Shown here: one piece after another, positions 1 to 64,000 of the stretch | How the letters are laid out: each line of letters starts with the position of its first letter | How positions within the stretch are numbered: position 1 is the first letter of the stretch | Origin: Desulfurispirillum indicum S5 | GTDB taxonomy: Bacteria; Chrysiogenota; Chrysiogenetes; Chrysiogenales; Chrysiogenaceae | Assembly (NCBI RefSeq): GCF_000177635.2 | Contig: NC_014836.1 | Location: 2,182,001 to 2,246,000 of the forward strand | DNA: 64,000 nucleotides | Direction of reading: 5' to 3' | Notes under the pieces: generated by a model | Seen by the model: the letters and a program-made list of their open reading frames with translations, nothing else | Databases searched by the model: none | What the model was told of the DNA's origin: nothing | Position numbers and translations under genes: made by a program

Positions 1-1
1 C

Positions 2-388
2 ACCTGCATGGTAGACGTCGCCAAATTCTTCATGGAATTCAGCCTCGACGAAAGCTGCGGCAAGTGCACCCCCTGCCGCGCCGGAACCGCCCAGCTCTAC
101 CGGCTGCTCACCAACATCGGCAACGGCAGCGCCACCATCGAGGACATGGACCACCTGGAAAACCTGTGCGCCATGGTGCGCGACACCTCCCTGTGCGGCC
201 TGGGCATCACCGCCCCCAACCCCGTGCTGGGAACCCTGCAGTACTTCCGCGACGAATACCTGGCCCACATTGAAAAACGCCACTGCCCCGCCGGAATCTG
301 CTCCATGAGCGAAGTCCCCCACCTGCACATGGCCGACGAACTCCTGCGGCGCATTGCCGCCGGACGACTGAACGGGGAGGCCCTCTGA
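2..388 (+). CDS. hoxF: HoxF, diaphorase subunit of NAD-linked [NiFe] hydrogenase (3' part only)
   Basis: This is the C-terminal part of a NuoF/HoxF-type flavoprotein; the start lies left of the window. Visible is the 4Fe-4S motif SCGKCTPCR, followed about 40 residues later by the fourth cysteine in TSLCGLG, the hallmark of NuoF/HoxF proteins. The FMN- and NAD-binding parts are outside the window. The stop TGA overlaps the ATG of hoxU by one base, so the two are translationally coupled. The neighbours hoxU and hoxY favour a hydrogenase diaphorase over complex I. In the family this subunit passes electrons between NAD(H) and the Fe-S chain of the hydrogenase in the cytoplasm. Confidence 0.85.
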
Positions 389-1095
389 TGTCCGTTATCA
401 CCCTCACCATCAATAACGAACTCCTCAGCGCCCGCAGCGGCCAGAGCCTGCTGGAAGTCATCCGTGAACACAACATCGACCTGCCCACCCTCTGCCACGC
501 CGAAGGGCTGGAAGAGTGGGGCGGCTGCCGCCTGTGCGTCGTGGACATCCAGGGCTGGGGACGCCCCCAACCCGCCTGCACCACCGAAGCCCAGGAAGGC
601 ATGGTCATCACCACCCATAACGACCGCCTCAACGAATACCGCCGCATGATCATCGAACTGCTACTGGCCGAACGCAACCACGCCTGCGCCGTCTGCGTAC
701 TCAGCGGACACTGCGAACTGCAAAGCAACGCCGCCAGGCTCGGCGTCGACCACGTGCGCTTCGACTACCTCTTCCCCCAACTCACCATGGACACCAGCCA
801 CAGCCGATTCGGCCTCGACCACAACCGCTGCATCCTCTGCACCCGCTGCGTGCGCGTCTGCCGCGACGTGGAAGGCGCCTGCACCTGGGAAATCGCCGGA
901 CGAGGCTTCACCAGCCGCGTCGTCGCCGACCTGGACCGCCCCTGGGGCAAAAGCACCACCTGCACCGACTGCGGCAAATGCGTCCAGCTCTGCCCCACCG
1001 GAGCCCTCTTCCGCAAAGGTGCCACCGTCAGTGAAATGCAGAAGGAAAAGTCGTTCCTGGAAAGGATTATGGGGAACAGGCAGAAAGGAAAGTGA
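388..1095 (+). CDS. hoxU: HoxU, Fe-S subunit of the hydrogenase diaphorase
   Basis: A 235-residue protein related to the N-terminal part of NuoG. An N-terminal 2Fe-2S ferredoxin domain carries Cys36, Cys47, Cys50 and Cys64. A His/Cys segment with HACAVC follows, then two ferredoxin-like 4Fe-4S motifs, [11 protein letters not shown] and [11 protein letters not shown]. Length and domain order match HoxU, which wires HoxF to the HoxY/HoxH hydrogenase module. The start is fixed by the one-base overlap with hoxF. It is separated from hoxY by an unusually long gap. Being the small 235-residue form, with no molybdopterin-like domain, argues against complex I NuoG. Confidence 0.88.
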
Positions 1096-1467
1096 CGTGA
1101 TGGCGCGTCACAGCGCGCTTGCTCGAATACCGAATATATTGCCATTTTTGCATCGCCAAAAGTGGCGCACAAGCAAGCACCAATGAATATTCGTCCTTTT
1201 TGACCGCACAAAAAGGACACAAAAATGCGCCCCCGAACGCCCGTTGATCCGGTTCGTTTGTTCGCCTGCTCTGAAGATCCGGCAGAAGCTGCTTCCCTGC
1301 AGCTCTGCCGGACCACCTGCCTCCTGCAGGTGTCCCGTGCGGGTCTTGTCAGTCAGGCTTCACACTCACCGGACGGGCTCAGGGGGGATAGACACAAAGA
1401 AGAAATTTCTCTCGCCAGCAGCCTGTTAAAGACCACTTTGAGTGAAACGTATGAAGGGGGAAAAGAT
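1096..1467 (+). other. 372-bp gap between hoxU and hoxY with strong hairpins
   Basis: No credible gene lies here, although an open frame runs into hoxY from 1225. Three inverted repeats are visible: 1155-1166 (GCCAAAAGTGGC), 1193-1218 (GTCCTTTTTG, 6-base loop, CAAAAAGGAC) and 1278-1312 (TCCGGCAG..CTGCCGGA with a paired inner segment). A CAGCAGCCTGTTA stretch near 1418-1430 recurs at the end of the repeat at 2110-2272. hox genes are normally tightly packed, so this may be an inserted intergenic repeat or a processing or attenuation region. Confidence 0.55.
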
Positions 1468-2010
1468 ATGAACAAAAAACTGCGCCTCGCCACCGTCTGG
1501 TTCGGTGGCTGCTCCGGCTGCCACATGAGCTTTCTGGACCTCCACGAAAAACTGCTGGACCTCGCCCAGCACGTGGAAGTCGTCTACAGCCCCCTCGCCG
1601 ACACCAAGGAATTCCCCAAGGGCGTGGACATCACCATCGCCGAAGGTGCCATCACCAACGTGGAAAACCTGGAACTGCTGGAACAAGTGCGCCAGCACAC
1701 CACCACCCTCGTCAGCCTCGGCGACTGCGCCATCACCGGCAACGTCACCAGCCTGCGCAACTTCTTCCCCGTCAGCGACCTCCTCAACGCCGTCTACCAC
1801 GCCGGACCCGGCACCGCCCCCCATGGCAGCGAAGCCGTCAAGGAACTTCCCGCCCTGCTGCCCAAAGTACTGCCCATCCATCAGGTAGTAAAAGTGGATG
1901 GATTTATCCCTGGCTGCCCACCAGAACCCCAGGCCATCTGGCAAGCCATGGAGGCACTGCTGAGTGGAAAGCCAGTGGAGTTAGGGGTGGAGCAGAGGGT
2001 GTTTGGGTGA
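1468..2010 (+). CDS. hoxY: HoxY, small subunit of the [NiFe] hydrogenase
   Basis: A 180-residue small subunit that carries the proximal 4Fe-4S cluster. Cys15 and Cys18 lie in [10 protein letters not shown], a further cysteine is in GDCAITG and the last in the GCPPEP motif. There is no Tat signal, as expected for a soluble cytoplasmic enzyme. The start chosen is ATG 1468, preceded by GAAGGGGG; the open frame extends upstream but that part looks unrelated. The catalytic partner hoxH is not next to it but 15.7 kb downstream, beyond a mobile-element island. Confidence 0.88.
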
Positions 2011-2109
2011 AAGACAGGAGAGGATTTCTACCGCGAATGAACTCGAATAGACGCGAATAGCAGAGGTGCCCAATACTCCCTGATCCAACAAGCATGGTTT
2101 TTCCTCTTG

Positions 2110-2272
2110 CATTTAGCAGCTTGCTGAAATACCTCAAACTACGCAGGCAATTGAAAAATGCTCAGGTGCAAGGCGCTCGCAGAGCGTGGAATGAAGCGTA
2201 CTCGCCGTACGTTGCAGTGACGCGCGAAGGCGAGCAACGCAGCAGATGAGGGTTTTTCAGCAGCCTGTTAGG
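2110..2272. repeat. MITE/REP-like intergenic element
   Basis: The ends are imperfect inverted repeats: TAGCAGCTTGCTGAAAT on the left and TTTTTCAGCAGCCTGTTA on the right. The body contains a small hairpin, CGTACTCGCCGTACG. Similar elements ending in TTTTTCAGCAGCCTG occur between genes in many proteobacteria, as far as I recall. It lies between hoxY and the cassette array. At 2028-2060 a separate short repeat, ACCGCGAATGAACTCGAAT-like, belongs to the family also seen at 5483 and 6341. Confidence 0.5.
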
Positions 2273-2421
2273 CCACCGAATATTGGGTGAAAACCTCGAA
2301 GATATGGCAACTTCAATAAATAATAACGTTGACGCACCCTGGCCAGGCGGGTACATTTTTATCCATCACGAATGAAGAAAAGTTGAGAATTGCATAGCGT
2401 CACTTTTGACGCCTAATTGTA

Positions 2422-2429
2422 GTTAGCGC
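2422..2429 (+). other. Left boundary of the first integron cassette (recombination site G^TTAGCGC)
   Basis: GTTAGCGC is the exact reverse complement of GCGCTAAC at 2875-2882, the 5' core of the first attC. This is what is expected when the start of a cassette and its own attC core were one site in the circular form. It therefore marks where cassette 1 was inserted. The sequence just upstream (2380-2421) would be the place to look for an attI or an earlier attC, but I recognise neither. Confidence 0.6.
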
Positions 2430-2445
2430 AACAAAGAGAGAAACC

Positions 2446-2871
2446 ATGTCAGATTGCTGTTCATCATGCTGTAAACAAACATCTTTTCCAAAAAAGCACA
2501 AATGTCCGGTGAATGGAAAAAAATATAGCTTGGTGTCCTCATCAACAATAAAGCATCATATCAAAGACCCCTGGCTATGGAATGAAACATCACAAGGGTA
2601 CTATTTTTGCTCTGACCCTAATTGTGAAGTTGTGTACTTCGGGCAAGATAATTCAATAATCAAAAAATCATCAATGAGAACAGAGGTCGGGATTAAAGAA
2701 AATAATGAAAATTCTCTTATTTGTTATTGTTACGGTGTAACACAAAAAGAAGCAGCAGAGAATCCGGATACCCGGAACTTCATAATCAAAGAGACACAAC
2801 AACAAAACTGTGCATGTGAATCAAGAAATCCATCAGGTAAATGCTGCTTATCGGATTTTCCAAAGCAATGA
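2446..2871 (+). CDS. CopZ-like iron-sulfur metallochaperone (cassette gene 1)
   Basis: A 141-residue cysteine-rich protein. The N-terminus has CCSSCC and a CPVNGK motif, then YFCSDPNCEVVYF, typical of the zinc-binding N-terminal domain of Archaeoglobus-type CopZ. CYCYGVT follows, resembling a BFD-like 2Fe-2S site. The C-terminus holds further Cys (CACES, CCLS). It resembles iron-sulfur metallochaperones of copper or mercury loci, but the usual C-terminal HMA domain is missing. It is AT-rich, unlike the GC-rich surroundings, and fills an integron cassette (2422-2974). Metal specificity cannot be read from the sequence. Confidence 0.7.
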   Translation: MSDCCSSCCKQTSFPKKHKCPVNGKKYSLVSSSTIKHHIKDPWLWNETSQGYYFCSDPNCEVVYFGQDNSIIKKSSMRTEVGIKENNENSLICYCYGVTQKEAAENPDTRNFIIKETQQQNCACESRNPSGKCCLSDFPKQ

Positions 2872-2874
2872 AAA

Positions 2875-2974
2875 GCGCTAACAATCACATGCACTCGGAC
2901 AGCAAAAAGCGGCGCGGCTTCCGCTCCGCTCCAGCCACACCGCTTTTTGCTGCCGGTGATGTGAGGCGTTATGT
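2875..2974 (+). other. attC site 1 (integron cassette recombination site)
   Basis: Starts with GCGCTAAC and ends with GTTATGT (2968-2974). The arms pair over a long stem: CGGACAGCAAAAAGCGG on the left with CCGCTTTTTGCTGCCGG on the right, one base (A) being extrahelical. The loop lies between them. An imperfect palindrome of about 100 bp with an extrahelical base directly after a stop codon is the classic attC layout. Confidence 0.78.
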
Positions 2975-3005
2975 GCTGAGCAACAATGATAAGTAGTACT
3001 AAAAA

Positions 3006-3110
3006 ATGAATTTTTCTATTTTACTACGCCCAAATGGTGCATTAAATTGGGAATCATTCAACATACTGTGGGGCGAAGGCTATGACGTATACTGCGAAAA
3101 CTGCTCCTAA
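3006..3110 (+). CDS. Small cassette ORF, 34 residues (cassette gene 2)
   Basis: ATG AAT TTT starts a 34-residue frame ending TAA at 3108-3110. It contains RPNGALNWESFN and ends YCENCS. The stop codon overlaps the 5' core of attC site 2 (CCTAAC), a usual arrangement for cassette genes. No clear ribosome binding site is visible. The cassette between the two attC sites is only about 190 bp, so this is its only possible gene. It could be non-coding. Confidence 0.35.
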   Translation: MNFSILLRPNGALNWESFNILWGEGYDVYCENCS

Positions 3111-3167
3111 CAAGGCAAATCCAGCCGACGCGCCAAAGGCGCGCGCGGCTGATTTGCGGCGTTATGT
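3105..3167 (+). other. attC site 2
   Basis: A 63-bp imperfect palindrome: TCCTAAC core, left arm GCAAATCCAGCCGACGCGCC, AAA loop, right arm GGCGCGCGCGGCTGATTTGC, then GTTATGT (3161-3167). The arms pair except for extrahelical bases in the left arm. Same orientation as attC 1. The right core GTTATGTG is identical to that of attC 1. Confidence 0.82.
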
Positions 3168-3238
3168 GGTTCGTGCCGTCATCGAGCAAAGGATGAGTCA
3201 GAGAGTCTTCAAGACTCAGGTCGAGCCGACAAATTCAG

Positions 3239-3649
3239 GTGGGTGATGCTGTGAAACATACGGGTGGATGTCTATGTGGGGCGATTCGCTTCGAGGTAAC
3301 CGGGCCCTTTGAAGGTTTCTTCCTTTGCCATTGTTCGCGTTGTCGGAAAGACACGGGCTCATCTAACGCCGCTAATCTTTTCTCTAGGGCTTCTGAACTG
3401 CGCTGGCTGTCTGGAGAATCACAAGTCACCGTTTATAACTTACCCGAAACTCGCCACGTTAGAAGCTTTTGTGCGGTTTGTGGTTCAGCGCTGCCAAGTC
3501 TGCAAACGAACGGCACGTTACTCGTGCCCGCTGGGAGCCTTGATACAGATGTGCCACTCCGACCCCAGGGGCATATATTCATGGACAGCAGGGCCAACTG
3601 GGATGAGAAGTTGGAAACTCTTCCTAAATTTGGTTCCTTTCCAGCCTAG
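3239..3649 (+). CDS. GFA/CENP-V family zinc protein (cassette gene 3)
   Basis: A 136-residue protein of the family named after glutathione-dependent formaldehyde-activating enzyme. HTGGCLCGAIRFEV at the start, CHCSRCRKDTGS in the middle and FCAVCGSALPS are the zinc-binding motifs of the fold. The written start is GTG 3239; GTG 3251, with AGGTGGG seven bases upstream, is equally likely or better. Members of this family are frequent in integron cassettes. The substrate is unknown; true formaldehyde activation is doubtful for most members. It lies between attC 2 and attC 3. Confidence 0.8.
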   Translation: MGDAVKHTGGCLCGAIRFEVTGPFEGFFLCHCSRCRKDTGSSNAANLFSRASELRWLSGESQVTVYNLPETRHVRSFCAVCGSALPSLQTNGTLLVPAGSLDTDVPLRPQGHIFMDSRANWDEKLETLPKFGSFPA

Positions 3650-3695
3650 TATTTCGAGCCTCTTTGGTTGCAATGTTGAGCAGAGTGCGCAAACA

Positions 3696-3758
3696 GCCAA
3701 ACGGATAAGGTTAGATTGTGCTCGCGAAGCGAGCCACGATCTGAACCGTTTGTTGGAC
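3696..3758 (+). other. attC site 3
   Basis: Left core GCCAAAC, right core GTTGGAC (3752-3758), which fits the GTTRRRY consensus. The arms GGTTAGATTGTGCTCGC and GCGAGCCACGATCTGAACC pair around a GAA loop with unpaired bases. It follows the GFA gene by about 46 bp, in the same direction as the other two sites. It ends the recognisable cassette array. Confidence 0.72.
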
Positions 3759-3968
3759 GGGCCCGGTTATAGAAAATAGCTTTTTCATTTCATGGTTGCT
3801 TAGTCAGGTTTTCGAGCCGTTGTGAGGCGGGCAGATGTGTCAGGCTTGCAGATTTGCAACTTCATTGCTCATTAACAGCAACAAACTAAAGGACACCCAC
3901 TTTATCTTGATGATCTCGCCATATATCCGCTACACTCAAACCACCAAACTCCCAGCAGGAGGTGCCAC

Positions 3969-4970
3969 ATGACCATTGCCAGAAGTCAGATTATTGCCCT
4001 GGATTCCACGCCCTACTATCACTGCGTCAGTCGTTGTGTGCGGAGGGCCTTTCTGTGTGGTGTTGACTCGGTAACGGGGCAGAGTTTCGACCACCGCAAG
4101 CAGTGGATTCTGGATCGGCTAGGGGTGCTGACTGAGGTCTTTGCTATTGATATCTGCGCCTACGCTCTGATGAGCAACCACTATCATCTGGTGCTGCGGG
4201 TTGACCGGGAGCGGGTGGAGGCGATGTCTGATTATGAGGTGCTTGGGCGCTGGAATGTGCTCTTTTCCGGCAATCCGCTGATCAAGATGTTCCTGGCGGG
4301 GCAGAAGCTCAGTGCGGTGCAGGAGCAGATGCTGGCGGCTTTGATTCGGGATATTCGCCCGCGTCTGTACGATATTTCCTGGTTTATGCGCAGTCTCAAT
4401 GAATGGATTGCCCGGCAGGCCAACAAGGAAGATGGCTGCAAGGGGCGTTTCTGGGAGGGGCGATTTCGCACCCAGGCGCTGCTGGATGAATACGGTCTGC
4501 TGACGTGCATGGCCTATGTGGATCTGAATGCCATTCGAGCGGGGATTGCGGATTCACCGGAGCGTTCCGACTTCTCTTCCATCCAGGCGCGCATAGAGGC
4601 CTGGGGAAAGACTTTGGGGGAAGAGGCAGCGGCTCAGTGTCCGCCTTTACTGGGCTTCAACGACAGTGGCACTGATGACGCTCTGCTGCCTTTTACCACC
4701 GTGGATTATATGGAACTGGTGGACTGGACGGCGCGCAATGTGCGGGCTGACAAGGCCTGCGCCATGGATGAGGACGCGCCGCCGATTCTGGTGCGCATGG
4801 GCATAGACAGTGAGCGCTTTGCCAAGCAGATGCGGGGTGAAGGCGGCAGTTTCCCCACCTTCATGGGAGCCTACCACTGTCTGCGCGATGCGGCCAGGGA
4901 GCGGGGGTTGCACTATGTGCGGGGCAGTGGTACGGCCAGGCGATTGTTCTGCGGCGACAGGGCGTCGTAA
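3969..4970 (+). CDS. REP-associated tyrosine transposase-like protein (RAYT, Y1/HUH family), copy A
   Basis: A 333-residue member of the IS200-related Y1 transposase family. The HUH metal motif is seen as NHYHLVLRV near residue 66, with CVSRCVRRAFLCG at the N-terminus and YVDLNAIRAGIA in the middle, all typical of RAYT proteins. The C-terminal 130 residues are an extension without a motif I know. ATG 3969 has a good site, GGAGG. RAYTs are single-strand nucleases that act on palindromic REP elements; the stem-loops they would use here are not identified. It is nearly identical to the protein at 9611. Confidence 0.82.
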   Translation: MTIARSQIIALDSTPYYHCVSRCVRRAFLCGVDSVTGQSFDHRKQWILDRLGVLTEVFAIDICAYALMSNHYHLVLRVDRERVEAMSDYEVLGRWNVLFSGNPLIKMFLAGQKLSAVQEQMLAALIRDIRPRLYDISWFMRSLNEWIARQANKEDGCKGRFWEGRFRTQALLDEYGLLTCMAYVDLNAIRAGIADSPERSDFSSIQARIEAWGKTLGEEAAAQCPPLLGFNDSGTDDALLPFTTVDYMELVDWTARNVRADKACAMDEDAPPILVRMGIDSERFAKQMRGEGGSFPTFMGAYHCLRDAARERGLHYVRGSGTARRLFCGDRAS

Positions 4971-5009
4971 AAGAACTCCGCCCAATTGGTTTTAAGGCCA
5001 CCTTCCAAT

Positions 5010-5252
5010 TCACCAGTCCAATTCCTCGCTGCACTCTTCCACCGGGGTCGGCATGCCTTCGCGGATGGATTCGCGCATACCGGGAATGGAGAGCAGGTAC
5101 AGGCTTTCCCGAATGGAATTCCAGTCTTCTTCAGCAACAAGAACAGCTTTATTCCTTTTCCCGGTGATGGTTATAGGCTGGTGGGAGTGTGCTACCTCAT
5201 CAATAAGCCGATACAGATTGGCACGGGCTTCACTGGCGCTCACTACCGGCAT
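5010..5252 (-). CDS. Phd/YefM-type antitoxin
   Basis: An 80-residue protein starting MPVVSASEARANLYRLIDEV, the typical N-terminal DNA-binding part of YefM/Phd antitoxins, with ITITGKRNKAVLVAEEDW following. The start ATG has CAGGAG nine bases upstream. No RelE/YoeB toxin gene follows: the transposase gene occupies the position downstream. It is therefore an orphan antitoxin, travelling with the duplicated unit. A broken second copy is at 10652-12062. Confidence 0.85.
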   Translation of the reverse strand: MPVVSASEARANLYRLIDEVAHSHQPITITGKRNKAVLVAEEDWNSIRESLYLLSIPGMRESIREGMPTPVEECSEELDW

Positions 5253-5721
5253 GGCATGATCTCCTGTCGATGTGCGGGTTTATTGCTCGGGAATATTCAG
5301 CGATTGGCAGCGCCTTTCATGAAAGTACGCTTTTTCGTCGCAATTCAATAAAAGTGTGGCTTGCCGTTTGGCTACGCGTTTTTCCATAGAAATTTCCCCT
5401 GAACAGGCAATCTCCCTTTGCCCCCCTTGCGGCTTTGCGCCTTGAGTGAGCGCTGCGAACGGGCGTGAGACTCTGCCTTTCCATTCGCGCTAATCGGTGT
5501 CCGCAATTCGCGTTCATTCGCGGTTTAATCTTCCCTGCGTCAATCGGCGTCCATTGTATGCATCCGTGGTAGACAGCGGCTGCTTATGCTCTCAGCGCTT
5601 GCGGGCCATGGCACGGCCAGGCGACTGGCCTGCGGAGAGATTGCGTCGTGAAAGGTTGCATGGTATAGGATACTATTGAAATTTCATTTTTTAATGCCCC
5701 TACACACTATAGGAGCGCGCT
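5253..5721. other. Intergenic stretch with dispersed repeats
   Basis: No gene is supported. The part up to about 5525 is repeated at 12063-12310 as the leader of the antitoxin gene. Near 5483-5573 lies a repeat containing CGCGTTCATTCGCGGTTTAA and ending CATCCGTGGTAGAC. Its close relative at 6341-6400 lies on the other side of the vapBC pair. The two flank vapBC like bookends. Confidence 0.5.
5483..5573. repeat. Dispersed intergenic repeat (ATTCGCGGTTTAATCTTCCC family), copy 1
   Basis: Shares ATTCGCGGTTTAATCTTCCC and CATCCGTGGTAGAC with 6341-6400. A shorter relative is at 12288-12312 and, in reverse orientation, at 2028-2060. Function unknown; such repeats are common between genes in some deltaproteobacteria-like genomes. 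Confidence 0.55.
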
Positions 5722-5952
5722 ATGCTGAGACAAATCCTAGAGCCCAAGACGGAAGAGTACAAACTTCTCATCCCTAAGGAATATATAAACCGAAAGATTG
5801 AGATTCTTGTACTGCCTTTTGATGAGCCAACTTGTGCATGCATCGATGGAGCGCAGATATTACAAAATACAGCTGGTCTTCTGCGCAACAAAAAGCTTGA
5901 TCCCGTACAGTGGCAGAGCAATTTGCGCTCAGAGTGGGACAACCGGCCTTGA
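5722..5952 (+). CDS. Putative VapB-like antitoxin
   Basis: A 76-residue protein, MLRQILEPKTEEYKLLIPKE, containing IEILVLPF. Its position directly before a PIN-domain toxin frame, with a four-base overlap (TTGA), marks it as the antitoxin. ATG 5722 has AGGAG upstream. It does not show a clear SpoVT/AbrB or MetJ-type domain to my eye, so the antitoxin family is not assigned. Confidence 0.6.
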   Translation: MLRQILEPKTEEYKLLIPKEYINRKIEILVLPFDEPTCACIDGAQILQNTAGLLRNKKLDPVQWQSNLRSEWDNRP

Positions 5953-6314
5953 AGTATCTGATTGACTCCAACATCATCATTTACCACCTAAACGGTGAAT
6001 CTGCTGCGACGCTCTTTCTCCAGGAGAATTTTCATCAGTGTGCAATTTCCAGAATAACCGCCATGGAAGTGCTCTCTTATGAATTCTCCAAGGAAGAGGC
6101 TCACCAGGTGTAATCTCTGATAAGCTCATTTCCCACCATTGACACAAGCGAGACAATTGCAGCTCAGGTCGTTGAGAATCGCCGTAAGAAAAGGATCAGG
6201 GTTCCGGATAATATTATTGCGGCAACAGCACAAGTTCATAATTTGGTGTTAGTGACACGCAATGTATCGGACTTTACTTCCGTTCAAGTAAAAATTGTAA
6301 ACCCTTTAGATTAA
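5949..6314 (+). pseudogene. VapC-type PIN-domain toxin interrupted by a nonsense codon
   Basis: From TTG 5949 the frame reads KYLIDSNIIIYHLNG, the first acidic motif of PIN nucleases, then SRITAMEVLSYEF. Codon 55 is TAA (6111-6113). The same frame then continues without other stops through RVPDNIIAATA and LVLVTRNVSDF, the last PIN motifs, to TAA at 6312-6314. One base change (for example CAA or GAA to TAA) explains it. Full length would be 121 codons, normal for VapC. The toxin is probably dead unless the stop is read through. Confidence 0.8.
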
Positions 6315-6340
6315 TAACGAACGGCGAATGCGCTTCCACA

Positions 6341-6400
6341 ATTCGCGGTTTAATCTTCCCTGTTTTTATCCGTGTCCATCGGTGTTCATCCGTGGTAGAC
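6341..6400. repeat. Dispersed intergenic repeat, copy 2
   Basis: ATTCGCGGTTTAATCTTCCC is shared with copy 1 at 5517-5540, followed by CCGTGTCCATCGGTGTTCAT and CATCCGTGGTAGAC. It lies between vapC and higA. Confidence 0.5.
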
Positions 6401-6455
6401 GGCTGTTACCCTTCCATGCCAACAGCGGACCCACTTTGGACTTCTGACTGTAAGT

Positions 6456-6749
6456 TCACGCAAGATTCATTTCGTAGGGTACAACGTGCACGGCCTGGCG
6501 GTTATTTCTCGCCTGCCACAGGTCATAGGCACTTTGCAGCCTGAGCCAATGATCGGCTGAGGGTTTCCCGAAAACCATCTCCAGGCGCAGGGCCATGTCT
6601 GTAGTAATTGCACCGCGTCCATTGAGGATTTTTGAAAGCGTCTTACGGCTGACACAAAGATGCGCTGCGGCATCAGTCACGGTGATGCCCAGTTCCAAAA
6701 TAAGTTCTTTGAGTATTGCGCCCGGATGGGCGGGGTTATGCATGCTCAT
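6456..6749 (-). CDS. higA: HigA-family antitoxin (XRE helix-turn-helix)
   Basis: A 97-residue protein: [20 protein letters not shown], then [17 protein letters not shown], the HTH recognition region of HigA/VapI-type addiction antitoxins, and [10 protein letters not shown] at the end. Its start overlaps the stop of the higB remnant by one base, the toxin-first order typical of higBA. With the toxin truncated it is now an orphan antitoxin. It could still act as an autorepressor, but the promoter upstream of higB has been replaced by an IS element. Confidence 0.85.
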
Positions 6750-6933
6750 CAGTGGTAATCCTCATAGTTTACAATTTCTGCATTGTTTCCGGTGAAGCGA
6801 AAGGTGACTCTCCAGTTCCCACTCACCTTGACAGACCAGGCACCTTTGCGACTGCCTTTCAGCTCGTGAAGAGCAAGTCCCGGTAAATCCATATCATCTG
6901 GCGACTCTGCCAGATCAAGGTTTGACAGAATAA
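6749..6933 (-). pseudogene. higB: HigB toxin, C-terminal remnant truncated by an IS
   Basis: The last 61 codons of a RelE-like HigB are present, reading SPDDMDLPGLALHELKG, GAWSVKVSGNWRVTFRF and NYEDYH then TGA. Families are about 90 residues long, so roughly the first third is missing. The break coincides exactly with the left end of the IS5-family element (6934). The missing part is not found elsewhere in the window. Confidence 0.85.
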
Positions 6934-7712
6934 GAGCTTGTCCATAAATAATTATTAACCATTATGATAGTTTGCTATAGAATGATTCAGCGAGAGATCA
7001 TTCATGGCGGTGATTTATGTCTAAAGTGCAATCATGGGAAGTCTCAGATGCTTTCTGGCAAAGAGTTGAGCCTTTGCTGCCAATCCAGCAAAGAGATCCT
7101 GACAAGACCTACAAACGCAAGCCTGGTGGCGGACGGAAGCGACTTGACCCCAGAATGGCGTTTTCCGGCATTGTCTATGTGCTGCGCACCGGTTGCCAGT
7201 GGAAAGCCATACCCAAGGAGCAGTTTGGTTGCGCCAGTGCCGTGCACAAGTACTTCATTGAGTGGAGTAAGGCCGGTGTATTCGAAGCTATTTGGCGTCA
7301 AGGGCTGGCTGAGTATGACGAGATGGAGGGAATTGCCTGGGAGTGGCAAAGCATAGATGGCGGAATGTACAAAGCACCAATGGCTCTTGAAACCGTAGGG
7401 AAGAACCCGACGGATCGGGGAAAAAAACGGGAGCAAGCGTCATGTCCTGGTGGACGGTCGTGGCGTCCCGTTGTCCATCGTCGTAACCGGAGCGAACCGG
7501 CATGATGTGAGCCAGCTTGAAGCTGTTCTTGATGGCGTAGTCTTCGAGAAGCCTGCAGAGCAGGAGCAGCATCTTTGCGCAGATTGTGGCTACAAGGGAA
7601 AGCAGGCGCTCAGCAGCATTCTTCAGCGCGGATACATACCCCATGTAAAGCAGCGAAAAGAAGAGATCGAGGACAAGAAGCGTGACCCATCAAAGAAGGC
7701 GAGGCGCTGGAT
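6934..7712 (+). mobile_element. IS5-family element, 3'-truncated copy
   Basis: The left terminal repeat GAGCTTGTCCATAAAT is preceded by TAA, matching the TTA flanks of the complete copy at 10960-11884. The right end is missing: the sequence breaks after the codons RRWI, where an IS3-family element begins. The insertion disrupts higB. Confidence 0.85.
7017..7712 (+). pseudogene. IS5-family transposase, truncated
   Basis: The first frame (7017-7505) encodes an N-terminal domain, MSKVQSWEVSDAFWQRVEPL, and the first catalytic Asp (SIDGG). The second frame continues from about 7429 with GSKRHVLVDGRGVPL and the second Asp (CADCGYKG). They are joined at a run of seven A (7421-7427). The protein ends at RRWI, just before the catalytic Glu region, because of the IS3 insertion, so it is inactive. 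About 95 percent similar to the complete copy on the minus strand at 10964-11801. Confidence 0.85.
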
Positions 7713-7773
7713 TGGTGTATGTTGAATAAATCGGACACGAAAGGTAGATAGAGTTATCAAACCGGAGGTGTCT

Positions 7774-8087
7774 ATGAAGCGTCGAGTGGTATCGCGTTAC
7801 TCCAAGGAATTTCGCGCAGAGGCCGTGAGTCTTGTGAGGGACAGTGGGAAGTCTTCCGTAGAAGTATCTAGAGATCTTTCCTTGCCCAAGTCAACGCTTG
7901 AAAGCTGGCTTCGTGCGGACAAGGCGGGCAAGCTTACAGAAATAGGGAGTGATCGCCGCTCCTGACAGAAGTAGAGCAGGAGCTTTCCCGACTCAAGCGC
8001 GAGCTTCACCGTGCGCGCCAGGAGTGTGAAATCCTAAAAAAGGCCGCCGCGTACTTTGCCAGGGAGTCGCAGCCCGGTACGCGATGA
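7774..8087 (+). pseudogene. IS3-family OrfA (frameshifted)
   Basis: From ATG 7774 (GGAGGT upstream) the frame reads MKRRVVSRYSKEFRAEAVSL and KSTLESWLRAD, a helix-turn-helix of IS3 OrfA, then stops at 7965 after SDRRS. Removing the frame error at about 7960 allows continuation as LTEVEQELSRLKREL and ECEILKKAAAYF, the normal leucine-zipper region, to TGA 8085-8087. So a one-base deletion (or two-base insertion) has split orfA. The element may therefore no longer transpose by itself. Confidence 0.75.
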
Positions 8088-8947
8088 TCAAAGCACTTCA
8101 GCCTGAGTATAACCTGCGCCTGCTGTGTGAAGTCCTCGATGTATCCGTCAGTGGGTACTATTCATGGCGCACACGGCCAGTGTCAGAGCGTCGCAAGGAA
8201 AACCTGCGGCTCACGGTTGAAATCAAAGCGGCTCACGAGAAAACCCGGAAGACATATTCTCCGGAGCGCCTACAACAGGAGCTGATGGCAAATGGAATAC
8301 ATGTCAGTCTCTACCGGATCAGGAAAGTACGCAAGATGCATGGAATAGTGTGCAAACAGAAGCAGAAGTTCAAGGCAACCACCAACTCGAACCACAAGCT
8401 GCCAGTGGCACCAAACATACTGAATCAGGAGTTTACCGCCAGTGCCCCTAACCAGGCGTGGCTTACCGACATCACCTATGTTCCAACAGATGAAGGGTGG
8501 CTCTACCTTGCTGGTCACAAGGATCTCTACAGTAAAAAGCTGGTGGGGTATGCTATGTCTGAACGTATGACCAAGAACCTTGTCATGCAGTCACTGCAGC
8601 ATGCGGTGGAGCTGGAGCGTCCCGGCAAGGGGCTCATTCACCACAGCGATCGTGGCAGCCAATATTGCTCAAATGAGTTCAGGCAACAATTGGAGCGTTA
8701 TGGCATGCAATCTTCCATGAGCCGTCGGGGAAATTGCTATGACAATGCACCAATTGAGAGTTTCTGGGGAATACTGAAGACAGAGTTGATCTATCACAAG
8801 CGCTATGCGACACGCCAAGAGGCTATACGTAATATAACCGAGTACATTGAAGTGTTCTATAACAGACAAAGGATGCAGCGGGGACTTGGGTATCTCTCAC
8901 CTGCTGCATTCGAACAAAAATATTACAAAGAGAGAAAAACCGCATAA
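8084..8947 (+). CDS. IS3-family OrfB transposase (DDE integrase core)
   Basis: A 287-residue integrase-like protein. The N-terminal part has VSGYYSWRTRPVS; the rve core carries the DDE residues in WLTDITYV, HSDRGSQY and APIESFWGILKTE; the end is YNRQRMQRGLGYLSPAAFE. ATG 8084 overlaps the orfA stop; the product is normally made as an OrfAB fusion by -1 frameshifting at 8036-8042. It appears intact. Confidence 0.88.
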   Translation: MIKALQPEYNLRLLCEVLDVSVSGYYSWRTRPVSERRKENLRLTVEIKAAHEKTRKTYSPERLQQELMANGIHVSLYRIRKVRKMHGIVCKQKQKFKATTNSNHKLPVAPNILNQEFTASAPNQAWLTDITYVPTDEGWLYLAGHKDLYSKKLVGYAMSERMTKNLVMQSLQHAVELERPGKGLIHHSDRGSQYCSNEFRQQLERYGMQSSMSRRGNCYDNAPIESFWGILKTELIYHKRYATRQEAIRNITEYIEVFYNRQRMQRGLGYLSPAAFEQKYYKERKTA

Positions 8948-8978
8948 AGTTTTCGTGTCCGTTATTGACAACACATAC

Positions 8979-9521
8979 CATATTCTCCGGAGCGCCTACA
9001 ACAGGAGCTGATGGCAAATGGAATACATGTCAGTCTCTACCGGATCAGGAAAGTACGCAAGATGCATGGAATAGTGTGCAAACAGAAGCAGAAGTTCAAG
9101 GCAACCACCAACTCGAACCACAAGCTGCCAGTGGCACCAAACATACTGAATCAGGAGTTTACCGCCAGTGCCCCTAACCAGGCGTGGCTTACCGACATCA
9201 CCTATGTTCCAACAGATGAAGGGTGGCTCTACCTTGCTGGTCACAAGGATCTCTACAGTAAAAAGCTGGTGGGGTATGCTATGTCTGAACGTATGACCAA
9301 GAACCTTGTCATGCAGTCACTGCAGCATGCGGTGGAGCTGGAGCGTCCCGGCAAGGGGCTCATTCACCACAGCGATCGTGGCAGCCAATATTGCTCAAAT
9401 GAGTTCAGGCAACAATTGGAGCGTTATGGCATGCAATCTTCCATGAGCCGTCGGGGAAATTGCTATGACAATGCACCAATTGAGAGTTTCTGGGGAATAC
9501 TGAAGACAGAGTTGATCTATC
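8979..9521 (+). pseudogene. Partial second copy of IS3-family orfB
   Basis: 543 bp that repeat 8253-8795 of the complete element; the encoded residues are identical throughout. Both ends are cut: the left joins the right end of the complete IS3 copy, the right joins the second RAYT unit. It keeps the DDE residues but lacks the N-terminal and C-terminal parts and any start signal. The high identity means a recent event. Confidence 0.85.
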
Positions 9522-9610
9522 GACAAGCAAAAGGACACCCACTTTGCACTTGATGATTCCGCCATATATTCGATACACTCAAACACCAAACTCCCAGCAG
9601 GAGGTGCCAC

Positions 9611-10612
9611 ATGACCATTGCCAGAAGTCAGATTATTGCCCTGGATTCCACGCCCTACTATCACTGCGTCAGTCGTTGTGTGCGGCGGGCCTTTCTGTGT
9701 GGTGTTGACTCGGTAACGGGGCAGAGTTTCGACCACCGCAAGCAGTGGATTCTGGATCGGCTAGGGGTGCTGACTGAGGTCTTTGCTATTGATATCTGCG
9801 CCTACGCTCTGATGAGCAACCACTATCATCTGGTGCTGCGGGTTGACCGGGAGCGGGTGGAGGCGATGTCTGATTATGAGGTGCTTGGGCGCTGGAATGT
9901 GCTCTTTTCCGGCAATCCGCTGATCAAGATGTTTCTGGCGGGGCAGAAGCTCAGTGCTGTGCAGGAGCAGATGCTGGCGGCTTTGATTCGGGATATTCGC
10001 CCGCGTCTGTATGATATTTCCTGGTTTATGCGCAGTCTCAATGAGTGGATTGCCCGGCAGGCCAACAAAGAGGATAATTGCAAGGGGCGTTTCTGGGAGG
10101 GGCGATTTCGCACCCAGGCGCTGCTGGATGAATACGGTCTGCTGACGTGCATGGCCTATGTGGATCTGAATGCCATTCGGGCGGGGATTGCGGATTCACC
10201 GGAGCATTCCGACTTCTCTTCCATCCAGGCGCGCATACGAGCCTGGGGAGAGGTTTTAGGGGAAGAGGCGGCGGCTCAGTGTCCGCCTTTACTGGGCTTT
10301 AACGACAGTGGGACTGATGACGCTCTGCTACCCTTTACCACTGTGGATTATATGGAGCTGGTGGATTGGACGGCGCGCAATGTGCGGGCTGACAAGGCCT
10401 GCGCCATGGATGAGGACGCGCCGCCGATTCTGGTGCGCATGGGCATAGACAGTGAGCGCTTTGCCAAGCAGATGCGGGGTGAAGGCGGCAGTTTCCCCAC
10501 CTTCATGGGAGCCTACCACTGTCTGCGCGATGCGGCCAGGGAGCGGGGGCTGCACTATGTGCGGGGCAGTGGCACAGCCAAACGGTTGTTCTGCGCCGAC
10601 AGGGCGTCGTAG
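9611..10612 (+). CDS. REP-associated tyrosine transposase-like protein, copy B
   Basis: 333 residues, differing from copy A at only about ten positions (for example DNCKGRF instead of DGCKGRF, IRAWGEVLG instead of IEAWGKTLG). The HUH motif NHYHLV and the YVDLNAIRAG region are kept, as is the GGAGG ribosome site. Both copies look intact, which suggests the family is still under selection or was duplicated recently. Confidence 0.82.
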   Translation: MTIARSQIIALDSTPYYHCVSRCVRRAFLCGVDSVTGQSFDHRKQWILDRLGVLTEVFAIDICAYALMSNHYHLVLRVDRERVEAMSDYEVLGRWNVLFSGNPLIKMFLAGQKLSAVQEQMLAALIRDIRPRLYDISWFMRSLNEWIARQANKEDNCKGRFWEGRFRTQALLDEYGLLTCMAYVDLNAIRAGIADSPEHSDFSSIQARIRAWGEVLGEEAAAQCPPLLGFNDSGTDDALLPFTTVDYMELVDWTARNVRADKACAMDEDAPPILVRMGIDSERFAKQMRGEGGSFPTFMGAYHCLRDAARERGLHYVRGSGTAKRLFCADRAS

Positions 10613-10959
10613 AAGAATTCTACCCAATTGGATTTAAGGCCACCTTCCAATTCACCAGTCCAATCCCTCGCTGCACTCTTCCACCGGGGTCTGCATGTCT
10701 TCGCGGATGGATTCCGCATACCGGGAATGGAGAGCAGGTACAGGCTTTCCTGAATGGAATTCCTGTTTTCTTCGGCAGTAAGAATTGCTTTAGTAACTAT
10801 TCACGGTGAACATAACAGAAAAAGAGGGTCTCACCCAAAGTCCACAAAGCCCTCCAAGAAAAGTAGTCAAGAGAAAACCATATCTCTCGCCCGTTCGCTG
10901 CGCTCACTCGAGGCGCAGAGGGCGCGGAGGGAAGAAGAAACAAATTTGTAGCTGCTTTA

Positions 10960-11884
10960 GAACTTATCCATAAATTACGCCGATTTTCCTGTATGTGATT
11001 ATGGCTGCCGCAAGACACGTCAACCCGTAGTGAGTGACCTCAAGCTTCTCAAAGCGCACATGAATCTTCCTGAAACGGTTGAACCAGGAAATAGATGCTT
11101 CCACTATCCAGCGCCTCGCCTTCTTTGATGGGTCACGCTTCTTGTCCTCGATCTCTTCTTTTCGCTGCTTTACATGGGGTATGTATCCGCGCTGAAGAAT
11201 GCTGCTGAGCGCCTGCTTTCCCTTGTAGCCACAATCTGCGCAAAGATGCTGCTCCTGCTCTGCAGGCTTCTCGAAGACTACGCCATCAAGAACAGCTTCA
11301 AGCTGGCTCACATCATGCCGGTTCGCTCCGGTTACGACGATGGACAACGGGACGCCACGACCGTCCACCAGGACATGACGCTTGCTCCCGTTTTTTTCCC
11401 CGATCCGTCGGGTTCTTCCCTACGGTTTCAAGAGCCATTGGTGCTTTGTACATTCCGCCATCTATGCTTTGCCACTCCCAGGCAATTCCCTCCATCTCGT
11501 CATACTCAGCCAGCCCTTGACGCCAAATAGCTTCGAATACACCGGCCTTACTCCACTCAATGAAGTACTTGTGCACGGCACTTGCGCAACCAAACTGCTC
11601 CTTGGGTATCGCTTTCCACTGACAACCGGTGCGCAGAACATAGACAATGCCGGAAAACGCCTTCCTGGGGTTAAGTCGCTTGCGCCCACCACCAGGCTTG
11701 CGCTTGTAGACCTTGTCAAGATCTCTTTGATGGATTGGCAGCAAAGGCTCAACTCTTTGCCAGAAAGCATCTGAGACTTCCCATGATTGCACTTTAGACA
11801 TAAATCACCGCCATGAATGATCTCTCACTGAATCATTCTATAGCAAACTATCATAATGGTCAATAATTATTTATGGACAAGCTC
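10960..11884 (-). mobile_element. IS5-family insertion sequence, complete copy
   Basis: 925 bp bounded by inverted repeats GAACTTATCCATAAAT and, on the other strand, GAGCTTGTCCATAAAT. It is flanked on both sides by TTA, a three-base target duplication. The transposase is read on the minus strand. It sits in the disrupted second antitoxin copy. Confidence 0.9.
10964..11801 (-). CDS. IS5-family transposase made by frameshifting
   Basis: Two frames: 11801-11313 (N-terminal domain and first Asp, SIDGG) and an overlapping frame ending at 10964 (VDGRGVPL, second Asp in CADCGYKG, Glu in WIVEAS). They are joined at a run of seven A within GACCGGGG-like sequence, which is exactly conserved in the truncated copy at 7421-7427. 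Loss of one A by slippage, or +1 frameshifting, gives the continuous family motif DRGKNGSKRHVLVDGRG. Because both copies keep it, I read this as programmed and not as decay. Confidence 0.82.
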
Positions 11885-12442
11885 TTACTCTGCGTTCTCC
11901 GCGTGCTCTGCGAGAGAAATTGCCTTTCTCCCATTCGAAACCCTGAATAATTACCTGCATTATTCCTTTTCCCGGTGATGGTTATAGGCCGGTGGGAGTG
12001 TGTGGCCTCATCAATAAGTCGATACAGATTGGCACGGGCTTCACTGGCAGTCACTACGGCATGGCATGCTCTCCTGTCGATGTGCGGATTTATTGCTCGG
12101 AAATATTCAGCGATTGGCAGCGCCTTTCATGAAAGTACGCTTTTTCGTCGCAATTCAATTAAAATGTGGCTTGCCGTTTCGCTACGCGTTTTCCCATAGA
12201 AATTTCCCCTGAACAGGCAATCTCCCTTTGCCCCCTTGCGGCTTTGCGCCTTGAGTGAACACTGCGAACGGGCGTGAGACTCTGTCTTTCCATTCGCGTT
12301 CATTCGCGGTCAACATCCCTGGTTTTCACCTCGACCTCCTGCTTGGGTACGGGCCACAGAAAACGGAACTGGTCATTTGTCGCCAGATACCTTACCCTGC
12401 TTCATCATCACAATGCGCCAGTGGCGCTGCAGGGAGGGCATT
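11885..12442. other. Intergenic stretch, right edge of the accessory island
   Basis: 11962-12310 is the conserved end of the duplicated unit. 11885-11915 contains CTCTGCGTTCTCCGCG, an imperfect purine/pyrimidine repeat; a related GCGCAGAGGGCGCGGA occurs at 10913-10930 on the other side of the IS. 12310-12442 carries no gene I can support. Confidence 0.45.
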
Positions 12443-13069
12443 ATGAGCAGTCACTTTGACGCTGCCGCCAGCAAATGGGATCATGACCCCGCAAAAGTTG
12501 AGCGGGCAAGGGTAACAGCGGAAAGAATCCGGGAACTCCCCTTCGTCAATCGCAACAGCCTGGTGGATTTTGGCAGTGGCACCGGCCTGCTCGGCCTGCA
12601 GCTGAAGGATTCCTTCGCCAGCGTTCTCCTGGTCGATTCCTCGCCGGAAATGCTGCGGGTGGCCCGCGAGAAGATCACCGAACAGGGTATAACCAATGTC
12701 GAAACCTGCCACGGGGACAGCCTGACCGATGTGGTTTCGCGCCATTCAGCGATCACCACGCTGATGGTTCTGCATCACATGGCCGATGTGAAAGCATTTT
12801 TTACTGAGGCCTACCAGGCCCTCGAGCCGGAAGGCTTCCTGATTATTGCCGATCTGGCCAAGGAAGACGGTTCATTCCACAAGCACATGTCATCATTCAG
12901 TGGTCACAATGGATTTGATACTGAGGAGCTGTCCGAAATCGCAGCTGAAAGCGGCTTTCGCGTTCACAGCGCTGAGCGCTATCACGAAATAGTCAAAAAG
13001 GGTGCGAACGGAGAAAAGCGTGCCTATCCACTCTTCCTGTTTGCCGCCATAAAGCAGGTCCTCCCGTAA
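12443..13069 (+). CDS. Class I SAM-dependent methyltransferase
   Basis: A 208-residue methyltransferase. Motif I is VDFGSGTGLLGL, the acidic residue binding the SAM ribose is in VLLVDSSPEML, and TLMVLHHMADV is the post-motif region of UbiE/MenG-like enzymes. The start chosen is ATG 12443 with AGGGAGGG upstream; the frame is open further left. Substrate unknown. A hairpin terminator follows. Not part of an obvious operon. Confidence 0.8.
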   Translation: MSSHFDAAASKWDHDPAKVERARVTAERIRELPFVNRNSLVDFGSGTGLLGLQLKDSFASVLLVDSSPEMLRVAREKITEQGITNVETCHGDSLTDVVSRHSAITTLMVLHHMADVKAFFTEAYQALEPEGFLIIADLAKEDGSFHKHMSSFSGHNGFDTEELSEIAAESGFRVHSAERYHEIVKKGANGEKRAYPLFLFAAIKQVLP

Positions 13070-13078
13070 AAGAGTCAC

Positions 13079-13107
13079 CCGGCAGCTTATTCACCCTGCC
13101 GGTTATT
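13079..13107 (+). terminator. Probable intrinsic terminator of the methyltransferase gene
   Basis: CCGGCAG and CTGCCGG pair around a ten-base loop and are followed by TTATTCT. It lies ten bases after the stop codon. The T tract is weak. Confidence 0.5.
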
Positions 13108-13171
13108 CTGCAGAACTTCACTGAATGCGGCAGCGAGAATACCTGTAGGCATCGCGAATGGAGAATCTCAT

Positions 13172-13696
13172 ATGAAAAAACTGTTACTGCTTTTCAGTGC
13201 TCTTCTGCTCAAAGGGTGTCTGGGGATGCCGAAAGCTGTCCAGCCTGTTACGGATTTTGAGCTGGAGCGCTATCTGGGAACCTGGTACGAGATCGCGCGT
13301 CTGGATCATTCGTTCGAACGGGGCTTAAGCGGGGTTACGGCTGAGTACCGTCTGCGGGACGATGGAGGTATACAGGTGCTCAATCGCGGGTTCTCGGAGT
13401 CGAAAAACCAGTGGAAAGAAGCTGTGGGCAAAGCCTATTTTGTGAACAGTGATTCGGAGGGTTTCCTGAAGGTTTCCTTCTTTGGCCCCTTTTACGGTTC
13501 CTATGTGATTTTCGAGCTGGATCACGAGAACTACCAGTACGCCTTTATCTCTGGTCCCAACACCGGGTATCTCTGGTTCCTGTCGCGCACGCCAACCGTG
13601 GAACAGGAAATGATGGAGAAGTTCCTGTCGGCGGCAAGGGCTCGCGGGTTTGATACGGACAACCTTATTTTTGTAGGGCACGGGCGGCAAGAGTAG
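13172..13696 (+). CDS. blc: Outer-membrane lipoprotein Blc (bacterial lipocalin)
   Basis: A 174-residue lipocalin. A signal peptide with lipobox LLLKGC (Cys16 as lipidated residue) is followed by YLGTWYEIARLDHSFERG, the GXW motif region of Blc proteins, and by GPFYGSYVIFELD and GYLWFLSRTP. Blc sits in the outer membrane facing the periplasm and binds lipids, possibly lysophospholipids. No operon partner is visible; the next gene converges on it. Confidence 0.9.
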   Translation: MKKLLLLFSALLLKGCLGMPKAVQPVTDFELERYLGTWYEIARLDHSFERGLSGVTAEYRLRDDGGIQVLNRGFSESKNQWKEAVGKAYFVNSDSEGFLKVSFFGPFYGSYVIFELDHENYQYAFISGPNTGYLWFLSRTPTVEQEMMEKFLSAARARGFDTDNLIFVGHGRQE

Positions 13697-13699
13697 CCT

Positions 13700-15301
13700 T
13701 CAGCAAAGCCCGTCGCTGCTGCAATCCAGGCGTCCATGTTTTTCACAGGAGACCTGGTTGCGCCCGGCGGCTTTCGAGGCGTACAGGGCCTTGTCGGCAC
13801 GGGCCAGAAACCCGGCTTCATCGTCATCGGGCTGCCACGCGGTCACGCCGAAGCTGCAGGTCAGATTCCCTATGATGGGAAACGGATGCCATTCTATCTG
13901 CTGCCGCAGTTTTTCCGCAACGATCCTGGCAGCTTTGCAGTCATTATCCCTGAGCAGCAATACGAATTCTTCGCCACCCCAGCGGGCAAAGACGTCACTT
14001 GCGCGAATCCCCGCGCTGACAATCCTGGCAATTTCCTTCAGTACGGCATCCCCGGTGTTGTGACCCCAGGTGTCATTGACTCGCTTAAAGTGGTCTATGT
14101 CGAACATGATCAGCGCCATGGGGGTGGAGTTGCGTCGCTTTCTGGCGGCTTCGTCATCCAGCACCCGAGTGAACTGCAACCGGTTGGAGATGCCCGTAAG
14201 GGGATCGGTAATCGCCAGGGTTTCTTTCTCCTGTATCAGGGCCTCCGCCAGGGAAAGCAGGGTGTTGAAGGTGGTGGCAATATGGGTAATTTCATTCGGC
14301 CCACGGGTGGGTATGCGGCTGCTGAAGTCCTGGTTACGCACAATGCGGTCAATACTGGACAAGACGGCACTCAGTGCCCGTAAAAGACTGGTGGTGGCGG
14401 ATATCGTCAGAAACAGCACCGCGAGGGCGGCAACAGACACAACTGCCATTCCCACATGCATTGACGACTGCAGCTGACTGAGTTCTTCATGGGTGTGCTG
14501 TCTGATGATTTCCAGGGAGAGCTCTTCCAGGGACTTCATGTTATTGATAACCATTGACGAAGTGGTCCACCAGCCCATGGTGGTCAGGGATGTGGGGACA
14601 ACTCCATGGGCCATGATATGCTCCAGAGCCTGAAACATGCGCTCATTGGCCTGGTCACGGCACTTGTCCTCAAAGGCATGGGAGAGCTCGGCAGACGCTT
14701 TGCCTCTCAGCCGTCGCACCTGCTCATCATAGAGCCCCTTCAGGCTGAACAGCGTGCGCAACGCAACGGGTTCCGGCTGTTCGCTTTCCAGAATCTGTCC
14801 CAGGGTGGCGCGGATCTGACCAAGATACTCCTTGGCTTCAATCAGATGACGATGGGCATCGATGTCACTGGCGGCAATGGTCAGGCGTGGTTCATGGGTG
14901 AGGGTATCCATGGCGTCCAGCAGCTGGCGCAGAAGCTGTGTGTACTCCAGCCGTATGTCAGCGAAGCCCGCTGACTGCTGCAGCGTGCTGTGCCGAACCG
15001 CGTCAAGTCGTTCACGAAAACCGGGCAGCGGCACTGGTGTCTTCTCCAGGGTGTCGAGGGCGGCATCTGTGTGGCGAAATTGGCGATCCAGATTCTGGTA
15101 TTGCCCTGTGACAGCCTGCCCTCGCTCTTTTTGCAGTTCGTGCACGGCTCCTGAAAGAGCGCTGACAGTCTGGACGTTCGCGCTGACCCGCTCCACAGCG
15201 CGGGTCTGAATGATAAAGTTACCGTATTGCAGCCAAATGGTAAGAAACATGCCGGTTATCGCCATGAAGCTCAAGAGCAGAATTTTCTGTCGCAGGCTCA
15301 C
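13700..15301 (-). CDS. Membrane diguanylate cyclase with NIT-like sensor domain
   Basis: An N-terminal membrane segment (KILLLSFMAITGMFLTIWL) is followed by a periplasmic helical domain of about 260 residues with SALSGAVHELQKERGQAVT, which resembles the NIT nitrate/nitrite-sensing domain. A second membrane segment (VGMAVVSVAALAVLFLTISA), a HAMP-like linker and a GGDEF domain follow. The active site is RWGGEEFVLLL; FDIDHFKRVNDTWGH is typical. The preferred start is GTG 15301, with AGGAGG four bases upstream; another GTG lies at 15328. The enzyme should make cyclic di-GMP. No EAL domain and no RxxD inhibitory site was seen before GGEEF. Confidence 0.85.
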   Translation of the reverse strand: MSLRQKILLLSFMAITGMFLTIWLQYGNFIIQTRAVERVSANVQTVSALSGAVHELQKERGQAVTGQYQNLDRQFRHTDAALDTLEKTPVPLPGFRERLDAVRHSTLQQSAGFADIRLEYTQLLRQLLDAMDTLTHEPRLTIAASDIDAHRHLIEAKEYLGQIRATLGQILESEQPEPVALRTLFSLKGLYDEQVRRLRGKASAELSHAFEDKCRDQANERMFQALEHIMAHGVVPTSLTTMGWWTTSSMVINNMKSLEELSLEIIRQHTHEELSQLQSSMHVGMAVVSVAALAVLFLTISATTSLLRALSAVLSSIDRIVRNQDFSSRIPTRGPNEITHIATTFNTLLSLAEALIQEKETLAITDPLTGISNRLQFTRVLDDEAARKRRNSTPMALIMFDIDHFKRVNDTWGHNTGDAVLKEIARIVSAGIRASDVFARWGGEEFVLLLRDNDCKAARIVAEKLRQQIEWHPFPIIGNLTCSFGVTAWQPDDDEAGFLARADKALYASKAAGRNQVSCEKHGRLDCSSDGLC

Positions 15302-15331
15302 AAATCCTCCTGTAAACACGATGGTCACGAT

Positions 15332-15346
15332 GGATACAGTGTATCC
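15332..15346. promoter_or_regulatory. Perfect 7-bp inverted repeat upstream of the diguanylate cyclase gene
   Basis: GGATACA G TGTATCC, a perfect palindrome with one central base, 31 bp before the preferred GTG start. The size suits a dimeric regulator. No known operator consensus is matched with certainty. Confidence 0.4.
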
Positions 15347-15533
15347 TATCGGAATCCTGGTAGCAATCCATTAGGAGACTACAGAAAATCTCCATCTGCG
15401 ACATTACAAAACCACAGCGCCATCCCAAATCTTTCATGGGGCATGGTTGAAGGCCCTGGCCCTTGACACGAGACAGGAAACATTCCATATCTCCTTCTGA
15501 ATCGACATTTCCCGAAAACACGGTGGTGGTGAC

Positions 15534-16160
15534 ATGAAGCATACTCCTGCTGGAAGCGTCTCTGAGTTGCTTGAACATCTGCACTCCCTGCTCGCGCAGC
15601 GGATCCGCTTTTCATCGTCCGCCTGGAAGGCTGCCGAGGCGCGGTTTTCGGCACGCCGCTTTGCTGCTGGTGAGCATGTTATCGAGGCCGGGAAGCGCGT
15701 CTGCACCGTTGGTTTTCTCCTGCAGGGCTTTGCGCGTTACTATTATCTGACACCCTCAGGAGAGGAGTTCAATAAATCTTTTGCCAAAGAAGGGCAGGTG
15801 CTGAGCTGTATCAGTTCCCTGGTAGCGGGTGAACCATCCCCATTTTTTATTCAGGCGCTTGAGCCCTGCCAGTGCCTGTTCCTGGAGTATCAGGATCTGC
15901 AGGAGCTCTGCCGTCTGCACCCGGAATGGGGGGAGCTGGTAAGACACCTGCTGGAGCAGCTGGCGCTGAAAAAGGAGCGTCGGGAAGCGGATTTTCTGCT
16001 GCTCTCTGCGCAGGAGCGTTACCAAAAATTCCTGCAGGAATATGCGGATATTGCCAGCCGCATCCCCAACTATCACATAGCTTCCTATATCGGCATCACC
16101 GAAGTCAGCCTTTCGCGCATCCGCAGACGCATGGGTTACACCGAAATTAACAAGGGATAA
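15534..16160 (+). CDS. Crp/Fnr-family transcription regulator
   Basis: A 208-residue protein. The N-terminal cyclic-nucleotide-binding-like domain includes RRFAAGEHVIEAGKRVCTVGFLLQGFARYYY; the C-terminal part is short, with IASYIGITEVSLSRIRRRMG as the recognition helix region. It lacks an Fnr-type cysteine set. The effector is unknown. It resembles the short Crp-like regulators found before oxidoreductase genes, and a short-chain dehydrogenase follows 58 bp downstream. Confidence 0.8.
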   Translation: MKHTPAGSVSELLEHLHSLLAQRIRFSSSAWKAAEARFSARRFAAGEHVIEAGKRVCTVGFLLQGFARYYYLTPSGEEFNKSFAKEGQVLSCISSLVAGEPSPFFIQALEPCQCLFLEYQDLQELCRLHPEWGELVRHLLEQLALKKERREADFLLLSAQERYQKFLQEYADIASRIPNYHIASYIGITEVSLSRIRRRMGYTEINKG

Positions 16161-16218
16161 TGTCCCCGTATCTCCTCAGCGTTATTCTTCGGGTCAAACT
16201 CTCCCATGGAGGCTCCCG

Positions 16219-16959
16219 ATGAAAATCTCTGGAAAAACCATTCTGCTTACCGGTGGCAGTGAAGGTATCGGCTTTGAGCTCGCCCGTTTACTCAAAGACG
16301 AGAACACGGTGATCATCTGTGGTCGCAACGCGGATAAGCTCGCTCAGGCAAAAAAAGCGTTGCCGGAAATTGTCACCATATCGGCTGACCTGAGCGTGGC
16401 AGCACAGCGGAACACCCTGGTTGACCGCGTTCTTTCCGACTTCCCCCAGACAAGTGTCCTGATCAACAACGCTGGCGGGCGACAGGTCATTGATCCGCAA
16501 AAGCGGTGTGGGGTCGAAGACGCGCTGTATTCCGACTTTGAACTGAATGTTCTTGCCCCTGTGCTCCTCTGTGAAAATTTCCTGCCACACTTTCGCAGCC
16601 AGGGTGCGGCAACTATCGTCAACATCACCACCGGGCTGATTTTCCTCCCCAAAGCCTCATATCCCTTCTACTGCGCTGCCAAGGCGGCACTTCACTCCTA
16701 CACCCAGAGCCTGCGCTGGTCACTGCGCGCTACACCAATACGCGTTCACGAGGTTATACTGCCCCTGGTGAATACCCCTTTCCACAAGGGGCAGCTGCCC
16801 GGAACGGTTCGAGCCATGGATGCAGCGCAAGCCGCCAGCCTCTGTCTGAAGGAGCTCACCAGGGGAACTGAAGAAATTTCTATCGGGAAGGCCCGGCTCG
16901 CGCGTCAACTGGCATTTCTGTTCCCCCGCAAGGGCATATCACTGATAAACCGTATTTAA
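16219..16959 (+). CDS. Short-chain dehydrogenase/reductase (DltE-like)
   Basis: A 246-residue SDR. The nucleotide motif is TGGSEGIGFELA, NNAG is present, and the catalytic pair is Tyr/Lys in YPFYCAAK, with the Ser/Thr position in NITTGL. The end of the protein resembles DltE-type oxidoreductases. The gene is 20 bp before the next methyltransferase and probably shares a transcript with it. Substrate unknown. Confidence 0.82.
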   Translation: MKISGKTILLTGGSEGIGFELARLLKDENTVIICGRNADKLAQAKKALPEIVTISADLSVAAQRNTLVDRVLSDFPQTSVLINNAGGRQVIDPQKRCGVEDALYSDFELNVLAPVLLCENFLPHFRSQGAATIVNITTGLIFLPKASYPFYCAAKAALHSYTQSLRWSLRATPIRVHEVILPLVNTPFHKGQLPGTVRAMDAAQAASLCLKELTRGTEEISIGKARLARQLAFLFPRKGISLINRI

Positions 16960-16979
16960 AAAAGCAAGAAGGAGTTTCC

Positions 16980-17534
16980 ATGGAAAGCGCACCCCCCAGG
17001 GTCTGTCCGGCACAGCGGGCTGGGAGTCTCGATAACCGTTTCCGCCGTTTGCTGCAGAATCCCCGCAGGATGCTGTCTCCCTATGTCCGGGAAGGAATGA
17101 CCGTCCTTGACATCGGCTGCGGTCCCGGTTTTTTTACCACTGACCTGGCAGACATGGTTGGCGATCGCGGCCGGGTCATCGCCTGCGACATTCAGCCTGC
17201 CATGCTGGAGAAGCTGCGGCATAAGGTCAGGGGAACTGCCCTGGAAAGCCGCATTGTTTTCCACCAGTGCCGCGAAACAACCACAGGGCTCACCGAACCT
17301 GTGGATTTCATTCTGGCCTTCTATATGGTTCACGAAGCCGCAGACCAGACGCTGCTTTTGCGCGATCTGTGCACTCTGCTCAAGCCTCAGGGCCTTCTTT
17401 TTCTCGTGGAACCGCCCATACATGTCAGCAAAACCGCATTCGCCGAAACCCTCCGCAAAGCACAGGAAACCGGACTGACCATGATTGCGCAACCGGCAGT
17501 GCGGTTCAGCAAAACCGCTTTGCTGCAGAAGTAG
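16980..17534 (+). CDS. Class I SAM-dependent methyltransferase
   Basis: A 184-residue protein with motif I VLDIGCGPGFFT, DIQPAMLEKL as the SAM ribose-binding acidic segment, and VDFILAFYMVHEA. ATG 16980 has AAGGAG seven bases upstream. It is the last gene before hoxH, separated by 167 bp. Function unknown; no sequence link with hydrogenase maturation. Confidence 0.8.
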   Translation: MESAPPRVCPAQRAGSLDNRFRRLLQNPRRMLSPYVREGMTVLDIGCGPGFFTTDLADMVGDRGRVIACDIQPAMLEKLRHKVRGTALESRIVFHQCRETTTGLTEPVDFILAFYMVHEAADQTLLLRDLCTLLKPQGLLFLVEPPIHVSKTAFAETLRKAQETGLTMIAQPAVRFSKTALLQK

Positions 17535-17701
17535 TGTTTTTTCTTTTTTGGTAAGCTATGCTACTCTTTCACCCAACAACAGAGCCCACGCAAGAGCTCT
17601 GCCAAAAAAGACTTTAACAGATTGCTTGTTTGAGGCATTTCAGGAGGCTGTGAAAAGCCGTTTTTCCTTAACCGCACGTCACCCATTCGAGCGGAGGCAC
17701 C

Positions 17702-19132
17702 ATGCGCAGAACCATCACCATTGAACCCGTCACCCGCATTGAGGGTCACGCCAAGATCACCCTGCAGCTTGATGATGCCGGGGCAGTGGCCGATGCCCGC
17801 TTCCATGTCACCGAATTTCGCGGCTTTGAAAAGTTCTGCATCGGGCGCAGTTTCCAGGAGATGCCCGGCATCACGGCCCGTATCTGCGGCATCTGTCCCG
17901 TCAGCCACACCCTGGCTTCGGCCAAGGCGGGGGATGCCATTCTGGGGGTGCGCATACCGCCAGCGGCGAAGCTGCTGCGTCGCCTGATGAACTGGGCCCA
18001 GATTGTCCAGAGCCACGCCCTGAGCTTTTTTCACCTCAGTGGCCCCGACCTGCTGCTGGGAATGGAGAGTGATCCAGCCACGCGCAATATCTTCGGTCTG
18101 ATGGAAAGTCATACCGACCTGGCCCGCGACGGCATTCGCCTGCGTCAGTTCGGGCAGGAGCTTATCCGCCTGCTGGGAGATCGCAGTGTTCACCCAGCCT
18201 GGGCGATTCCCGGCGGAGTACGCGAGCCTCTCTCCTCCAGCGGACGGGACACCATCGCCCGGGATCTGCCGGAAGCCCTGCTGATTGCCACCCGCGCTCT
18301 GGAACTTGGCAATAAAGTACTGGAACGGCACGGGCGCGAAGCGGCAGCCTATGGTAATTTTGACAGCATGTTTCTGGGAATGGTGGGTGAGAATGGCGCC
18401 CTGGAGCACTACGACGGCAACCTGCGACTGATTGACAGCAGTGGTAAAAACGTTGAGGAGTGCGACCCGGCGCGTTTCCTGCCCCTGATCGGTGAAGGGG
18501 AAGAGGTCTGGACCTACCTGAAATTTCCCTACTATAAACCGGCTGGCTATGAACAGGATCGGGGCATGTACCGGGTGGGGCCCCTGGCACGGCTGAATGT
18601 GGCCGACTTTGCCAGCACGCCCCTGGCAGACCGGGAACTGCGCCGTTTCCGCCAGTGGGGCAAAGGTGGCCGGCCGGTTCTGCAGAGCTTTCTCTACCAC
18701 CAGGCCCGCCTGATCGAGATCCTTCACGCCCTGGAGTCCATCCAGCAGGCGCTGGAGAATCCCGTCCTCGGCGAGGAGCACGTGCGCAGCCATGCCAGTG
18801 TCAACCACGAAGAGGGCATCGGCGTCACCGAAGCCCCCCGCGGCACCCTCTTCCACCACTACAAGGTGGATGAAAACGGCCTGCTGACCCATGTGAACCT
18901 GATTATCGCCACGGGGCAGAACAACCGGGCCATGAACCGCACCGTCCTGCAGATCGCCCAGGCGGAGCTGCGGGGCCAGGAGATCACAGAGGGTCTGCTC
19001 AACCGCATTGAGCACGGTATTCGCGCCTACGACCCCTGCCTCTCCTGTTCCACCCACGCCACAGGCAGCATGCCCCTGGATGTGGAGCTGCTGGACAGCC
19101 AGGGCAGGCTCCTGCAGCATGTGCAGCGCTGA
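17702..19132 (+). CDS. hoxH: HoxH, catalytic large subunit of the [NiFe] hydrogenase
   Basis: A 476-residue large subunit. Ni-Fe ligands are Cys62 and Cys65 ([10 protein letters not shown]) and Cys446 and Cys449 (DPCLSCSTH). His452 of the conserved DPCxxCxxH is followed by 24 residues (ATGSMPLD... to the end), the C-terminal peptide removed during maturation. GCGGAGG precedes ATG 17702. The gene belongs with hoxFUY, but is 15.7 kb away, so it must now be transcribed from its own or a neighbouring promoter. The product would be the soluble, NAD(P)-linked hydrogenase. The protease hoxW follows with a one-base overlap. Confidence 0.92.
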
Positions 19133-19563
19133 TGAAGCTGCTGGTGGCCTGGGGAAATCCGCTGCGCCGCGACGATGGCGCGGCGCTGGAACTGGCACAG
19201 CGCCTGGAAGAGCACTACCCCGCCCATGAGCTGCGCATTGAGCGCAGCCACCAGCTCACCCCCGAGCTGGCCGTTCTGGTGGCAACACCCGGCGCAGAGG
19301 CCATCATCTTTGCCGATGCCGCACTGGACACCGCCACTCCGCGCCTGGAACCCCTGGCAGCCGCCTCGGCTTCACCCGGCTCCTTCAGCCACCATATGAG
19401 CCCCCAGGAGATCCTGTCCCTGGCCTGTCAGCTGGGCGCTGCGCCTCCGCCAGCCTGGCTGGCGCGTATTCCCGCCTTTGACATGGGAATGGGCGAGGGG
19501 CTGAGTGCCAAGTGCCAAAGCGCTCTGGAAGACATGATACGGCTCTTTCGGGAGTCGTTTTAA
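19132..19563 (+). CDS. hoxW: Hydrogenase maturation protease (HoxW, HycI/HyaD family)
   Basis: A 143-residue endopeptidase that cleaves the C-terminal peptide of HoxH after nickel insertion. GNPLRRDDGAA near the N-terminus is the family signature with the first nickel-sensing acidic residue; FADAAL carries the second and SHHMSP the histidine. ATG overlaps the hoxH stop by one base (ATGA), so the two are coupled, as is common for hoxH-hoxW. Confidence 0.87.
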   Translation: MKLLVAWGNPLRRDDGAALELAQRLEEHYPAHELRIERSHQLTPELAVLVATPGAEAIIFADAALDTATPRLEPLAAASASPGSFSHHMSPQEILSLACQLGAAPPPAWLARIPAFDMGMGEGLSAKCQSALEDMIRLFRESF

Positions 19564-19680
19564 CAGCGTGCGATGCCTTTAGGTGAGATGGGCGTCCCAA
19601 CCCGCAGCACATACTGACGGATCCAGACGTAATCGACGGTCAGCTTTTCCAGCGGTTTGCATGACCATCATGGCGCGCTC

Positions 19681-21072
19681 CTATCCGCCAGCTGCCACAA
19701 TCATGTCCCGCAGGAACCAGGTGGCGATGGAGAAGTAAATCAATACGCCCCCGATGTCGGCAATGGAGGTAATCAGCGGAGCGCTGGCAGTGGCGGGGTC
19801 CATCTTCAGTCTGCTCAGAATGAAGGGCAGGGACATGCCCACCAGGGAGCCGAAGAGCACGGTACATACCATGGTCATGGCGACAACGGCGGCCACTTCA
19901 GGGCCTGCGCGGAAGATACCGATTGCTGATACAGCCACAGCCATGCCCACGCCCAGCACCAGAGCCACACCAACCTCTTTGCCCAGCAGCCGGAACCAGT
20001 CTTTCATATGGGCGCGGCCAGTGGCCAGGGCGCGGATCATCAGGGTGGAGGACTGGCTGCCCGCGTTGCCACCGCTGTCGATGAGCAGCGGCAGGAAGAA
20101 GACCAGGGCCACCACGGCCTCGATGGTATCCTCAAAATAGGCAATTCCCGCACCGGAAAAGATGTTCATAAACACCAGCACCAGCAGCCAGGGGATGCGT
20201 TTCTGCACGATCAGCCAGGTGCTGGCCTCCAGCATGTTCACATTGCTGAGTCCAGGAGATTTGTGGGAAACACCCCCCATGCGGTGGATATCCTCGGTGG
20301 CTTCGGCTTCGGCCACGTCCATGGCGTCGTCGTGGGTGACGATCCCGGCCAGCTTGTCGTCGCCATTAATGACGGGCAGGGCCAGCAGATCGTACTTGGC
20401 GATCTTGCGGGCAGCTTCGCTTTGGGGGTCACGGGCGTTGATGGAGATAACGTCCGTATTCATGAGCGCGGCCACCGGGGTTCCGGGCTTGCTCAGGATC
20501 AGATCCTTCAGTGACACCACCCCCAGCAGGCGTCGCTCGCCGTCAATGACAAAGGCGTGGTAGATGGTCTCCTTGTCTGGTGCTTCATGGCGCAGGCGCT
20601 CGATACATTGCGCGGCAGTCAGGTTCAGGGGAAGTGCCGCGTAATCGGAGGTCATGATGGCGCCGACCGTCCCCTCAGCATAGGAGGAGAGTTTGCGGAT
20701 ATCTTCGCGTTCCGCCTGGGCCAGGCCGGGGAGAATGGCCTGCTGGTGCTCGCTGTCCAGGTTGTTGTAGAAGTCGGCCCGGTCGTCGGCATCCATGGCG
20801 CTGATGATGCGGGTAATCTGGTGAATGTCCAGCTGATCCACCAGCGTCTGCTGGACACTGGCACTGAGGTAGCCGAAGACTTCCGCCTGCTTCACGGTCT
20901 GCATGCACCGCAGCACATGGGCAGCCTGGTCAGGCTCAAGCTGATCCATCACGCTGGCAAGGTCAGCGGCGTGGTGCTTTTCCACAAGCGCGAGAATGCT
21001 TTTTTCATCTTCAGGGGAAAACTGATTCTGGAAGAGTTCGAGAAAGGTGAGGTAGAGCGTTTCTTTGTGCAT
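19681..21072 (-). CDS. mgtE: MgtE magnesium channel/transporter
   Basis: About 463 residues with the MgtE architecture: N-terminal helical domain (ALVEKHHAADLASVMDQL), two CBS domains (IMTSDYAALPLN and ALMNTDVISINA as their starts) and five membrane helices at the end (for example LLVLVFMNIFSGAGIAYF and LLIDSGGNAGSQSSTL, the conserved pore GNAGSQ). ATG 21072 with GTGGAGG upstream is preferred over GTG 21084. MgtE is gated by cytosolic Mg2+ through the N and CBS domains. No operon partners. Confidence 0.92.
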   Translation of the reverse strand: MHKETLYLTFLELFQNQFSPEDEKSILALVEKHHAADLASVMDQLEPDQAAHVLRCMQTVKQAEVFGYLSASVQQTLVDQLDIHQITRIISAMDADDRADFYNNLDSEHQQAILPGLAQAEREDIRKLSSYAEGTVGAIMTSDYAALPLNLTAAQCIERLRHEAPDKETIYHAFVIDGERRLLGVVSLKDLILSKPGTPVAALMNTDVISINARDPQSEAARKIAKYDLLALPVINGDDKLAGIVTHDDAMDVAEAEATEDIHRMGGVSHKSPGLSNVNMLEASTWLIVQKRIPWLLVLVFMNIFSGAGIAYFEDTIEAVVALVFFLPLLIDSGGNAGSQSSTLMIRALATGRAHMKDWFRLLGKEVGVALVLGVGMAVAVSAIGIFRAGPEVAAVVAMTMVCTVLFGSLVGMSLPFILSRLKMDPATASAPLITSIADIGGVLIYFSIATWFLRDMIVAAGG

Positions 21073-21412
21073 GGGCGCCTCCACGGTTGTTGCCCGGCAA
21101 CAATCCGCTGCAGGCGGCGCACGCCCTTACCTTCGGGGCTGGTTGGAAATACCCCGTGCACGGCACACACCACCGCGGCAGCTGTGGCCGGGGAGGTTCA
21201 TCGACTGGTCGCGAAAGCTCATGGAGCTTCGCAACGGCGGGTTGGAACTGCTACTGGAACTGTCCATTGCGGTTCGCTGCCTCCTGTGGTGTGTGAAATC
21301 CGATCGTCCCAGGACCATCGTTGCCGGTTCAAAAAAGCCTCCGGCGCAAAACCAGAGGCTTATAGCAAAAGGGGGAAGGAGTGTCAAGAAAAGTCAGAGG
21401 CTGTGACGCGAA
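21073..21412. other. 340-bp gap between cooC and mgtE
   Basis: Contains the cooC terminator (21331-21360) and the long leader of mgtE. Mg2+-responsive leaders (M-box, ykoK) are common before mgtE, but I do not see the conserved M-box core here. No gene is supported. Confidence 0.4.
21331..21360 (-). terminator. Intrinsic terminator after cooC
   Basis: On the minus strand GCCTCTGG pairs with CCGGAGGC around a short loop, followed by TTTTTT. It lies 53 bp after the cooC stop and would end the cooA/cooS-cooC transcript. Confidence 0.8.
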
Positions 21413-22198
21413 TCAGAGGCGACTCTGGACTCTGTGCAGCACCTGCTCCACCTCACTGACAAGAGCGGGACAGGCGTCCACCACCCGGCGCCCCTGGAAG
21501 TCGCAGGTGACAGCAGCCGGGGTATAGGGAATGGCTCCCACAAGCTCCAGTTCACTGCCCAATTGTCCCTGCAGGACATCCAGGGTCGTGTCCACCAGCT
21601 TGTTGGCAATGCCGTAGACGCGAGGTATGCCCAGATCCTCTGCCAGTTTCACAATGGTTCTGGCCGTGGTGAGGCTGCGTTGCCCCTGTTCCACCACAAT
21701 CAGCAGAGCGTCAACGCTCTGGGCCGTACCCCGACCCAGGTGCTCAAGCCCCGCTTCCATATCGACGACCACCGCGTCCTGCTCATCCACGATCAGGTGG
21801 TTGAGCAGGGTTTTCAGCAGGGTGTTTTCAGGGCAGGCACAGCCGCTGCCCCCCGCTGAGACCGCGCCCATCTGCAGCAGCCGAATGCCATCCTGGCTGA
21901 CCACGTAGCGCTCGGGAATATCTTCCACCGACGGATTCAGCGAAAACCACTGGCCGGCAGAGCCGGGTTCTGCACCGGTGCGCTCTCGAATAAGCTGACG
22001 ATCGTGGGCGATGGTGACCACCTGTTGCAGCGCCTGTGGGGGAAACCCCAGGGCCATGCCCAGGTTGGCATCGGGGTCGGCGTCAATGGCGAAGACCTGT
22101 TTGCCCTGGCGGGCAAGAATATGGCACAGGGATGAGGCAATGGTGGTCTTGCCGACACCGCCTTTGCCGGAGATGGCAAGTTTCAATCCGCTTTTCAT
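21413..22198 (-). CDS. cooC: CooC, nickel-insertion ATPase for CO dehydrogenase
   Basis: A 261-residue MinD-type ATPase. The deviant P-loop GKGGVGKTT is at residues 11-19, DADPDANLG follows, and a CxC motif (SGCACPENTLLK) that binds metal in CooC proteins is present. VVDMEAGLEHLGRG is the switch region. It should load nickel into CooS. It overlaps the end of cooS by four bases (ATGA), so they are co-translated. Confidence 0.92.
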   Translation of the reverse strand: MKSGLKLAISGKGGVGKTTIASSLCHILARQGKQVFAIDADPDANLGMALGFPPQALQQVVTIAHDRQLIRERTGAEPGSAGQWFSLNPSVEDIPERYVVSQDGIRLLQMGAVSAGGSGCACPENTLLKTLLNHLIVDEQDAVVVDMEAGLEHLGRGTAQSVDALLIVVEQGQRSLTTARTIVKLAEDLGIPRVYGIANKLVDTTLDVLQGQLGSELELVGAIPYTPAAVTCDFQGRRVVDACPALVSEVEQVLHRVQSRL

Positions 22199-24168
22199 AG
22201 GTGCTCCACGGTATCTTCTGATTGCGGGGCGTCACTGGCGACGGACAGCCCCAGGGCGCGACGCTTGAGGTCGATGCGATCAAGCATTTTCTGGGCTGCC
22301 AGAAAGGGATCGGTTTCGTAGATCAGTTTGCCACCGAACAGTTTATCCAGATTGAGCTCTTCGTCTGTCCGGTCACCGGTCAGGGTTTGGGTCACCCACT
22401 CCGATCCTTTGACCTGGGGGGAGACGCCCACATGGACATCCACGCCGTGAGCCAGGAAATAGGTTCCGATGGAGAGGGCCTTGGGGCTGTGGGTTTCGGG
22501 ACAGGTTCCCACCACGGGCAGTTGTCCGATGTGGACGTCCAGGGTATCGGCGATGGTCGTCAGCAAATCGGCGGGACGGGAGTTGTCCACACAGCTGCCC
22601 ATGTGCAGGGTGGGCGGCAGACTCTCCATGCCAACGGCATTGCCAACCGCTTTCAGCACAGCACGCAGGCCTTCGCCACAGTACTCCAGGCCCTTTTCAT
22701 TCATCAGGTCGTGTTTGGCCAGGGAGTGGGCAGAGCAGCCGGTAGCCACTACCAGTACATTGTGTTTCAGCAGCTCGCGGGCCACGGCCACATTGCCCAC
22801 GTTCTGCTGCTCGCGGGGATTGGTGCAGCCGACAATAGCCGCCACGCCGCGAATCTGGCCAGAGACGATGGCATCCAGCAGTGGGGCCAGCGGGTTCTGT
22901 TCATTGAGGGCACTCAGGGCACCGACGATTTGCTCAACGGAAAATCCGGCGTAGGCTTCGGTTTTCACGGTGGGAATGGCAACCTTATCGGGATTGCGTT
23001 TGCCATAGTTGGCGATGGCGCGACGCACAATGGCCTGAGCCGCTTCATCGGCATTGTCGGGATGGAAGTCCACGTGGTTGGCACCGGGGATTTTCACATA
23101 GGGCAGGGTGGTGATGATTTCCGTGTGATAGCACTCCGCCACCTGCTGAATACCGGGCATGATGCACTGCACATCCACCACCATGGCCTCCAGCACGCCA
23201 GAGACAATCACCAGCTCCTGGCTGGAAAAGCTGGTGGCGACGGGGACACCCTGGCGCATCAGCAGCTCATTGCCCGTGCAGCAGACCCCAACCAGATTGA
23301 TCCCTTCGGAACCGGCTGCCAGGGCTTCATGTCGCAGCTGCTTCGCCCAGGTGACAATCTTTTCCGACAGCAGGGGCAGGTGACCGTGCACGGCGATATT
23401 GATCTTCTTCGCGTCCAGGACACCCATATTGTACTCCGCCTTGACTGCCGTAGGGGTGCCGAACAGGATATCCTGCAGATCCGTGGACATGTGCAGACCG
23501 GAATACCCATCCACCAGTCCCATGCGCAGGCCACCCAGCAACAGGTTCAGCGGGTCGGCGTCACAGCCCATGGCCGTCCTGGTCACAGACTGGGCGATTT
23601 CCAGGTGCGCGTTGACGGGCAGCAGCCCAAGTTCCTCCCACTTGGCAACAGACTTCTTCTGTCCACGATACCGCAGCCAGTTGAGGACACCTGTCTGCTG
23701 CTGAAAGTCCTCCAGCGCCTTCAGGGCAACCGCCCTGGCAATTTCATTCACCTCGCGCCCATGGGTTTCAATGCCCAAACCATCGGCAACGCGCAGCAGC
23801 TTCTGGGGATCACGGATTTCGTAGGGCGCCTTGCCCTCTGCGGCTTCCAGCAGAGCCAGGGCAACTTCACGGCCATGTTCGGCATGGGGAGCCGCGCCTT
23901 CGGTCAGTTTCATCAGAAAATTGCGGGCCACGATGGTATCCAGGGAGGCTCCGCAAATTCCCCGCTGGGGGCCTTTTCCATTGGGCGCAATGCGGCAGGG
24001 GCCCTCCAGGCAGTGGTTACAGCAAACGCCTGTAGCGCCAAAACCGCAGGCGGTATGGGCATCGGCCCGATCAAAGGCCGTTTCCACACCTTCCTGGCGC
24101 GCTTTGGTCAGCAGCTGCTGCACGGCCGGATCCATACTCACTTCTTCGACGGTACGTGCTTTCTTCAT
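22195..24168 (-). CDS. cooS: CooS, anaerobic Ni-Fe carbon monoxide dehydrogenase
   Basis: A 657-residue homodimeric CODH catalytic subunit. The D/B-cluster cysteines are Cys41, Cys49, Cys50, Cys53 and Cys58 in TACGFGATGVCCNHCLEGPCRI-like order. The C-cluster ligands are visible in VHGHLPLLSE, GVCCTGNE, GCTNPREQ, ATGCSAHS, GSCVDNSR and GTCPETHSPKAL. All expected residues are present. It oxidises CO to CO2. ATG has TGGAGG upstream. No CooF ferredoxin, CODH/ACS subunits or CO-linked hydrogenase genes are next to it, so the electron acceptor is unknown. A CooA-type operator precedes it. Confidence 0.95.
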   Translation of the reverse strand: MKKARTVEEVSMDPAVQQLLTKARQEGVETAFDRADAHTACGFGATGVCCNHCLEGPCRIAPNGKGPQRGICGASLDTIVARNFLMKLTEGAAPHAEHGREVALALLEAAEGKAPYEIRDPQKLLRVADGLGIETHGREVNEIARAVALKALEDFQQQTGVLNWLRYRGQKKSVAKWEELGLLPVNAHLEIAQSVTRTAMGCDADPLNLLLGGLRMGLVDGYSGLHMSTDLQDILFGTPTAVKAEYNMGVLDAKKINIAVHGHLPLLSEKIVTWAKQLRHEALAAGSEGINLVGVCCTGNELLMRQGVPVATSFSSQELVIVSGVLEAMVVDVQCIMPGIQQVAECYHTEIITTLPYVKIPGANHVDFHPDNADEAAQAIVRRAIANYGKRNPDKVAIPTVKTEAYAGFSVEQIVGALSALNEQNPLAPLLDAIVSGQIRGVAAIVGCTNPREQQNVGNVAVARELLKHNVLVVATGCSAHSLAKHDLMNEKGLEYCGEGLRAVLKAVGNAVGMESLPPTLHMGSCVDNSRPADLLTTIADTLDVHIGQLPVVGTCPETHSPKALSIGTYFLAHGVDVHVGVSPQVKGSEWVTQTLTGDRTDEELNLDKLFGGKLIYETDPFLAAQKMLDRIDLKRRALGLSVASDAPQSEDTVEHL

Positions 24169-24237
24169 GGCGTAACCTCCAGATTTTGAAGAGAAATCGA
24201 GTTACGCATCATCTAGCACAGACACCAAAGGGAAAAA

Positions 24238-24253
24238 TGTCACCGGCACGACA
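24238..24253. promoter_or_regulatory. CooA-type operator upstream of cooS
   Basis: The plus strand reads TGTCA, six bases (CCGGCA), CGACA, which equals the TGTCA-N6-CGACA consensus known from Rhodospirillum rubrum CooA targets. Its centre lies about 77 bp upstream of the cooS start codon, in the only gap between cooA and cooS. Inference: CO-bound CooA activates cooS-cooC here. Confidence 0.75.
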
Positions 24254-24277
24254 CTTGTGGGGATTTTTTGCAAGCGG

Positions 24278-24928
24278 CTACAGGGAGGGGGAATCCGCCG
24301 TGCTCTCCAGAAAATACGCGGGCTGAAGGATGAGGATTTTCCGGCTGCGGGTTCGCAGAATGCCTTTGTTCTCCAGCTGTCGCAGCTGGGAACTGACCGT
24401 CTGCCGCGTGCTGCCAATGGCCGTGGCGATCTGCTCCTGGGTCAGACCCATATCCAGGAGAATACCTTCGCGCACCGGCTCTCCACTGCGGCGAATGGCT
24501 TCAGCCAGGTAGTGCATGAGCCGCTTGTCCACCTCGCGGAATGCCAGGTTTTCAATAATATTTACCGTATTTTTCAGGGCATCACCCAGGATGGCCACCA
24601 CACTGAGCATAAAGGCCGGGTTCTGCTCCATGATTTCGCGAAAATCGCTGACATGCACCAGGGCAATCTGGGTCTGCGCGGCCATGGCCATGCCGAACCC
24701 CCGCGCATGACCGCTGTAGACACCGCCGCGCTGCAAAACGGATATGGTGAATTCCTTGCCGTTGGGGCAGCTCAGGAAGATGCGCACACTGCCCTGCAAC
24801 ACCATGTAGATAAAGTCGGGAGCCTCGTGAGGGCCGAAGAGGATGCCATTTTTGTCAGCTGTTCGCCGTTGACATCGCTCCAGGTAAGTGTCAAGCAGAT
24901 CGGCGGGCAGCTCCGCCATATTCTTCAT
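24278..24928 (-). CDS. cooA: CooA-like CO-sensing Crp/Fnr activator
   Basis: About 216 residues. The effector domain includes FGPHEAPDFIYMVLQGSVRIF and GGVYSGHARGFGMAMA, where the His aligns with the heme-ligand region (His77) of CooA. A long C helix (AILGDALKNTVNIIENLAF) and an HTH (LTQEQIATAIGSTRQTVSSQLRQLENKG) follow. The start chosen is ATG 24928; the frame is open upstream. Position next to cooS and a CooA-type operator supports the role. Heme binding is inferred, not shown. If wrong, it is a general Crp-like regulator. Confidence 0.8.
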   Translation of the reverse strand: MKNMAELPADLLDTYLERCQRRTADKNGILFGPHEAPDFIYMVLQGSVRIFLSCPNGKEFTISVLQRGGVYSGHARGFGMAMAAQTQIALVHVSDFREIMEQNPAFMLSVVAILGDALKNTVNIIENLAFREVDKRLMHYLAEAIRRSGEPVREGILLDMGLTQEQIATAIGSTRQTVSSQLRQLENKGILRTRSRKILILQPAYFLESTADSPSL

Positions 24929-25133
24929 GGTGTGAAAACCCGAGTCGCTTTTGCCGCCGCGCACACGAAACCTCCTGCCTCTGCCTTCAGAAGACCGTAC
25001 AGTGACACAGGCCGCCGGAGGAATCAACCACGGAACACGCAGACACGTGCGGGCTATCTCCTCTGCATATTCTGGCAACAGCAGCCATACCGGCTCCCGG
25101 ATGGGATATCTGGGTTCTGCAGGTTCGCAGAGC

Positions 25134-26147
25134 CTATGGCAGCTCCTCTGCTGGCACGAGGGCTTCATTCAGAAAATTCACCAGCTGCCGCACCAGTTCC
25201 GGTGCCAGCGGCACATCCGGATTTTCATAGGAAATCCGCTGCGCCTGCGGATCGTCTTCAACCAGCTTGAGAATATGATTCATGCCGGGAATCACATGAA
25301 GCCGCGCGTCGGGATTCGCCGCCTGAAGCGCCTGAGCCTCAGCGACCGGCACCTGCATGTCGGTCTGCCCATGGAAGATGGCAACGGGAGTACTCAGTTT
25401 CTGCAGCTCCTCGGCAGGCTGGTAAGGAAACCAGGAGATCAGGTATGGCTGCACACTCTCACGGAACAGAAGGGCCAGTTCCTGCGGCACAACCGGCACC
25501 GTCTCCCCCATTTCGAGGGACCGGATAATCGCCGCCGCTGCACGCTCAAGATCCGTCGGCAAAAGCCCGGATAACTGGTGGCGCAGCAGATCTGCGGCAC
25601 TTCCTGACGGGCTGGCAAGGGTGACACGGGCGCAGTGTGGCTGCTGCTGAGCTGCCAATATGCCGATCAGGGCTCCCTCGCTGTGACCGATAACCACAAC
25701 ACAGTCAAAACGCGAATCGGCGACAAGCATTTCCATCCAGCTGGCGGCATCCTGAACATAGGTGTCCAGCCGTAGCTGCGACTCATCCAGTGCCGCCTGG
25801 TTGCTGGCCCCGATGCCCCGCTTGTCATAACGCACGGAAGCATAGCCCGCACGCGCCAACTCCTCAGCCAGCATCTTCAGACTGTTGTTTCGCCCCGGCA
25901 GCCCCACGGTGTTTCCGTCGCGATCCGTGGGACCGGAACCAGCAATAATCAGCGCCACCGCCGCCGTTTTCCCCGCCGCTTCCGGCAACTGCAGGGTACC
26001 GCGCAGCGTACCCGTGGCAGTCTGCAGGTGAATATCCACAGCGTGGCTCCCAGCGGACACTTCGGCGTAAACTCCCAGGATCACTGAGAACACCAACAGA
26101 AAACGCAACACTTGTACACGGCGACCTGAAAAACTCAGAGAGCCCAT
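25134..26147 (-). CDS. Exported alpha/beta hydrolase
   Basis: About 337 residues. A signal peptide (VLRFLLVFSVILGVYAEVSAG) is followed by an alpha/beta fold: IIAGSGPTDRDGN, YDKRGIGAS and the nucleophile elbow GHSEGA (Ser). PVAIFHGQTDMQVPV provides the Asp and PGMNHILK the His. Similar proteins are annotated as dienelactone-hydrolase-like or BAAT-type hydrolases of unknown substrate. ATG 26147 with GGAGGT is preferred over TTG 26162. Confidence 0.8.
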   Translation of the reverse strand: MGSLSFSGRRVQVLRFLLVFSVILGVYAEVSAGSHAVDIHLQTATGTLRGTLQLPEAAGKTAAVALIIAGSGPTDRDGNTVGLPGRNNSLKMLAEELARAGYASVRYDKRGIGASNQAALDESQLRLDTYVQDAASWMEMLVADSRFDCVVVIGHSEGALIGILAAQQQPHCARVTLASPSGSAADLLRHQLSGLLPTDLERAAAAIIRSLEMGETVPVVPQELALLFRESVQPYLISWFPYQPAEELQKLSTPVAIFHGQTDMQVPVAEAQALQAANPDARLHVIPGMNHILKLVEDDPQAQRISYENPDVPLAPELVRQLVNFLNEALVPAEELP

Positions 26148-26312
26148 GACACCTCCAGGCAAACATGCTTCCTAAGAAAATTCACCATACCTTCCTCCCT
26201 CGAGAATGTCCATGCCCGTAGAAGGCAGAACCACCAAAGCGTGACTCCAGGAATGGCACGCCATTCCAATTGCATTTTACCGGTTGACCTGCCATGCCAG
26301 AGTGCGGTATCC

Positions 26313-26520
26313 ATAGAGACAGATGAGGGCAGATCCCGTATTACTGGTGAAAACCCTCCCTCCCATTACAGATTCGAGAGCAGGAAACGGAAGACGGTGA
26401 AAATCCGTCGCGGACGCGCCGCTGTAACCGGACACATGCTGCATGGTCACTGGATAGTTATCTGGGAAGGCCATGGAGCGAAAAAAGCCGGAAGCCAGAA
26501 GACGCCCTGTTCTCAGGCCT
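26313..26520 (+). promoter_or_regulatory. Cobalamin (B12) riboswitch
   Basis: Conserved blocks appear in the right order: GGTGAAAACCCTCCC, GACGGTGAAAATCCGTCGCG, GCCGCTGTAACCGG, GGTCACTGG, TCTGGGAAGGCC and GCCGGAAGCCAGAAGACG. These are the hallmark segments of the B12-responsive RNA. It precedes metE by about 220 bp, and a terminator-like hairpin follows. B12 binding should switch metE off. Confidence 0.9.
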
Positions 26521-26611
26521 GACAGCACCTCGCGCCAGGGTGTAGAGCAGGGGTACACGAATTCTGCTCATGGCTGAACACCGCTGCAGATTCGCGATAA
26601 CTCTTCCTTAC

Positions 26612-26650
26612 ACCCATTTCCTGCCAGCAGGGGATGGGTTTTGCGTTTTC
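26612..26650 (+). terminator. Terminator hairpin of the B12 riboswitch expression platform
   Basis: ACCCATTTCCTGC and the complementary GGGGATGGGT form a stem around CAGCA and are followed by TTTTGCGTTTTC. It stands between the aptamer and metE, the expected place for a regulated terminator. Confidence 0.65.
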
Positions 26651-26737
26651 TGCGTGTATGTCCGTCATCGGGAATATGCACGCTGAGCGCTGTCAGTGCC
26701 TTTACTTTGGGTACCAATTCCAGAAAAGGAGCTGACT

Positions 26738-29038
26738 ATGCTGACGCACACACTTGGATTTCCCCGTATGGGTTCACGCCGTGAACTGAAAACCATTCTT
26801 GAAGCCTACTGGAAGGGAACAGCCACCCTGGAGAGCCTTCAGGCCGATGGCCGCGTTCTGCGCCGTCTGCACTGGCAACTTCAGAGGCGCGCCGGTATTG
26901 ACCTGGTCCCCGTAGGAGATTTCTCCTTTTACGACCACATGCTCGACATGATCGCCATGGTGGGTGCAGTACCTGAACGCTTCCGCCGGGAAGGTGAACA
27001 GGCAGACCTGGACACGCGCTTCTTTATGGCACGTGGAGTGAGGGGCAATGCGAGTGCTCCAGCCATGGAAATGACGAAATGGTTCAATACCAATTATCAC
27101 TATATTGTGCCGGAGTTCTTTCCAAAGCAGCAGTTCCGGCTCTCCAGCAGTGATCTTTTTGATCACCTTGAAGAGGCGATCCAGGCAGGTTTTCCCGCCA
27201 AGCCCGTACTCCCCGGCCCCTTCACATTTCTGGCCCTGGGCAAGGAGACGGTGGAAGGTTTTGACCGCTGGCAGCATCTGGATGCCCTCGTCTCAGTGTA
27301 CGAGGCTATTCTCACCCGACTTGCCACTTGCTGCCAGTGGATTCAACTGGATGAGCCCATCCTGGCCAGTGATCTCCCCAGGGCGGCCCGTGCTGAATTC
27401 ACGGCCGTATACAAGCGCCTGCAAAACGCGGCAAACCCGGCGCGGATACTGGTAGCCACCTATTTTGGCGGCCTGGAAGAAAACCTGGAACTGGCTCTGG
27501 ATCTGCCTGTCACTGGCCTGCATGTCGACCTGGTAAGCGCGCCGGATCAGCTGCCCGCCCTCCTGAGCCAGTGGCCAACATCCAGGTATCTCTCTCTGGG
27601 GCTGGTGGACGGCCGCAATGTGTGGCGCACCGATCTTGACCAGGCACGCGAGGTGGCCGAATACGCGTCACAGTGGATTGGCGAAGAGCAGGTCATGCTG
27701 GGAACCTCCTGCTCTTTACTCCATGTTCCCGTTGACCTTGAACTGGAGCATGAGCTGGATCCGGAAATTTTCAACTGGCTTGCCTTTGCCCGCCAGAAGT
27801 GCGGCGAACTGAATCTGCTGCGCTCCGCCCTTGCCGGCGAACCAGTCGCGGCACCCTTCGAGGAGAATCGCCAGGCGTTGGCGGCACGGGCAGGCAGCAA
27901 ACGCGTCAGGCGTCAATCCGTACGACACCAGATGGAAGCCCTCACCCCCGAAATCTCTGTGCGTCAGGAGACCTCTGATCAGCGGCGCATCGCCCAGAGT
28001 GAACGTTTCAACCTACCCCTGCTGCCGACTACGACCATAGGATCTTTCCCGCAGACACCGGAAATCCGGGCAGTCCGTCATCGCTTCCGCCAGGGGCACA
28101 TAACCGCGGAAGAGTATCAACAGACGATCAAGGAATACATCTGTCAGGTCATTGACTTCCAGGAAGAGTCCGGCCTTGATGTTTTTGTGCATGGAGAATT
28201 CGAACGTACCGACATGGTGGAGTACTTTGCCGAGCACCTGGAGGGTTTCTGTTTTACCCGCCACGGCTGGGTACAGAGCTATGGCAGCCGCTGCGTCAAA
28301 CCACCGGTTCTCTACGGCGACGTGGAGCGACCGCATCCCATCAGCGTACAATGGACCCAGTATGCTCAATCCCTGACAGGAAAACCGGTCAAAGGTATGC
28401 TTACCGGCCCGGTAACCCTGCTGAACTGGAGTTTTGTACGCGACGATCAACCACGCCGCGAGACGTGTCTGCAACTGGCTCTTGCCATGCGCGCTGAAGT
28501 GCTTGATCTGGAAGAGGCTGGTATAGGAATCATCCAGGTTGATGAAGCCGCTTTGCGCGAAGGACTTCCCCTGCGACGGGAACAGTGGCGCGACTCTCTT
28601 TCCTGGGCTGTTGATGCCTTTCGACTGACCACCTCAGGGGTCCGGAAGCACACGCAGATTCACACCCATATGTGCTACAGCGATTTCAATCACATTGTGG
28701 AATGGCTAGCTTTCATGGATGCCGATGTCATAAGCATTGAAGCGAGCCGCAGCCACATGGAGCTCCTTCAGGCCTTCCAGAATGTCCGCTATCCCAATGA
28801 CATCGGCCCCGGTATCTGGGACATCCACAGTCCACGCATTCCATCGGTGGAAGAGATATCCAGTCTCCTCTGCCGCGCGCTGCAGATCCTTCCCGCAGAA
28901 CGCCTCTGGGTAAACCCGGACTGCGGACTGAAAACCCGCACCTGGCCAGAGGTTCGCGCCAGCATTCATAACATGGTCAGCGCCGCCACCGCCATGCGCT
29001 CAGCCCTGAGTCCTGCAATGGCCGCCAGCCAATCGTAA
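26738..29038 (+). CDS. metE: MetE, cobalamin-independent methionine synthase
   Basis: A 766-residue enzyme, the usual length. The N-terminal domain starts TLGFPRMGSRRELK; the C-terminal catalytic domain starts LPTTTIGSFPQT and contains GEFERTDMVEYFAE, QVDEAALREGLPL and the zinc site: His and Cys in HTHMCYSDF, Glu in IEASRS and Cys in NPDCGLKTR. It transfers the methyl group of methyl-tetrahydrofolate polyglutamate to homocysteine. ATG 26738 has AAAGGAG upstream. The cobalamin riboswitch implies that a B12-dependent MetH is also encoded in the genome. Confidence 0.95.
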   Translation: MLTHTLGFPRMGSRRELKTILEAYWKGTATLESLQADGRVLRRLHWQLQRRAGIDLVPVGDFSFYDHMLDMIAMVGAVPERFRREGEQADLDTRFFMARGVRGNASAPAMEMTKWFNTNYHYIVPEFFPKQQFRLSSSDLFDHLEEAIQAGFPAKPVLPGPFTFLALGKETVEGFDRWQHLDALVSVYEAILTRLATCCQWIQLDEPILASDLPRAARAEFTAVYKRLQNAANPARILVATYFGGLEENLELALDLPVTGLHVDLVSAPDQLPALLSQWPTSRYLSLGLVDGRNVWRTDLDQAREVAEYASQWIGEEQVMLGTSCSLLHVPVDLELEHELDPEIFNWLAFARQKCGELNLLRSALAGEPVAAPFEENRQALAARAGSKRVRRQSVRHQMEALTPEISVRQETSDQRRIAQSERFNLPLLPTTTIGSFPQTPEIRAVRHRFRQGHITAEEYQQTIKEYICQVIDFQEESGLDVFVHGEFERTDMVEYFAEHLEGFCFTRHGWVQSYGSRCVKPPVLYGDVERPHPISVQWTQYAQSLTGKPVKGMLTGPVTLLNWSFVRDDQPRRETCLQLALAMRAEVLDLEEAGIGIIQVDEAALREGLPLRREQWRDSLSWAVDAFRLTTSGVRKHTQIHTHMCYSDFNHIVEWLAFMDADVISIEASRSHMELLQAFQNVRYPNDIGPGIWDIHSPRIPSVEEISSLLCRALQILPAERLWVNPDCGLKTRTWPEVRASIHNMVSAATAMRSALSPAMAASQS

Positions 29039-29096
29039 TCGTGACGGCCTGAAGGAAAATGCTGAACCCACCGGAAAACAGGGCAGTCCACGCTTC

Positions 29097-29825
29097 TCAC
29101 TCAAGCACATAGCGCAGGGGGAAGCGCAGGGACTCCGGTGATGACCCGGAAAGGTCGGCCACAAAGGAGCGGGCGACCCGCTCCAGGGTTTGTTCGGCGG
29201 CACGTCTGAGCAGGCGGTGGCTGCCCTGCTCTTCGATGAGAAACTCCACCAGGCGACCCTGTTCGTCGAGAGTGACCGTAATCATCAACTCCCCTTCCAG
29301 GCCCATGCGCCGCGCTGGCAGGGGGTAGAACTTCTCCGACTCCACGGCGCGCAGCAATTCATCCAGCAGGTCTGCCTGCCGGTGGGATTCATGCGCAGCC
29401 TGGCTGACGGGGGCATTCGCCTCAGCCACCGCTTCAAAATCCGCTGGTGGCACTTCGGCAGTTTCCGGAATCACTTCGTCCGGAACCTGCTCCTGTTCAG
29501 CTTCCTGAACGACGGTTTCGGGTTCAGGCGCAACTTCCGGTATCGGCTCTGCGGGAACCGGCACGGGGTTCACCGGAACTCTTTCTGCCGGTGGTTCGGG
29601 CAGGGTCACGGGCTTGACGACCGGTGGCGGTGGGGGACTGGGAATCTCCGGCAACGCAGGTGGTGACGCGAAGGCCATGGTGAGTGGCTGCGCCGGTGGG
29701 CGCAGCGGCTCACGCGCCGCAGGCTCAGGGGCAGCCATGGCTGCCAGCAGGCTGATGCCAAGCAGGACGGTCAGCAGCAGGGCCAGACGGGAGCTGAGGC
29801 GTTCATACGACTCAGCGTCGGTCAT
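29097..29825 (-). CDS. tonB: TonB energy-transducing protein
   Basis: A 242-residue protein with a single N-terminal membrane anchor (LALLLTVLLGISLLAAMAA), a long Pro/Glu/Val-rich periplasmic spacer and the C-terminal TonB fold (SEKFYPLPARRMGLEGELMI). The start ATG 29825 overlaps exbD by 14 bases. It is the last gene of the heme operon, and would energise the receptor encoded at 34657. The spacer is unusually rich in PEP and VPEP repeats. Confidence 0.9.
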   Translation of the reverse strand: MTDAESYERLSSRLALLLTVLLGISLLAAMAAPEPAAREPLRPPAQPLTMAFASPPALPEIPSPPPPPVVKPVTLPEPPAERVPVNPVPVPAEPIPEVAPEPETVVQEAEQEQVPDEVIPETAEVPPADFEAVAEANAPVSQAAHESHRQADLLDELLRAVESEKFYPLPARRMGLEGELMITVTLDEQGRLVEFLIEEQGSHRLLRRAAEQTLERVARSFVADLSGSSPESLRFPLRYVLE

Positions 29826-30216
29826 GGGGAAGAGTCGTGACCACAAAGTCCACTCTTCCCTGGGCCTGAGCCTGATCCACCACATGGGCGAAAGATTCAA
29901 AAGGCGCATGTTTATCCACATAAAAGTTCAGAGGTTTGTCGGGGTGATGCTGAAGCAGTGCCGCCACTTCCGAGCGCGATATCACGTCATCGCCATGGTA
30001 GATGTTCCCATCCCTGGCAATGGTGATTACCAGCCAATCGCGCTGCTCCAGGGTTGCCGCGCTCTCGCTGTCGGGCAGGCTGACTTCCAGGGCCGGGCGC
30101 AGAAAAGTGGTGGCCATGATAAAGAAGATAAGCAGCAGGAAAACCGCATCGATCAGCGGGGTCAGGTCGATGCGCTCATCCATGAGATCGTCGTCATGAT
30201 CAAAGGGACAGTGCAT
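29812..30216 (-). CDS. exbD: ExbD proton-channel subunit
   Basis: A 134-residue protein: cytoplasmic N-terminus, one membrane helix containing the essential Asp (LTPLIDAVFLLLIFFIMATTF) and a periplasmic domain ending LPHDRR. Its start overlaps the stop of exbB by one base. It forms the proton-driven motor with ExbB to power TonB. Confidence 0.93.
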   Translation of the reverse strand: MHCPFDHDDDLMDERIDLTPLIDAVFLLLIFFIMATTFLRPALEVSLPDSESAATLEQRDWLVITIARDGNIYHGDDVISRSEVAALLQHHPDKPLNFYVDKHAPFESFAHVVDQAQAQGRVDFVVTTLPHDRR

Positions 30217-30839
30217 CAGGATGCCTCCCGCTCCACCGGGCAGCGCACGTCCAGCAGCTCCACTGCCCGGTAGCTGTGCTCAATGGCTTCAATGCGAAAG
30301 CCTTTAAGTTTCAGGCTCAGCACATAGTAGAACACCAGGGTGGGCACAGCGATGCCCAGCCCCAGGATAGTGGTCAGAATGGCCTCCCAGATACCGGCGG
30401 CCAGCATATCCTGCTGGGGAACGGCACTGGCGGCAATCTCCTGAAACACCCGCACCATGCCCACCATGGTGCCCATGAGCCCCAGCAGCGGTGATATCAC
30501 CGCAATCAACCGCAGGTAGGTCACGTGCTTGTTCACCCGCTCAAAGTTGCGGTGGAAGAGGTAAGCCACTTCCGCCCGCAGATCCTGGGAGTGCTCAGCG
30601 TGGGTTTTCACCACACTGGCCACAATCTGGGTCAGGGGATTCGTGGTGGTGCCGCACAGCTCGTCAATGTAGCCCTGCTGGCGATTGCCCAGATTGTCAA
30701 AGCGGCGGCAGAAATCCCGGCCCACCAGGTGCAGGTAGATGCCGTTGCGCAGGCACAGGTAGGTGGCGATGCCGCCCAGTACCACCAGGATAACGCCAAT
30801 GGGGCCAATGAAGCCCGCCAGGGTCAGCAGAAATTCCAT
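30216..30839 (-). CDS. exbB: ExbB proton-channel subunit (MotA/TolQ/ExbB family)
   Basis: A 207-residue protein with three membrane segments: FLLTLAGFIGPIGVILVVLGG at the N-terminus and two C-terminal ones, LRLIAVISPLLGLMGTMVGMV and GIWEAILTTILGLGIAVPTLVF, where the conserved Gly/Thr pattern of TolQ/ExbB is seen. It overlaps the flavodoxin gene by one base, so it is in the heme operon. Confidence 0.92.
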   Translation of the reverse strand: MEFLLTLAGFIGPIGVILVVLGGIATYLCLRNGIYLHLVGRDFCRRFDNLGNRQQGYIDELCGTTTNPLTQIVASVVKTHAEHSQDLRAEVAYLFHRNFERVNKHVTYLRLIAVISPLLGLMGTMVGMVRVFQEIAASAVPQQDMLAAGIWEAILTTILGLGIAVPTLVFYYVLSLKLKGFRIEAIEHSYRAVELLDVRCPVEREAS

Positions 30840-31366
30840 CAGGGGCGTCCCGCCAGCGCAAAGTGCTCTTTCACGGCCGCAGAAAAGACCTTGGCGGCAT
30901 TCATGGTATCGGTTTCATCGGGGTGTTTGGCAGCTTCCTCCAGACGCGCCTTGCGCTCCGGAGTCATGGGGTGGCGCTCCGGCGCGTAGCGGGCCATGGC
31001 CTCCACCACCTTGGGATCCACCTTGCCCTGGCACATGAAGCGGCAGATGACGCGATTATCATTCTCCTCCATCATGCGCACGGCACTCTCCATGCACTCA
31101 CGGGCATGATCGGAGTCGGGCCAGGCCCCCAGGGTGCCGAACAGGCCAACCACCGTTCCCCGGAGACGCTTCATGAATTCCTGAGCCTGTTCATCGGGCA
31201 CCCCTTTATCCACCCAGAAGCCGATGGCGACAAAATCATGGTCAAGGGTCTGAGGGGCGCACTCCACGGAGACGGTTTCCACGTCACCGGGCAAAACCGG
31301 AGCAATGGCGTCGGCAATCATGCGGGTATTGCCAGTGCGGCTGGAATAGGCAACCAGAGCTTTCAT
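30839..31366 (-). CDS. Flavodoxin, probable electron donor for heme breakdown
   Basis: A 175-residue flavodoxin. The FMN phosphate loop is YSSRTGNTRM, and VGLFGTLGAWPDS is the second flavin-binding loop. It overlaps hutX (ATGA). Flavodoxins are known to reduce ChuW/HutW-type radical SAM enzymes; the operon context suggests this role here. The C-terminal 60 residues (HPMTPERKARLEEAAKHP) resemble the extended flavodoxins of heme loci. Confidence 0.8.
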   Translation of the reverse strand: MKALVAYSSRTGNTRMIADAIAPVLPGDVETVSVECAPQTLDHDFVAIGFWVDKGVPDEQAQEFMKRLRGTVVGLFGTLGAWPDSDHARECMESAVRMMEENDNRVICRFMCQGKVDPKVVEAMARYAPERHPMTPERKARLEEAAKHPDETDTMNAAKVFSAAVKEHFALAGRP

Positions 31367-31887
31367 GAATGGTCTCCATATTTGGCTTTCAGCGTGAGGA
31401 AGTGGTTTTTTACCTCTTCGAGCAGTTGACGGGTTTCGGGATCACGCCCCACATAGACGGCAAACATGGGCTTGTTCTCACGGGTGAAGAAGTGCACGCT
31501 GTGACTTTCCACCCCGAAGTGGGGCTTGGACAGCAGCCAGATGGAGCCCAGCTTGCCGATAAAGATATGTCCGCCCAGGGGATTGTCGGCCTCGTGCAGA
31601 TTAAACATGCCATGCCCGCTGCTGCCCTGGGGCAGGGTGCCCTTCACCTCCACCACCATGCCTTCATTGACGACGATAAAGGTAATGCGTTTCCATTGCG
31701 ATATTTCCTTCCACAGATCCATAAAATGGTCTGCGGGTACGGCAACTGCCATGTCCGGGGACAGCAGGGGCATGATCTGGCCTTCTTCCAGGCCATGCTC
31801 GCGGGCCAGCTGGGAAAGCATGATGCTGGGGTTCTTTTCAACGATGGCTCGTATTTCGTCTTGTAAGGTTTCTGGCACTGATGTCAT
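31363..31887 (-). CDS. hutX: HutX/ChuX family cytoplasmic heme carrier
   Basis: About 174 residues. Family features are PSIMLSQLAREHGL near the start, VPADHFMDLWKEISQW, and FNLHEADNPLGGHIFIGKLGSIWLLSK in the middle, with SHSVHFFTRENKPMFAVYVG near the end. HutX/ChuX binds heme and hands it to degrading enzymes. ATG 31887, with AAGGAG eight bases upstream, is preferred; ATG 31893 lies too close to that site. It is placed between the importer and the flavodoxin. Confidence 0.85.
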   Translation of the reverse strand: MTSVPETLQDEIRAIVEKNPSIMLSQLAREHGLEEGQIMPLLSPDMAVAVPADHFMDLWKEISQWKRITFIVVNEGMVVEVKGTLPQGSSGHGMFNLHEADNPLGGHIFIGKLGSIWLLSKPHFGVESHSVHFFTRENKPMFAVYVGRDPETRQLLEEVKNHFLTLKAKYGDHS

Positions 31888-31911
31888 TGACATGGCTCCT
31901 TATGGGATTTT

Positions 31912-33336
31912 TCAGGATACGTTCACGAGGTCTTTTTCTGCTGGTGCGCCCAGCTCCAGCTTGCAGGTGCAGGACCGCTGCAGCAGCTCCAGGTCGTGGC
32001 TGATGAGCAGGACACACCCCCCCAGCCCGGCAAAACGGGCCAGGTTGTCGGCGATAATGGCCATATTTTCCCCGTCGAGCCCGCTGGTGGGCTCGTCCAG
32101 GATAAAGATATAGGGTTGGCGGATCTGTCCGCAGGCGATGACCAGGCGCTGGCGCTCTCCGCCGGAGAGAGACTGGGGGTGGCGCTCGGCCAGGTGCTCC
32201 AGCCGATACTCCCGCAGCAGCTTTTCCACCTCTGCGGGACGGACACCGGCGTGGGAGCTGGCAGCGGCCGAGTGCAGTTCCGAACGCACGGTCTTCATAT
32301 GCAGCTGGTGGTCGGTGTTCTGCAGCACAATGCTGGTGCGGCGCAGCAGCTCGCGGGCGCTGACCTTTTCCCCGCCAAGGGCAATACTGCCCCGATCCAT
32401 CTTCTGCAGGCCAGTAAGCAGGCGGGCGAAAGTGGTTTTCCCCACGCCATTGGGACCGAGCAGGCCGATGATTTCGCCACGGGGCAGGCGGAAGGACTCG
32501 CCGTGAAACAGGGGCGGGTTACGGCGATAGGCAAAGTGAAGCTCCTGCACGTCTATAAACGGGTCGGTATCGGCCACACTGCCCAGGGAAGCGCGAACAT
32601 CATCAACCCGGGTGCTGCGCAGCCCGTAGCGGGACTGCAGCGCGCGCTCGTCCAGGCGGCAGTAGTCGGTCACTTCGGCGATACTCCCGCCTTCCATGAC
32701 AATCACCCGGTCCACCACTTCGCGCAGCCAGTACAGGCGATGATCAACGATCAGGAGGGTCATTCCCGCCTGTTTCAGTTCCAGCAGGGTCTTGGCCAGT
32801 TCTGCTGTCGATTCAGGATCCAGGTTGGCACTGGGCTCATCCAGAATAAGAATCCGGGGAGCCAGGGACATGACCGAAGCCAGGGCCACTTTCTGCTTCT
32901 GTCCTTCCGAAAGGTGATGGACGCTGGCACCCGCCAGGCTCGTGATGCCAAACTGCTCCATGGCCACCTGTATATGGCGCTGCATCAGGCTGGGCTGGGT
33001 ATTGCGCCACTCGTGGGCGAAGGCCATTTCGTCTTCCACGTTGAGGGCGAAGAACTGCTGCTCGGGATCCTGGAACAGGGTGCCCACATCCCGACTGATC
33101 CCGTGAATGGAGCGCTGGCGATTGTCGTGACCATTGACACTCACTGTGCCCTGCAGATCGCCCTGGAAGTACCAGGGCGCCAGGCCATTGAGCAGACGGA
33201 TGATGGTGGACTTGCCCGAGCCCGAAGCTCCGGTGACCAGCACGGCTTCGCCGGGGGCCACGTGGAAGCTGAGGTCGCGCACAGCGGGGGTACTCTGAAA
33301 GGGATAGGTATAACTCACGGCGTCAAAGGTAATCAT
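31912..33336 (-). CDS. ECF transporter ATPase, two ABC domains fused (EcfA-EcfA')
   Basis: A 474-residue protein with two complete ABC modules. The first has Walker A GASGSGKST, signature LSEGQKQKV and Walker B ILILDEPSANLDPES. The second has GPNGVGKTT, LSGGERQRLVI and FILDEPTSGLDGEN. Fusion of both ATPases is common in group II or dedicated ECF transporters. It sits between the T protein and hutX. Confidence 0.88.
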   Translation of the reverse strand: MITFDAVSYTYPFQSTPAVRDLSFHVAPGEAVLVTGASGSGKSTIIRLLNGLAPWYFQGDLQGTVSVNGHDNRQRSIHGISRDVGTLFQDPEQQFFALNVEDEMAFAHEWRNTQPSLMQRHIQVAMEQFGITSLAGASVHHLSEGQKQKVALASVMSLAPRILILDEPSANLDPESTAELAKTLLELKQAGMTLLIVDHRLYWLREVVDRVIVMEGGSIAEVTDYCRLDERALQSRYGLRSTRVDDVRASLGSVADTDPFIDVQELHFAYRRNPPLFHGESFRLPRGEIIGLLGPNGVGKTTFARLLTGLQKMDRGSIALGGEKVSARELLRRTSIVLQNTDHQLHMKTVRSELHSAAASSHAGVRPAEVEKLLREYRLEHLAERHPQSLSGGERQRLVIACGQIRQPYIFILDEPTSGLDGENMAIIADNLARFAGLGGCVLLISHDLELLQRSCTCKLELGAPAEKDLVNVS

Positions 33337-33345
33337 ACATACTCC

Positions 33346-34122
33346 TTACATCCCCATGATGCTGCGGGAAGGCAGTTGTACATGGGCCACCAGGGAAGCA
33401 GTGATCATGGCAAAAAACAGCGCTCCGGCCACGGCGTCGCGCCAGGTGAGGGTGTTGGTGCGGTAACGACTCACGTCCCTGCTGTAGCCCACTCCTTTGA
33501 GTTCGGCCGCCATGCCCAGTTCATCGGACGTGCGCAGAGCCCGAAAGAGGATGGGAATAAAGAGCAGGCGCAGGCCCATCAGGGGATGGCGCAGCAGAAA
33601 GAGGGGGTTCAGACGGTATCCTTTGATTTTCAGGGATTCGGATATCTGTTTGATATCCTCGAGAAACGAAGGGATAAAGCGAATCATCACCGTGGCTGGG
33701 ATATAGAGCCAGTAGGGCAGACGCAGGGTCTTCAGCGCCGTCATGATGCCCTGCACCCGTGACGAAAGCGCCATGGCCAGCAAGGTGTTCATGAGCACTG
33801 CGGAGCGCAGGAAGGGCACCAGCAGGCTATCAAGCCCTGACGCACCAAAGCGCGGCAGGAACAGGCCCATCAGGTGGAGAAAGCCGATGGCCATCAGCCA
33901 CATGAGACCCAACACTCCGTAGGCAATGGCGATAACGCCAAAGCGCCGTGACAAAAAGGCGTAGATGGCACTGGCAATAGCCAGGGAAGCCAGAATCCAG
34001 GGGTTACTGAGAATGATGACCACAATGGCGGCCACCAGGCTGATCAGCATCTTGGTGCGCACATCCAGCTGGTGCAGCGGGGTTTCATCGCGGCGGATAT
34101 CAGTGGCGGATAATGCCGGCAT
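33346..34122 (-). CDS. ECF transporter T component
   Basis: About 258 residues with several membrane helices and the family motif region TLRLPYWLYIPATVMIRFIPSFL, then ISESLKIKGYRL and the ARS/ARG-like coupling segment RALRTSDELGMAAELKG. Preferred start ATG 34122 with AAGGAG; it overlaps the S component gene by 23 bp. The T protein couples the ATPases to the S component. Confidence 0.87.
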   Translation of the reverse strand: MPALSATDIRRDETPLHQLDVRTKMLISLVAAIVVIILSNPWILASLAIASAIYAFLSRRFGVIAIAYGVLGLMWLMAIGFLHLMGLFLPRFGASGLDSLLVPFLRSAVLMNTLLAMALSSRVQGIMTALKTLRLPYWLYIPATVMIRFIPSFLEDIKQISESLKIKGYRLNPLFLLRHPLMGLRLLFIPILFRALRTSDELGMAAELKGVGYSRDVSRYRTNTLTWRDAVAGALFFAMITASLVAHVQLPSRSIMGM

Positions 34123-34657
34123 GGCGCAACTCCTTGACAAAATAGCGGCCCACAAAGAGACCGATAATGGAGCCGATGTACCCGATGGCCACGATAACGG
34201 CGACCATGGCGATGATGCGGGGCTCCTCCCGCATCATCAGCCAGGAAAACCCAAGGCCAATGGTCTTGGAGAGAAGGTCATAGATAGCCACCCCCACCAT
34301 GATGCTCCAGGTGAAGCGATAGCCACCCAGCGCCATGATGACTCCCTCGGCAATCAGCCCCGCCAGAATGGAGGCGGGAATGAGCACCAGGCTGCCCCCC
34401 AGCATCAGGGCTGAGATAATGGCGCTGATGACGAGAAAGAGGGTCAGGGTACCGAACTTGCGCACCTTGTAGAGCATCACCACCAGCAAAGCCGTGAAGA
34501 TCACATTTTTGAGGATCAGGGTCAGGGGGTTCATGCCGCCGCCCATCAAGGCCACCAGAATACTGGATACCTTGACCACAGCGGCAAATATCCCCACCAC
34601 CACCAGATCCGGTACCTGCCAGTAGCGATTGAGGGTAAGAACCTGGGCATTGCTCAT
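34100..34657 (-). CDS. ECF transporter S component, MptD-like
   Basis: A 185-residue membrane protein with about five or six hydrophobic helices, for example VVGIFAAVVKVSSILVALMGGG and SALMLGGSLVLIPASILAGLI. It resembles the MptD-type ECF S components. S components bind the substrate; which one cannot be told from sequence. Its place directly after the TonB-dependent receptor and before hutX suggests heme or an open tetrapyrrole. The start overlaps the receptor stop (TGATG). Confidence 0.78.
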   Translation of the reverse strand: MSNAQVLTLNRYWQVPDLVVVGIFAAVVKVSSILVALMGGGMNPLTLILKNVIFTALLVVMLYKVRKFGTLTLFLVISAIISALMLGGSLVLIPASILAGLIAEGVIMALGGYRFTWSIMVGVAIYDLLSKTIGLGFSWLMMREEPRIIAMVAVIVAIGYIGSIIGLFVGRYFVKELRHAGIIRH

Positions 34658-36735
34658 CAGAAGGCCCCACTGATACCGACGACGAAGTGTCGGCCAGCCA
34701 TGGGAATGGACTCCTGGGAGACGGTATACTTCTCATCGGTGAGGTTGTTGAGGTTGAGATTCAGCTCATACTGCTGCCGACTGCCGAAGGTGAATCCCAT
34801 GGTCAGATTCAGGGTCTGCCAGGAATCATCAGTGTCGATGGTACCATCGGAGTTTTCCCGCTCCGCCTTGCCTGCTGCCCGCACATAGGCGTCCAGATTG
34901 GCGTCCACACCAGCAGCGATGGCGCGCTCATGGCGCAGGCCGATGCGGCCCTGCAGCTCGGGATTCCCGGTTTTCCAGGTGTTCAGGTCTTCCGACTCGA
35001 ACTTGCGCTTCAGCCAGGTGGCTGAGCCGTAGGGAGTCAGGTTCAAAGATTCCACCAGATAGGCTACCGCAACCTCCATACCGTGGGTGGAGGCCTTGTC
35101 CACATTGGCAAAGGTGTTGGCATTGTTTATGGTCGGGTGAGCCGCTGTGGTGATGTAGTCCTCGGTCTTGCTGGCAAAGAGGGCGGCGTCTACCAGCAGG
35201 TTCTGGCCAAAGTGGCGCAGGCCGATCTCAACGTTGTCGGAGGTCTCCGGCTCCAGATCCGGGTTGCTGTAGGTGGGATTCTGACTGCCGTGAACCGTGC
35301 CGATAAAGAGCTGCTGCAGGGTAGGCAGCCGGTAGCCCTGGGAATAGCTGGCCCGCAGAGCCGTGTCCTCCAGTCCCTGCCAGGTCAGGCCGATGGAATA
35401 CACCAGTTTGCTGTCGCGGCTGGAGTCCTCTTCCAGTCCCGGCTCCTCGGCGGAGGTCAACTCATTGCGAGCCCAGGTCTGACGAAGGCCCAGGGTCAGA
35501 ATGGTATCGGGATTGAGGCTCCACTCGTCCTGCACATACAGGGCGTAGAAGTCACTTTTGGCTTTATTGGTGTAGCTGGACTCCACAAATTCCTGCGGCT
35601 GCGCGTTGAACGGGGGCATAGGCGCCCATGGCCCCCGTTGGCGCCTGAACTCGTCTGCCTTCAGGCGATCCTGGATGAGCTCCACCCCGGCAACCACATA
35701 GTGATCATCGGCCACCAGCCAGTCGGTCTGTACCGCCAGGCCGTAGGTGTCCTGATCGTTTTCCGTGCGGTTACGCATCTGCAGGGGAATCTGTACCGCA
35801 GGCATGGGCCTGACATCCATATCCATGCGGAAATCCTTATAGGTGTTCTGGGCGTAGGCGTCGGCCCGCAGCTTCACCAGGGCGTCACTGAGATGCTCCG
35901 CTTCATAGAAGAACGACACTTTCTCCCGCGACCACTCGGGCAGATCCTGGGCAAAATGCTCCATGGTTCCGGAGATGGTGCCTTCCGGGACATAGGTGCG
36001 ATAATCGCCATTGTAGGTGTCATAGCGGCCACCGACGATGAAGTCGTCACCCTGGTAATCGATGTAGGCAAAGATGCTGGATTCTTTATAGGCGGTTCCA
36101 TCTGCTGTGCCACCGGGGGTGTCGCGGTCATCGTGGTCCGACCAGGCGCCTCCCACCCGGTACCCCATGCGGCCGCTCTTGCCATAGACCGAAAGGTGCT
36201 GGCGGGTTCCCTCGGTGGAGGAATCATAGGAGAGTCCCACATCAACCTGCACCGGGCGTTCACCGCCTTTTTTGGTGATAATATTCACCACGCCACCAAT
36301 GGCTTCAGATCCGTAGAGCACCGATGACGGGCCCTTGATGATCTCGATGCGCTCAATCAGGGCCGGGTCCATCAGAAACACCGCACCGGTCATGGCCTTC
36401 TGCTCTGAAGTTTTCTGGCCATCAATCAGGATCAGAACCCGCGCTCCCGACTCGCCGCGGATAAAGACGCGCTTGGCACCACTGACGGAACCATCGTGCA
36501 CCTCCACGCCGGGAATGTCCCGCAGGGCCTCAGCCACCACTGCGGCACCGCCGCGCCGGATCTCCTCGGAACTCACCGAGCTTACCGACGCGGGAACCTC
36601 CAGCAGCTCCCGTTCAGCGCGGGTAGCGGTCACCGTCACCCCACGCTGGCCTGTTTCCTCCTGTGCCTGAACCGGCAATGCTGCAGCGCTTATCAACCCC
36701 GCCATACACAGGGCACCGACTCGTTTGATACTCAT
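34657..36735 (-). CDS. TonB-dependent outer-membrane receptor, probably for heme
   Basis: About 692 residues. A signal peptide (ALCMAGLISAAALPVQA) is followed by a TonB box region (GVTVTATRAERELLEVP), the plug domain (GAAVVAEALRDIPGVEVHDG, FIRGESGARVLILIDGQ, SSVLYGSEAIGGVVNIIT) and a 22-strand barrel ending HFVVGISGAF. Ligand is inferred from neighbours; the FRAP/NPNL heme motif is not clearly seen. Start ATG 36735 fits the signal peptide. It is 50 bp after the radical SAM gene. Confidence 0.88.
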   Translation of the reverse strand: MSIKRVGALCMAGLISAAALPVQAQEETGQRGVTVTATRAERELLEVPASVSSVSSEEIRRGGAAVVAEALRDIPGVEVHDGSVSGAKRVFIRGESGARVLILIDGQKTSEQKAMTGAVFLMDPALIERIEIIKGPSSVLYGSEAIGGVVNIITKKGGERPVQVDVGLSYDSSTEGTRQHLSVYGKSGRMGYRVGGAWSDHDDRDTPGGTADGTAYKESSIFAYIDYQGDDFIVGGRYDTYNGDYRTYVPEGTISGTMEHFAQDLPEWSREKVSFFYEAEHLSDALVKLRADAYAQNTYKDFRMDMDVRPMPAVQIPLQMRNRTENDQDTYGLAVQTDWLVADDHYVVAGVELIQDRLKADEFRRQRGPWAPMPPFNAQPQEFVESSYTNKAKSDFYALYVQDEWSLNPDTILTLGLRQTWARNELTSAEEPGLEEDSSRDSKLVYSIGLTWQGLEDTALRASYSQGYRLPTLQQLFIGTVHGSQNPTYSNPDLEPETSDNVEIGLRHFGQNLLVDAALFASKTEDYITTAAHPTINNANTFANVDKASTHGMEVAVAYLVESLNLTPYGSATWLKRKFESEDLNTWKTGNPELQGRIGLRHERAIAAGVDANLDAYVRAAGKAERENSDGTIDTDDSWQTLNLTMGFTFGSRQQYELNLNLNNLTDEKYTVSQESIPMAGRHFVVGISGAF

Positions 36736-36784
36736 ATCCACACTCCACTCGTTTGAATTTCCATGCAACGGGCATGGCTCATGT

Positions 36785-38185
36785 TCACTGCCCCATTGCC
36801 GCTGGCATGGTCGGTTCTCGCAGACTGGCAAGGTATTCCAGCAGGTACTGGGCCATGGTCACATTCCAGAACTGCCCGGCCCGAGTCAGCACCACCCAGT
36901 GCCCACTTTGCTCAAGCAGGCCCGCCTTGCCCCACTGTTCAAACAGGGGCAGGCACCGCTCCAGAAGCTCCGTTCCCAGCAGGGCAGCCAGCTGCTGCAG
37001 ATTCAGGGCGGCCACATCGAAGCCACCGGTGATCGCTCCCGTCACCTCCCGATCCGTATCGGGACGGGCGGTAACCATGGCCAGCGGCTTGCGGCCCTCC
37101 CGGATACTGTCCAGATAGCGTTCCAGGTCGCGTTCGACAAAATAGCCGTGACCGTGCAGACTGCCGCCGGCGCCACAGCCGAAGGCCAGGATATGGGCTT
37201 TGTTTTTGACCAGTTGATTGTAGAGATTACGCTCGCGGGTGGTGCGACCCCAGTGGCTGACGGAAAGGCGTCTCCAGCGATTGGCTTCCATGACGTCCAG
37301 CCCCTGTGCAAACATGCGGGCCTGGCGGGTCATGTCGGCGGCAGGCTCAATGGCACCCTGAGCCATACGCTTGGCCAGCTCACTGTGGGGCAATACGTTC
37401 AGCTGGTACAGGTCGGCACCATCAAGAGCCAGAGAAGCGGCAGTGCGCACGTCCTCCTCCCATATTTCCATGGTCTGCCCCGGAAACCCGTATACCAGGT
37501 CGATCACCACTGCCGCCTGATCGGTGGCCATGAGGCGTTCCAGTGCCTGCAGAACGGATTCCCGATCATCAATGCGAGCCATGCTGCGCCGCACATTGGT
37601 GTCAAAGCTCTGCACTCCGATGGAGAAACGGTTGGCACCCCCCTCAAGGCAGGCGTCAATTTTGTCTTGACCGAAACCGTGTATTCTCCCCTCCACCGTG
37701 ATTTCACAGTCATTGGCCAGGGGCAGGTAACAGGTGGCCGCATCCAGCACCCGCCTGAGGTTCTCTGCACTCAGGGCGTTGGGCGTCCCTCCCCCCAGAT
37801 AGAGGGCATGGACAGGACCGGAGGTCACGGCCGGATCACTGGAGCTCTGCTTCAGTTCGCCAATAAGGGCATCCACATAGGCGGCTTCCAGGTCATCCCG
37901 GTGAAAGCGGTTGAAAAAACCGCAATAGAGGCAACGGGTCTTGCAGAAGGGAATACTGATGTACGCTGCACTTTTGCCGGAACGGGGTCGGGCCATGAGC
38001 GCGCGGAATACCTCCTGAAACTTTGTGACATCCAGGTTGGGCATCTGCATGCCGGCGTGCACGGCAGCCTTTTTCTGAAAAGCGCCAGCAAGGGGGTCGC
38101 CATCGGTGCGCGCATAAAAACGTTCAATAACAGCTGATACTGGTGATACACCCGACATGGGTGACGCGTGAGAAGGTGGTTGCAT
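36785..38185 (-). CDS. ChuW/HutW-type anaerobic heme-degrading radical SAM enzyme
   Basis: About 466 residues, related to HemW/HemN. The 4Fe-4S cluster motif is CKTRCLYCGFF, with YISIPF before it and the SAM motif LYLGGGTP after it. ITVEGRIHGF, GVQSFDTNVRR and DLVYGFPGQT follow. The family opens the heme ring without oxygen by SAM-dependent methylation, releasing iron. Context (HutX, flavodoxin, receptor) supports ChuW/HutW over coproporphyrinogen dehydrogenase. Start ATG 38185 is uncertain; ATG 38158 is possible. Confidence 0.85.
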   Translation of the reverse strand: MQPPSHASPMSGVSPVSAVIERFYARTDGDPLAGAFQKKAAVHAGMQMPNLDVTKFQEVFRALMARPRSGKSAAYISIPFCKTRCLYCGFFNRFHRDDLEAAYVDALIGELKQSSSDPAVTSGPVHALYLGGGTPNALSAENLRRVLDAATCYLPLANDCEITVEGRIHGFGQDKIDACLEGGANRFSIGVQSFDTNVRRSMARIDDRESVLQALERLMATDQAAVVIDLVYGFPGQTMEIWEEDVRTAASLALDGADLYQLNVLPHSELAKRMAQGAIEPAADMTRQARMFAQGLDVMEANRWRRLSVSHWGRTTRERNLYNQLVKNKAHILAFGCGAGGSLHGHGYFVERDLERYLDSIREGRKPLAMVTARPDTDREVTGAITGGFDVAALNLQQLAALLGTELLERCLPLFEQWGKAGLLEQSGHWVVLTRAGQFWNVTMAQYLLEYLASLREPTMPAAMGQ

Positions 38186-38302
38186 AATCCAGACCCTGAA
38201 GCACCGGCTCAGCACAGGCTGAACAGATGACGCGTGGTAGTGGTTCGGGATTTACAATCCTCGGGAAAGAGGTGCTTGCAGCACTCAGGTCAGCAACGAT
38301 AG

Positions 38303-38506
38303 TCAACTCGGATCCGGGTGACGCTCCCTGCACTGATAGGCGTAGTCAAAACGCTGTATGGCCCCGCACTTGGGGCACTTCATTTCAACTTCCACGACAT
38401 ACCCCTTAAAGAGCAGTCGTTTGCAGCGTTTACAGCGAACCTCAGGGAGCGCTGCGTCTGCTGCGCGGCCACACCGGCAGGGGGAAGTTTCCTGATGAGG
38501 GAACAT
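38303..38506 (-). CDS. Com-like small zinc-finger protein
   Basis: About 67 residues with two Cys pairs: CRCGR near the start, then VRCKRCKRLLFKGYVVEVEMKCPKCGAIQRF, the four-Cys finger of the phage Mu Com family. Com of Mu binds mom mRNA and activates translation. ATG 38506 has GTGGAG six bases upstream. No phage genes are nearby. It precedes the heme operon by 117 bp on the same strand and has its own promoter-like site, so it may lead the transcript and regulate it. Confidence 0.72.
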   Translation of the reverse strand: MFPHQETSPCRCGRAADAALPEVRCKRCKRLLFKGYVVEVEMKCPKCGAIQRFDYAYQCRERHPDPS

Positions 38507-38565
38507 ACGCTTCTCCACAAGGAATTTCGGTGCATCTGGTGCCGCATGTCCAGAAATGAACATTC

Positions 38566-38593
38566 AACATACCATAACGTCGATTGACGTCAA
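38566..38593 (-). promoter_or_regulatory. Sigma70-like promoter for the Com-like gene and possibly the heme operon
   Basis: On the minus strand TTGACG, 16 bases, TATGTT. Start of transcription would be near 38560, about 55 bp before the ATG. No clear Fur box overlaps it. Confidence 0.5.
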
Positions 38594-38664
38594 GAATATA
38601 TTTAGTCGCCCCTAATGATCATTTTCGCCACTATCACCCTGTGCATTCCTTCACTTTTCTGCAG

Positions 38665-38693
38665 TTGACCGGCAATCACTCCACGGATATACT
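38665..38693 (+). promoter_or_regulatory. Sigma70-like promoter of the histidine kinase gene
   Basis: TTGACC, 17 bases, TATACT. The distance to ATG 38751 is about 50 bp after the expected transcription start. It is divergent from the promoter of the Com-like gene. Confidence 0.55.
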
Positions 38694-38750
38694 CGATTGT
38701 TAATCGGGACTAATAAGTCATTCCCCATGTCACAAGGAGGTGTCACAACC

Positions 38751-39548
38751 ATGAACCACGCAACGGACCTGGAAAAACAGCTGGCAGCACTACAGGCAGA
38801 AAATCAAAGACTCCGCTCCACCCTGGACGAGCAGGCCAGACTGGCCAGCGTCGGCATGATGGTCAGCGCCATCGCACACCAGTGGCTGCAGCCCCTGAAC
38901 GCCCTCTGGGTATCAGCGCAGCATCTGGCCTGTATCTGCGAAGAGGAATCGACTCCGGCAACCTGCATTCGTGGCAATGTTTCCCAGATTATGGAGTACC
39001 TGCGCTTTATGGCCCAGACCGTGGAGGACTTCCGCGACTTCACCAGTCCGGGTGCAGGGGGAGAGTGCTTCGCCCCGCAACAGGCTATCGAGATCACCCT
39101 GGGAATGCTGAAAAACCTGCTCCTGCAGCACCAGGTGGACGTTCGCCTCCATGGAGAGCCGAACATGAATATCCGGGGCAGCGCCGGTGAATTTCGCCAT
39201 GTGGTGATTATCCTGTTGAACAACGCCATCGATGTCTTCCGCGAACGGGCCACCCCGCACCCCGTCATCCACATCACCATCAGCGGGCAACAGCAGTTCA
39301 TCTCCATTGAGTTTCGCGACAATGGCGGAGGCATCGACCCCGACCTGCTGCCATCGCGCCTGTTCGAACCATTCACTTCCACGAAGGAGCGGGGCATGGG
39401 TATCGGGCTGCACCTTGCCAGGCGCATCGTGGAAGAGAAGCTCCAGGGGACCCTGCGGGCCGAAAATATCCCTGGCACCGGAGCACGTCTTCTTCTCTGG
39501 ATACCCCAGCCATCCACCACAACGGGCAACCTCAAGGACGAGCTTTAA
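38751..39548 (+). CDS. Orphan cytoplasmic histidine kinase
   Basis: About 265 residues. A short coiled coil (DLEKQLAALQAENQRLRSTL) is followed by a HisKA-like H-box (MVSAIAHQWLQPLNAL) and a HATPase domain: N box VVIILLNNAIDVF, G1 RDNGGGID, then MGIGLHLARRIVEEKLQG. There is no membrane helix or input domain beyond the coiled coil. Start ATG 38751 has AAGGAGG upstream. No response regulator is nearby. The H-box resembles the kinases of the LuxQ/NtrB-like soluble type. Confidence 0.8.
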   Translation: MNHATDLEKQLAALQAENQRLRSTLDEQARLASVGMMVSAIAHQWLQPLNALWVSAQHLACICEEESTPATCIRGNVSQIMEYLRFMAQTVEDFRDFTSPGAGGECFAPQQAIEITLGMLKNLLLQHQVDVRLHGEPNMNIRGSAGEFRHVVIILLNNAIDVFRERATPHPVIHITISGQQQFISIEFRDNGGGIDPDLLPSRLFEPFTSTKERGMGIGLHLARRIVEEKLQGTLRAENIPGTGARLLLWIPQPSTTTGNLKDEL

Positions 39549-39687
39549 ATCTACACGCGCATGAATAGAGCTTGACAAGACTAACTTCGTGCAATTACTC
39601 TCTCAGAGATACACCCTTATAAGTCTCTCCCCCAGCACAAAAATGGCAAGGGGCATTGAGCACGATAATGGCACCACAGGTGAATTC

Positions 39688-40008
39688 ATGTCTCTCCTCT
39701 CGGAAACCCGACGCGAAGAACTGCTGACCCTTTTTGAAAGGGTTCAGGTTGCCCACCATATACCGGGACGCATCCGCCTGAAAATCAAAGGACGCGCTCC
39801 ACAATGGCTGACCAGCGACCCCGCCAGCACGCAGACCCAGATAGAGGCGCTGCGCGGCGTGCTTCAGGTAAAACTCAACCCACTGGCCGGCTCGGCCACT
39901 ATCACCTACGAACGTACCCCTGAGGCTTTTGAACACTTCGATGCTCTGCGCAGCGGCAATGTAGCCCCTCTGCTGGAGTACTTCACCAGGGAGGTGTCAC
40001 CATCGTGA
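39688..40008 (+). CDS. HMA-like metal-associated protein, possible FezC
   Basis: A 106-residue protein. HHIPGRIRLKIKGR is the start of an HMA-2 type fold as found in proteins next to P1B ATPases; QIEALRGVLQVKLNPLAGSATITYE matches the ferredoxin-like fold. The CxxC of classical HMA domains is missing. ATG 39688 with CAGGTG is preferred; the frame extends upstream. First gene of a tight cluster ending in the P-type ATPase. Comparison with FezC of ferrosome clusters is inference. Confidence 0.68.
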   Translation: MSLLSETRREELLTLFERVQVAHHIPGRIRLKIKGRAPQWLTSDPASTQTQIEALRGVLQVKLNPLAGSATITYERTPEAFEHFDALRSGNVAPLLEYFTREVSPS

Positions 40009-40625
40009 AAGATCCCGTCTTCTGCTTCTGCCCCGATCCGCTCGCCGAAAGCTCCCCGCAGCAACAGGCCCTGCAAAAAGCCCTGGAGAATACTCGGTTC
40101 CTCCTGGTTTTTTATGGGAACGCACTTCGTCGCTGGGGATCGGACGAGCTTCTGCGCTCCATTCAATACCGTCGCCAGCAACAGGAAGCCGCTTTGCTGT
40201 GGCTTCTGGAACAACATTCACCGCAGGCCCCGCCACCATACCCGGAGGCACTGGACGCACAGGAAAACCTGCTGGAGTGGGTGGAGAGTGCTGTCGTCGC
40301 TGAGTCCTGGACGATGCACCTCTATGACTGCCTTCTTCCCTGCACGGAAGATACGATTGTCCGTGACACTTTCTTTCGCATTCAGGCAAGCATCGCCGAG
40401 GAAAATCTGCCCTCCCTGCGCAGCGGGATCGATCACCTGCAGTCGCCCGACCCGCGGGCACTCATAGAAGAAGTTCATAAGCTGATCAGCGCTCCCGATC
40501 CCCAGCGTCTGACAGAGTTGTTTACCCGTCGAAATGGACCACTGCTGGGCGGAGCCCTTTTGGGTGCCGGTGCCCTGTGGCTGCTGAAACAGACCCTGAT
40601 ACGTCAGGAACAGGAAGAGGAGTAA
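40005..40625 (+). CDS. Unknown protein of the ferrosome-like cluster
   Basis: A 206-residue protein that I do not recognise. It is largely helical, with ALENTRFLLVFYGNALRRWGS and IQYRRQQQEAALLWLLEQH, and ends with a hydrophobic stretch GPLLGGALLGAGALWLL next to a charged tail, so it may be anchored at the membrane by its C-terminus. GTG overlaps the preceding stop (GTGA). Ferritin-like helices are possible but there is no metal motif I can point to. Confidence 0.55.
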   Translation: MKDPVFCFCPDPLAESSPQQQALQKALENTRFLLVFYGNALRRWGSDELLRSIQYRRQQQEAALLWLLEQHSPQAPPPYPEALDAQENLLEWVESAVVAESWTMHLYDCLLPCTEDTIVRDTFFRIQASIAEENLPSLRSGIDHLQSPDPRALIEEVHKLISAPDPQRLTELFTRRNGPLLGGALLGAGALWLLKQTLIRQEQEEE

Positions 40626-40629
40626 CCCG

Positions 40630-40938
40630 ATGGCCTATCACTTTGTACTGGGCGCGGTCGTTGGAGCTGCAGCGGTTCTGCTGCTCAACAACCGGCGTAC
40701 ACGAGAGTACCTTGATCGTGGACAGCTTTTGTTAAAGGAAAACGTGGATGAGGGAATCAAAGCCGCCAGAGCCACGGCTGAATGCATTCGCGAAAAGATG
40801 CAGACCCCGGACGATGAGCACCAGGAGAGCAAAAGTGCTGCGGACGCCTCTGCCGCCTCGGAACTGCCCGCCACCACAGAGGAGCAGCCTCCAGCCAAGC
40901 GCAGCCGCCGTACCCGGAAACCCGCTGCCGATGAATAG
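40630..40938 (+). CDS. Small membrane-anchored protein (YtxH-like)
   Basis: A 102-residue protein. One N-terminal hydrophobic segment, YHFVLGAVVGAAAVLLLNN, is followed by a helical amphipathic stretch (EGIKAARATAECIREKMQ) and a low-complexity tail with KRSRRTRKPA. Similar to YtxH-type proteins in layout. Placed between two genes of the cluster with short spacing. Function unknown. Confidence 0.55.
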   Translation: MAYHFVLGAVVGAAAVLLLNNRRTREYLDRGQLLLKENVDEGIKAARATAECIREKMQTPDDEHQESKSAADASAASELPATTEEQPPAKRSRRTRKPAADE

Positions 40939-41248
40939 ACCATTTAACCCCGCTGCTGTCTTCTGGGCCGGTGTCATCAGCCATGGCCTCCTGGGAATTG
41001 CCCGCCATGACCCAACCCGCGACAAAAGCCTCCCTGAGCACGCCCTGCTCCACGGACTCCAGGGAGGCATAGCCCTTGGCAGCGGCGCCCTCGCCTACAA
41101 CTGCTTTGCATCCCGTGAACCCATGGCGGGCGTAGCCGTGGTGCTGACCGGAGCTTCACTCATGGGACTCCTGCGCTCACCATCCGCATCGAACGCCAAG
41201 TCACCCCCTAAATCCATATCATCAGGAGAGCACCATGTCCGACCATAA
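40931..41248 (+). CDS. Small membrane protein of the ferrosome-like cluster
   Basis: A 105-residue protein with two hydrophobic segments, FWAGVISHGLLGIA and MAGVAVVLTGASLMGLL, separated by an Ala/Gly-rich region (GGIALGSGALAYNCF). ATG 40931 overlaps the end of the gene before (stop 40936-40938). Not recognised outside this context. Confidence 0.5.
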   Translation: MNRPFNPAAVFWAGVISHGLLGIARHDPTRDKSLPEHALLHGLQGGIALGSGALAYNCFASREPMAGVAVVLTGASLMGLLRSPSASNAKSPPKSISSGEHHVRP

Positions 41249-41579
41249 ACAGGAATATTCTTCAGCCTACGGCTACAACCCCGGAAACTCCACCATGCAC
41301 AACCCTTACCTGCAGCATCACTCCGCTCAAGCCGGCGGCTTTATGGGTGGTGCCCGCTCAGCCCTTTTCGGCGGAAGCCAGAGCGACCGCTTCATCAAGG
41401 GTCTGCTGATCGGCGCAGCAGCCACTTTTCTGCTGACGAACGAAAAAGCGCAACAGACCATAATCAAAGCAGGCGTCGCCCTCTTCACCCAGGTTGCCTC
41501 CAGCGTCGAGGAACTCAAGGAAAAAGTCGAAGACGCACGGGCTGAAGCTCAAGAGGAGAGGATGGCGCAAGAGGACTGA
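41235..41579 (+). CDS. YtxH-like membrane protein
   Basis: A 114-residue protein. The N-terminal third is Gly/Tyr/His-rich (SSAYGYNPGNSTMHN), followed by FIKGLLIGAAATFLLT, a membrane segment, and a helical tail with VEELKEKVEDARAEAQEE. ATG overlaps the preceding gene by 14 bases. The ATPase gene starts at its stop codon. This layout recurs next to P1B ATPases of iron-storing bacteria, as I recall. Confidence 0.6.
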   Translation: MSDHKQEYSSAYGYNPGNSTMHNPYLQHHSAQAGGFMGGARSALFGGSQSDRFIKGLLIGAAATFLLTNEKAQQTIIKAGVALFTQVASSVEELKEKVEDARAEAQEERMAQED

Positions 41580-43741
41580 TGCCACTGTTTCACTCCCTGG
41601 AAATCATCCACCAGACACGACAACGGGTTCGCCTGCGCTACCGAGAGCAGGTTGCCTTCGACAAGCACTCCCTGAAGCGCCTGCTGGAGCTGAAAGCCGG
41701 GGTGAACCGCGTTGAGCTCGGTCGGGTCAACCGCACCATCCGCATCGTCTTCGATCCCCAGGTTCACCAGGTACCGGATATTCTCACCCTCCTGAGGGAG
41801 ATCCGCTCCGATACGTTCGCCGCTTTGGACACTGCCGCTCATCTGCAAAGTTCCGAGCAGGTGCACAGCGTCCTCAAAGGCCTTGTCGCCTTTGCCCTGA
41901 CTCCGCTGCTCCCCCCTCCCCTGCGGGCGGCCTTCACCCTGATGGCCTGCAGTGCAGCGCTTCTGCAGGGAGGGCGACACCTGCTCAAGGGCAAGATGAC
42001 CTCGGAAGCCATGGAGGCCACGGCCATCGCCATTTCTGTCGGTCGTCGCGACTACACGGCTGCCCATGTGACCAACCTGTTGATCTCCCTGGCGGAATAC
42101 ATCGGCCACCGCATCGACCGCCAGTCCGATGAACTGCTGCTCTCCCTGGTTCAACCTGAAGCCGAAGAAGTCTGGATTCACCGCAACGGCGAAGACATCC
42201 TCGTCAATGCTACCCAGGTTACCAAGGGCACCATTGTCATCGCCCAGGCCGGGGAAACTGTGGCAGTGGACGGCACCGTTATGGAGGGACAGGCCTCCAT
42301 CAACGAGGTCTCCCTGACCGGCGAAGCCCTGCCGGTGGCCAAGGCGCGGGGAGACCGCGTGATTTCTGGAACCATCGTGGAGGAAGGCCGGGTTCATGTC
42401 TACGCCGAACAGGTTGGGCAGGAGCGGGTCTCCTTCCGCATCGCCCGTTACGTGGAAAACTCCCTGCAGTCAAAGTCCCAGGCGCAGCTTAACGCCATCC
42501 GGCTGGCTGATCGCCTGGTCCCCTTCTCCATTGGCCTGGCCTCGGCAAGTTATGTCCTCAGCCGCAACCTGGCAAAAGTGGCCGCCGTTCTGCAGGCCGA
42601 TTACTCCTGCGCCCTGAAGCTGGCAACTCCTGTGGCATTCAAGTCTTCCATGTACCGCGCCGGCGCCCACCAGGTGTTGGTGAAGAGTGCCAGCGCCCTG
42701 GAAAGCCTGGCCCAGGCGGAGGTTTTTATTTTTGACAAGACTGGCACCCTGACCTCCGGCGACCTGGAAGTACTGCACACCGTCTCCCTGGACAGCCGCT
42801 GGAGCAGTGAGGAAGTCCTCAATCTGGCAGCCTCCATAGAGGAGCACTACTTCCACCCCATCGCCCAGGCAGTGGTCAAGGCCGCCCAGCAGAACTCCTC
42901 CAGCCGCAAGCACTTCCACCACAGCGAAGTGGAATTTATCGTAGCCCATGGAGTCATGGCCTATGTTGATGGCAAAAAAGTCGTCATCGGCAGCCGCCAT
43001 TTCCTCGAAGACGATGAAGGCATTCGCTTCCCCGACAGCACTACCGGAATCCAGTGCCACTATGGCGAAAGCATAACGCCCCTCTATATCGGTTATGACG
43101 GCAAACTGCTGGGAATCATCTGCCTCAAGGATGAACTGCGCCCGGAAAGCCCCCGCCTGATGGCCAATCTGCGCGCCCTGGGAGTGCAGTATATGGTTCT
43201 GCTGACAGGGGATCGCCGGGAAAAGGCTCTGGAGATAGCCAGTGAACTGGGCTTTGACGAGTGCCACTATGAACTGCACCCCGAACAAAAGGCCACCATC
43301 GTGCAGAGTTACAAAGATCGTGGACTCCGTTGCGCCTTTGTCGGAGATGGCATCAACGACGCCCCGGCCCTGTCACTGGCCGATGTGGGAATCGCCATGC
43401 AGAAAGGGGCCGATATCGCCCGCATCAGCGCAGACATCGCCCTACTGCACGACGACATTCTGCTGGTCAGCGATATCCGCGCCCTGGCAGCCTCCACGCT
43501 CAGAAGAGTCACCACCAACTACCGCCTCACCATTGGACTCAACAGCGCCATCATGCTGCTGGCCGCCATGGGGCGCATCTCGCCCATGGCAACGGCAGTG
43601 CTCCATAACGGAACCACTATCGGCATCCTGCTGAATGCCGCCCTGGGTGGCCGCAATGCCATGCAGAGCCCCAGAAACAGCATCAAAGCACCATCCACAG
43701 GTGAACCCTATGAAGAAGCCTCCGAAACATTCCCAGCGTGA
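41579..43741 (+). CDS. P1B-type metal ATPase without CPC motif, FezB-like
   Basis: A 720-residue P-type ATPase. The N-terminus has an arginine-rich, HMA-like start (QTRQRVRLRYREQ). Phosphorylation site DKTGTLTSG, TGEALPVAKA actuator motif and GDGINDAPALSLADVGIAM hinge are intact. In the metal-binding membrane helix SCALKLATP stands in place of CPC. This variant resembles the P1B-6 group that includes FezB, the ATPase of ferrosome organelles. The substrate is probably iron; this is inference. It starts at the stop codon of the preceding gene. Confidence 0.8.
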   Translation: MPLFHSLEIIHQTRQRVRLRYREQVAFDKHSLKRLLELKAGVNRVELGRVNRTIRIVFDPQVHQVPDILTLLREIRSDTFAALDTAAHLQSSEQVHSVLKGLVAFALTPLLPPPLRAAFTLMACSAALLQGGRHLLKGKMTSEAMEATAIAISVGRRDYTAAHVTNLLISLAEYIGHRIDRQSDELLLSLVQPEAEEVWIHRNGEDILVNATQVTKGTIVIAQAGETVAVDGTVMEGQASINEVSLTGEALPVAKARGDRVISGTIVEEGRVHVYAEQVGQERVSFRIARYVENSLQSKSQAQLNAIRLADRLVPFSIGLASASYVLSRNLAKVAAVLQADYSCALKLATPVAFKSSMYRAGAHQVLVKSASALESLAQAEVFIFDKTGTLTSGDLEVLHTVSLDSRWSSEEVLNLAASIEEHYFHPIAQAVVKAAQQNSSSRKHFHHSEVEFIVAHGVMAYVDGKKVVIGSRHFLEDDEGIRFPDSTTGIQCHYGESITPLYIGYDGKLLGIICLKDELRPESPRLMANLRALGVQYMVLLTGDRREKALEIASELGFDECHYELHPEQKATIVQSYKDRGLRCAFVGDGINDAPALSLADVGIAMQKGADIARISADIALLHDDILLVSDIRALAASTLRRVTTNYRLTIGLNSAIMLLAAMGRISPMATAVLHNGTTIGILLNAALGGRNAMQSPRNSIKAPSTGEPYEEASETFPA

Positions 43742-43946
43742 GCTGGCCAAACTTGCCATGACCGCAAGCCTCGGCCTGACGGTTATCACCGCATTGTTTA
43801 TGAAAGGAAAAATGGCCAAACGCCTGCACACAGGTGCCGGTATCGCCCTGATTGCCAGCTCCATCTGGCACCACCAGCTCTATCAGCCAGTCAAACCGTC
43901 CAAAGAGGTGAGAGAATTCCCTGCCGGGGAAGAGAACCGCCTCTGA
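43710..43946 (+). CDS. Small membrane protein after the P-type ATPase
   Basis: A 78-residue protein with two hydrophobic segments (LAMTASLGLTVITALFMKG and HTGAGIALIASSIWHHQL) and a HHQLYQ motif, a layout like DUF4405 or small cytochrome-b-like proteins. ATG 43710 with CAGGTG upstream; it overlaps the 3' end of the ATPase gene by 32 bases, so the two are linked. Function unknown. Confidence 0.6.
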   Translation: MKKPPKHSQRELAKLAMTASLGLTVITALFMKGKMAKRLHTGAGIALIASSIWHHQLYQPVKPSKEVREFPAGEENRL

Positions 43947-44082
43947 AGCACTTGTATCAATAACAGGAACCACTATCGGAATTAGTGAAACTTAACTCTT
44001 GCAGTCGAGAGTATTTTATGCAAAATGTTCAGATCAACTAAGAACTCTTCCCTTAATGAATAATGTCATCCAGGAGAAACAT

Positions 44083-44307
44083 ATGAAATCCTGCACTCTG
44101 TACACCGCTTCCAGAAAGAAACGCTGCATCCTTGAAAGTATCCCCGACGAAAAACTCCTTCAGTCCCTCGGAATCCGCTCAGGTGTTGAACTCTCCATCG
44201 TCTCCCGCCAGCCCTTTGGCGGTCCGGTCACCATTAAGCTCGGTGACCGCTGTCTAGCCATATCCAAGTCCATAGCTGAGCAGATCAGTATCCGGGAGGT
44301 AGGTTAA
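44083..44307 (+). CDS. feoA: FeoA, ferrous iron transport accessory protein
   Basis: A 74-residue SH3-like protein: LESIPDEKLLQSLGIRSGVELSIVSRQPFGGPVTIKLGDRCLAIS, the FeoA pattern. ATG 44083 has CAGGAG upstream; the open frame extends further left. The stop TAA is immediately followed by GTG of feoB. It supports the FeoB transporter. Confidence 0.88.
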   Translation: MKSCTLYTASRKKRCILESIPDEKLLQSLGIRSGVELSIVSRQPFGGPVTIKLGDRCLAISKSIAEQISIREVG

Positions 44308-46074
44308 GTGGACTGCCACGGCAACCCGAAGCCCATTTCCCTGGCTCCCGGCGAAGAGGCCCTGAAAATCCTGCTCATGGGAAATCCCAATGTGGGGAAA
44401 AGTGTTATCTTCTCTCGGCTGACCGGCATGAACGTGCGTACCGCCAACTACGCTGGCACCACCGTCAATTACACCCATGGCATCGTCCAGTACCACGGCA
44501 AAAAGGCACTGCTCACGGATGTTCCCGGCACTTACTCCCTGGAAGCCACATCTCCCGCTGAAGAAGTTGCCACCAAACTCCTCGCAGAAGGAGCCCATGT
44601 GGTGCTCTGCGTCCTCGATGCCACCAACCTGGAGCGCAATCTGCCCCTGGCCCTGCAGATACGGCAGACCGGGCTGCCCGTGGTGTACGCCCTGAACCTC
44701 AGCGATGTGGCTCGCCGCAAGGGAATCACCATAGACACAGACGCCCTGGCCAAAGAGCTGGGCGCTCCCGTTATCGCCACTTCGGCCGTCAAGGGCGAAG
44801 GCCTGAAGACTCTCCTGGACACGACCCTGCAGGCTGCCCAAGGGCAGGCCATCAAAGCAGTGACCCTGCCTGAGAGCTTTCAGAACTTCTGGGACGAAGC
44901 ATCCCGCATCGCCCGGATAGCCCAGCGTAACGAATCCCGCCCCATGACCCTGTGGGATCGCTTTGAAGAGATGACGATTCGCCCCCTGCCCGGACTCCCC
45001 ATCGCCCTGATCGTCCTGATCATTGCCCTGGGCCTCGTGGTAGGCGGTGGAAAAGCTCTGCGGGCCGTAATCCTGCTGCCTCTGTTCAACAACTACGTGG
45101 CACCCGCCATTACCTCCGCCGTCTCCAGCGTGGTCTCGGAGGGCATCCTGCGCAATGTGCTCGTTGGTGAATACGGCATGCTCATTAAGGGTATCGAATG
45201 GCCTATCGCCCTGATCCTGCCCTACGTGGCCCTCTTTTACATCGTGCTCTCCTTCCTGGAGGACAGTGGTTACCTGCCACGCCTGGGTGTCCTGCTGGAT
45301 AACGTCATGCGCGCCATGGGCCTGCAGGGCGGCAGCATAGTCCCCATGTTCATGGGGTACGGCTGTGCCGTGCCCGCCATTATCGGCACCAAGGCTGCTA
45401 CCAGCAACAAAGAGCGCCTGATGATCACCGGACTCGTCGCCCTGGCCGTCCCCTGTACCGCCCAGACCGGAGCCTTCATCGTCCTGCTGGGTGACCATTC
45501 CATGGCGGCACTGCTGGGCGTTTATGCCATCTCCTTCGGAGCCATGTTTCTCGTGGGCAGCCTCATGACCAGAATGCTGCCGGGAACTGTAGCCCCCATG
45601 CTCATGGAAATCCCCAACCTGCTCATGCCCGATGGCAAATCGTTGCTGAAAAAAATCTGGATTCGCATCAAGCAGTTTCTGCTGGAGGCGGAAATCCCCA
45701 TGATCCTGGGTATAGGCGCAGCTGCCCTGATTGCCGAAACCGGAGTCCTCGGCATGGTATCAGGTTTCATGGCACCCATCGTGGTGGGCTGGCTTGGTCT
45801 GCCGGCCGAAGCGACCCTGGCACTGATGCTCGGCATTATCCGCCGCGAACTGGCGGTACTGCCCCTGCTGGGACTCGACCTGAGTATACTCCAGCTGATG
45901 GTAGGCTCTGTCGTTGCCCTGTTCTACCTCCCCTGCCTGACAGTAACGGCAATCATCATTAAAGAGTTCAGCCTGAAGATCGGCCTGCTGATCCTTCTCC
46001 TGACCACCCTGGCAGCCTTTGTCTTTGGCGGACTCCTCAATAAGATCGGCCAGCTGCTGCTGGTACTGCTGTAA
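44308..46074 (+). CDS. feoB: FeoB, ferrous iron transporter (short form)
   Basis: A 588-residue GTPase-permease. The G domain has GNPNVGKSVIFSRLTG, DVPGTYSLEA and a NLSD (G4-like) motif. The membrane part includes FMGYGCAVPAI, the Cys-containing gate motif, and the second half ending LLLVLL. At 588 residues it is shorter than E. coli FeoB, lacking a large C-terminal and linker part, as in other short FeoB. Start GTG 44308. Fe(II) uptake across the inner membrane. Confidence 0.93.
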   Translation: MDCHGNPKPISLAPGEEALKILLMGNPNVGKSVIFSRLTGMNVRTANYAGTTVNYTHGIVQYHGKKALLTDVPGTYSLEATSPAEEVATKLLAEGAHVVLCVLDATNLERNLPLALQIRQTGLPVVYALNLSDVARRKGITIDTDALAKELGAPVIATSAVKGEGLKTLLDTTLQAAQGQAIKAVTLPESFQNFWDEASRIARIAQRNESRPMTLWDRFEEMTIRPLPGLPIALIVLIIALGLVVGGGKALRAVILLPLFNNYVAPAITSAVSSVVSEGILRNVLVGEYGMLIKGIEWPIALILPYVALFYIVLSFLEDSGYLPRLGVLLDNVMRAMGLQGGSIVPMFMGYGCAVPAIIGTKAATSNKERLMITGLVALAVPCTAQTGAFIVLLGDHSMAALLGVYAISFGAMFLVGSLMTRMLPGTVAPMLMEIPNLLMPDGKSLLKKIWIRIKQFLLEAEIPMILGIGAAALIAETGVLGMVSGFMAPIVVGWLGLPAEATLALMLGIIRRELAVLPLLGLDLSILQLMVGSVVALFYLPCLTVTAIIIKEFSLKIGLLILLLTTLAAFVFGGLLNKIGQLLLVLL

Positions 46075-46086
46075 CCGGAATCAGCC

Positions 46087-46707
46087 ATGAAAGCAATGGT
46101 GCGCCTTACCAAAATGACAGAACGACTCCTTGTCTTCTGCCCTTGGCTGATCAGACTGCAGCAGAAGTACTATCATCGCATCGTCAGCAAGGAAGTGCGC
46201 TCCGGGCTTATTTCAAGCGAAGACAACGTCCTGTGTATCGGAGGAGGCCCCCTCCCCTGCACCGCCATAGAGATCGCCCGCTGTACGGGCGCCCATGTGG
46301 TGGTCATAGACTGCGATCCGGCAGCAGTGCACACGGCGCAGCAGATTGTCCGGGTCATGGGAATGGAAAACTCTGTGGAGGTCTGCCTGGGTGACGGGTG
46401 CAGCTACGACGCCTCACACTTCCAGGTCATCCATATTGCGCGCCAGGCTGAACCTCAGGAGGCCATTCTGCGCAACATATGGACGGTTGCTCCCCGCGGC
46501 GCCCGTATATTGGTGCGCCATCCCAACGCCCTCCTGAAAAGCTGCTATTGCGGTCTCCCCCGCGCATATGCCTCCCAGTGCGACCGCAAGGGGAACGCAG
46601 TCGACGGCACCCTCCTGTTCACAAAAAACCGCAAGGAGTTTCCCGGTGAAATACATGCTGCTGGCGACAGGCATAGCGCTCACCGCACTGCTTATCTGGC
46701 AGGCTGA
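46087..46707 (+). CDS. SAM-binding protein resembling nicotianamine synthase
   Basis: A 206-residue protein. LCIGGGPLPCTAIEIA and VVVIDCDPAAVHTAQQIV match the glycine-rich and acidic SAM-binding parts of nicotianamine-synthase-like enzymes, in which GGPLP and DxDPAA are typical. It is shorter than plant enzymes. It directly follows feoB by 12 bp. A metallophore or metal-modifying role would fit the neighbourhood, but a plain methyltransferase is possible. Confidence 0.55.
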   Translation: MKAMVRLTKMTERLLVFCPWLIRLQQKYYHRIVSKEVRSGLISSEDNVLCIGGGPLPCTAIEIARCTGAHVVVIDCDPAAVHTAQQIVRVMGMENSVEVCLGDGCSYDASHFQVIHIARQAEPQEAILRNIWTVAPRGARILVRHPNALLKSCYCGLPRAYASQCDRKGNAVDGTLLFTKNRKEFPGEIHAAGDRHSAHRTAYLAG

Positions 46708-47629
46708 CTCCCAGGAGTTTCTCACCAGCCTGTTGATGGCCAAGCCGGAATGGCTGGTCGCTGCCTTTACCCTGCAGCTGCTGACAGTAACGATGATATC
46801 CTGGCAGTGGAAACTGCTGGGTCACCATATCCACAGCGGCTGCCGCTTTCACCAGATGGTACATATCAACATGTCGGGCACGTTCTTTGAAAGTGTCACA
46901 CCGGCCATGAAAACCGGTGGTGAGGTCGTCAAAGCCTATCTGCTCAAGCGCGCTTTCGGATGGACCACTGTCCAGTCAGTGGCACTGGTTGGACTGCAGA
47001 AAGTCGTCAGTATCGGCCCGCTGCTTTTCCTGGTAGGCGTCTCCCTCTCCCTCTATCTGCTCACCAATGGCATCTCCACACCCCAGGGCTGGCTGGTGGC
47101 CACCAGCGGCATGATCCTGCTCCCAGTTTTCCTGCTGATCTGTGCCGTATTCATCGCCCCTGCCGGCCTGGCGGTCTGGCTGGAAAAAGTGTTTCCCGCC
47201 AAATGGGTACACACCCTCAGCCAGAGTCTGCATTCCCTGGAAAACGCGCTGTCACAGGTAAAAAAAAGGGGCAACCTGGGCAGACACTTTCTCCTGTCAG
47301 TTACCCTGTGGTTTCTCTTTCCAGCCAAAGCCGCCATCATTGCGCTGTCCATGGGCCTGGAAGCAGATCTGATCAACATTGCCACGGTCACCTTCCTGGC
47401 CTATATGGTGGCCATGATCCCCCTGACTCCAGGCGGACTGGGAACTTTTGAGGCCACGGTCGTCTTCCTGCTGCTACCCCTGGAAATTGCCATGCACCAG
47501 TCCATGGCATTTGCCATCATCCTGCGGCTGGTCACCTTCTGGTTGCCTTTTCTGATCAGCGCGCTCTACCTGCTCGCCCACTGGGGCCTGGGGCATGCTC
47601 GCGTGCCCGCCAGAACCCCATCCCCATAA
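46646..47629 (+). CDS. Lysylphosphatidylglycerol-synthase-like membrane protein (flippase-like domain)
   Basis: About 327 residues with eight or so membrane helices. SGTFFESVTPAMKTGGEVVKAYLLKR and MIPLTPGGLGTFEATV are the signatures of the UPF0104/LPG_synthase_TM family, which includes the membrane part of MprF. No catalytic domain is attached. GTG 46646, with AAGGAG upstream, is the chosen start; it overlaps the gene before. Function in the iron cluster is unknown, possibly lipid flipping. Confidence 0.8.
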   Translation: MKYMLLATGIALTALLIWQADSQEFLTSLLMAKPEWLVAAFTLQLLTVTMISWQWKLLGHHIHSGCRFHQMVHINMSGTFFESVTPAMKTGGEVVKAYLLKRAFGWTTVQSVALVGLQKVVSIGPLLFLVGVSLSLYLLTNGISTPQGWLVATSGMILLPVFLLICAVFIAPAGLAVWLEKVFPAKWVHTLSQSLHSLENALSQVKKRGNLGRHFLLSVTLWFLFPAKAAIIALSMGLEADLINIATVTFLAYMVAMIPLTPGGLGTFEATVVFLLLPLEIAMHQSMAFAIILRLVTFWLPFLISALYLLAHWGLGHARVPARTPSP

Positions 47630-47656
47630 CAACCCTCTTCTACAAAGGACGCACCC

Positions 47657-48400
47657 ATGAAGCAAAAACTCCTGCACCTTGGATTTCTGATCACCTTGCT
47701 CACCTCTTTGGTCTCCAGCGCCACAGCACACTGCACCTGGGTTGAGGCTCCTGCCAGCGTGGAAACCGGCCAAGAGGCCGCGATCACTCTGTTCTGGGCT
47801 GACCCTGAAGAACCGGTGGAAAAGCGTGACTCACCGGAGCTGACGCTGCGCATTCAGCAGCCTGACGGCCAGGTGCTCCCCGTAAATACTGACCACAAGG
47901 GAACATTTCAACAGGCGCAGTGGGAGTTTTCCCAGCAGGGCGTCCACACTCTGCTGGCCACCCGCGAACCGGCCCGCCATCGCATGAGCCAGTACCGTGA
48001 TTTCGGCAAAACTCTCTTGCTGGCAGGCCCCGCATCCGAGGCACCGGCCCCCGCCGGCCTTGAACTGGAAATCACCCCCCTGGAACTCCCTGCTCCCGGA
48101 GTCACCGAAGTCCCCCTGCAGATTCACTACTTCGGCAAGCCACTGGCCGGAGCCGAACTGAAAATCATCACTCAGGTTGACCGTACCAAGGGAACCTATC
48201 AGTCACTCCATGATGACAAACAGTACCAGAGTGCCACCAGCGATCAGCAGGGCAGGGTCACCGTCACCCTTGATCCTTCCCGCAACACCATCATCAAAGT
48301 TCGGCACAGTGTCGGCGCAGCCGAAGTGGATGGCGACCACGGCCGCTGGGTGCGCACTATCATATTCCGCAGCACCCTGAGCATCGCCGAAATGCGCTGA
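47657..48400 (+). CDS. Exported DUF4198-type protein
   Basis: A 247-residue protein. A signal peptide (LGFLITLLTSLVSSATAH) precedes a beta-rich periplasmic body with EITPLELPAPG, a GRVTVTLD region and SVGAAEVDGDHGRWVR. It resembles DUF4198 proteins found next to nickel and cobalt transporters. His at the mature N-terminus (AHCTW) is common among metal-associated periplasmic proteins. ATG 47657 has AAAGGA upstream. Confidence 0.7.
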   Translation: MKQKLLHLGFLITLLTSLVSSATAHCTWVEAPASVETGQEAAITLFWADPEEPVEKRDSPELTLRIQQPDGQVLPVNTDHKGTFQQAQWEFSQQGVHTLLATREPARHRMSQYRDFGKTLLLAGPASEAPAPAGLELEITPLELPAPGVTEVPLQIHYFGKPLAGAELKIITQVDRTKGTYQSLHDDKQYQSATSDQQGRVTVTLDPSRNTIIKVRHSVGAAEVDGDHGRWVRTIIFRSTLSIAEMR

Positions 48401-48459
48401 ATTCTCACACGGGGCCCAGGGCGCAGAAAATAATTTATTAGGTATCGCTAACTTAATGA

Positions 48460-48524
48460 TTGACAACTAGCGAAAAGTGCACTACAAAAAGAATCAGCAA
48501 GGGAGTAACCTTTGCTGATTCTTT
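48460..48524 (+). promoter_or_regulatory. Promoter-like site abutting a perfect 13-bp inverted repeat
   Basis: TTGACA (48460-48465), 17 bases, TACAAA (48483-48488). Immediately after it AAAGAATCAGCAA (48488-48500) pairs with TTGCTGATTCTTT (48512-48524) around an 11-base loop. The repeat could be a terminator for the upstream operon, an operator, or a leader hairpin of the small genes downstream. Confidence 0.45.
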
Positions 48525-48541
48525 ACACGTGGGGGTGCAGT

Positions 48542-48745
48542 ATGGTTGCAAAGAATATGACCCTTCGCAAAGCACTTATGAAAAACACTGGAGTCAGGGG
48601 CGCGAACATGGATTGCCACCTGAACTGTGACGAGTGCCACAACTCTGTCATGCTCAACCTGCAGGATCTGTTTCCCATAGCGCGTTCCTGCAGCGATCAG
48701 GACAGTAAACTCTCATCGGACAAACAGGCTGTATTGCACCGGTAA
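48542..48745 (+). CDS. Small cysteine-rich protein before the FeoB-associated protein
   Basis: Up to 67 residues from ATG 48542; ATG 48608 would give 45. The later part reads MDCHLNCDECHNSVMLNLQDLF with three regularly spaced Cys and two His, a plausible metal site. It ends 12 bp before the FeoB-associated gene. I know no family. It may be a FeoC-like or other small iron protein, or a non-coding frame. Confidence 0.4.
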   Translation: MVAKNMTLRKALMKNTGVRGANMDCHLNCDECHNSVMLNLQDLFPIARSCSDQDSKLSSDKQAVLHR

Positions 48746-48757
48746 CAGGAGAAAAGC

Positions 48758-48946
48758 ATGGAAATTCTTGATGTCGTGGTAACGCTTGCGGCAGTAGCAC
48801 TTGCAGGCACCTATCTTTACTGGCGGGTTTTTCGACGCAAAACGGCAACTGGTGGCTGCGGATGCGCTTCAGGTGGAGGGTGCTGCTCCACTGGAAGCAG
48901 TGAACCCAAGAAGACTTCCTGCTGTCAGGGCGGCAGCCACAGCTGA
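48758..48946 (+). CDS. FeoB-associated Cys-rich membrane protein
   Basis: A 62-residue protein with one membrane helix (LDVVVTLAAVALAGTYLYW), a short basic stretch and then CGCASGGGCCSTG and a further CC near the end. This is the layout of the small FeoB-associated family. ATG 48758 has AGGAG upstream. It may help deliver iron at the membrane. It lies 2.7 kb from feoB, behind three other genes. Confidence 0.82.
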   Translation: MEILDVVVTLAAVALAGTYLYWRVFRRKTATGGCGCASGGGCCSTGSSEPKKTSCCQGGSHS

Positions 48947-48954
48947 GCAGCCCT

Positions 48955-49941
48955 CTATACTCTACACAGAAACCGACCTGTGGCCGTGGCAATAACATCG
49001 CCACGGCCACAGGTTATGGTACTTTCCCCTCGTCCTGTCTTCCATTTTCGGTGAGTGAAAGATCCCGTGACATACGCCTGCTGCAGTACCCGCAGTGGGC
49101 GCAAGAATTTTACCTGCAGATCACAGGTCACCATGGGATGCCCCAGTGAGGCTGGAATTTTCCCCATGGCCTCATCAAGCACCGTACTGAGGATGCCGCC
49201 ATGAATAATGCCGTCGTAGGAGGCGAACGCCTTGGAAAGCCGTAGTCCTGCCTGTGACTGCAGTTCCTGGGCATCAACCTCAAACTGCAGCTGCAGTCCA
49301 ACGGCATTATGCTGACCGCAGGCAAAGCAGCCCACGGCGTCATCCAGTGCCCAGCGATTCAGGGGCAGCTCTATGCCCATTCCACCAAGCAGGCGCGCAA
49401 TATAGCGTCGTACCTGGCCAGGCATCCCCTGGCTCTGGGAGTAGAACTCCGGCATAAACGGCTGAATGCCCACGCCCAGCTGGCTGAGTTTCAGCAGATT
49501 CTCCAGGTGAATTGAATTCAGGGGGGTTTCACGGGGTGCCACCACAATGGGACGCCGCTCTTTCAAGCATACGTCAAACACCCGCTCTGCCAGAGTCCCG
49601 GAAAGCCCCTGGCAGACCCGCGCGCAATAGCCCATACTGGCTGGCAGCACCACCAGGCCATCAGGTACTCCCGAGCCGCTGGCCAGGGGAGAAAAGAAAC
49701 TGCTGTTATCATGGATGTGCACTCCGTCGGGCAACAGCTTCTGAACCAGCGTTTCACGCTCGCCCTGGCCAAGGGAGCGCGTCTGTTCTACGCTCATTCC
49801 CGCTTCAATGCAAAAATTCACCTGGGCCTGCTCCGTACAGATGACATGGCACTGGATATGCTGGGCAACCAGCGCATCCATGGCCTCCAGCGCCAGGGTG
49901 CCCCCTGAAGCTCCCGTGACGATAAGGGCGATTTGTTTCAT
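48955..49941 (-). CDS. Fusion of UbiX-like flavin prenyltransferase and PaaI-type thioesterase
   Basis: A 328-residue protein. Residues 1-195 are UbiX-like: IVTGASGGTLALEAMDAL, LPASMGYCARVCQG and the late APRETPLNSIHLENLLKL motif. Residues 200-328 form a hotdog thioesterase: CFACGQHNAVGLQL, then YDGIIHGGILSTVLDEAMG. UbiX makes prenylated FMN for UbiD-type decarboxylases. A fusion with a thioesterase is unusual. It has no UbiD neighbour. The frame is unbroken across the joint. Confidence 0.85.
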   Translation of the reverse strand: MKQIALIVTGASGGTLALEAMDALVAQHIQCHVICTEQAQVNFCIEAGMSVEQTRSLGQGERETLVQKLLPDGVHIHDNSSFFSPLASGSGVPDGLVVLPASMGYCARVCQGLSGTLAERVFDVCLKERRPIVVAPRETPLNSIHLENLLKLSQLGVGIQPFMPEFYSQSQGMPGQVRRYIARLLGGMGIELPLNRWALDDAVGCFACGQHNAVGLQLQFEVDAQELQSQAGLRLSKAFASYDGIIHGGILSTVLDEAMGKIPASLGHPMVTCDLQVKFLRPLRVLQQAYVTGSFTHRKWKTGRGESTITCGRGDVIATATGRFLCRV

Positions 49942-50097
49942 TTCTGTCCTTCACTCAAAGAGCTTTTCCCTCATCTTAAGAGAAAAACGCCCCATTCATC
50001 AGTATTTTTTGGCTGGAATAGCCTTTTTTCACAACTTCGCGCTTTTTTCCCGTTATTGTATTATGTTACATTATGTCCACAAGGAGGACGAAAAGCA

Positions 50098-51054
50098 ATG
50101 ATAACCAATGCCCTTGAATTCGAACGCCCCATCGTGGAGCTGGAAAAGAAAATAGAAGATCTGGAAAAATTCGCATCCCAGGAAGGCCTGAACTTCTCCA
50201 CCGAGATTGAAAAACTCAACCGCAAGATGGAATCCCTCAAAGAGGAAATATACGGCAATCTCACCGAATGGCAATGCACGCAGGTAGCCCGCCACTCAGC
50301 ACGCCCCTACACTCTGGATTTCGCCGAACACGTTTTCACCGATTTCCAGGAGCTGCATGGCGACCGCGCTTTCGCCGACGACAAATCCATCGTTGGCGGA
50401 CTGTGTCGCTTTGAAGGACAGAGCGTCATGCTTATCGGCCACCAGAAAGGGCGCAACACGGCAGAGAATATCCGTCGCAATTTCGCCATGCCCAATCCCG
50501 AGGGCTACCGTAAAGCCCTGCGATTCATGAAACTGGCGGAAAAATTCAATCTACCTATCATCACCCTCGTTGACACCCCTGGCGCCTATCCCGGCATAGG
50601 GGCGGAAGAGCGCGGACAGGGCGAAGCCATCGCCCGCAACCTTCTGGAGATGTCGGGGCTCAAGGTTCCCATCATATCAGTCGTCACCGGCGAAGGCGGC
50701 AGCGGAGGCGCGCTGGCCCTGGCCGTGGGCAACCGAGTGCTGATGTTTGAGCACTCCATCTACTCTGTTATCAGCCCAGAAGGGTGCGCCGCCATTCTCT
50801 GGAAAGATGGCACCCAGGGTGAAAAGGCCGCCAAGGCGCTGAAGCTGACTGCTCCGAACCTCCTGAAGCTGGGTGTTATCGATGAGGTAATCCCGGAACC
50901 CATGGGTGGAGCCCACCGCGATCCTGCCGTCGTCTACGCCAACCTGAAAGAGGCCCTCAACCGTCATCTGCAGGAGCTGCAGAAGCTTTCCGCCGCTGAA
51001 CTGACAAAGGATCGCTATGACCGATTCCGCAAGATCGGCGTCTTCAGCGAGTAA
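50098..51054 (+). CDS. accA: AccA, acetyl-CoA carboxylase carboxyltransferase alpha subunit
   Basis: A 318-residue subunit of the usual length. FERPIVELEKKIEDLE is the family start, then HGDRAFADDKSIVGGLC, GHQKGR, NFAMPNPEGYRKALR, DTPGAYPGIGAEERGQ and GEGGSGGALALAVG. With AccD it transfers carboxyl to acetyl-CoA for fatty acid synthesis. ATG 50098 follows AAGGAGG; a longer open frame upstream is not used. An intrinsic terminator follows. Confidence 0.95.
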   Translation: MITNALEFERPIVELEKKIEDLEKFASQEGLNFSTEIEKLNRKMESLKEEIYGNLTEWQCTQVARHSARPYTLDFAEHVFTDFQELHGDRAFADDKSIVGGLCRFEGQSVMLIGHQKGRNTAENIRRNFAMPNPEGYRKALRFMKLAEKFNLPIITLVDTPGAYPGIGAEERGQGEAIARNLLEMSGLKVPIISVVTGEGGSGGALALAVGNRVLMFEHSIYSVISPEGCAAILWKDGTQGEKAAKALKLTAPNLLKLGVIDEVIPEPMGGAHRDPAVVYANLKEALNRHLQELQKLSAAELTKDRYDRFRKIGVFSE

Positions 51055-51081
51055 AATACCAGCACCGAGCATAGCAGTTTC

Positions 51082-51122
51082 AAATCCGGGCACGGAAAAT
51101 TTCTTGCCCTGTCCGGATTTTT
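51082..51122 (+). terminator. Intrinsic terminator after accA
   Basis: AAATCCGGGCA and TGCCC..GGATTT pair with a small bulge and are followed by TTTTG. It lies 28 bp after the accA stop and before the M23 peptidase gene. Confidence 0.65.
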
Positions 51123-51161
51123 GAGGCATATTGCTTCAAATCATTCAAAAGGGGAGTGGGG

Positions 51162-52553
51162 ATGAGGTTTTCGAGGCAGCCGATCGTCGTACAAAGGGGA
51201 CAGAGAAAGAATAAGCCACACATTCTTTTCAAGCTTTTCATGGTTATCGGAACCGGTCTTATCATAGGATTCGGCGCCAACATCATCATCTCCTCTGAAA
51301 TGAACATCCGCAAATCCTTTGTCAGAGACAACCCCGTGCTCTCCGCCCTCGATAAACTCCACCGCCCGGCCCTGATTGATTATGAGGATGAACAGGGCTT
51401 CACCGAAGAGCCGGATTTCGTGGAGATTGAAAAAGGCGAAATCCCGGAAACCCTGCACACTACGGAAGGCACCGTGCAGCGCGGTGACTCTCTTTACAGC
51501 ATCCTGGCAGCCCAGGGGCTCTCGCCTTTGGAAATTCACGGGATTACCACACAACTGGATGGGCTTTTCTCCACCCGCAGCTTCCGCGCCGGACAGAAGT
51601 ACTCGGTAGCGCGGGATGATGAGGGAAATTTCCGCCGCTTCACCTATCACCAGAGCCGCTCCATCACCCTGCACGTGGAATGGGATGTGGTGTCCGAAGA
51701 ATTTCACGTATCCAAGGAAGTCCAGGATTATGACACCCGCACGTCCAACCTGACAGGCATCATCACCAGCAATCTGGCCAATGAACTCCAGCGCAATGGT
51801 CGCTACGGACTGATTACGCAGCTGGAGAACGTGCTCTCCTGGCGCATCGACTTCAACCGCGACATCCAGCCGGGCTCCCAGTACCGGATCATTTTTGAAG
51901 AAAAATGGCTGAACGACCAGTATGTCGGCGTCGGCAACATACTGGCAACTGAAATAACCATTCGCAATAATACCTACACAGCCTATCGTTACCAGGATCC
52001 CCAGGGGGTAGTTGGCTATTATGACGAAAAGGGAGACTCCATGCAGCGCTTCTTCCTGAATCGTCCAGTCAACTACTCCCGTGTTTCCAGCCCCTACGGC
52101 TACCGTGTGCATCCCGTTTACGGAACGCGGCACTTCCATGGTGGCGTAGACCTGGTGGCCCCCACCGGCACTCCAGTCTACGCTGTGGCTGACGGGCAGG
52201 TGATCTTCCGCGGACGCAAGGGACCAGCGGGCAACATGATCACCCTTTCCCATGCCAACGGCTACCACACCCAGTACCTGCACCTCAGCCGCTATGCGGT
52301 CAACTACGGCAGCCGGGTTCGCCAGGGCGATATCATCGGCTACGTTGGCGCAACCGGAGTCGCCACCGGTCCACACCTGGACTTCCGCGTCATTCGCAAC
52401 GGACGACTCCAGGATCCCATGCAGGCGCTGGCATCCTCTTCAGCTGCCCAGTCTGTTGCCAGCGAGCATCGCAATGACTTCCTGGCCAAACGGGGCATGC
52501 TCAGGGCGCAACTGGATGAGCTGGATATCCAACTGGCCAGCGCGGAGCGCTAA
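51162..52553 (+). CDS. M23 family murein endopeptidase (LytM/MepM-like)
   Basis: About 463 residues. One N-terminal membrane helix (LFKLFMVIGTGLIIGFGANI), an OapA/LysM-like domain (VQRGDSLYSILAAQGLSPLEI), a linker domain as in MepM, and an M23 peptidase with zinc ligands in HFHGGVDLV and HLDFRV and the HTQYLHLSRY segment. It cleaves peptidoglycan crosslinks in the periplasm. ATG 51162 follows AAAGGGGAG. The division genes start nine bp after it, so it belongs to that block. Confidence 0.87.
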   Translation: MRFSRQPIVVQRGQRKNKPHILFKLFMVIGTGLIIGFGANIIISSEMNIRKSFVRDNPVLSALDKLHRPALIDYEDEQGFTEEPDFVEIEKGEIPETLHTTEGTVQRGDSLYSILAAQGLSPLEIHGITTQLDGLFSTRSFRAGQKYSVARDDEGNFRRFTYHQSRSITLHVEWDVVSEEFHVSKEVQDYDTRTSNLTGIITSNLANELQRNGRYGLITQLENVLSWRIDFNRDIQPGSQYRIIFEEKWLNDQYVGVGNILATEITIRNNTYTAYRYQDPQGVVGYYDEKGDSMQRFFLNRPVNYSRVSSPYGYRVHPVYGTRHFHGGVDLVAPTGTPVYAVADGQVIFRGRKGPAGNMITLSHANGYHTQYLHLSRYAVNYGSRVRQGDIIGYVGATGVATGPHLDFRVIRNGRLQDPMQALASSSAAQSVASEHRNDFLAKRGMLRAQLDELDIQLASAER

Positions 52554-52561
52554 GCGCCCAT

Positions 52562-52909
52562 ATGGCCGTCTTCCCCTTCCGCACCACTCCCACCCATGAG
52601 GCAAAAATCAGGAAGTTCGCCTACAGTGCGACTGTCCTGATCCTCATCACCACGGTTATCCTCAGCCTGTGGGTCAAGACCCGCATCATCGCCACAGGCT
52701 ACGAGGTCGCCGGGCTCCAGCGTCAGATCCTTGAGGAGGAGAGCCGCCTGGGCATACTGGAAGCCCGTCTTTACCAGCTTGGTTCCCCTGGATACATCCA
52801 AATGCTGGCAAAAGAACACGGGATGGTTTATCCTGCTGCCGATCAGCTTGAGTACCTGCTGAACCAATCCATCCTCAGGGCCAACGAACTTGCAGACACC
52901 CCACGTTAA
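52562..52909 (+). CDS. ftsL: FtsL-like cell division protein
   Basis: A 115-residue bitopic protein: cytoplasmic start, one membrane helix (FAYSATVLILITTVILSLWV), then a coiled coil (GLQRQILEEESRLGILEARLYQL) and SPGYIQMLAKEHGM. Position before ftsI supports FtsL. The similarity of FtsL proteins is weak, so this rests on layout and context. Confidence 0.72.
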   Translation: MAVFPFRTTPTHEAKIRKFAYSATVLILITTVILSLWVKTRIIATGYEVAGLQRQILEEESRLGILEARLYQLGSPGYIQMLAKEHGMVYPAADQLEYLLNQSILRANELADTPR

Positions 52910-54590
52910 GACCTTCAAGGTTGCCCAGTACCTGGTACTGGCGTTTCTGGTTCTCGCCATCGGCTACCACCTGGCGGAAAAACAGCTTGTGAATCACCAG
53001 ACCTGGAAAAGTCGCCTGGCCGCGCAATACGACAAAGACTTCACCATACGCCAGAATCGTGCCCATATCGCCGATCGCCACGGCTTTCAGCTAGCCGTCA
53101 GCACCAAGGCCTACTCTATTTACGGTATCGGTTCCGAAATCGAAAATATCCGTGACGCAGCCAGCCGCATCGCCCAGGCCATGGGCATGGCGGACTACGG
53201 CCCCATCTATAACCGTATCGCAGGCAGGACCGGTTTTTTCTGGATTGCCCGCAATGTGGATCCCCTGGTAGCATCGCGTATTGGCACCATCAAGGGCGTC
53301 GGACTCCTGGAGGGAGAACGCCGCTTCTACCCCGATGGCGATCTTTTCGGCAAACTTCTGGGCTTTACCGGTGTTGACATCCAGGGGCTGGAGGGCATCG
53401 AGCACCGCTTCGACGAACGCCTGAAAGGACAGGAAGTCCGGGTGGCCGTCTACCGCGACGCCCGACGCCGCGACATTATGCTGGAGCCCATCTCCACCCA
53501 GCAGAACTCCCTGAAAAAACCACCGCTGACCCTCTCCGTGGACAGCCGCCTGCAGGCCTTTGTGGAAAGCTCCGTCCAGCAGTTTCTGCAGGAGCACGAA
53601 GCCAAGGCCATCAGCGTCGTCGCCATGGATCCTTTTAACGGCGAAGTACTCAGCATCTATTCATGGCCCAGCTACGACCCGAACAACTTCAGCAACTATC
53701 CCCGCCAGCGCTGGCGCAATGACGCCATCGCCAACACCTTTGAGCCCGGCTCCACCTTCAAGCTGATCACCTACGCCGCCGCTCTCAAGAGTCGCAGCAT
53801 CACCCTGCAGGACATCTTTTTCGGCGAAAACGGCGAGTATCGCGAAGGCAACCGCACCATCCGCGACACAGTCCCCATGGGCTGGGCATCGGTGGCCGAA
53901 GCCTTTGGGCAATCCAGTAATATCATCACCTCGAAAATTGCCGCCCAGATCCCGGCGGAGGTCTTTCACAACACTATTCGTGACTTTGGTTTCGGCGCTG
54001 CCACCGGCATTGAACTCAGCGGGGAATCGGCGGGATTGCTGCGGCCGCCCAGCCAGTGGAGCAGACTCTCCCAGACATCCCTCTCCATGGGCTATGAAAT
54101 CAGCGTGAACGCCCTGCAGATGGTGCGGGCCTATGCCGCCGCCATCAATGGCGGATACCTGGTGCAGCCAACGATCCTCAAAGGAGTCAACCAGGGTCGC
54201 GAATGGGATGCCATCCTTGACCCGCAAACTGCTGAAGCCATGAAGTCGCTGCTGCTGCGCGTGGTGGAAAAGGGCACGGGTCGCAATGCCAGCCACAAGT
54301 ACTTCAGCATCGGCGGCAAGACGGGCACGGCCCAGAAGCTCGATCCGGTGGAGGGCTATACCCGCGACCGCCACCTGGCAAGCTTTGTGGGCTTTTTCCC
54401 CTATGAACAGCCGCAGGTTGTCATGGGTGTCTTCATCGATGAACCCAAAGTTGCCCTCAAGCAACAGAACACTGAGGGCCCGGTGTATGTCTCAAGTTAT
54501 GGCGGCGCGGTTGCGGCACCTCTTTTTCGCGATATTGCCGGCAAGTATATCAACTACTACACCATCGTACCTGACCGTAAATCAAACTGA
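52890..54590 (+). CDS. ftsI: FtsI/PBP3, septal peptidoglycan transpeptidase
   Basis: A 566-residue penicillin-binding protein: one membrane helix (YLVLAFLVLAIGYHLA), a dimerisation domain (RAHIADRHGFQLAVSTKAYSIY) and a transpeptidase domain with SxxK in PGSTFKLIT, SxN in QSSNII and KTG in GGKTGTAQ. It forms septal crosslinks. The start codon is TTG 52890, overlapping ftsL by 20 bases. Next gene is murE. Confidence 0.93.
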   Translation: MQTPHVKTFKVAQYLVLAFLVLAIGYHLAEKQLVNHQTWKSRLAAQYDKDFTIRQNRAHIADRHGFQLAVSTKAYSIYGIGSEIENIRDAASRIAQAMGMADYGPIYNRIAGRTGFFWIARNVDPLVASRIGTIKGVGLLEGERRFYPDGDLFGKLLGFTGVDIQGLEGIEHRFDERLKGQEVRVAVYRDARRRDIMLEPISTQQNSLKKPPLTLSVDSRLQAFVESSVQQFLQEHEAKAISVVAMDPFNGEVLSIYSWPSYDPNNFSNYPRQRWRNDAIANTFEPGSTFKLITYAAALKSRSITLQDIFFGENGEYREGNRTIRDTVPMGWASVAEAFGQSSNIITSKIAAQIPAEVFHNTIRDFGFGAATGIELSGESAGLLRPPSQWSRLSQTSLSMGYEISVNALQMVRAYAAAINGGYLVQPTILKGVNQGREWDAILDPQTAEAMKSLLLRVVEKGTGRNASHKYFSIGGKTGTAQKLDPVEGYTRDRHLASFVGFFPYEQPQVVMGVFIDEPKVALKQQNTEGPVYVSSYGGAVAAPLFRDIAGKYINYYTIVPDRKSN

Positions 54591-54605
54591 TCCAAGGAAT
54601 TCCCC

Positions 54606-56000
54606 GTGCGACTCCAACAACTCTGCCAGCAGCTTGGCCTGCCTCATCCTCAAGTGGATGTGGAATTCAGCCGCCTGAGCCGCGATACCCGTGATATCAG
54701 CCCCGATTGTCTTTTTATCGCCATAGCCGGTTCCCAGTTCGACCCTCACCTCCATCTGCCCGAGCTGCTGAGCTCCGGAAAAATCGCCGGAGCCCTGTGC
54801 CAGCACCCCGTTGACGGGCCCAACACCCTGGTCCTGCCCGATCTGGCGGAGCGGGAAGCCACCATTGCCGTGGCCGCCTATGGCAACCCGTCTGCTGCCC
54901 TGAAAGTCGTCGGCGTCACCGGAACCAACGGCAAAAGCTCCACGATCAGCTACCTCCGTCAGGTTTACCAGGCCCTGGGCCATCGAACCGCCACCATCGG
55001 CACCCTCGGCTATGCCATTGATGGTGGCCCGTCCGCGGAGCTTGCCAACACCACACCCTGTGCCACCACGCTCCAGCATATCCTGCACCTGTGCCTCCAG
55101 CACCATGTGGAGTATGTGTTCATGGAGGTCTCTTCCCATGCCATCGCCCTGGGCCGCGTACAGGGCATCAGGTTCCACGGCGCCATATTCACCAACCTCA
55201 CCCCGGATCACCTGGATTTCCACGGCACCATGGACGACTACCTGCAGACAAAACTCCGGCTCTTCACACCTGCTCCCCCCTACGCCATCATCCACACCAG
55301 GCGTATCCCCCGGAAGCTGCCCCCCCTGCCCGGCGTCCTGAGTTTCGGCCCCGGGGAAGACGCTGACATCCCCACGACGGAGCAGCAGGTAAGCCCGGAA
55401 GGAATTCGCTTCTGCCTGCAGGGGCAGATTTACCGCAGCCCCCTGCGAGGCCGTGGCAACCTGGAAAACGTCCAGGCCGTCGCCGCTTTCTGCCACCATG
55501 AAGGGCAGGAACGCCAGCAGGTTGCCCGGGCCATAGCAGCACTGCGCCCCATAGAAGGGCGTTTCATGCCCATTTCCCACAATGGCCGCCATGGCATCAT
55601 CGACTATGCCCACACCCCCGACGCTCTGGAGCAACTACTGAAATCGACCCGGGAGATCTGCCACGGCAGGCTGATTGTCGTCTTCGGCTGCGGCGGTGAC
55701 CGTGATAAAACCAAACGCCCTCTCATGGGCGCCATCGCCAGCGAGCTGGCGGATATCTGCATTGTTACAGACGACAACCCGCGCACCGAAGATCCCCAGC
55801 ACATTATCTCCCAGATTATTGCCGCCATGGATATGGGCAGGACAACAGTGATCCATGAGCGTCTACGCGCGATTACCTGCGCCAGAGAGCTGGCAAACGG
55901 CGATGACCTGGTGGTCATCGCCGGCAAGGGACACGAGAAGTATCAGATTTATGGCCGGCAGAAACACCGCTTCTGTGACGCAGAAGCCTTCTGTTCCTGA
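54606..56000 (+). CDS. murE: MurE, UDP-MurNAc-tripeptide synthetase
   Basis: A 464-residue Mur ligase that adds the third residue of the stem peptide. ATP-binding VTGTNGKSS, TNLTPDHLDFHG, DYAHTPDALE and TDDNPRTEDP are present. The DNPR motif indicates meso-diaminopimelate as the added amino acid. Start GTG 54606 with AAGGAA upstream. It ends the division block: no murF or mraY follows, and an intrinsic terminator is next. Confidence 0.93.
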   Translation: MRLQQLCQQLGLPHPQVDVEFSRLSRDTRDISPDCLFIAIAGSQFDPHLHLPELLSSGKIAGALCQHPVDGPNTLVLPDLAEREATIAVAAYGNPSAALKVVGVTGTNGKSSTISYLRQVYQALGHRTATIGTLGYAIDGGPSAELANTTPCATTLQHILHLCLQHHVEYVFMEVSSHAIALGRVQGIRFHGAIFTNLTPDHLDFHGTMDDYLQTKLRLFTPAPPYAIIHTRRIPRKLPPLPGVLSFGPGEDADIPTTEQQVSPEGIRFCLQGQIYRSPLRGRGNLENVQAVAAFCHHEGQERQQVARAIAALRPIEGRFMPISHNGRHGIIDYAHTPDALEQLLKSTREICHGRLIVVFGCGGDRDKTKRPLMGAIASELADICIVTDDNPRTEDPQHIISQIIAAMDMGRTTVIHERLRAITCARELANGDDLVVIAGKGHEKYQIYGRQKHRFCDAEAFCS

Positions 56001-56011
56001 AAAAGAAAAAA

Positions 56012-56038
56012 GCCTTCCCAAAGGGGAAGGCTTTTTTA
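56012..56038. terminator. Bidirectional intrinsic terminator after murE
   Basis: GCCTTCCC and GGGAAGGC form an eight-base-pair stem around AAAG, with TTTTTT on the plus strand and an A run before it on the other. It lies between murE and the converging lipoprotein gene and can serve both. Confidence 0.9.
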
Positions 56039-56056
56039 CAGAGGCGAAACCTGAGA

Positions 56057-56635
56057 TCAGGGCATGGTGGTCAGCTCACGCAGCAGCTCTTCCTGCGCTT
56101 TCTGGGCACGCAGCTGCTGCCAGGCCGCCTGATCATTATTCATGCTGGTCTGCAGCGTCTGGCGAGTCAGCTCTTCCAGACTGGCGGCGTCCAGCCCCAT
56201 CAGCACATAGGTGGTATTGGCCGGGCTGGTGATAATGCGGTACCGCTTGGCCCCATGAAGGTTCTGGGATGTCAGCAGACGCGAAACCGACTGGTTGACA
56301 GTGTCTACCGTCTCGGCATCACCGACGCCCGTGGTTTCCGTATAGCGCTGAATACGCTGAGCCACATGCACCTGCATGGAGCGGGCCAGTCGCTCCATGG
56401 CAGCAGCCTCGGCCATGGTCTGAGTGAAGTTCACCCCGGCAGCCGATACCGGATGCGATCCCACGGCGGAGACCTCAATGCCCTCCACAGGATAGCCACA
56501 AACCCACAAGGGCGCCTGCACGGTCGGAGCATCGGGATAGGTGCACTCCAGCACTTCACCGGCTTTTTTCCCACAGCCTGCCACCACCGCCAGAATCATC
56601 AACAGCATTCCTATTTTCGCGACTTTTCCACCCAT
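56057..56635 (-). CDS. LPP20-type lipoprotein
   Basis: A 192-residue lipoprotein. Signal peptide with lipobox LAVVAGC, then VCGYPVEGIEVSAVGSHPVS and FTQTMAEAAAMERLARSMQVHVAQRI, the arrangement of LPP20 family proteins of outer membranes. ATG 56635 has AAGGAG upstream; the frame is open before it. The function is unknown. Confidence 0.75.
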   Translation of the reverse strand: MGGKVAKIGMLLMILAVVAGCGKKAGEVLECTYPDAPTVQAPLWVCGYPVEGIEVSAVGSHPVSAAGVNFTQTMAEAAAMERLARSMQVHVAQRIQRYTETTGVGDAETVDTVNQSVSRLLTSQNLHGAKRYRIITSPANTTYVLMGLDAASLEELTRQTLQTSMNNDQAAWQQLRAQKAQEELLRELTTMP

Positions 56636-56770
56636 GGCAGATTCTCCTTTTTCTGTATTTAAGGATACGAAACCTGAATTCGACAACGTAGCATAGCAAA
56701 CAGGCGCTGCATTGAAAAGTGCCTCCCGGATTCCGCAGGCAGACCTGCAGATGGAAGCGACTCGCAACCG

Positions 56771-56980
56771 TCAGCGAACCTGGATCTGCTGCCCGGCATA
56801 GTCAACCCGCTGCCCGGCCCGAACCTTACAGCGTTTGCGCAGCTCCTGAACGCCATCCACGCTGACAGCTCCCCCGGCGATCTCCGACTTCGCGTGACCG
56901 CCGCTTTCACACCATCCCATGATCTTCAGCAGATGGTGCAGTTCAATGTACTCATGGCCTTCCAGCTCAAAGATTTCCAT
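56771..56980 (-). CDS. S4-domain RNA-binding protein (YbcJ-like)
   Basis: A 69-residue protein of the S4 fold: ELHHLLKIMGWCESGGHAKSEIAGGAVSVDG, then KRCKVRAG. Related to YbcJ. ATG 56980 with AGGAGGG upstream overlaps the end of ribD by 14 bases, so it is in one operon with ribD. It probably binds structured RNA or ribosomes. Confidence 0.85.
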   Translation of the reverse strand: MEIFELEGHEYIELHHLLKIMGWCESGGHAKSEIAGGAVSVDGVQELRKRCKVRAGQRVDYAGQQIQVR

Positions 56981-58100
56981 GTTCCCTCCTGTGGGCACAT
57001 ATCCTGATATCATTGCCAAGGCGCTCCACCGAGTGAAGGCGAAGCTGATAGGCTTTATCGGGCGTCGGCACCTTCAGGGATCCGCTCCAGGTCATCCCCT
57101 CATCTCCGAAGAGTTTTGGTGCCATGTAAATCACATGCTCATCTTCCAGTGTCTCCTTGATAATAGCCGAGGTCAGCCCCGCGCCACCCTCCACCAGCAC
57201 CGATGTGATGCCGTACTGTTCGTACAGCGCAGCAAATGCCTGCTGCAGAGGCAGCCCCTGGCTGGCCGGCGGCAGGCCAATCAGCTGGATACCCGCTCCA
57301 AGAAGGCGTGTGGCCGTGTCGCTTTCCATCATGGTGGAAGAAGTGACAATGATAACGCGGCGCTCTGCCTCAGAAGGCCGCAGCACGGCGGCGTTGCGCG
57401 GTGTACGCAAAAAGGTGTCAAAGATCACCACATCGGGGTGCGGCAACGCTGTTTTGCCCCCATGACGGCAGGTCAGCAGAGGGTCGTCGGCGATGATGGT
57501 TCCGATGCCTACGGCGATGGCGTCGTGAATCCCCCGCAGAAAGTGGCCATCCTGACGGGCCTCTTCACCGGTAATCCAGCGGGACTGCCCATTGGCCACC
57601 GCCGTTTTTCCGTCGAGGGTGATGGCCGACTTCAGGGTAATATAGGGCATCTGCCGGGTGATATGCTTGTTGAAGTGACGGTTGAGGTAGCGCGCCTCCG
57701 GCTCCAGGATGCCGGATTCCACGGCGATGCCGGCCGCCTCGAGAATGGCGCGACTGCGCCCGGCCACGGCGGGATTCGGGTCCTGCGCGGCATAGACCAC
57801 CTTCTGAATACCAGCGCGGATAATGGCATCGGTGCAGGGAGGTGTGCGCCCCTGCACACAGCAGGGTTCGAGGGTCACATAGAGGGTCGCCCCCCGTGCC
57901 TTTTCGCCAGCGTCTTTCAGGGCAACCACCTCGGCGTGAGCCATGCCCGCCTTCGCGTGATACCCCATTCCCACAATGGCGCCTGCAGCATCGACAATCA
58001 CAGACCCCACCACCGGATTCGGGGAGGTGAACCCCAGCCCCTTGCGGGCGAGATTCAAGGCCATCTGCATAGAGACTTCGTATTGGGCTGAGCGTGTCAT
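56967..58100 (-). CDS. ribD: RibD, riboflavin biosynthesis deaminase/reductase
   Basis: A 377-residue bifunctional enzyme. The N-terminal deaminase has the zinc site HAEVVAL and PCCVQGRTPPC; the C-terminal reductase has SAITLDGKTA and VEGGAGLTSAI. It carries out the second and third steps after GTP cyclohydrolase II. No FMN riboswitch is visible in the 200 bp upstream, and no other rib genes are adjacent. S4 gene follows with overlap. Confidence 0.93.
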   Translation of the reverse strand: MTRSAQYEVSMQMALNLARKGLGFTSPNPVVGSVIVDAAGAIVGMGYHAKAGMAHAEVVALKDAGEKARGATLYVTLEPCCVQGRTPPCTDAIIRAGIQKVVYAAQDPNPAVAGRSRAILEAAGIAVESGILEPEARYLNRHFNKHITRQMPYITLKSAITLDGKTAVANGQSRWITGEEARQDGHFLRGIHDAIAVGIGTIIADDPLLTCRHGGKTALPHPDVVIFDTFLRTPRNAAVLRPSEAERRVIIVTSSTMMESDTATRLLGAGIQLIGLPPASQGLPLQQAFAALYEQYGITSVLVEGGAGLTSAIIKETLEDEHVIYMAPKLFGDEGMTWSGSLKVPTPDKAYQLRLHSVERLGNDIRICAHRREHGNL

Positions 58101-58248
58101 GGGTTTCTCCCAAGGCTGGTGATGGGATTTTCACTGCTGGTAAAAAGAAGACTGCGATCAACGCCGCGGACAGGGCTTTTCAACAGTCTGGCCAATATAC
58201 TCTAGCAGACTCCGCCCTCTGTGGGAAGCGCTTCGCGCATCGCAGTAT

Positions 58249-58277
58249 TTGACCAGCGCCCACAGGTCAGGTAATCT
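58249..58277 (+). promoter_or_regulatory. Sigma70-like promoter of the ubiB gene
   Basis: TTGACC, 17 bases, TAATCT. The start codon at 58305 lies about 20 bp after the expected transcription start, with AAGGAGG in between. Confidence 0.55.
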
Positions 58278-58304
58278 ACAAAAACCCTACCCAAGGAGGT
58301 CAGC

Positions 58305-59966
58305 GTGTTCTTCCCCCGCCCACGCAAGATACGCCGCTACAAAGATATCGTGCGTTTTCTCATCAAGCATGCCAACCGCGACTTCATCCGGGGCACTGGC
58401 CTTGAGCGCGAGGTCATCGGCAGCCAGAAGCTCAAGGGTGATCCCATTCAGTTTGTGCGCGATCTTGAGCTGCTGGGACCGACCTTCGTCAAACTGGGAC
58501 AGATATTCTCCACCCGCGCTGACCTCCTGCCAAAACCCTACATTGAAGCCCTCTCCCGACTGCAGGACGAGGTGGAGCCCTTTGCCTGGCAGGATGTGGA
58601 AAAAACCATTGTCCAGGAGCTCGGACACCCCATCGCGACGCTCTTTGCCGACTTTGAGTCCACACCCATGGCCGCCGGCTCCCTTGGCCAGGTTCACCGC
58701 GCCCATCTGCATACCGGCCAGCAGGTAGCCGTCAAAATTCAGCGCCCGGCTATCCAGTCAATTATTCTGGAAGACCTGGATATCATCCAGGAAATCGCCG
58801 GCACGGTGGATCGCCATACGGAGATCGGCCGCAAATACATGTTCGAGGAGATGGTGGACGAATTCCGCAAAACACTGCTGCGGGAACTTGACTACACCCT
58901 GGAGCAGCAGAATCTGCTTATCATGGGGAAAATCCTGCAGCCTTACCCTGATATGGGCGTTCCCAGACCCATCGACAGCCACTGCACCTCAAAAGTCCTG
59001 ACCATGGAATACGTCCGGGGAGTCCCCCTTCAGGACCACCCTGGGCTGCGCAACAACTGTTTCCCCCAGGGCAGGGAGCTGGCGGAACAGCTCTTCAAGT
59101 CCTACCTGGACCAGGTGCTGGTGGAAGGGTTCTTCCACGCCGACCCCCATCCAGGCAATATCTTCATCACCGACACGGGAAAGCTGATACTGCTGGACCT
59201 GGGCATGGTCTCCCGCATTGCCCCGCGCAGCCAGGAAAACCTGCTGAAGCTGCTGCTGGCACTCAGTGAAGGCGATGGCCATGAAGTGGCCAAAATCTCC
59301 CTCAAGATTGCCACCCGCCTGCCAGGGCTGGATGAGAACAAGTTCATCCGCCAGGTCGGCGATATGGTGCTGCTGTACAAGGACGCCACCGTAGCCCAGA
59401 TGCAGGCCGGACATGTGGTCATGGAGCTGGCTCGCATTGCCACCGCCAACAATATCCGGCCGGCACCGGAGCTGACCACCCTGGGCAAGGCGCTGCTGCA
59501 CCTGGATGAAATCGGACGCGTGCTTGACCCGGCCTTTAACCCCGCGCAGGCACTGAAAGAGCACAGCGAATCCATCCTGCGCCGTCACCTGCTCAAGAGC
59601 TTCTCCAGCGCCAGGGCCTTCTCTTCCCTCCTTGAAGGCCGCGAACTCATGGAAAAGTTTCCCCGCCGTCTCAACGAGTTCACGGAGTCCCTCTCCCGCA
59701 ATGAAGTCGAGGTCAAGGTGCGCGCCTTTGACGAAAGCCGCCTGATGGGGCACCTGCAAAGCATGACCAACCGCGTAACCATGGGAATCGTCCTGGCGGC
59801 GCTTATCCTGGGCGCTGCCATGCTCACCAATGTTCCCAGTGATCACACGGTCTTCGGCTATCCCATCATCGCCATGGTCTTTTTTGTGATTGCTGCGGCC
59901 TGGGGATTTGCCCTGGTCATATCCATCTTCCTGCAGGATCGCAAAAGCCGGAAAATGCCACGCTGA
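58305..59966 (+). CDS. ubiB: UbiB/ABC1/AarF family atypical kinase
   Basis: A 553-residue protein. The ABC1 kinase-like core is seen as LLGPTFVKLGQIFSTRADLLP (KxGQ motif), an Ala-rich MAAGSLGQVHRA loop, VAVKIQRP and GFFHADPHPGNIFI, then LLDLGMVSRI. Two C-terminal membrane segments (MGIVLAALILGAAML and MVFFVIAAAWGFALVISIF) anchor it. UbiB aids quinone synthesis as an ATPase in membranes. Start GTG 58305 after AAGGAGG. Confidence 0.92.
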   Translation: MFFPRPRKIRRYKDIVRFLIKHANRDFIRGTGLEREVIGSQKLKGDPIQFVRDLELLGPTFVKLGQIFSTRADLLPKPYIEALSRLQDEVEPFAWQDVEKTIVQELGHPIATLFADFESTPMAAGSLGQVHRAHLHTGQQVAVKIQRPAIQSIILEDLDIIQEIAGTVDRHTEIGRKYMFEEMVDEFRKTLLRELDYTLEQQNLLIMGKILQPYPDMGVPRPIDSHCTSKVLTMEYVRGVPLQDHPGLRNNCFPQGRELAEQLFKSYLDQVLVEGFFHADPHPGNIFITDTGKLILLDLGMVSRIAPRSQENLLKLLLALSEGDGHEVAKISLKIATRLPGLDENKFIRQVGDMVLLYKDATVAQMQAGHVVMELARIATANNIRPAPELTTLGKALLHLDEIGRVLDPAFNPAQALKEHSESILRRHLLKSFSSARAFSSLLEGRELMEKFPRRLNEFTESLSRNEVEVKVRAFDESRLMGHLQSMTNRVTMGIVLAALILGAAMLTNVPSDHTVFGYPIIAMVFFVIAAAWGFALVISIFLQDRKSRKMPR

Positions 59967-60039
59967 GGCGGCCCGCAGCCCCCATCGCCCCGCATTTTCT
60001 GTCAACCGCAGGGGATTGGCGCAAATCATACTTTGCACC

Positions 60040-60068
60040 TTGAACAACCTCCTTCAAGGGCGTATACT
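60040..60068 (+). promoter_or_regulatory. Sigma70-like promoter of carA
   Basis: TTGAAC, 17 bases, TATACT, the best consensus-like pair upstream of carA. The distance from -10 to the ATG at 60133 is 64 bp. Confidence 0.55.
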
Positions 60069-60132
60069 TCCTGATTTGATAAATACGCGCTTCGCGTTCC
60101 CCGATAGACTTACCATTTAAGGAGAATACACC

Positions 60133-61275
60133 ATGAAAGGCTATATAGTCCTGGCGGACGGAAGATGCTTCACCGGAAAAGGTTTCGGATTCGAAGGAAT
60201 CAGTGAAGGCGAAGTGGTCTTCAACACCAGCATGACCGGTTACCAGGAAGTACTTACCGACCCGTCCTACGTCGACCAGATCGTCACCATGACCTACCCC
60301 ATGATGGGCAACTACGGTATCACCGAAGAGGACATGGAATCGGATCGCCCCTATGTACAGGGTTTTGTGGTCAAGGAGTATGTGGATATCCCCTCCAACT
60401 TCCGTTCACAGGAGACCCTCAGTCAGTTCCTGAAAAAGCATGGCATCCCGGGAGTGCATGGTATTGACACCCGTGCCCTGGTGCGACATATCCGCGAAAA
60501 AGGCGCCCTGCCAGGCATCATCGCCACGGGCGAACACAACATCGACGACCTCAGAAAGCGCGCGGCAGCGGTTGCTCCCATGGAAGGCAAGGATCTGGTA
60601 GCCAAGGTCACCTGCCAGAAGCCCTATACCTGGGATCAGGGTATCTGGAAGCTTGGGGAAGGGTTTATTCCCCCATCCAAATCGCCCAACCGTTACCGTC
60701 TGGCAGTATACGACTTCGGCATCAAGTACAACATGCTGCGCCTGCTGACCCACTACGGCTTTGACCTCACCGTCCTTCCGGCATTTACCCCCGCCGAGGA
60801 AATCCTGCAGGGCAATTACGATGGCGTCTTTCTCTCCAACGGCCCCGGCGACCCCGCCGCCGTGACTTACGCCCACGCCAACATCGCCAGGCTGATCGGC
60901 AAGCTGCCCCTCTTTGGCATCTGCCTTGGTCACCAGCTCACCTGCACTGCCCTGGGCGCAAAGACCTTCAAACTGAAATTCGGACACCGCGGTTCCAACC
61001 AGCCCGTCAAGGATCTGGCCACCGATAAAATCGAAATCACCTGCCAGAACCACGGTTTCGCGGTCGATCCCACCAATCTTCCACCCAAGGTGCGCGTATC
61101 ACATCTGAATCTCAACGACAACACCGTCGAGGGGATTACCCACGAGGAGTATCCCCTCTTCACGGTGCAGTACCACCCGGAAGCCAGCGCGGGACCCCAC
61201 GACAGTGAATATCTGTTCAAACGATTTGCCGACATGATCGAAAACCACCGCAAAACCCGTGCGATTGCCAACTGA
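60133..61275 (+). CDS. carA: CarA, carbamoyl-phosphate synthase small subunit
   Basis: A 380-residue glutaminase subunit. The N-terminal part has GEVVFNTSMTGYQEVLTDPSY and the amidotransferase domain has the Cys nucleophile in FGICLGHQL and His/Glu in VQYHPEAS. It supplies ammonia for carbamoyl phosphate in pyrimidine and arginine synthesis. carB is not next to it; tolC follows 14 bp downstream, so the pair is split. Confidence 0.95.
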   Translation: MKGYIVLADGRCFTGKGFGFEGISEGEVVFNTSMTGYQEVLTDPSYVDQIVTMTYPMMGNYGITEEDMESDRPYVQGFVVKEYVDIPSNFRSQETLSQFLKKHGIPGVHGIDTRALVRHIREKGALPGIIATGEHNIDDLRKRAAAVAPMEGKDLVAKVTCQKPYTWDQGIWKLGEGFIPPSKSPNRYRLAVYDFGIKYNMLRLLTHYGFDLTVLPAFTPAEEILQGNYDGVFLSNGPGDPAAVTYAHANIARLIGKLPLFGICLGHQLTCTALGAKTFKLKFGHRGSNQPVKDLATDKIEITCQNHGFAVDPTNLPPKVRVSHLNLNDNTVEGITHEEYPLFTVQYHPEASAGPHDSEYLFKRFADMIENHRKTRAIAN

Positions 61276-61289
61276 TAAAGGATTTTCCC

Positions 61290-62543
61290 ATGGGAAACCG
61301 CATTGTTCCGGCTGCCTTCTTCGCCCTTCTCTGCGCCGCGACAGCCCTGGCCAACGGCCATGTACGGGAAGTCAGTTTTGTGGAAGCCTACCACCTGGCA
61401 TTGGAAAACAATAAGGCCATCCTGCTGGAGGAGATTTCTCAGCGCAAAACCCAGCTCAGTGAAATTCAGGCCCGCTCTTACCTGCTGCCCAGGGCCAGCG
61501 CCGAGCTGCAATACACCCAGGGTGACCGTGAAGAACGCACCTTTGGAGCCGGCGTGACCCAGCCCCTGTACACCGGCGGCAAAGCCAGCGCAGAACGACG
61601 CAAAAGCGAACATCTCCAGGAAGCCGCCGAGTTCAGCGTGCGCTTCACCCGGCAGCAGGTCCTCAAACAGCTGATCGACATCACCGCAGACCTGCGCAAG
61701 GCCCAGGAGATGGTCAGGGTCAACCAGGAGAATGTGAAGCGACTTGAGGAGCACGTCAACAAGTCGCGCATCCGCCTGGAAGTCGGCGAAATCGCCCGCA
61801 CTGCCCTGCTGCAAAGCCAGATGGCCCTCAGCGAAGGTCGGGCAGACTACTTCGAGAGCCTGAGCCACCTTTCCACCCTGAACACCCGCCTCAACAATAT
61901 CATTGGGAGCACCCACGAAATTCGCATCGTCGGTGAGCTGCACCTGCCGGAGCTCCCTGCCTCCAGCTTTGACGATTGGCTGGTGAAGGCGAACCTCAAC
62001 CGCAACGACCTCATGGCCGAAGAAGCGCTGCTGGAGTACAGCCACGACGATCTGCGCGCGCGGGTCAGTGCCTACTACCCCCGCCTGGACGCCTTCGTGC
62101 GCTACTCCATACCCGACTTCGAGGAGAGCTCCGAATCCATCGTCTACACAGGCCTGAACCTTTCCATCCCCATACTGGAAGGGGGCACCCGCATCGCTTC
62201 CTACCGTGAGGCCAAATTTAACATCATTGAAAGCTCCCACCGCATCCTGCAGCGCAAAGAGAACGTGCGGCTGGATGTCAATCAGGAACTCAATACTATC
62301 GACGTGCTGAAGTACAAGCTGGAAGAAGCTTCCAGTCGTATGGATTATGCCCGGGAAAATCTGCGCATGACCACCCTGCAGTTTGAGGTCGGCAAATCCA
62401 CCAACCTGGATGTACTAGATGCCATGCTCAGCCTGAGCAACGCGGAACGCGCCCTGGCCGAAGCCCATTACGACATGATCAAGGCCCAGTACGGCCTGCT
62501 CTTCCATGTCGGCACCCTGGACATATCCCTCTTCTCTCCATGA
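61290..62543 (+). CDS. TolC-family outer-membrane efflux protein
   Basis: A 417-residue protein with signal peptide (AAFFALLCAATALANG) and two long helical/coiled repeats, seen as ALENNKAILLEEISQRKTQL and REAKFNIIESSHRILQRK. VTQPLYTGGKAS is typical of the TolC turn region. It forms a trimeric channel for a partner pump, not encoded here. It overlaps mutL by four bases (ATGA). Confidence 0.87.
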   Translation: MGNRIVPAAFFALLCAATALANGHVREVSFVEAYHLALENNKAILLEEISQRKTQLSEIQARSYLLPRASAELQYTQGDREERTFGAGVTQPLYTGGKASAERRKSEHLQEAAEFSVRFTRQQVLKQLIDITADLRKAQEMVRVNQENVKRLEEHVNKSRIRLEVGEIARTALLQSQMALSEGRADYFESLSHLSTLNTRLNNIIGSTHEIRIVGELHLPELPASSFDDWLVKANLNRNDLMAEEALLEYSHDDLRARVSAYYPRLDAFVRYSIPDFEESSESIVYTGLNLSIPILEGGTRIASYREAKFNIIESSHRILQRKENVRLDVNQELNTIDVLKYKLEEASSRMDYARENLRMTTLQFEVGKSTNLDVLDAMLSLSNAERALAEAHYDMIKAQYGLLFHVGTLDISLFSP

Positions 62544-64000
62544 AGATCGGTGTACTCCCCGACACCGTCATCAACCAGATCGCGGCCGGAGAAGTGGTTG
62601 AGCGGCCGGTCAACGTCGTCAAGGAGCTGGTGGAAAACGCCCTTGACGCTGACGCCAGGCGGGTGGAAATTGCCATTGAAGGTGGTGGCATCAAGCGCAT
62701 CCGCATTACCGATGACGGCTGCGGCATGGCCAGACACGACCTCATGCTCTGTGTGGAGCGACACGCCACCAGCAAAATCCGCTCCTTTGACGACCTCACC
62801 CAGCTTCACTCCATGGGCTTTCGCGGTGAAGCCCTGCCCAGCATCGCCTCTGTCAGCCGCATGCACATCACCTCCCGCCAGCCAGACGAGCTGACTGGCC
62901 ACTGCCTGCACATTGAGGGCGGCAGAATGACGGAAGTCCGGGAAGAGGGAGCCAACCCCGGTACACGGGTCGAGATCGCCGACCTTTTCTACAATGTCCC
63001 GGCCCGCAAAAAATTTCTACGCACCCCCCAGACCGAGCAGAATCTCATCACATCTCTGGTGCAGTCATTTGCCCTGGCTCACCCCCAGACCGCCTTCAGC
63101 TACAGCGTCGATGGCCGCGCGCAGTTCCAGTTTCCACCCGCCACCATCGACGAACGCATCCGACAGGTATTCGGCCGCGAAAACGCCACCGCACTGCGCG
63201 AAGGCCGCTCGCAGCAGGACGACGGAACCGGGTTCCACCTGTACCTCTCGCGCCCCGACAACACCCGCAGCCGCCGCGACTCCCTCTACTTCTTTGTCAA
63301 TCGCCGCCACGTGAAGGATCGCCTGCTGGGAGCCTGGCTGCAGCGAGCGTACCGCCACCTCATACCCCAGGGACGCCATCCCTTCGGCGCCCTCTTTCTG
63401 AACATCGATCCCGCCCTGGTGGATGTCAATGTCCACCCCACCAAAACGGAAGTGCGTTTCTTCGATATAGGTGCTCTGGGCCGACTCTTTGAGCAGGCCA
63501 TCCGCCAGGTTCTCATTGAAGGCGAAACTCCCTTCCACAGCAGCCCGGAACCCCCGGCGCCCGCCGTGCCGCGGGGCTTTCCCAGCACCGGTGGATGGAG
63601 CAGCAGCGCCCCCCACCGAAACTTTGGTGGCCAGATCAGCGAACCAGCACCAGCGATACTCCCGCCGTCACACCTACCCGCTCGACACGGGCAACCCGCC
63701 TCACCCTACGGCGAGACGCCGCTGTGGGAATCCGCCGCGCCATCAACAGCCGATTTCCAGATCCTCGGACAGTTCCAGGACACCTTCATTGTCGGCATCA
63801 AAGACGAGGAGCTGATCCTGGTGGACCAGCACGCCGCCATGGAACGCATCAACTTTGAGGAAATTTCCGACCTCTACGCCGACAATCGGGTGGAACAGCA
63901 GCCCCTGCTCTTCCCGCACCCCATCGGACTGACGCCCCAGGAGCAACTGACCCTGAACACCCATATGCCCCAGCTGCAGGCCATGGGCTTCACCATTGAT
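62540..64000 (+). CDS. mutL: MutL DNA mismatch repair protein (5' part, runs off the window)
   Basis: 487 codons from ATG 62540, with no stop before the end of the window. The GHKL ATPase motifs are clear: INQIAAGEVVERPVNVVKELVENALDA (E and N box), ITDDGCGM, RHATSKI, GFRGEALPSIASV. The transducer domain follows, with VNRRHVKD and DVNVHPTKTEVRF. The Pro/Ser-rich linker starts near residue 325, and the C-terminal dimerisation domain with IVGIKDEELILVDQHAAMERI has begun. Couples MutS to repair. Whether it has an endonuclease motif cannot be seen. Confidence 0.95.
   Translation, partial: MKIGVLPDTVINQIAAGEVVERPVNVVKELVENALDADARRVEIAIEGGGIKRIRITDDGCGMARHDLMLCVERHATSKIRSFDDLTQLHSMGFRGEALPSIASVSRMHITSRQPDELTGHCLHIEGGRMTEVREEGANPGTRVEIADLFYNVPARKKFLRTPQTEQNLITSLVQSFALAHPQTAFSYSVDGRAQFQFPPATIDERIRQVFGRENATALREGRSQQDDGTGFHLYLSRPDNTRSRRDSLYFFVNRRHVKDRLLGAWLQRAYRHLIPQGRHPFGALFLNIDPALVDVNVHPTKTEVRFFDIGALGRLFEQAIRQVLIEGETPFHSSPEPPAPAVPRGFPSTGGWSSSAPHRNFGGQISEPAPAILPPSHLPARHGQPASPYGETPLWESAAPSTADFQILGQFQDTFIVGIKDEELILVDQHAAMERINFEEISDLYADNRVEQQPLLFPHPIGLTPQEQLTLNTHMPQLQAMGFTID

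What the first reader, a model, noticed from the sequence alone, without database searches (positions are those of the whole stretch)
29097..38593. One operon that couples heme capture, ECF import and anaerobic ring opening
Ten genes from 38185 to 29097 run on one strand with overlaps or short gaps: a ChuW/HutW-type radical SAM enzyme, a TonB-dependent receptor, ECF S, T and fused A-A' proteins, HutX, a flavodoxin and ExbB-ExbD-TonB. A complete route from the outer membrane to iron release is in one unit, with its own TonB motor. The striking part is that an ECF transporter stands where a HutBCD-type ABC importer is normally found in Gram-negative heme loci. The S component would then be a heme or tetrapyrrole binder. 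Overlaps and gene families are seen; substrate and route are inferred.
Basis: partly seen in the sequence, partly recalled or inferred. Interest (0 to 1): 0.82.

Follow-up and report, generated by a model that had tools for sequence, protein, structure and literature searches.

The report
Gram-negative heme operon with ECF importer
An anaerobic, double-membraned bacterium carries one operon that appears to take heme across both membranes and break it open without oxygen, using a vitamin-type (ECF) importer exactly where its relatives use the standard heme ABC importer; heme ECF importers have so far been reported only in Gram-positive bacteria.

Summary
Confirmed, and stronger than first stated. 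The window lies in a genome of the published size of Desulfurispirillum indicum S5, a strict anaerobe. Ten tightly packed minus-strand genes encode HutW, a heme-type TonB-dependent receptor, ECF S, T and fused A-A', HutX, a heme-binding (HmuF/FldH-type) flavodoxin, ExbB, ExbD and TonB. A Com-like zinc-ribbon gene precedes them. The S component belongs to the substrate-unassigned Trep_Strep/MptD family (PF09605), not to a vitamin or queuosine family. This S subfamily was found in 23 genomes of at least two phyla; wherever the contig allows a check (18 of 18) it sits in the same heme cassette with HutW. In one family of the window's phylum, nine cassettes carry a binding-protein/FecCD/ATPase importer in place of S-T-A. 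I see no spare heme importer: the genome's other FecCD loci are BtuBFCD and a receptor-less FecBCD-FmdE locus. Best reading: a dedicated ECF transporter moves heme across the inner membrane without a periplasmic binding protein, then HutX/HmuF pass it to HutW for ring opening. Heme binding and transport by the ECF remain inferred. Heme ECF importers are known in staphylococci, streptococci and L. sakei, so this is a new variant of a known kind.

The parts
38303..38563 (-). Com-like four-Cys zinc-ribbon gene, probably first gene of the transcript (likely ATG at 38506); promoter-like site 38593-38566 before it
   Evidence: PF10122 33.3 bits, cut-off 22.9; promoter-like match aligned with a similar site in G002
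38248..38284 (-). Leader element with two hairpins (GTGCTGCAAGCAC 38284-38272; GGATTGTAAATCC 38260-38248) between the Com-like gene and hutW
   Evidence: Conserved in two copies in G002 with a T-A to C-G change in hairpin 1; no Rfam match
36785..38185 (-). HutW/ChuW radical SAM heme-opening enzyme (ORF reaches 38215); CKTRCLYC cluster motif
   Evidence: TIGR04107 566 bits, cut-off 400
34657..36735 (-). TonB-dependent receptor, heme type (ORF reaches 36831), with signal peptide and YRLP...VHG...NPDL box
   Evidence: PF00593, PF07715, best NCBIfam TonB-hemin; His box conserved
34100..34657 (-). ECF S component, proposed heme binder
   Evidence: PF09605 44.6 bits; AlphaFold model pLDDT 84.7, best folds are ECF S components; invariant GGGMNP and RE.P
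33346..34122 (-). ECF T component (ORF reaches 34155)
   Evidence: PF02361 56 bits
31912..33336 (-). Fused ECF ATPase A-A'
   Evidence: Two ABC_tran stretches; best NCBIfam ECF_ATPase_1
31363..31893 (-). HutX cytosolic heme carrier
   Evidence: TIGR04108 186 bits, cut-off 110
30839..31366 (-). HmuF/FldH-type heme-binding flavodoxin, His132 as proposed heme ligand
   Evidence: PF12641; only PDB match 8g64 heme-bound FldH; His invariant in 19 copies
30216..30839 (-). ExbB
   Evidence: PF01618 78.6 bits
29812..30216 (-). ExbD
   Evidence: PF02472 80 bits
29097..29825 (-). TonB (ORF reaches 29921)
   Evidence: PF03544 34.7 bits, cut-off 24.6

Best explanation
The operon encodes a complete, self-powered anaerobic heme-iron pathway. 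The receptor, driven by its own ExbB-ExbD-TonB motor, brings heme into the periplasm. The dedicated (group I) ECF transporter S-T-AA' moves it across the inner membrane, with S as the heme binder and without a HutB-type periplasmic binding protein. In the cytosol HutX and the HmuF-type flavodoxin bind heme and pass it to HutW, which opens the ring by radical SAM chemistry and frees Fe2+; the flavodoxin then reduces the anaerobilin product. Shown here: gene content, order, conservation, the importer exchange, and conserved positions that are heme ligands in homologues. Established elsewhere for homologues: HutW/HmuW chemistry, HutX and HmuF heme binding. Inferred: that S binds heme, the direction of transport, and the absence of any periplasmic carrier.
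For: S found in 23 genomes, always beside T and A-A', and in the same locus as HutW in all 18 whose contig allows a check; in 395 genomes of another phylum all nine S-positive genomes are among the 19 with a strong HutW hit. Nine cassettes of family f2 carry a Peripla_BP_2/FecCD/ATPase importer in the S-T-A slot, the one tested having heme IsdE as best NCBIfam hit of its binding protein. In G142 an S-T-AA' of this kind stands with a HutW from the other branch, so the pairing probably arose more than once. Own genome: other FecCD loci are BtuBFCD and FecBCD-FmdE, other ECF is CbiM-CbiQ. Receptor heme box shared by both cassette types. Flavodoxin His ligand invariant. S has ECF S fold.
Against: No direct evidence for heme binding by S. 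S has no invariant His on the predicted periplasmic side; the candidate ligand there is Met42. T lacks the usual Ala-Arg-Gly form of the coupling motifs (IKG and LKG in the sequence). No Fur box was found. The receptor is below the curated TonB-hemin cut-off.
Confidence: 0.85

Rival explanations
1. The ECF imports a different compound that comes through the same receptor or serves the pathway (another tetrapyrrole, a corrinoid, a metal chelate or a flavin precursor), and heme itself crosses the inner membrane by another permease.
For: PF09605 has no assigned substrate. S components can switch ligand, and heme binding of S is untested.
Against: The ECF replaces a heme-type ABC importer at the same place in sister cassettes. 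The genome already has BtuBFCD and CbiM-CbiQ for corrinoid and cobalt/nickel. HutW, HutX and HmuF-type flavodoxin are constant partners.
Confidence: 0.1
2. The ECF is a second, accessory heme importer beside a conventional one, as LhaSTA is beside IsdEFL in S. lugdunensis; the FecBCD-FmdE locus (L057) could be the main importer.
For: L057 encodes a complete binding protein, FecCD permease and ATPase, and S. lugdunensis has both types (PMC7299338).
Against: L057 has no receptor and no heme genes; its binding protein's only strong NCBIfam hit is a weak ferrichrome-type one (49 bits). Nothing like HutBCD stands in any S-bearing cassette read here.
Confidence: 0.04
3. Chance neighbourhood: an unrelated ECF transporter was inserted into a heme operon in this one lineage.
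For: None found.
Against: S-T-AA' lies between receptor and HutX/flavodoxin in genomes of at least two phyla.
Confidence: 0.01

Closest known systems
LhaSTA heme ECF transporter of Staphylococcus lugdunensis (PMC7299338); also SiaFGH of streptococci and the L. sakei system cited there
   Same: S, T and A components encoded in a heme-acquisition operon; heme is the (here proposed) substrate
   Different: Those are Gram-positive without outer membrane or TonB, and their S components are reported to show little similarity to each other; here fused A-A', a TonB receptor with its own motor, and anaerobic degradation genes. Similarity of S to LhaS/SiaF could not be tested (sequences not at hand).
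HutBCD/HmuTUV heme uptake cassettes with HutW of Gram-negatives, including the f2 relatives L041, L046-L050, L053-L055
   Same: Receptor, HutW, HutX, the Com-like gene, and ExbB-ExbD-TonB in eight of nine
   Different: Binding protein, FecCD permease and ATPase plus an ABC-2 exporter instead of S-T-AA'; flavodoxin of another Pfam family (PF12724) in the locus tested
hmu operon of Fusobacterium nucleatum with HmuW and HmuF (PMC10404700)
   Same: Anaerobilin synthase beside a heme-binding flavodoxin, TonB receptor
   Different: Uses HmuT, HmuU and HmuV for inner-membrane transport; no ECF reported there

Membership tests
Group I (dedicated) ECF transporter | S, T and two ATPase units encoded together | tested here: met
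   PF09605, PF02361 and two ABC_tran stretches in adjacent genes
Group I (dedicated) ECF transporter | S component fold of six helices | tested here: met
   Six long helices, pLDDT 84.7; top Foldseek hits 5edl (probability 1.00, TM 0.61, E 0.006) and TmRibU
Group I (dedicated) ECF transporter | Ala-Arg-Gly type coupling motifs in T | tested here: inconclusive
   By eye the two sites read SLKIKG and AAELKG in the T sequence
Heme-specific ECF transporter | S binds heme and the complex imports it | not testable with these tools
   Supported only by position, conservation and importer exchange
Heme-specific ECF transporter | Sequence kinship with LhaS, SiaF or the L. sakei S protein | not tested
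   Sequences not at hand; the three are reported to be mutually dissimilar (PMC7299338)
Trep_Strep / MptD S components (PF09605, TIGR02185) | Pfam gathering score | tested here: met
   44.6 bits against 28.7; L009 and L042 homologues also above
Trep_Strep / MptD S components (PF09605, TIGR02185) | NCBIfam TIGR02185 cut-off | tested here: not met
   32.2 bits against 76.45: a divergent branch
Vitamin or queuosine-precursor S families | Match to such a family | tested here: not met
   No such family at E<0.01 in Pfam or NCBIfam
HutW/ChuW anaerobilin synthases | NCBIfam TIGR04107 cut-off | tested here: met
   566 bits against 400
HutX heme carriers | NCBIfam TIGR04108 cut-off | tested here: met
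   186 bits against 110
HmuF/FldH heme-binding flavodoxins | Helical-cap His ligand (His134 of FldH) and kinship to 8g64 | tested here: met
   Only PDB match, E 9.6e-18; His132 aligned and invariant in 19 copies
BilS flavodoxins | NCBIfam NF045594 cut-off | tested here: not met
   104 bits against 155
TonB-dependent heme/hemoglobin receptors (TIGR01785) | Curated cut-off | tested here: not met
   Best hit but 241.5 against 316.85 bits; works-like evidence is the heme box with His

The most novel reading that the evidence does not exclude
A horizontally mobile class of diderm heme-iron cassettes uses ECF transporters instead of HutBCD and so needs no periplasmic heme-binding protein. ECF S components were recruited for heme at least twice in diderms: the PF09605 branch here, and an S-like protein without any Pfam family in the HutW cassette of locus L132 (G221). 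A branch of the unassigned PF09605 family would thereby gain a substrate.
Probability: 0.55. Interest if true: 0.72.

Novelty: new variant of a known kind. Interest (0 to 1): 0.62.

Why it matters
Textbook Gram-negative heme uptake passes from a TonB receptor through a periplasmic binding protein to a FecCD-type ABC importer. Here the same cassette shows a clean exchange of that importer for an ECF transporter, seen repeatedly in anaerobes of at least two phyla. If heme is the substrate, it gives a first substrate for a branch of the unassigned Trep_Strep/MptD family, extends heme ECF transport to double-membraned bacteria, and poses a testable question: how heme crosses the periplasm without HutB. 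Natural pairs of cassettes with either importer make that question directly testable.

Tried and rejected
Fur box upstream of the operon: best match 12 of 19, none in G002; dropped. Rfam family in the leader: none. PDB sequence match of the S profile: none. S component on plasmids: none. A second phylum survey centred on the Geobacter MAG returned the same genomes. Profile comparison of S with the S-like protein of L132: probability 17%, no clear homology. The chance-neighbour explanation was rejected by conservation. Text searches for a heme ECF in Gram-negatives found only the Gram-positive papers; the library lacks most subscription papers, so an unseen report is possible.

Full report
What is there. 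The window is bases 2182001-2246000 of a single-contig genome of 2,928,377 bases, the size published for Desulfurispirillum indicum S5, a strict anaerobe (PMC3368425). On the minus strand from 38215 to 29097 ten ORFs follow each other with overlaps or short gaps. Family searches name them HutW, TonB-dependent receptor, ECF S, ECF T, fused ECF A-A', HutX, flavodoxin, ExbB, ExbD and TonB.

The S component. It matches Pfam Trep_Strep (44.6 bits, cut-off 28.7) and no other S family; the narrower TIGR02185 model is hit below its cut-off. A model from seven homologues has six long helices at mean pLDDT 84.7, and the best solved folds are ECF S components (5edl, then TmRibU). Across 23 sequences GGGMNP (39-44 without gaps), R143, E144, P146 and others are invariant. 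By the positive-inside rule (Lys/Arg in the TM2-TM3 loop and the C-terminus) the GGGMNP and RE.P segments would face the periplasm, so Met42 as iron ligand and Arg143 as propionate contact are candidates; this is inference.

Conservation. The sister genome G002 has the same cassette at 78-99% identity, though its receptor gene is in two reading frames in that assembly; the third member of the family, G001, has neither S nor a HutW over the cut-off. Family f7 of the same phylum has the cassette in six loci and two contig fragments, with HutX and the flavodoxin fused in the two proteins tested. A scan of named genome contigs gave a Geobacter MAG, a Desulfobacterales MAG, a Desulfovibrio MAG, an Adiutrix MAG, Smac51 and another deltaproteobacterial MAG, all with receptor-S-T-A, and all six genomes have HutW over the cut-off. 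A survey of 395 genomes of the Desulfovibrio MAG's phylum found S in nine, and all nine are among the 19 with a strong HutW hit. The naive probability is 1.6e-13, which overstates the case because the genomes are related. In total 23 genomes have S. In 18 the contig shows HutW in the same locus; in the other five the contig ends first.

The exchange. In family f2 of the same phylum nine cassettes keep the receptor, HutW, HutX and, in eight of them within the stretch read, ExbB-ExbD-TonB, but have no S-T-AA'. In the one examined by Pfam the slot holds Peripla_BP_2, FecCD and ABC_tran, followed by a second ATPase and an ABC-2 membrane protein; the other eight have the same layout by gene size, order and ATPase similarity. 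The binding protein's best NCBIfam hit is the heme protein IsdE (103 bits, below cut-off). A HutW tree puts 20 of 21 ECF-type enzymes in one supported group (95/97) and the nine HutBCD-type ones in another (100/100). The exception, G142, has an S-T-AA' of the window's kind beside a HutW from the HutBCD side (99/98), although that row is long-branched. The window's HutW groups with the Geobacter MAG, and f7 groups with three Desulfo-phylum genomes, against the species relations, which suggests horizontal movement of the cassette.

No spare heme importer seen. Only two FecCD permeases in the genome pass the cut-off. One stands with a B12-type receptor, a BtuF-like protein, an ATPase and a TonB; the other with an unrelated binding protein, an ATPase and an FmdE-like gene (named by eye, no family hit), and no receptor. 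The other CbiQ stands with CbiM. So the ECF in the heme operon appears dedicated.

Heme end of the pathway. The flavodoxin's only PDB match is 8g64, heme-bound FldH of F. nucleatum; its heme ligand His134 aligns with His132, which is invariant in all copies compared. HmuF and FldH carry heme to HmuW and reduce anaerobilin (PMC10404700). The receptors share a heme box (YR.P..QQ.Y.G..HG....NPDL.PE in the window's kind), with His in window-type and HutBCD-type receptors alike and Met in the f7 group and three Desulfo-phylum loci. That this His is a heme ligand in other heme receptors is from memory.

Mechanism. Receptor and TonB motor bring heme to the periplasm; S-T-AA' imports it; HutX and the flavodoxin hand it to HutW; Fe2+ is released and anaerobilin reduced. 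Import of heme by S-T-AA' is inferred from position and exchange; I give it 0.85.

Against what is known. Heme ECF transporters are known in S. lugdunensis, streptococci and L. sakei, with mutually dissimilar S components (PMC7299338). The HutW-HmuF operon described for F. nucleatum uses HmuTUV (PMC10404700). Text searches found no report of a heme ECF in a TonB cassette. Hence a new variant of a known kind.

Side finding. A Com-like zinc-ribbon gene lies before hutW in the window and G002, and before the receptor or at the far end of the cassette in the f2 loci; between it and hutW is a short leader with two hairpins. Phage Mu Com is a translational regulator that binds mRNA (from memory), so RNA-level control of the heme operon is conceivable; it is not tested.

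Noticed in passing
window 38248-38563 (minus); L040, L041, L046-L050, L053-L055, L104: A Com-like (phage Mu Com) four-Cys zinc-ribbon gene accompanies these heme cassettes in both importer types. In the window and G002 it is followed by a two-hairpin leader; G002 has a second Com-plus-leader copy at the other end of its cassette, behind an ABC-2 exporter gene. Possibly a translational regulator of heme genes.
   Followed up: partly
L132 (G221) 4963-14505: A different HutW cassette (receptor, PNPOx-like protein, ExbB-ExbD-TonB, HutW, flavodoxin) carries a second ECF (CbiQ-type T, fused ATPase) with an S-like membrane protein that matches no Pfam or NCBIfam family: possibly an independent recruitment of an ECF for heme.
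   Followed up: partly
L041 4696-6278; L004 6106-7676; L040 1541-2329 and L104 16808-17500: An ABC-2 type exporter (ATPase plus ABC2_membrane) ends several of these cassettes, with either importer type; it might export anaerobilin or excess heme. The window's operon lacks it.
   Followed up: no
L051 8877-10004, L052 15247-16311 (and probably L042-L045): HutX and the HmuF-type flavodoxin are fused into one protein in family f7, which links the two heme-handling proteins functionally.
   Followed up: partly
Receptors of L042-L052 and L094-L096: The His of the receptor heme box (VHGS) is replaced by Met (SSMGGG) in these ECF-type cassettes.
   Followed up: no
L009 6768-7232, L092 12561-13016, L093 13067-13525: Some cassettes without HutX carry a protein of about 150 aa after the flavodoxin (WATxITVRxDGVPYAIEAT) that looks PNPOx/HutZ-like; the L009 copy matched no Pfam or NCBIfam family at the thresholds used.
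   Followed up: no
L040 8015-10134: The receptor gene of the sister genome G002 is split into two overlapping reading frames, either an assembly error or a frameshift.
   Followed up: no
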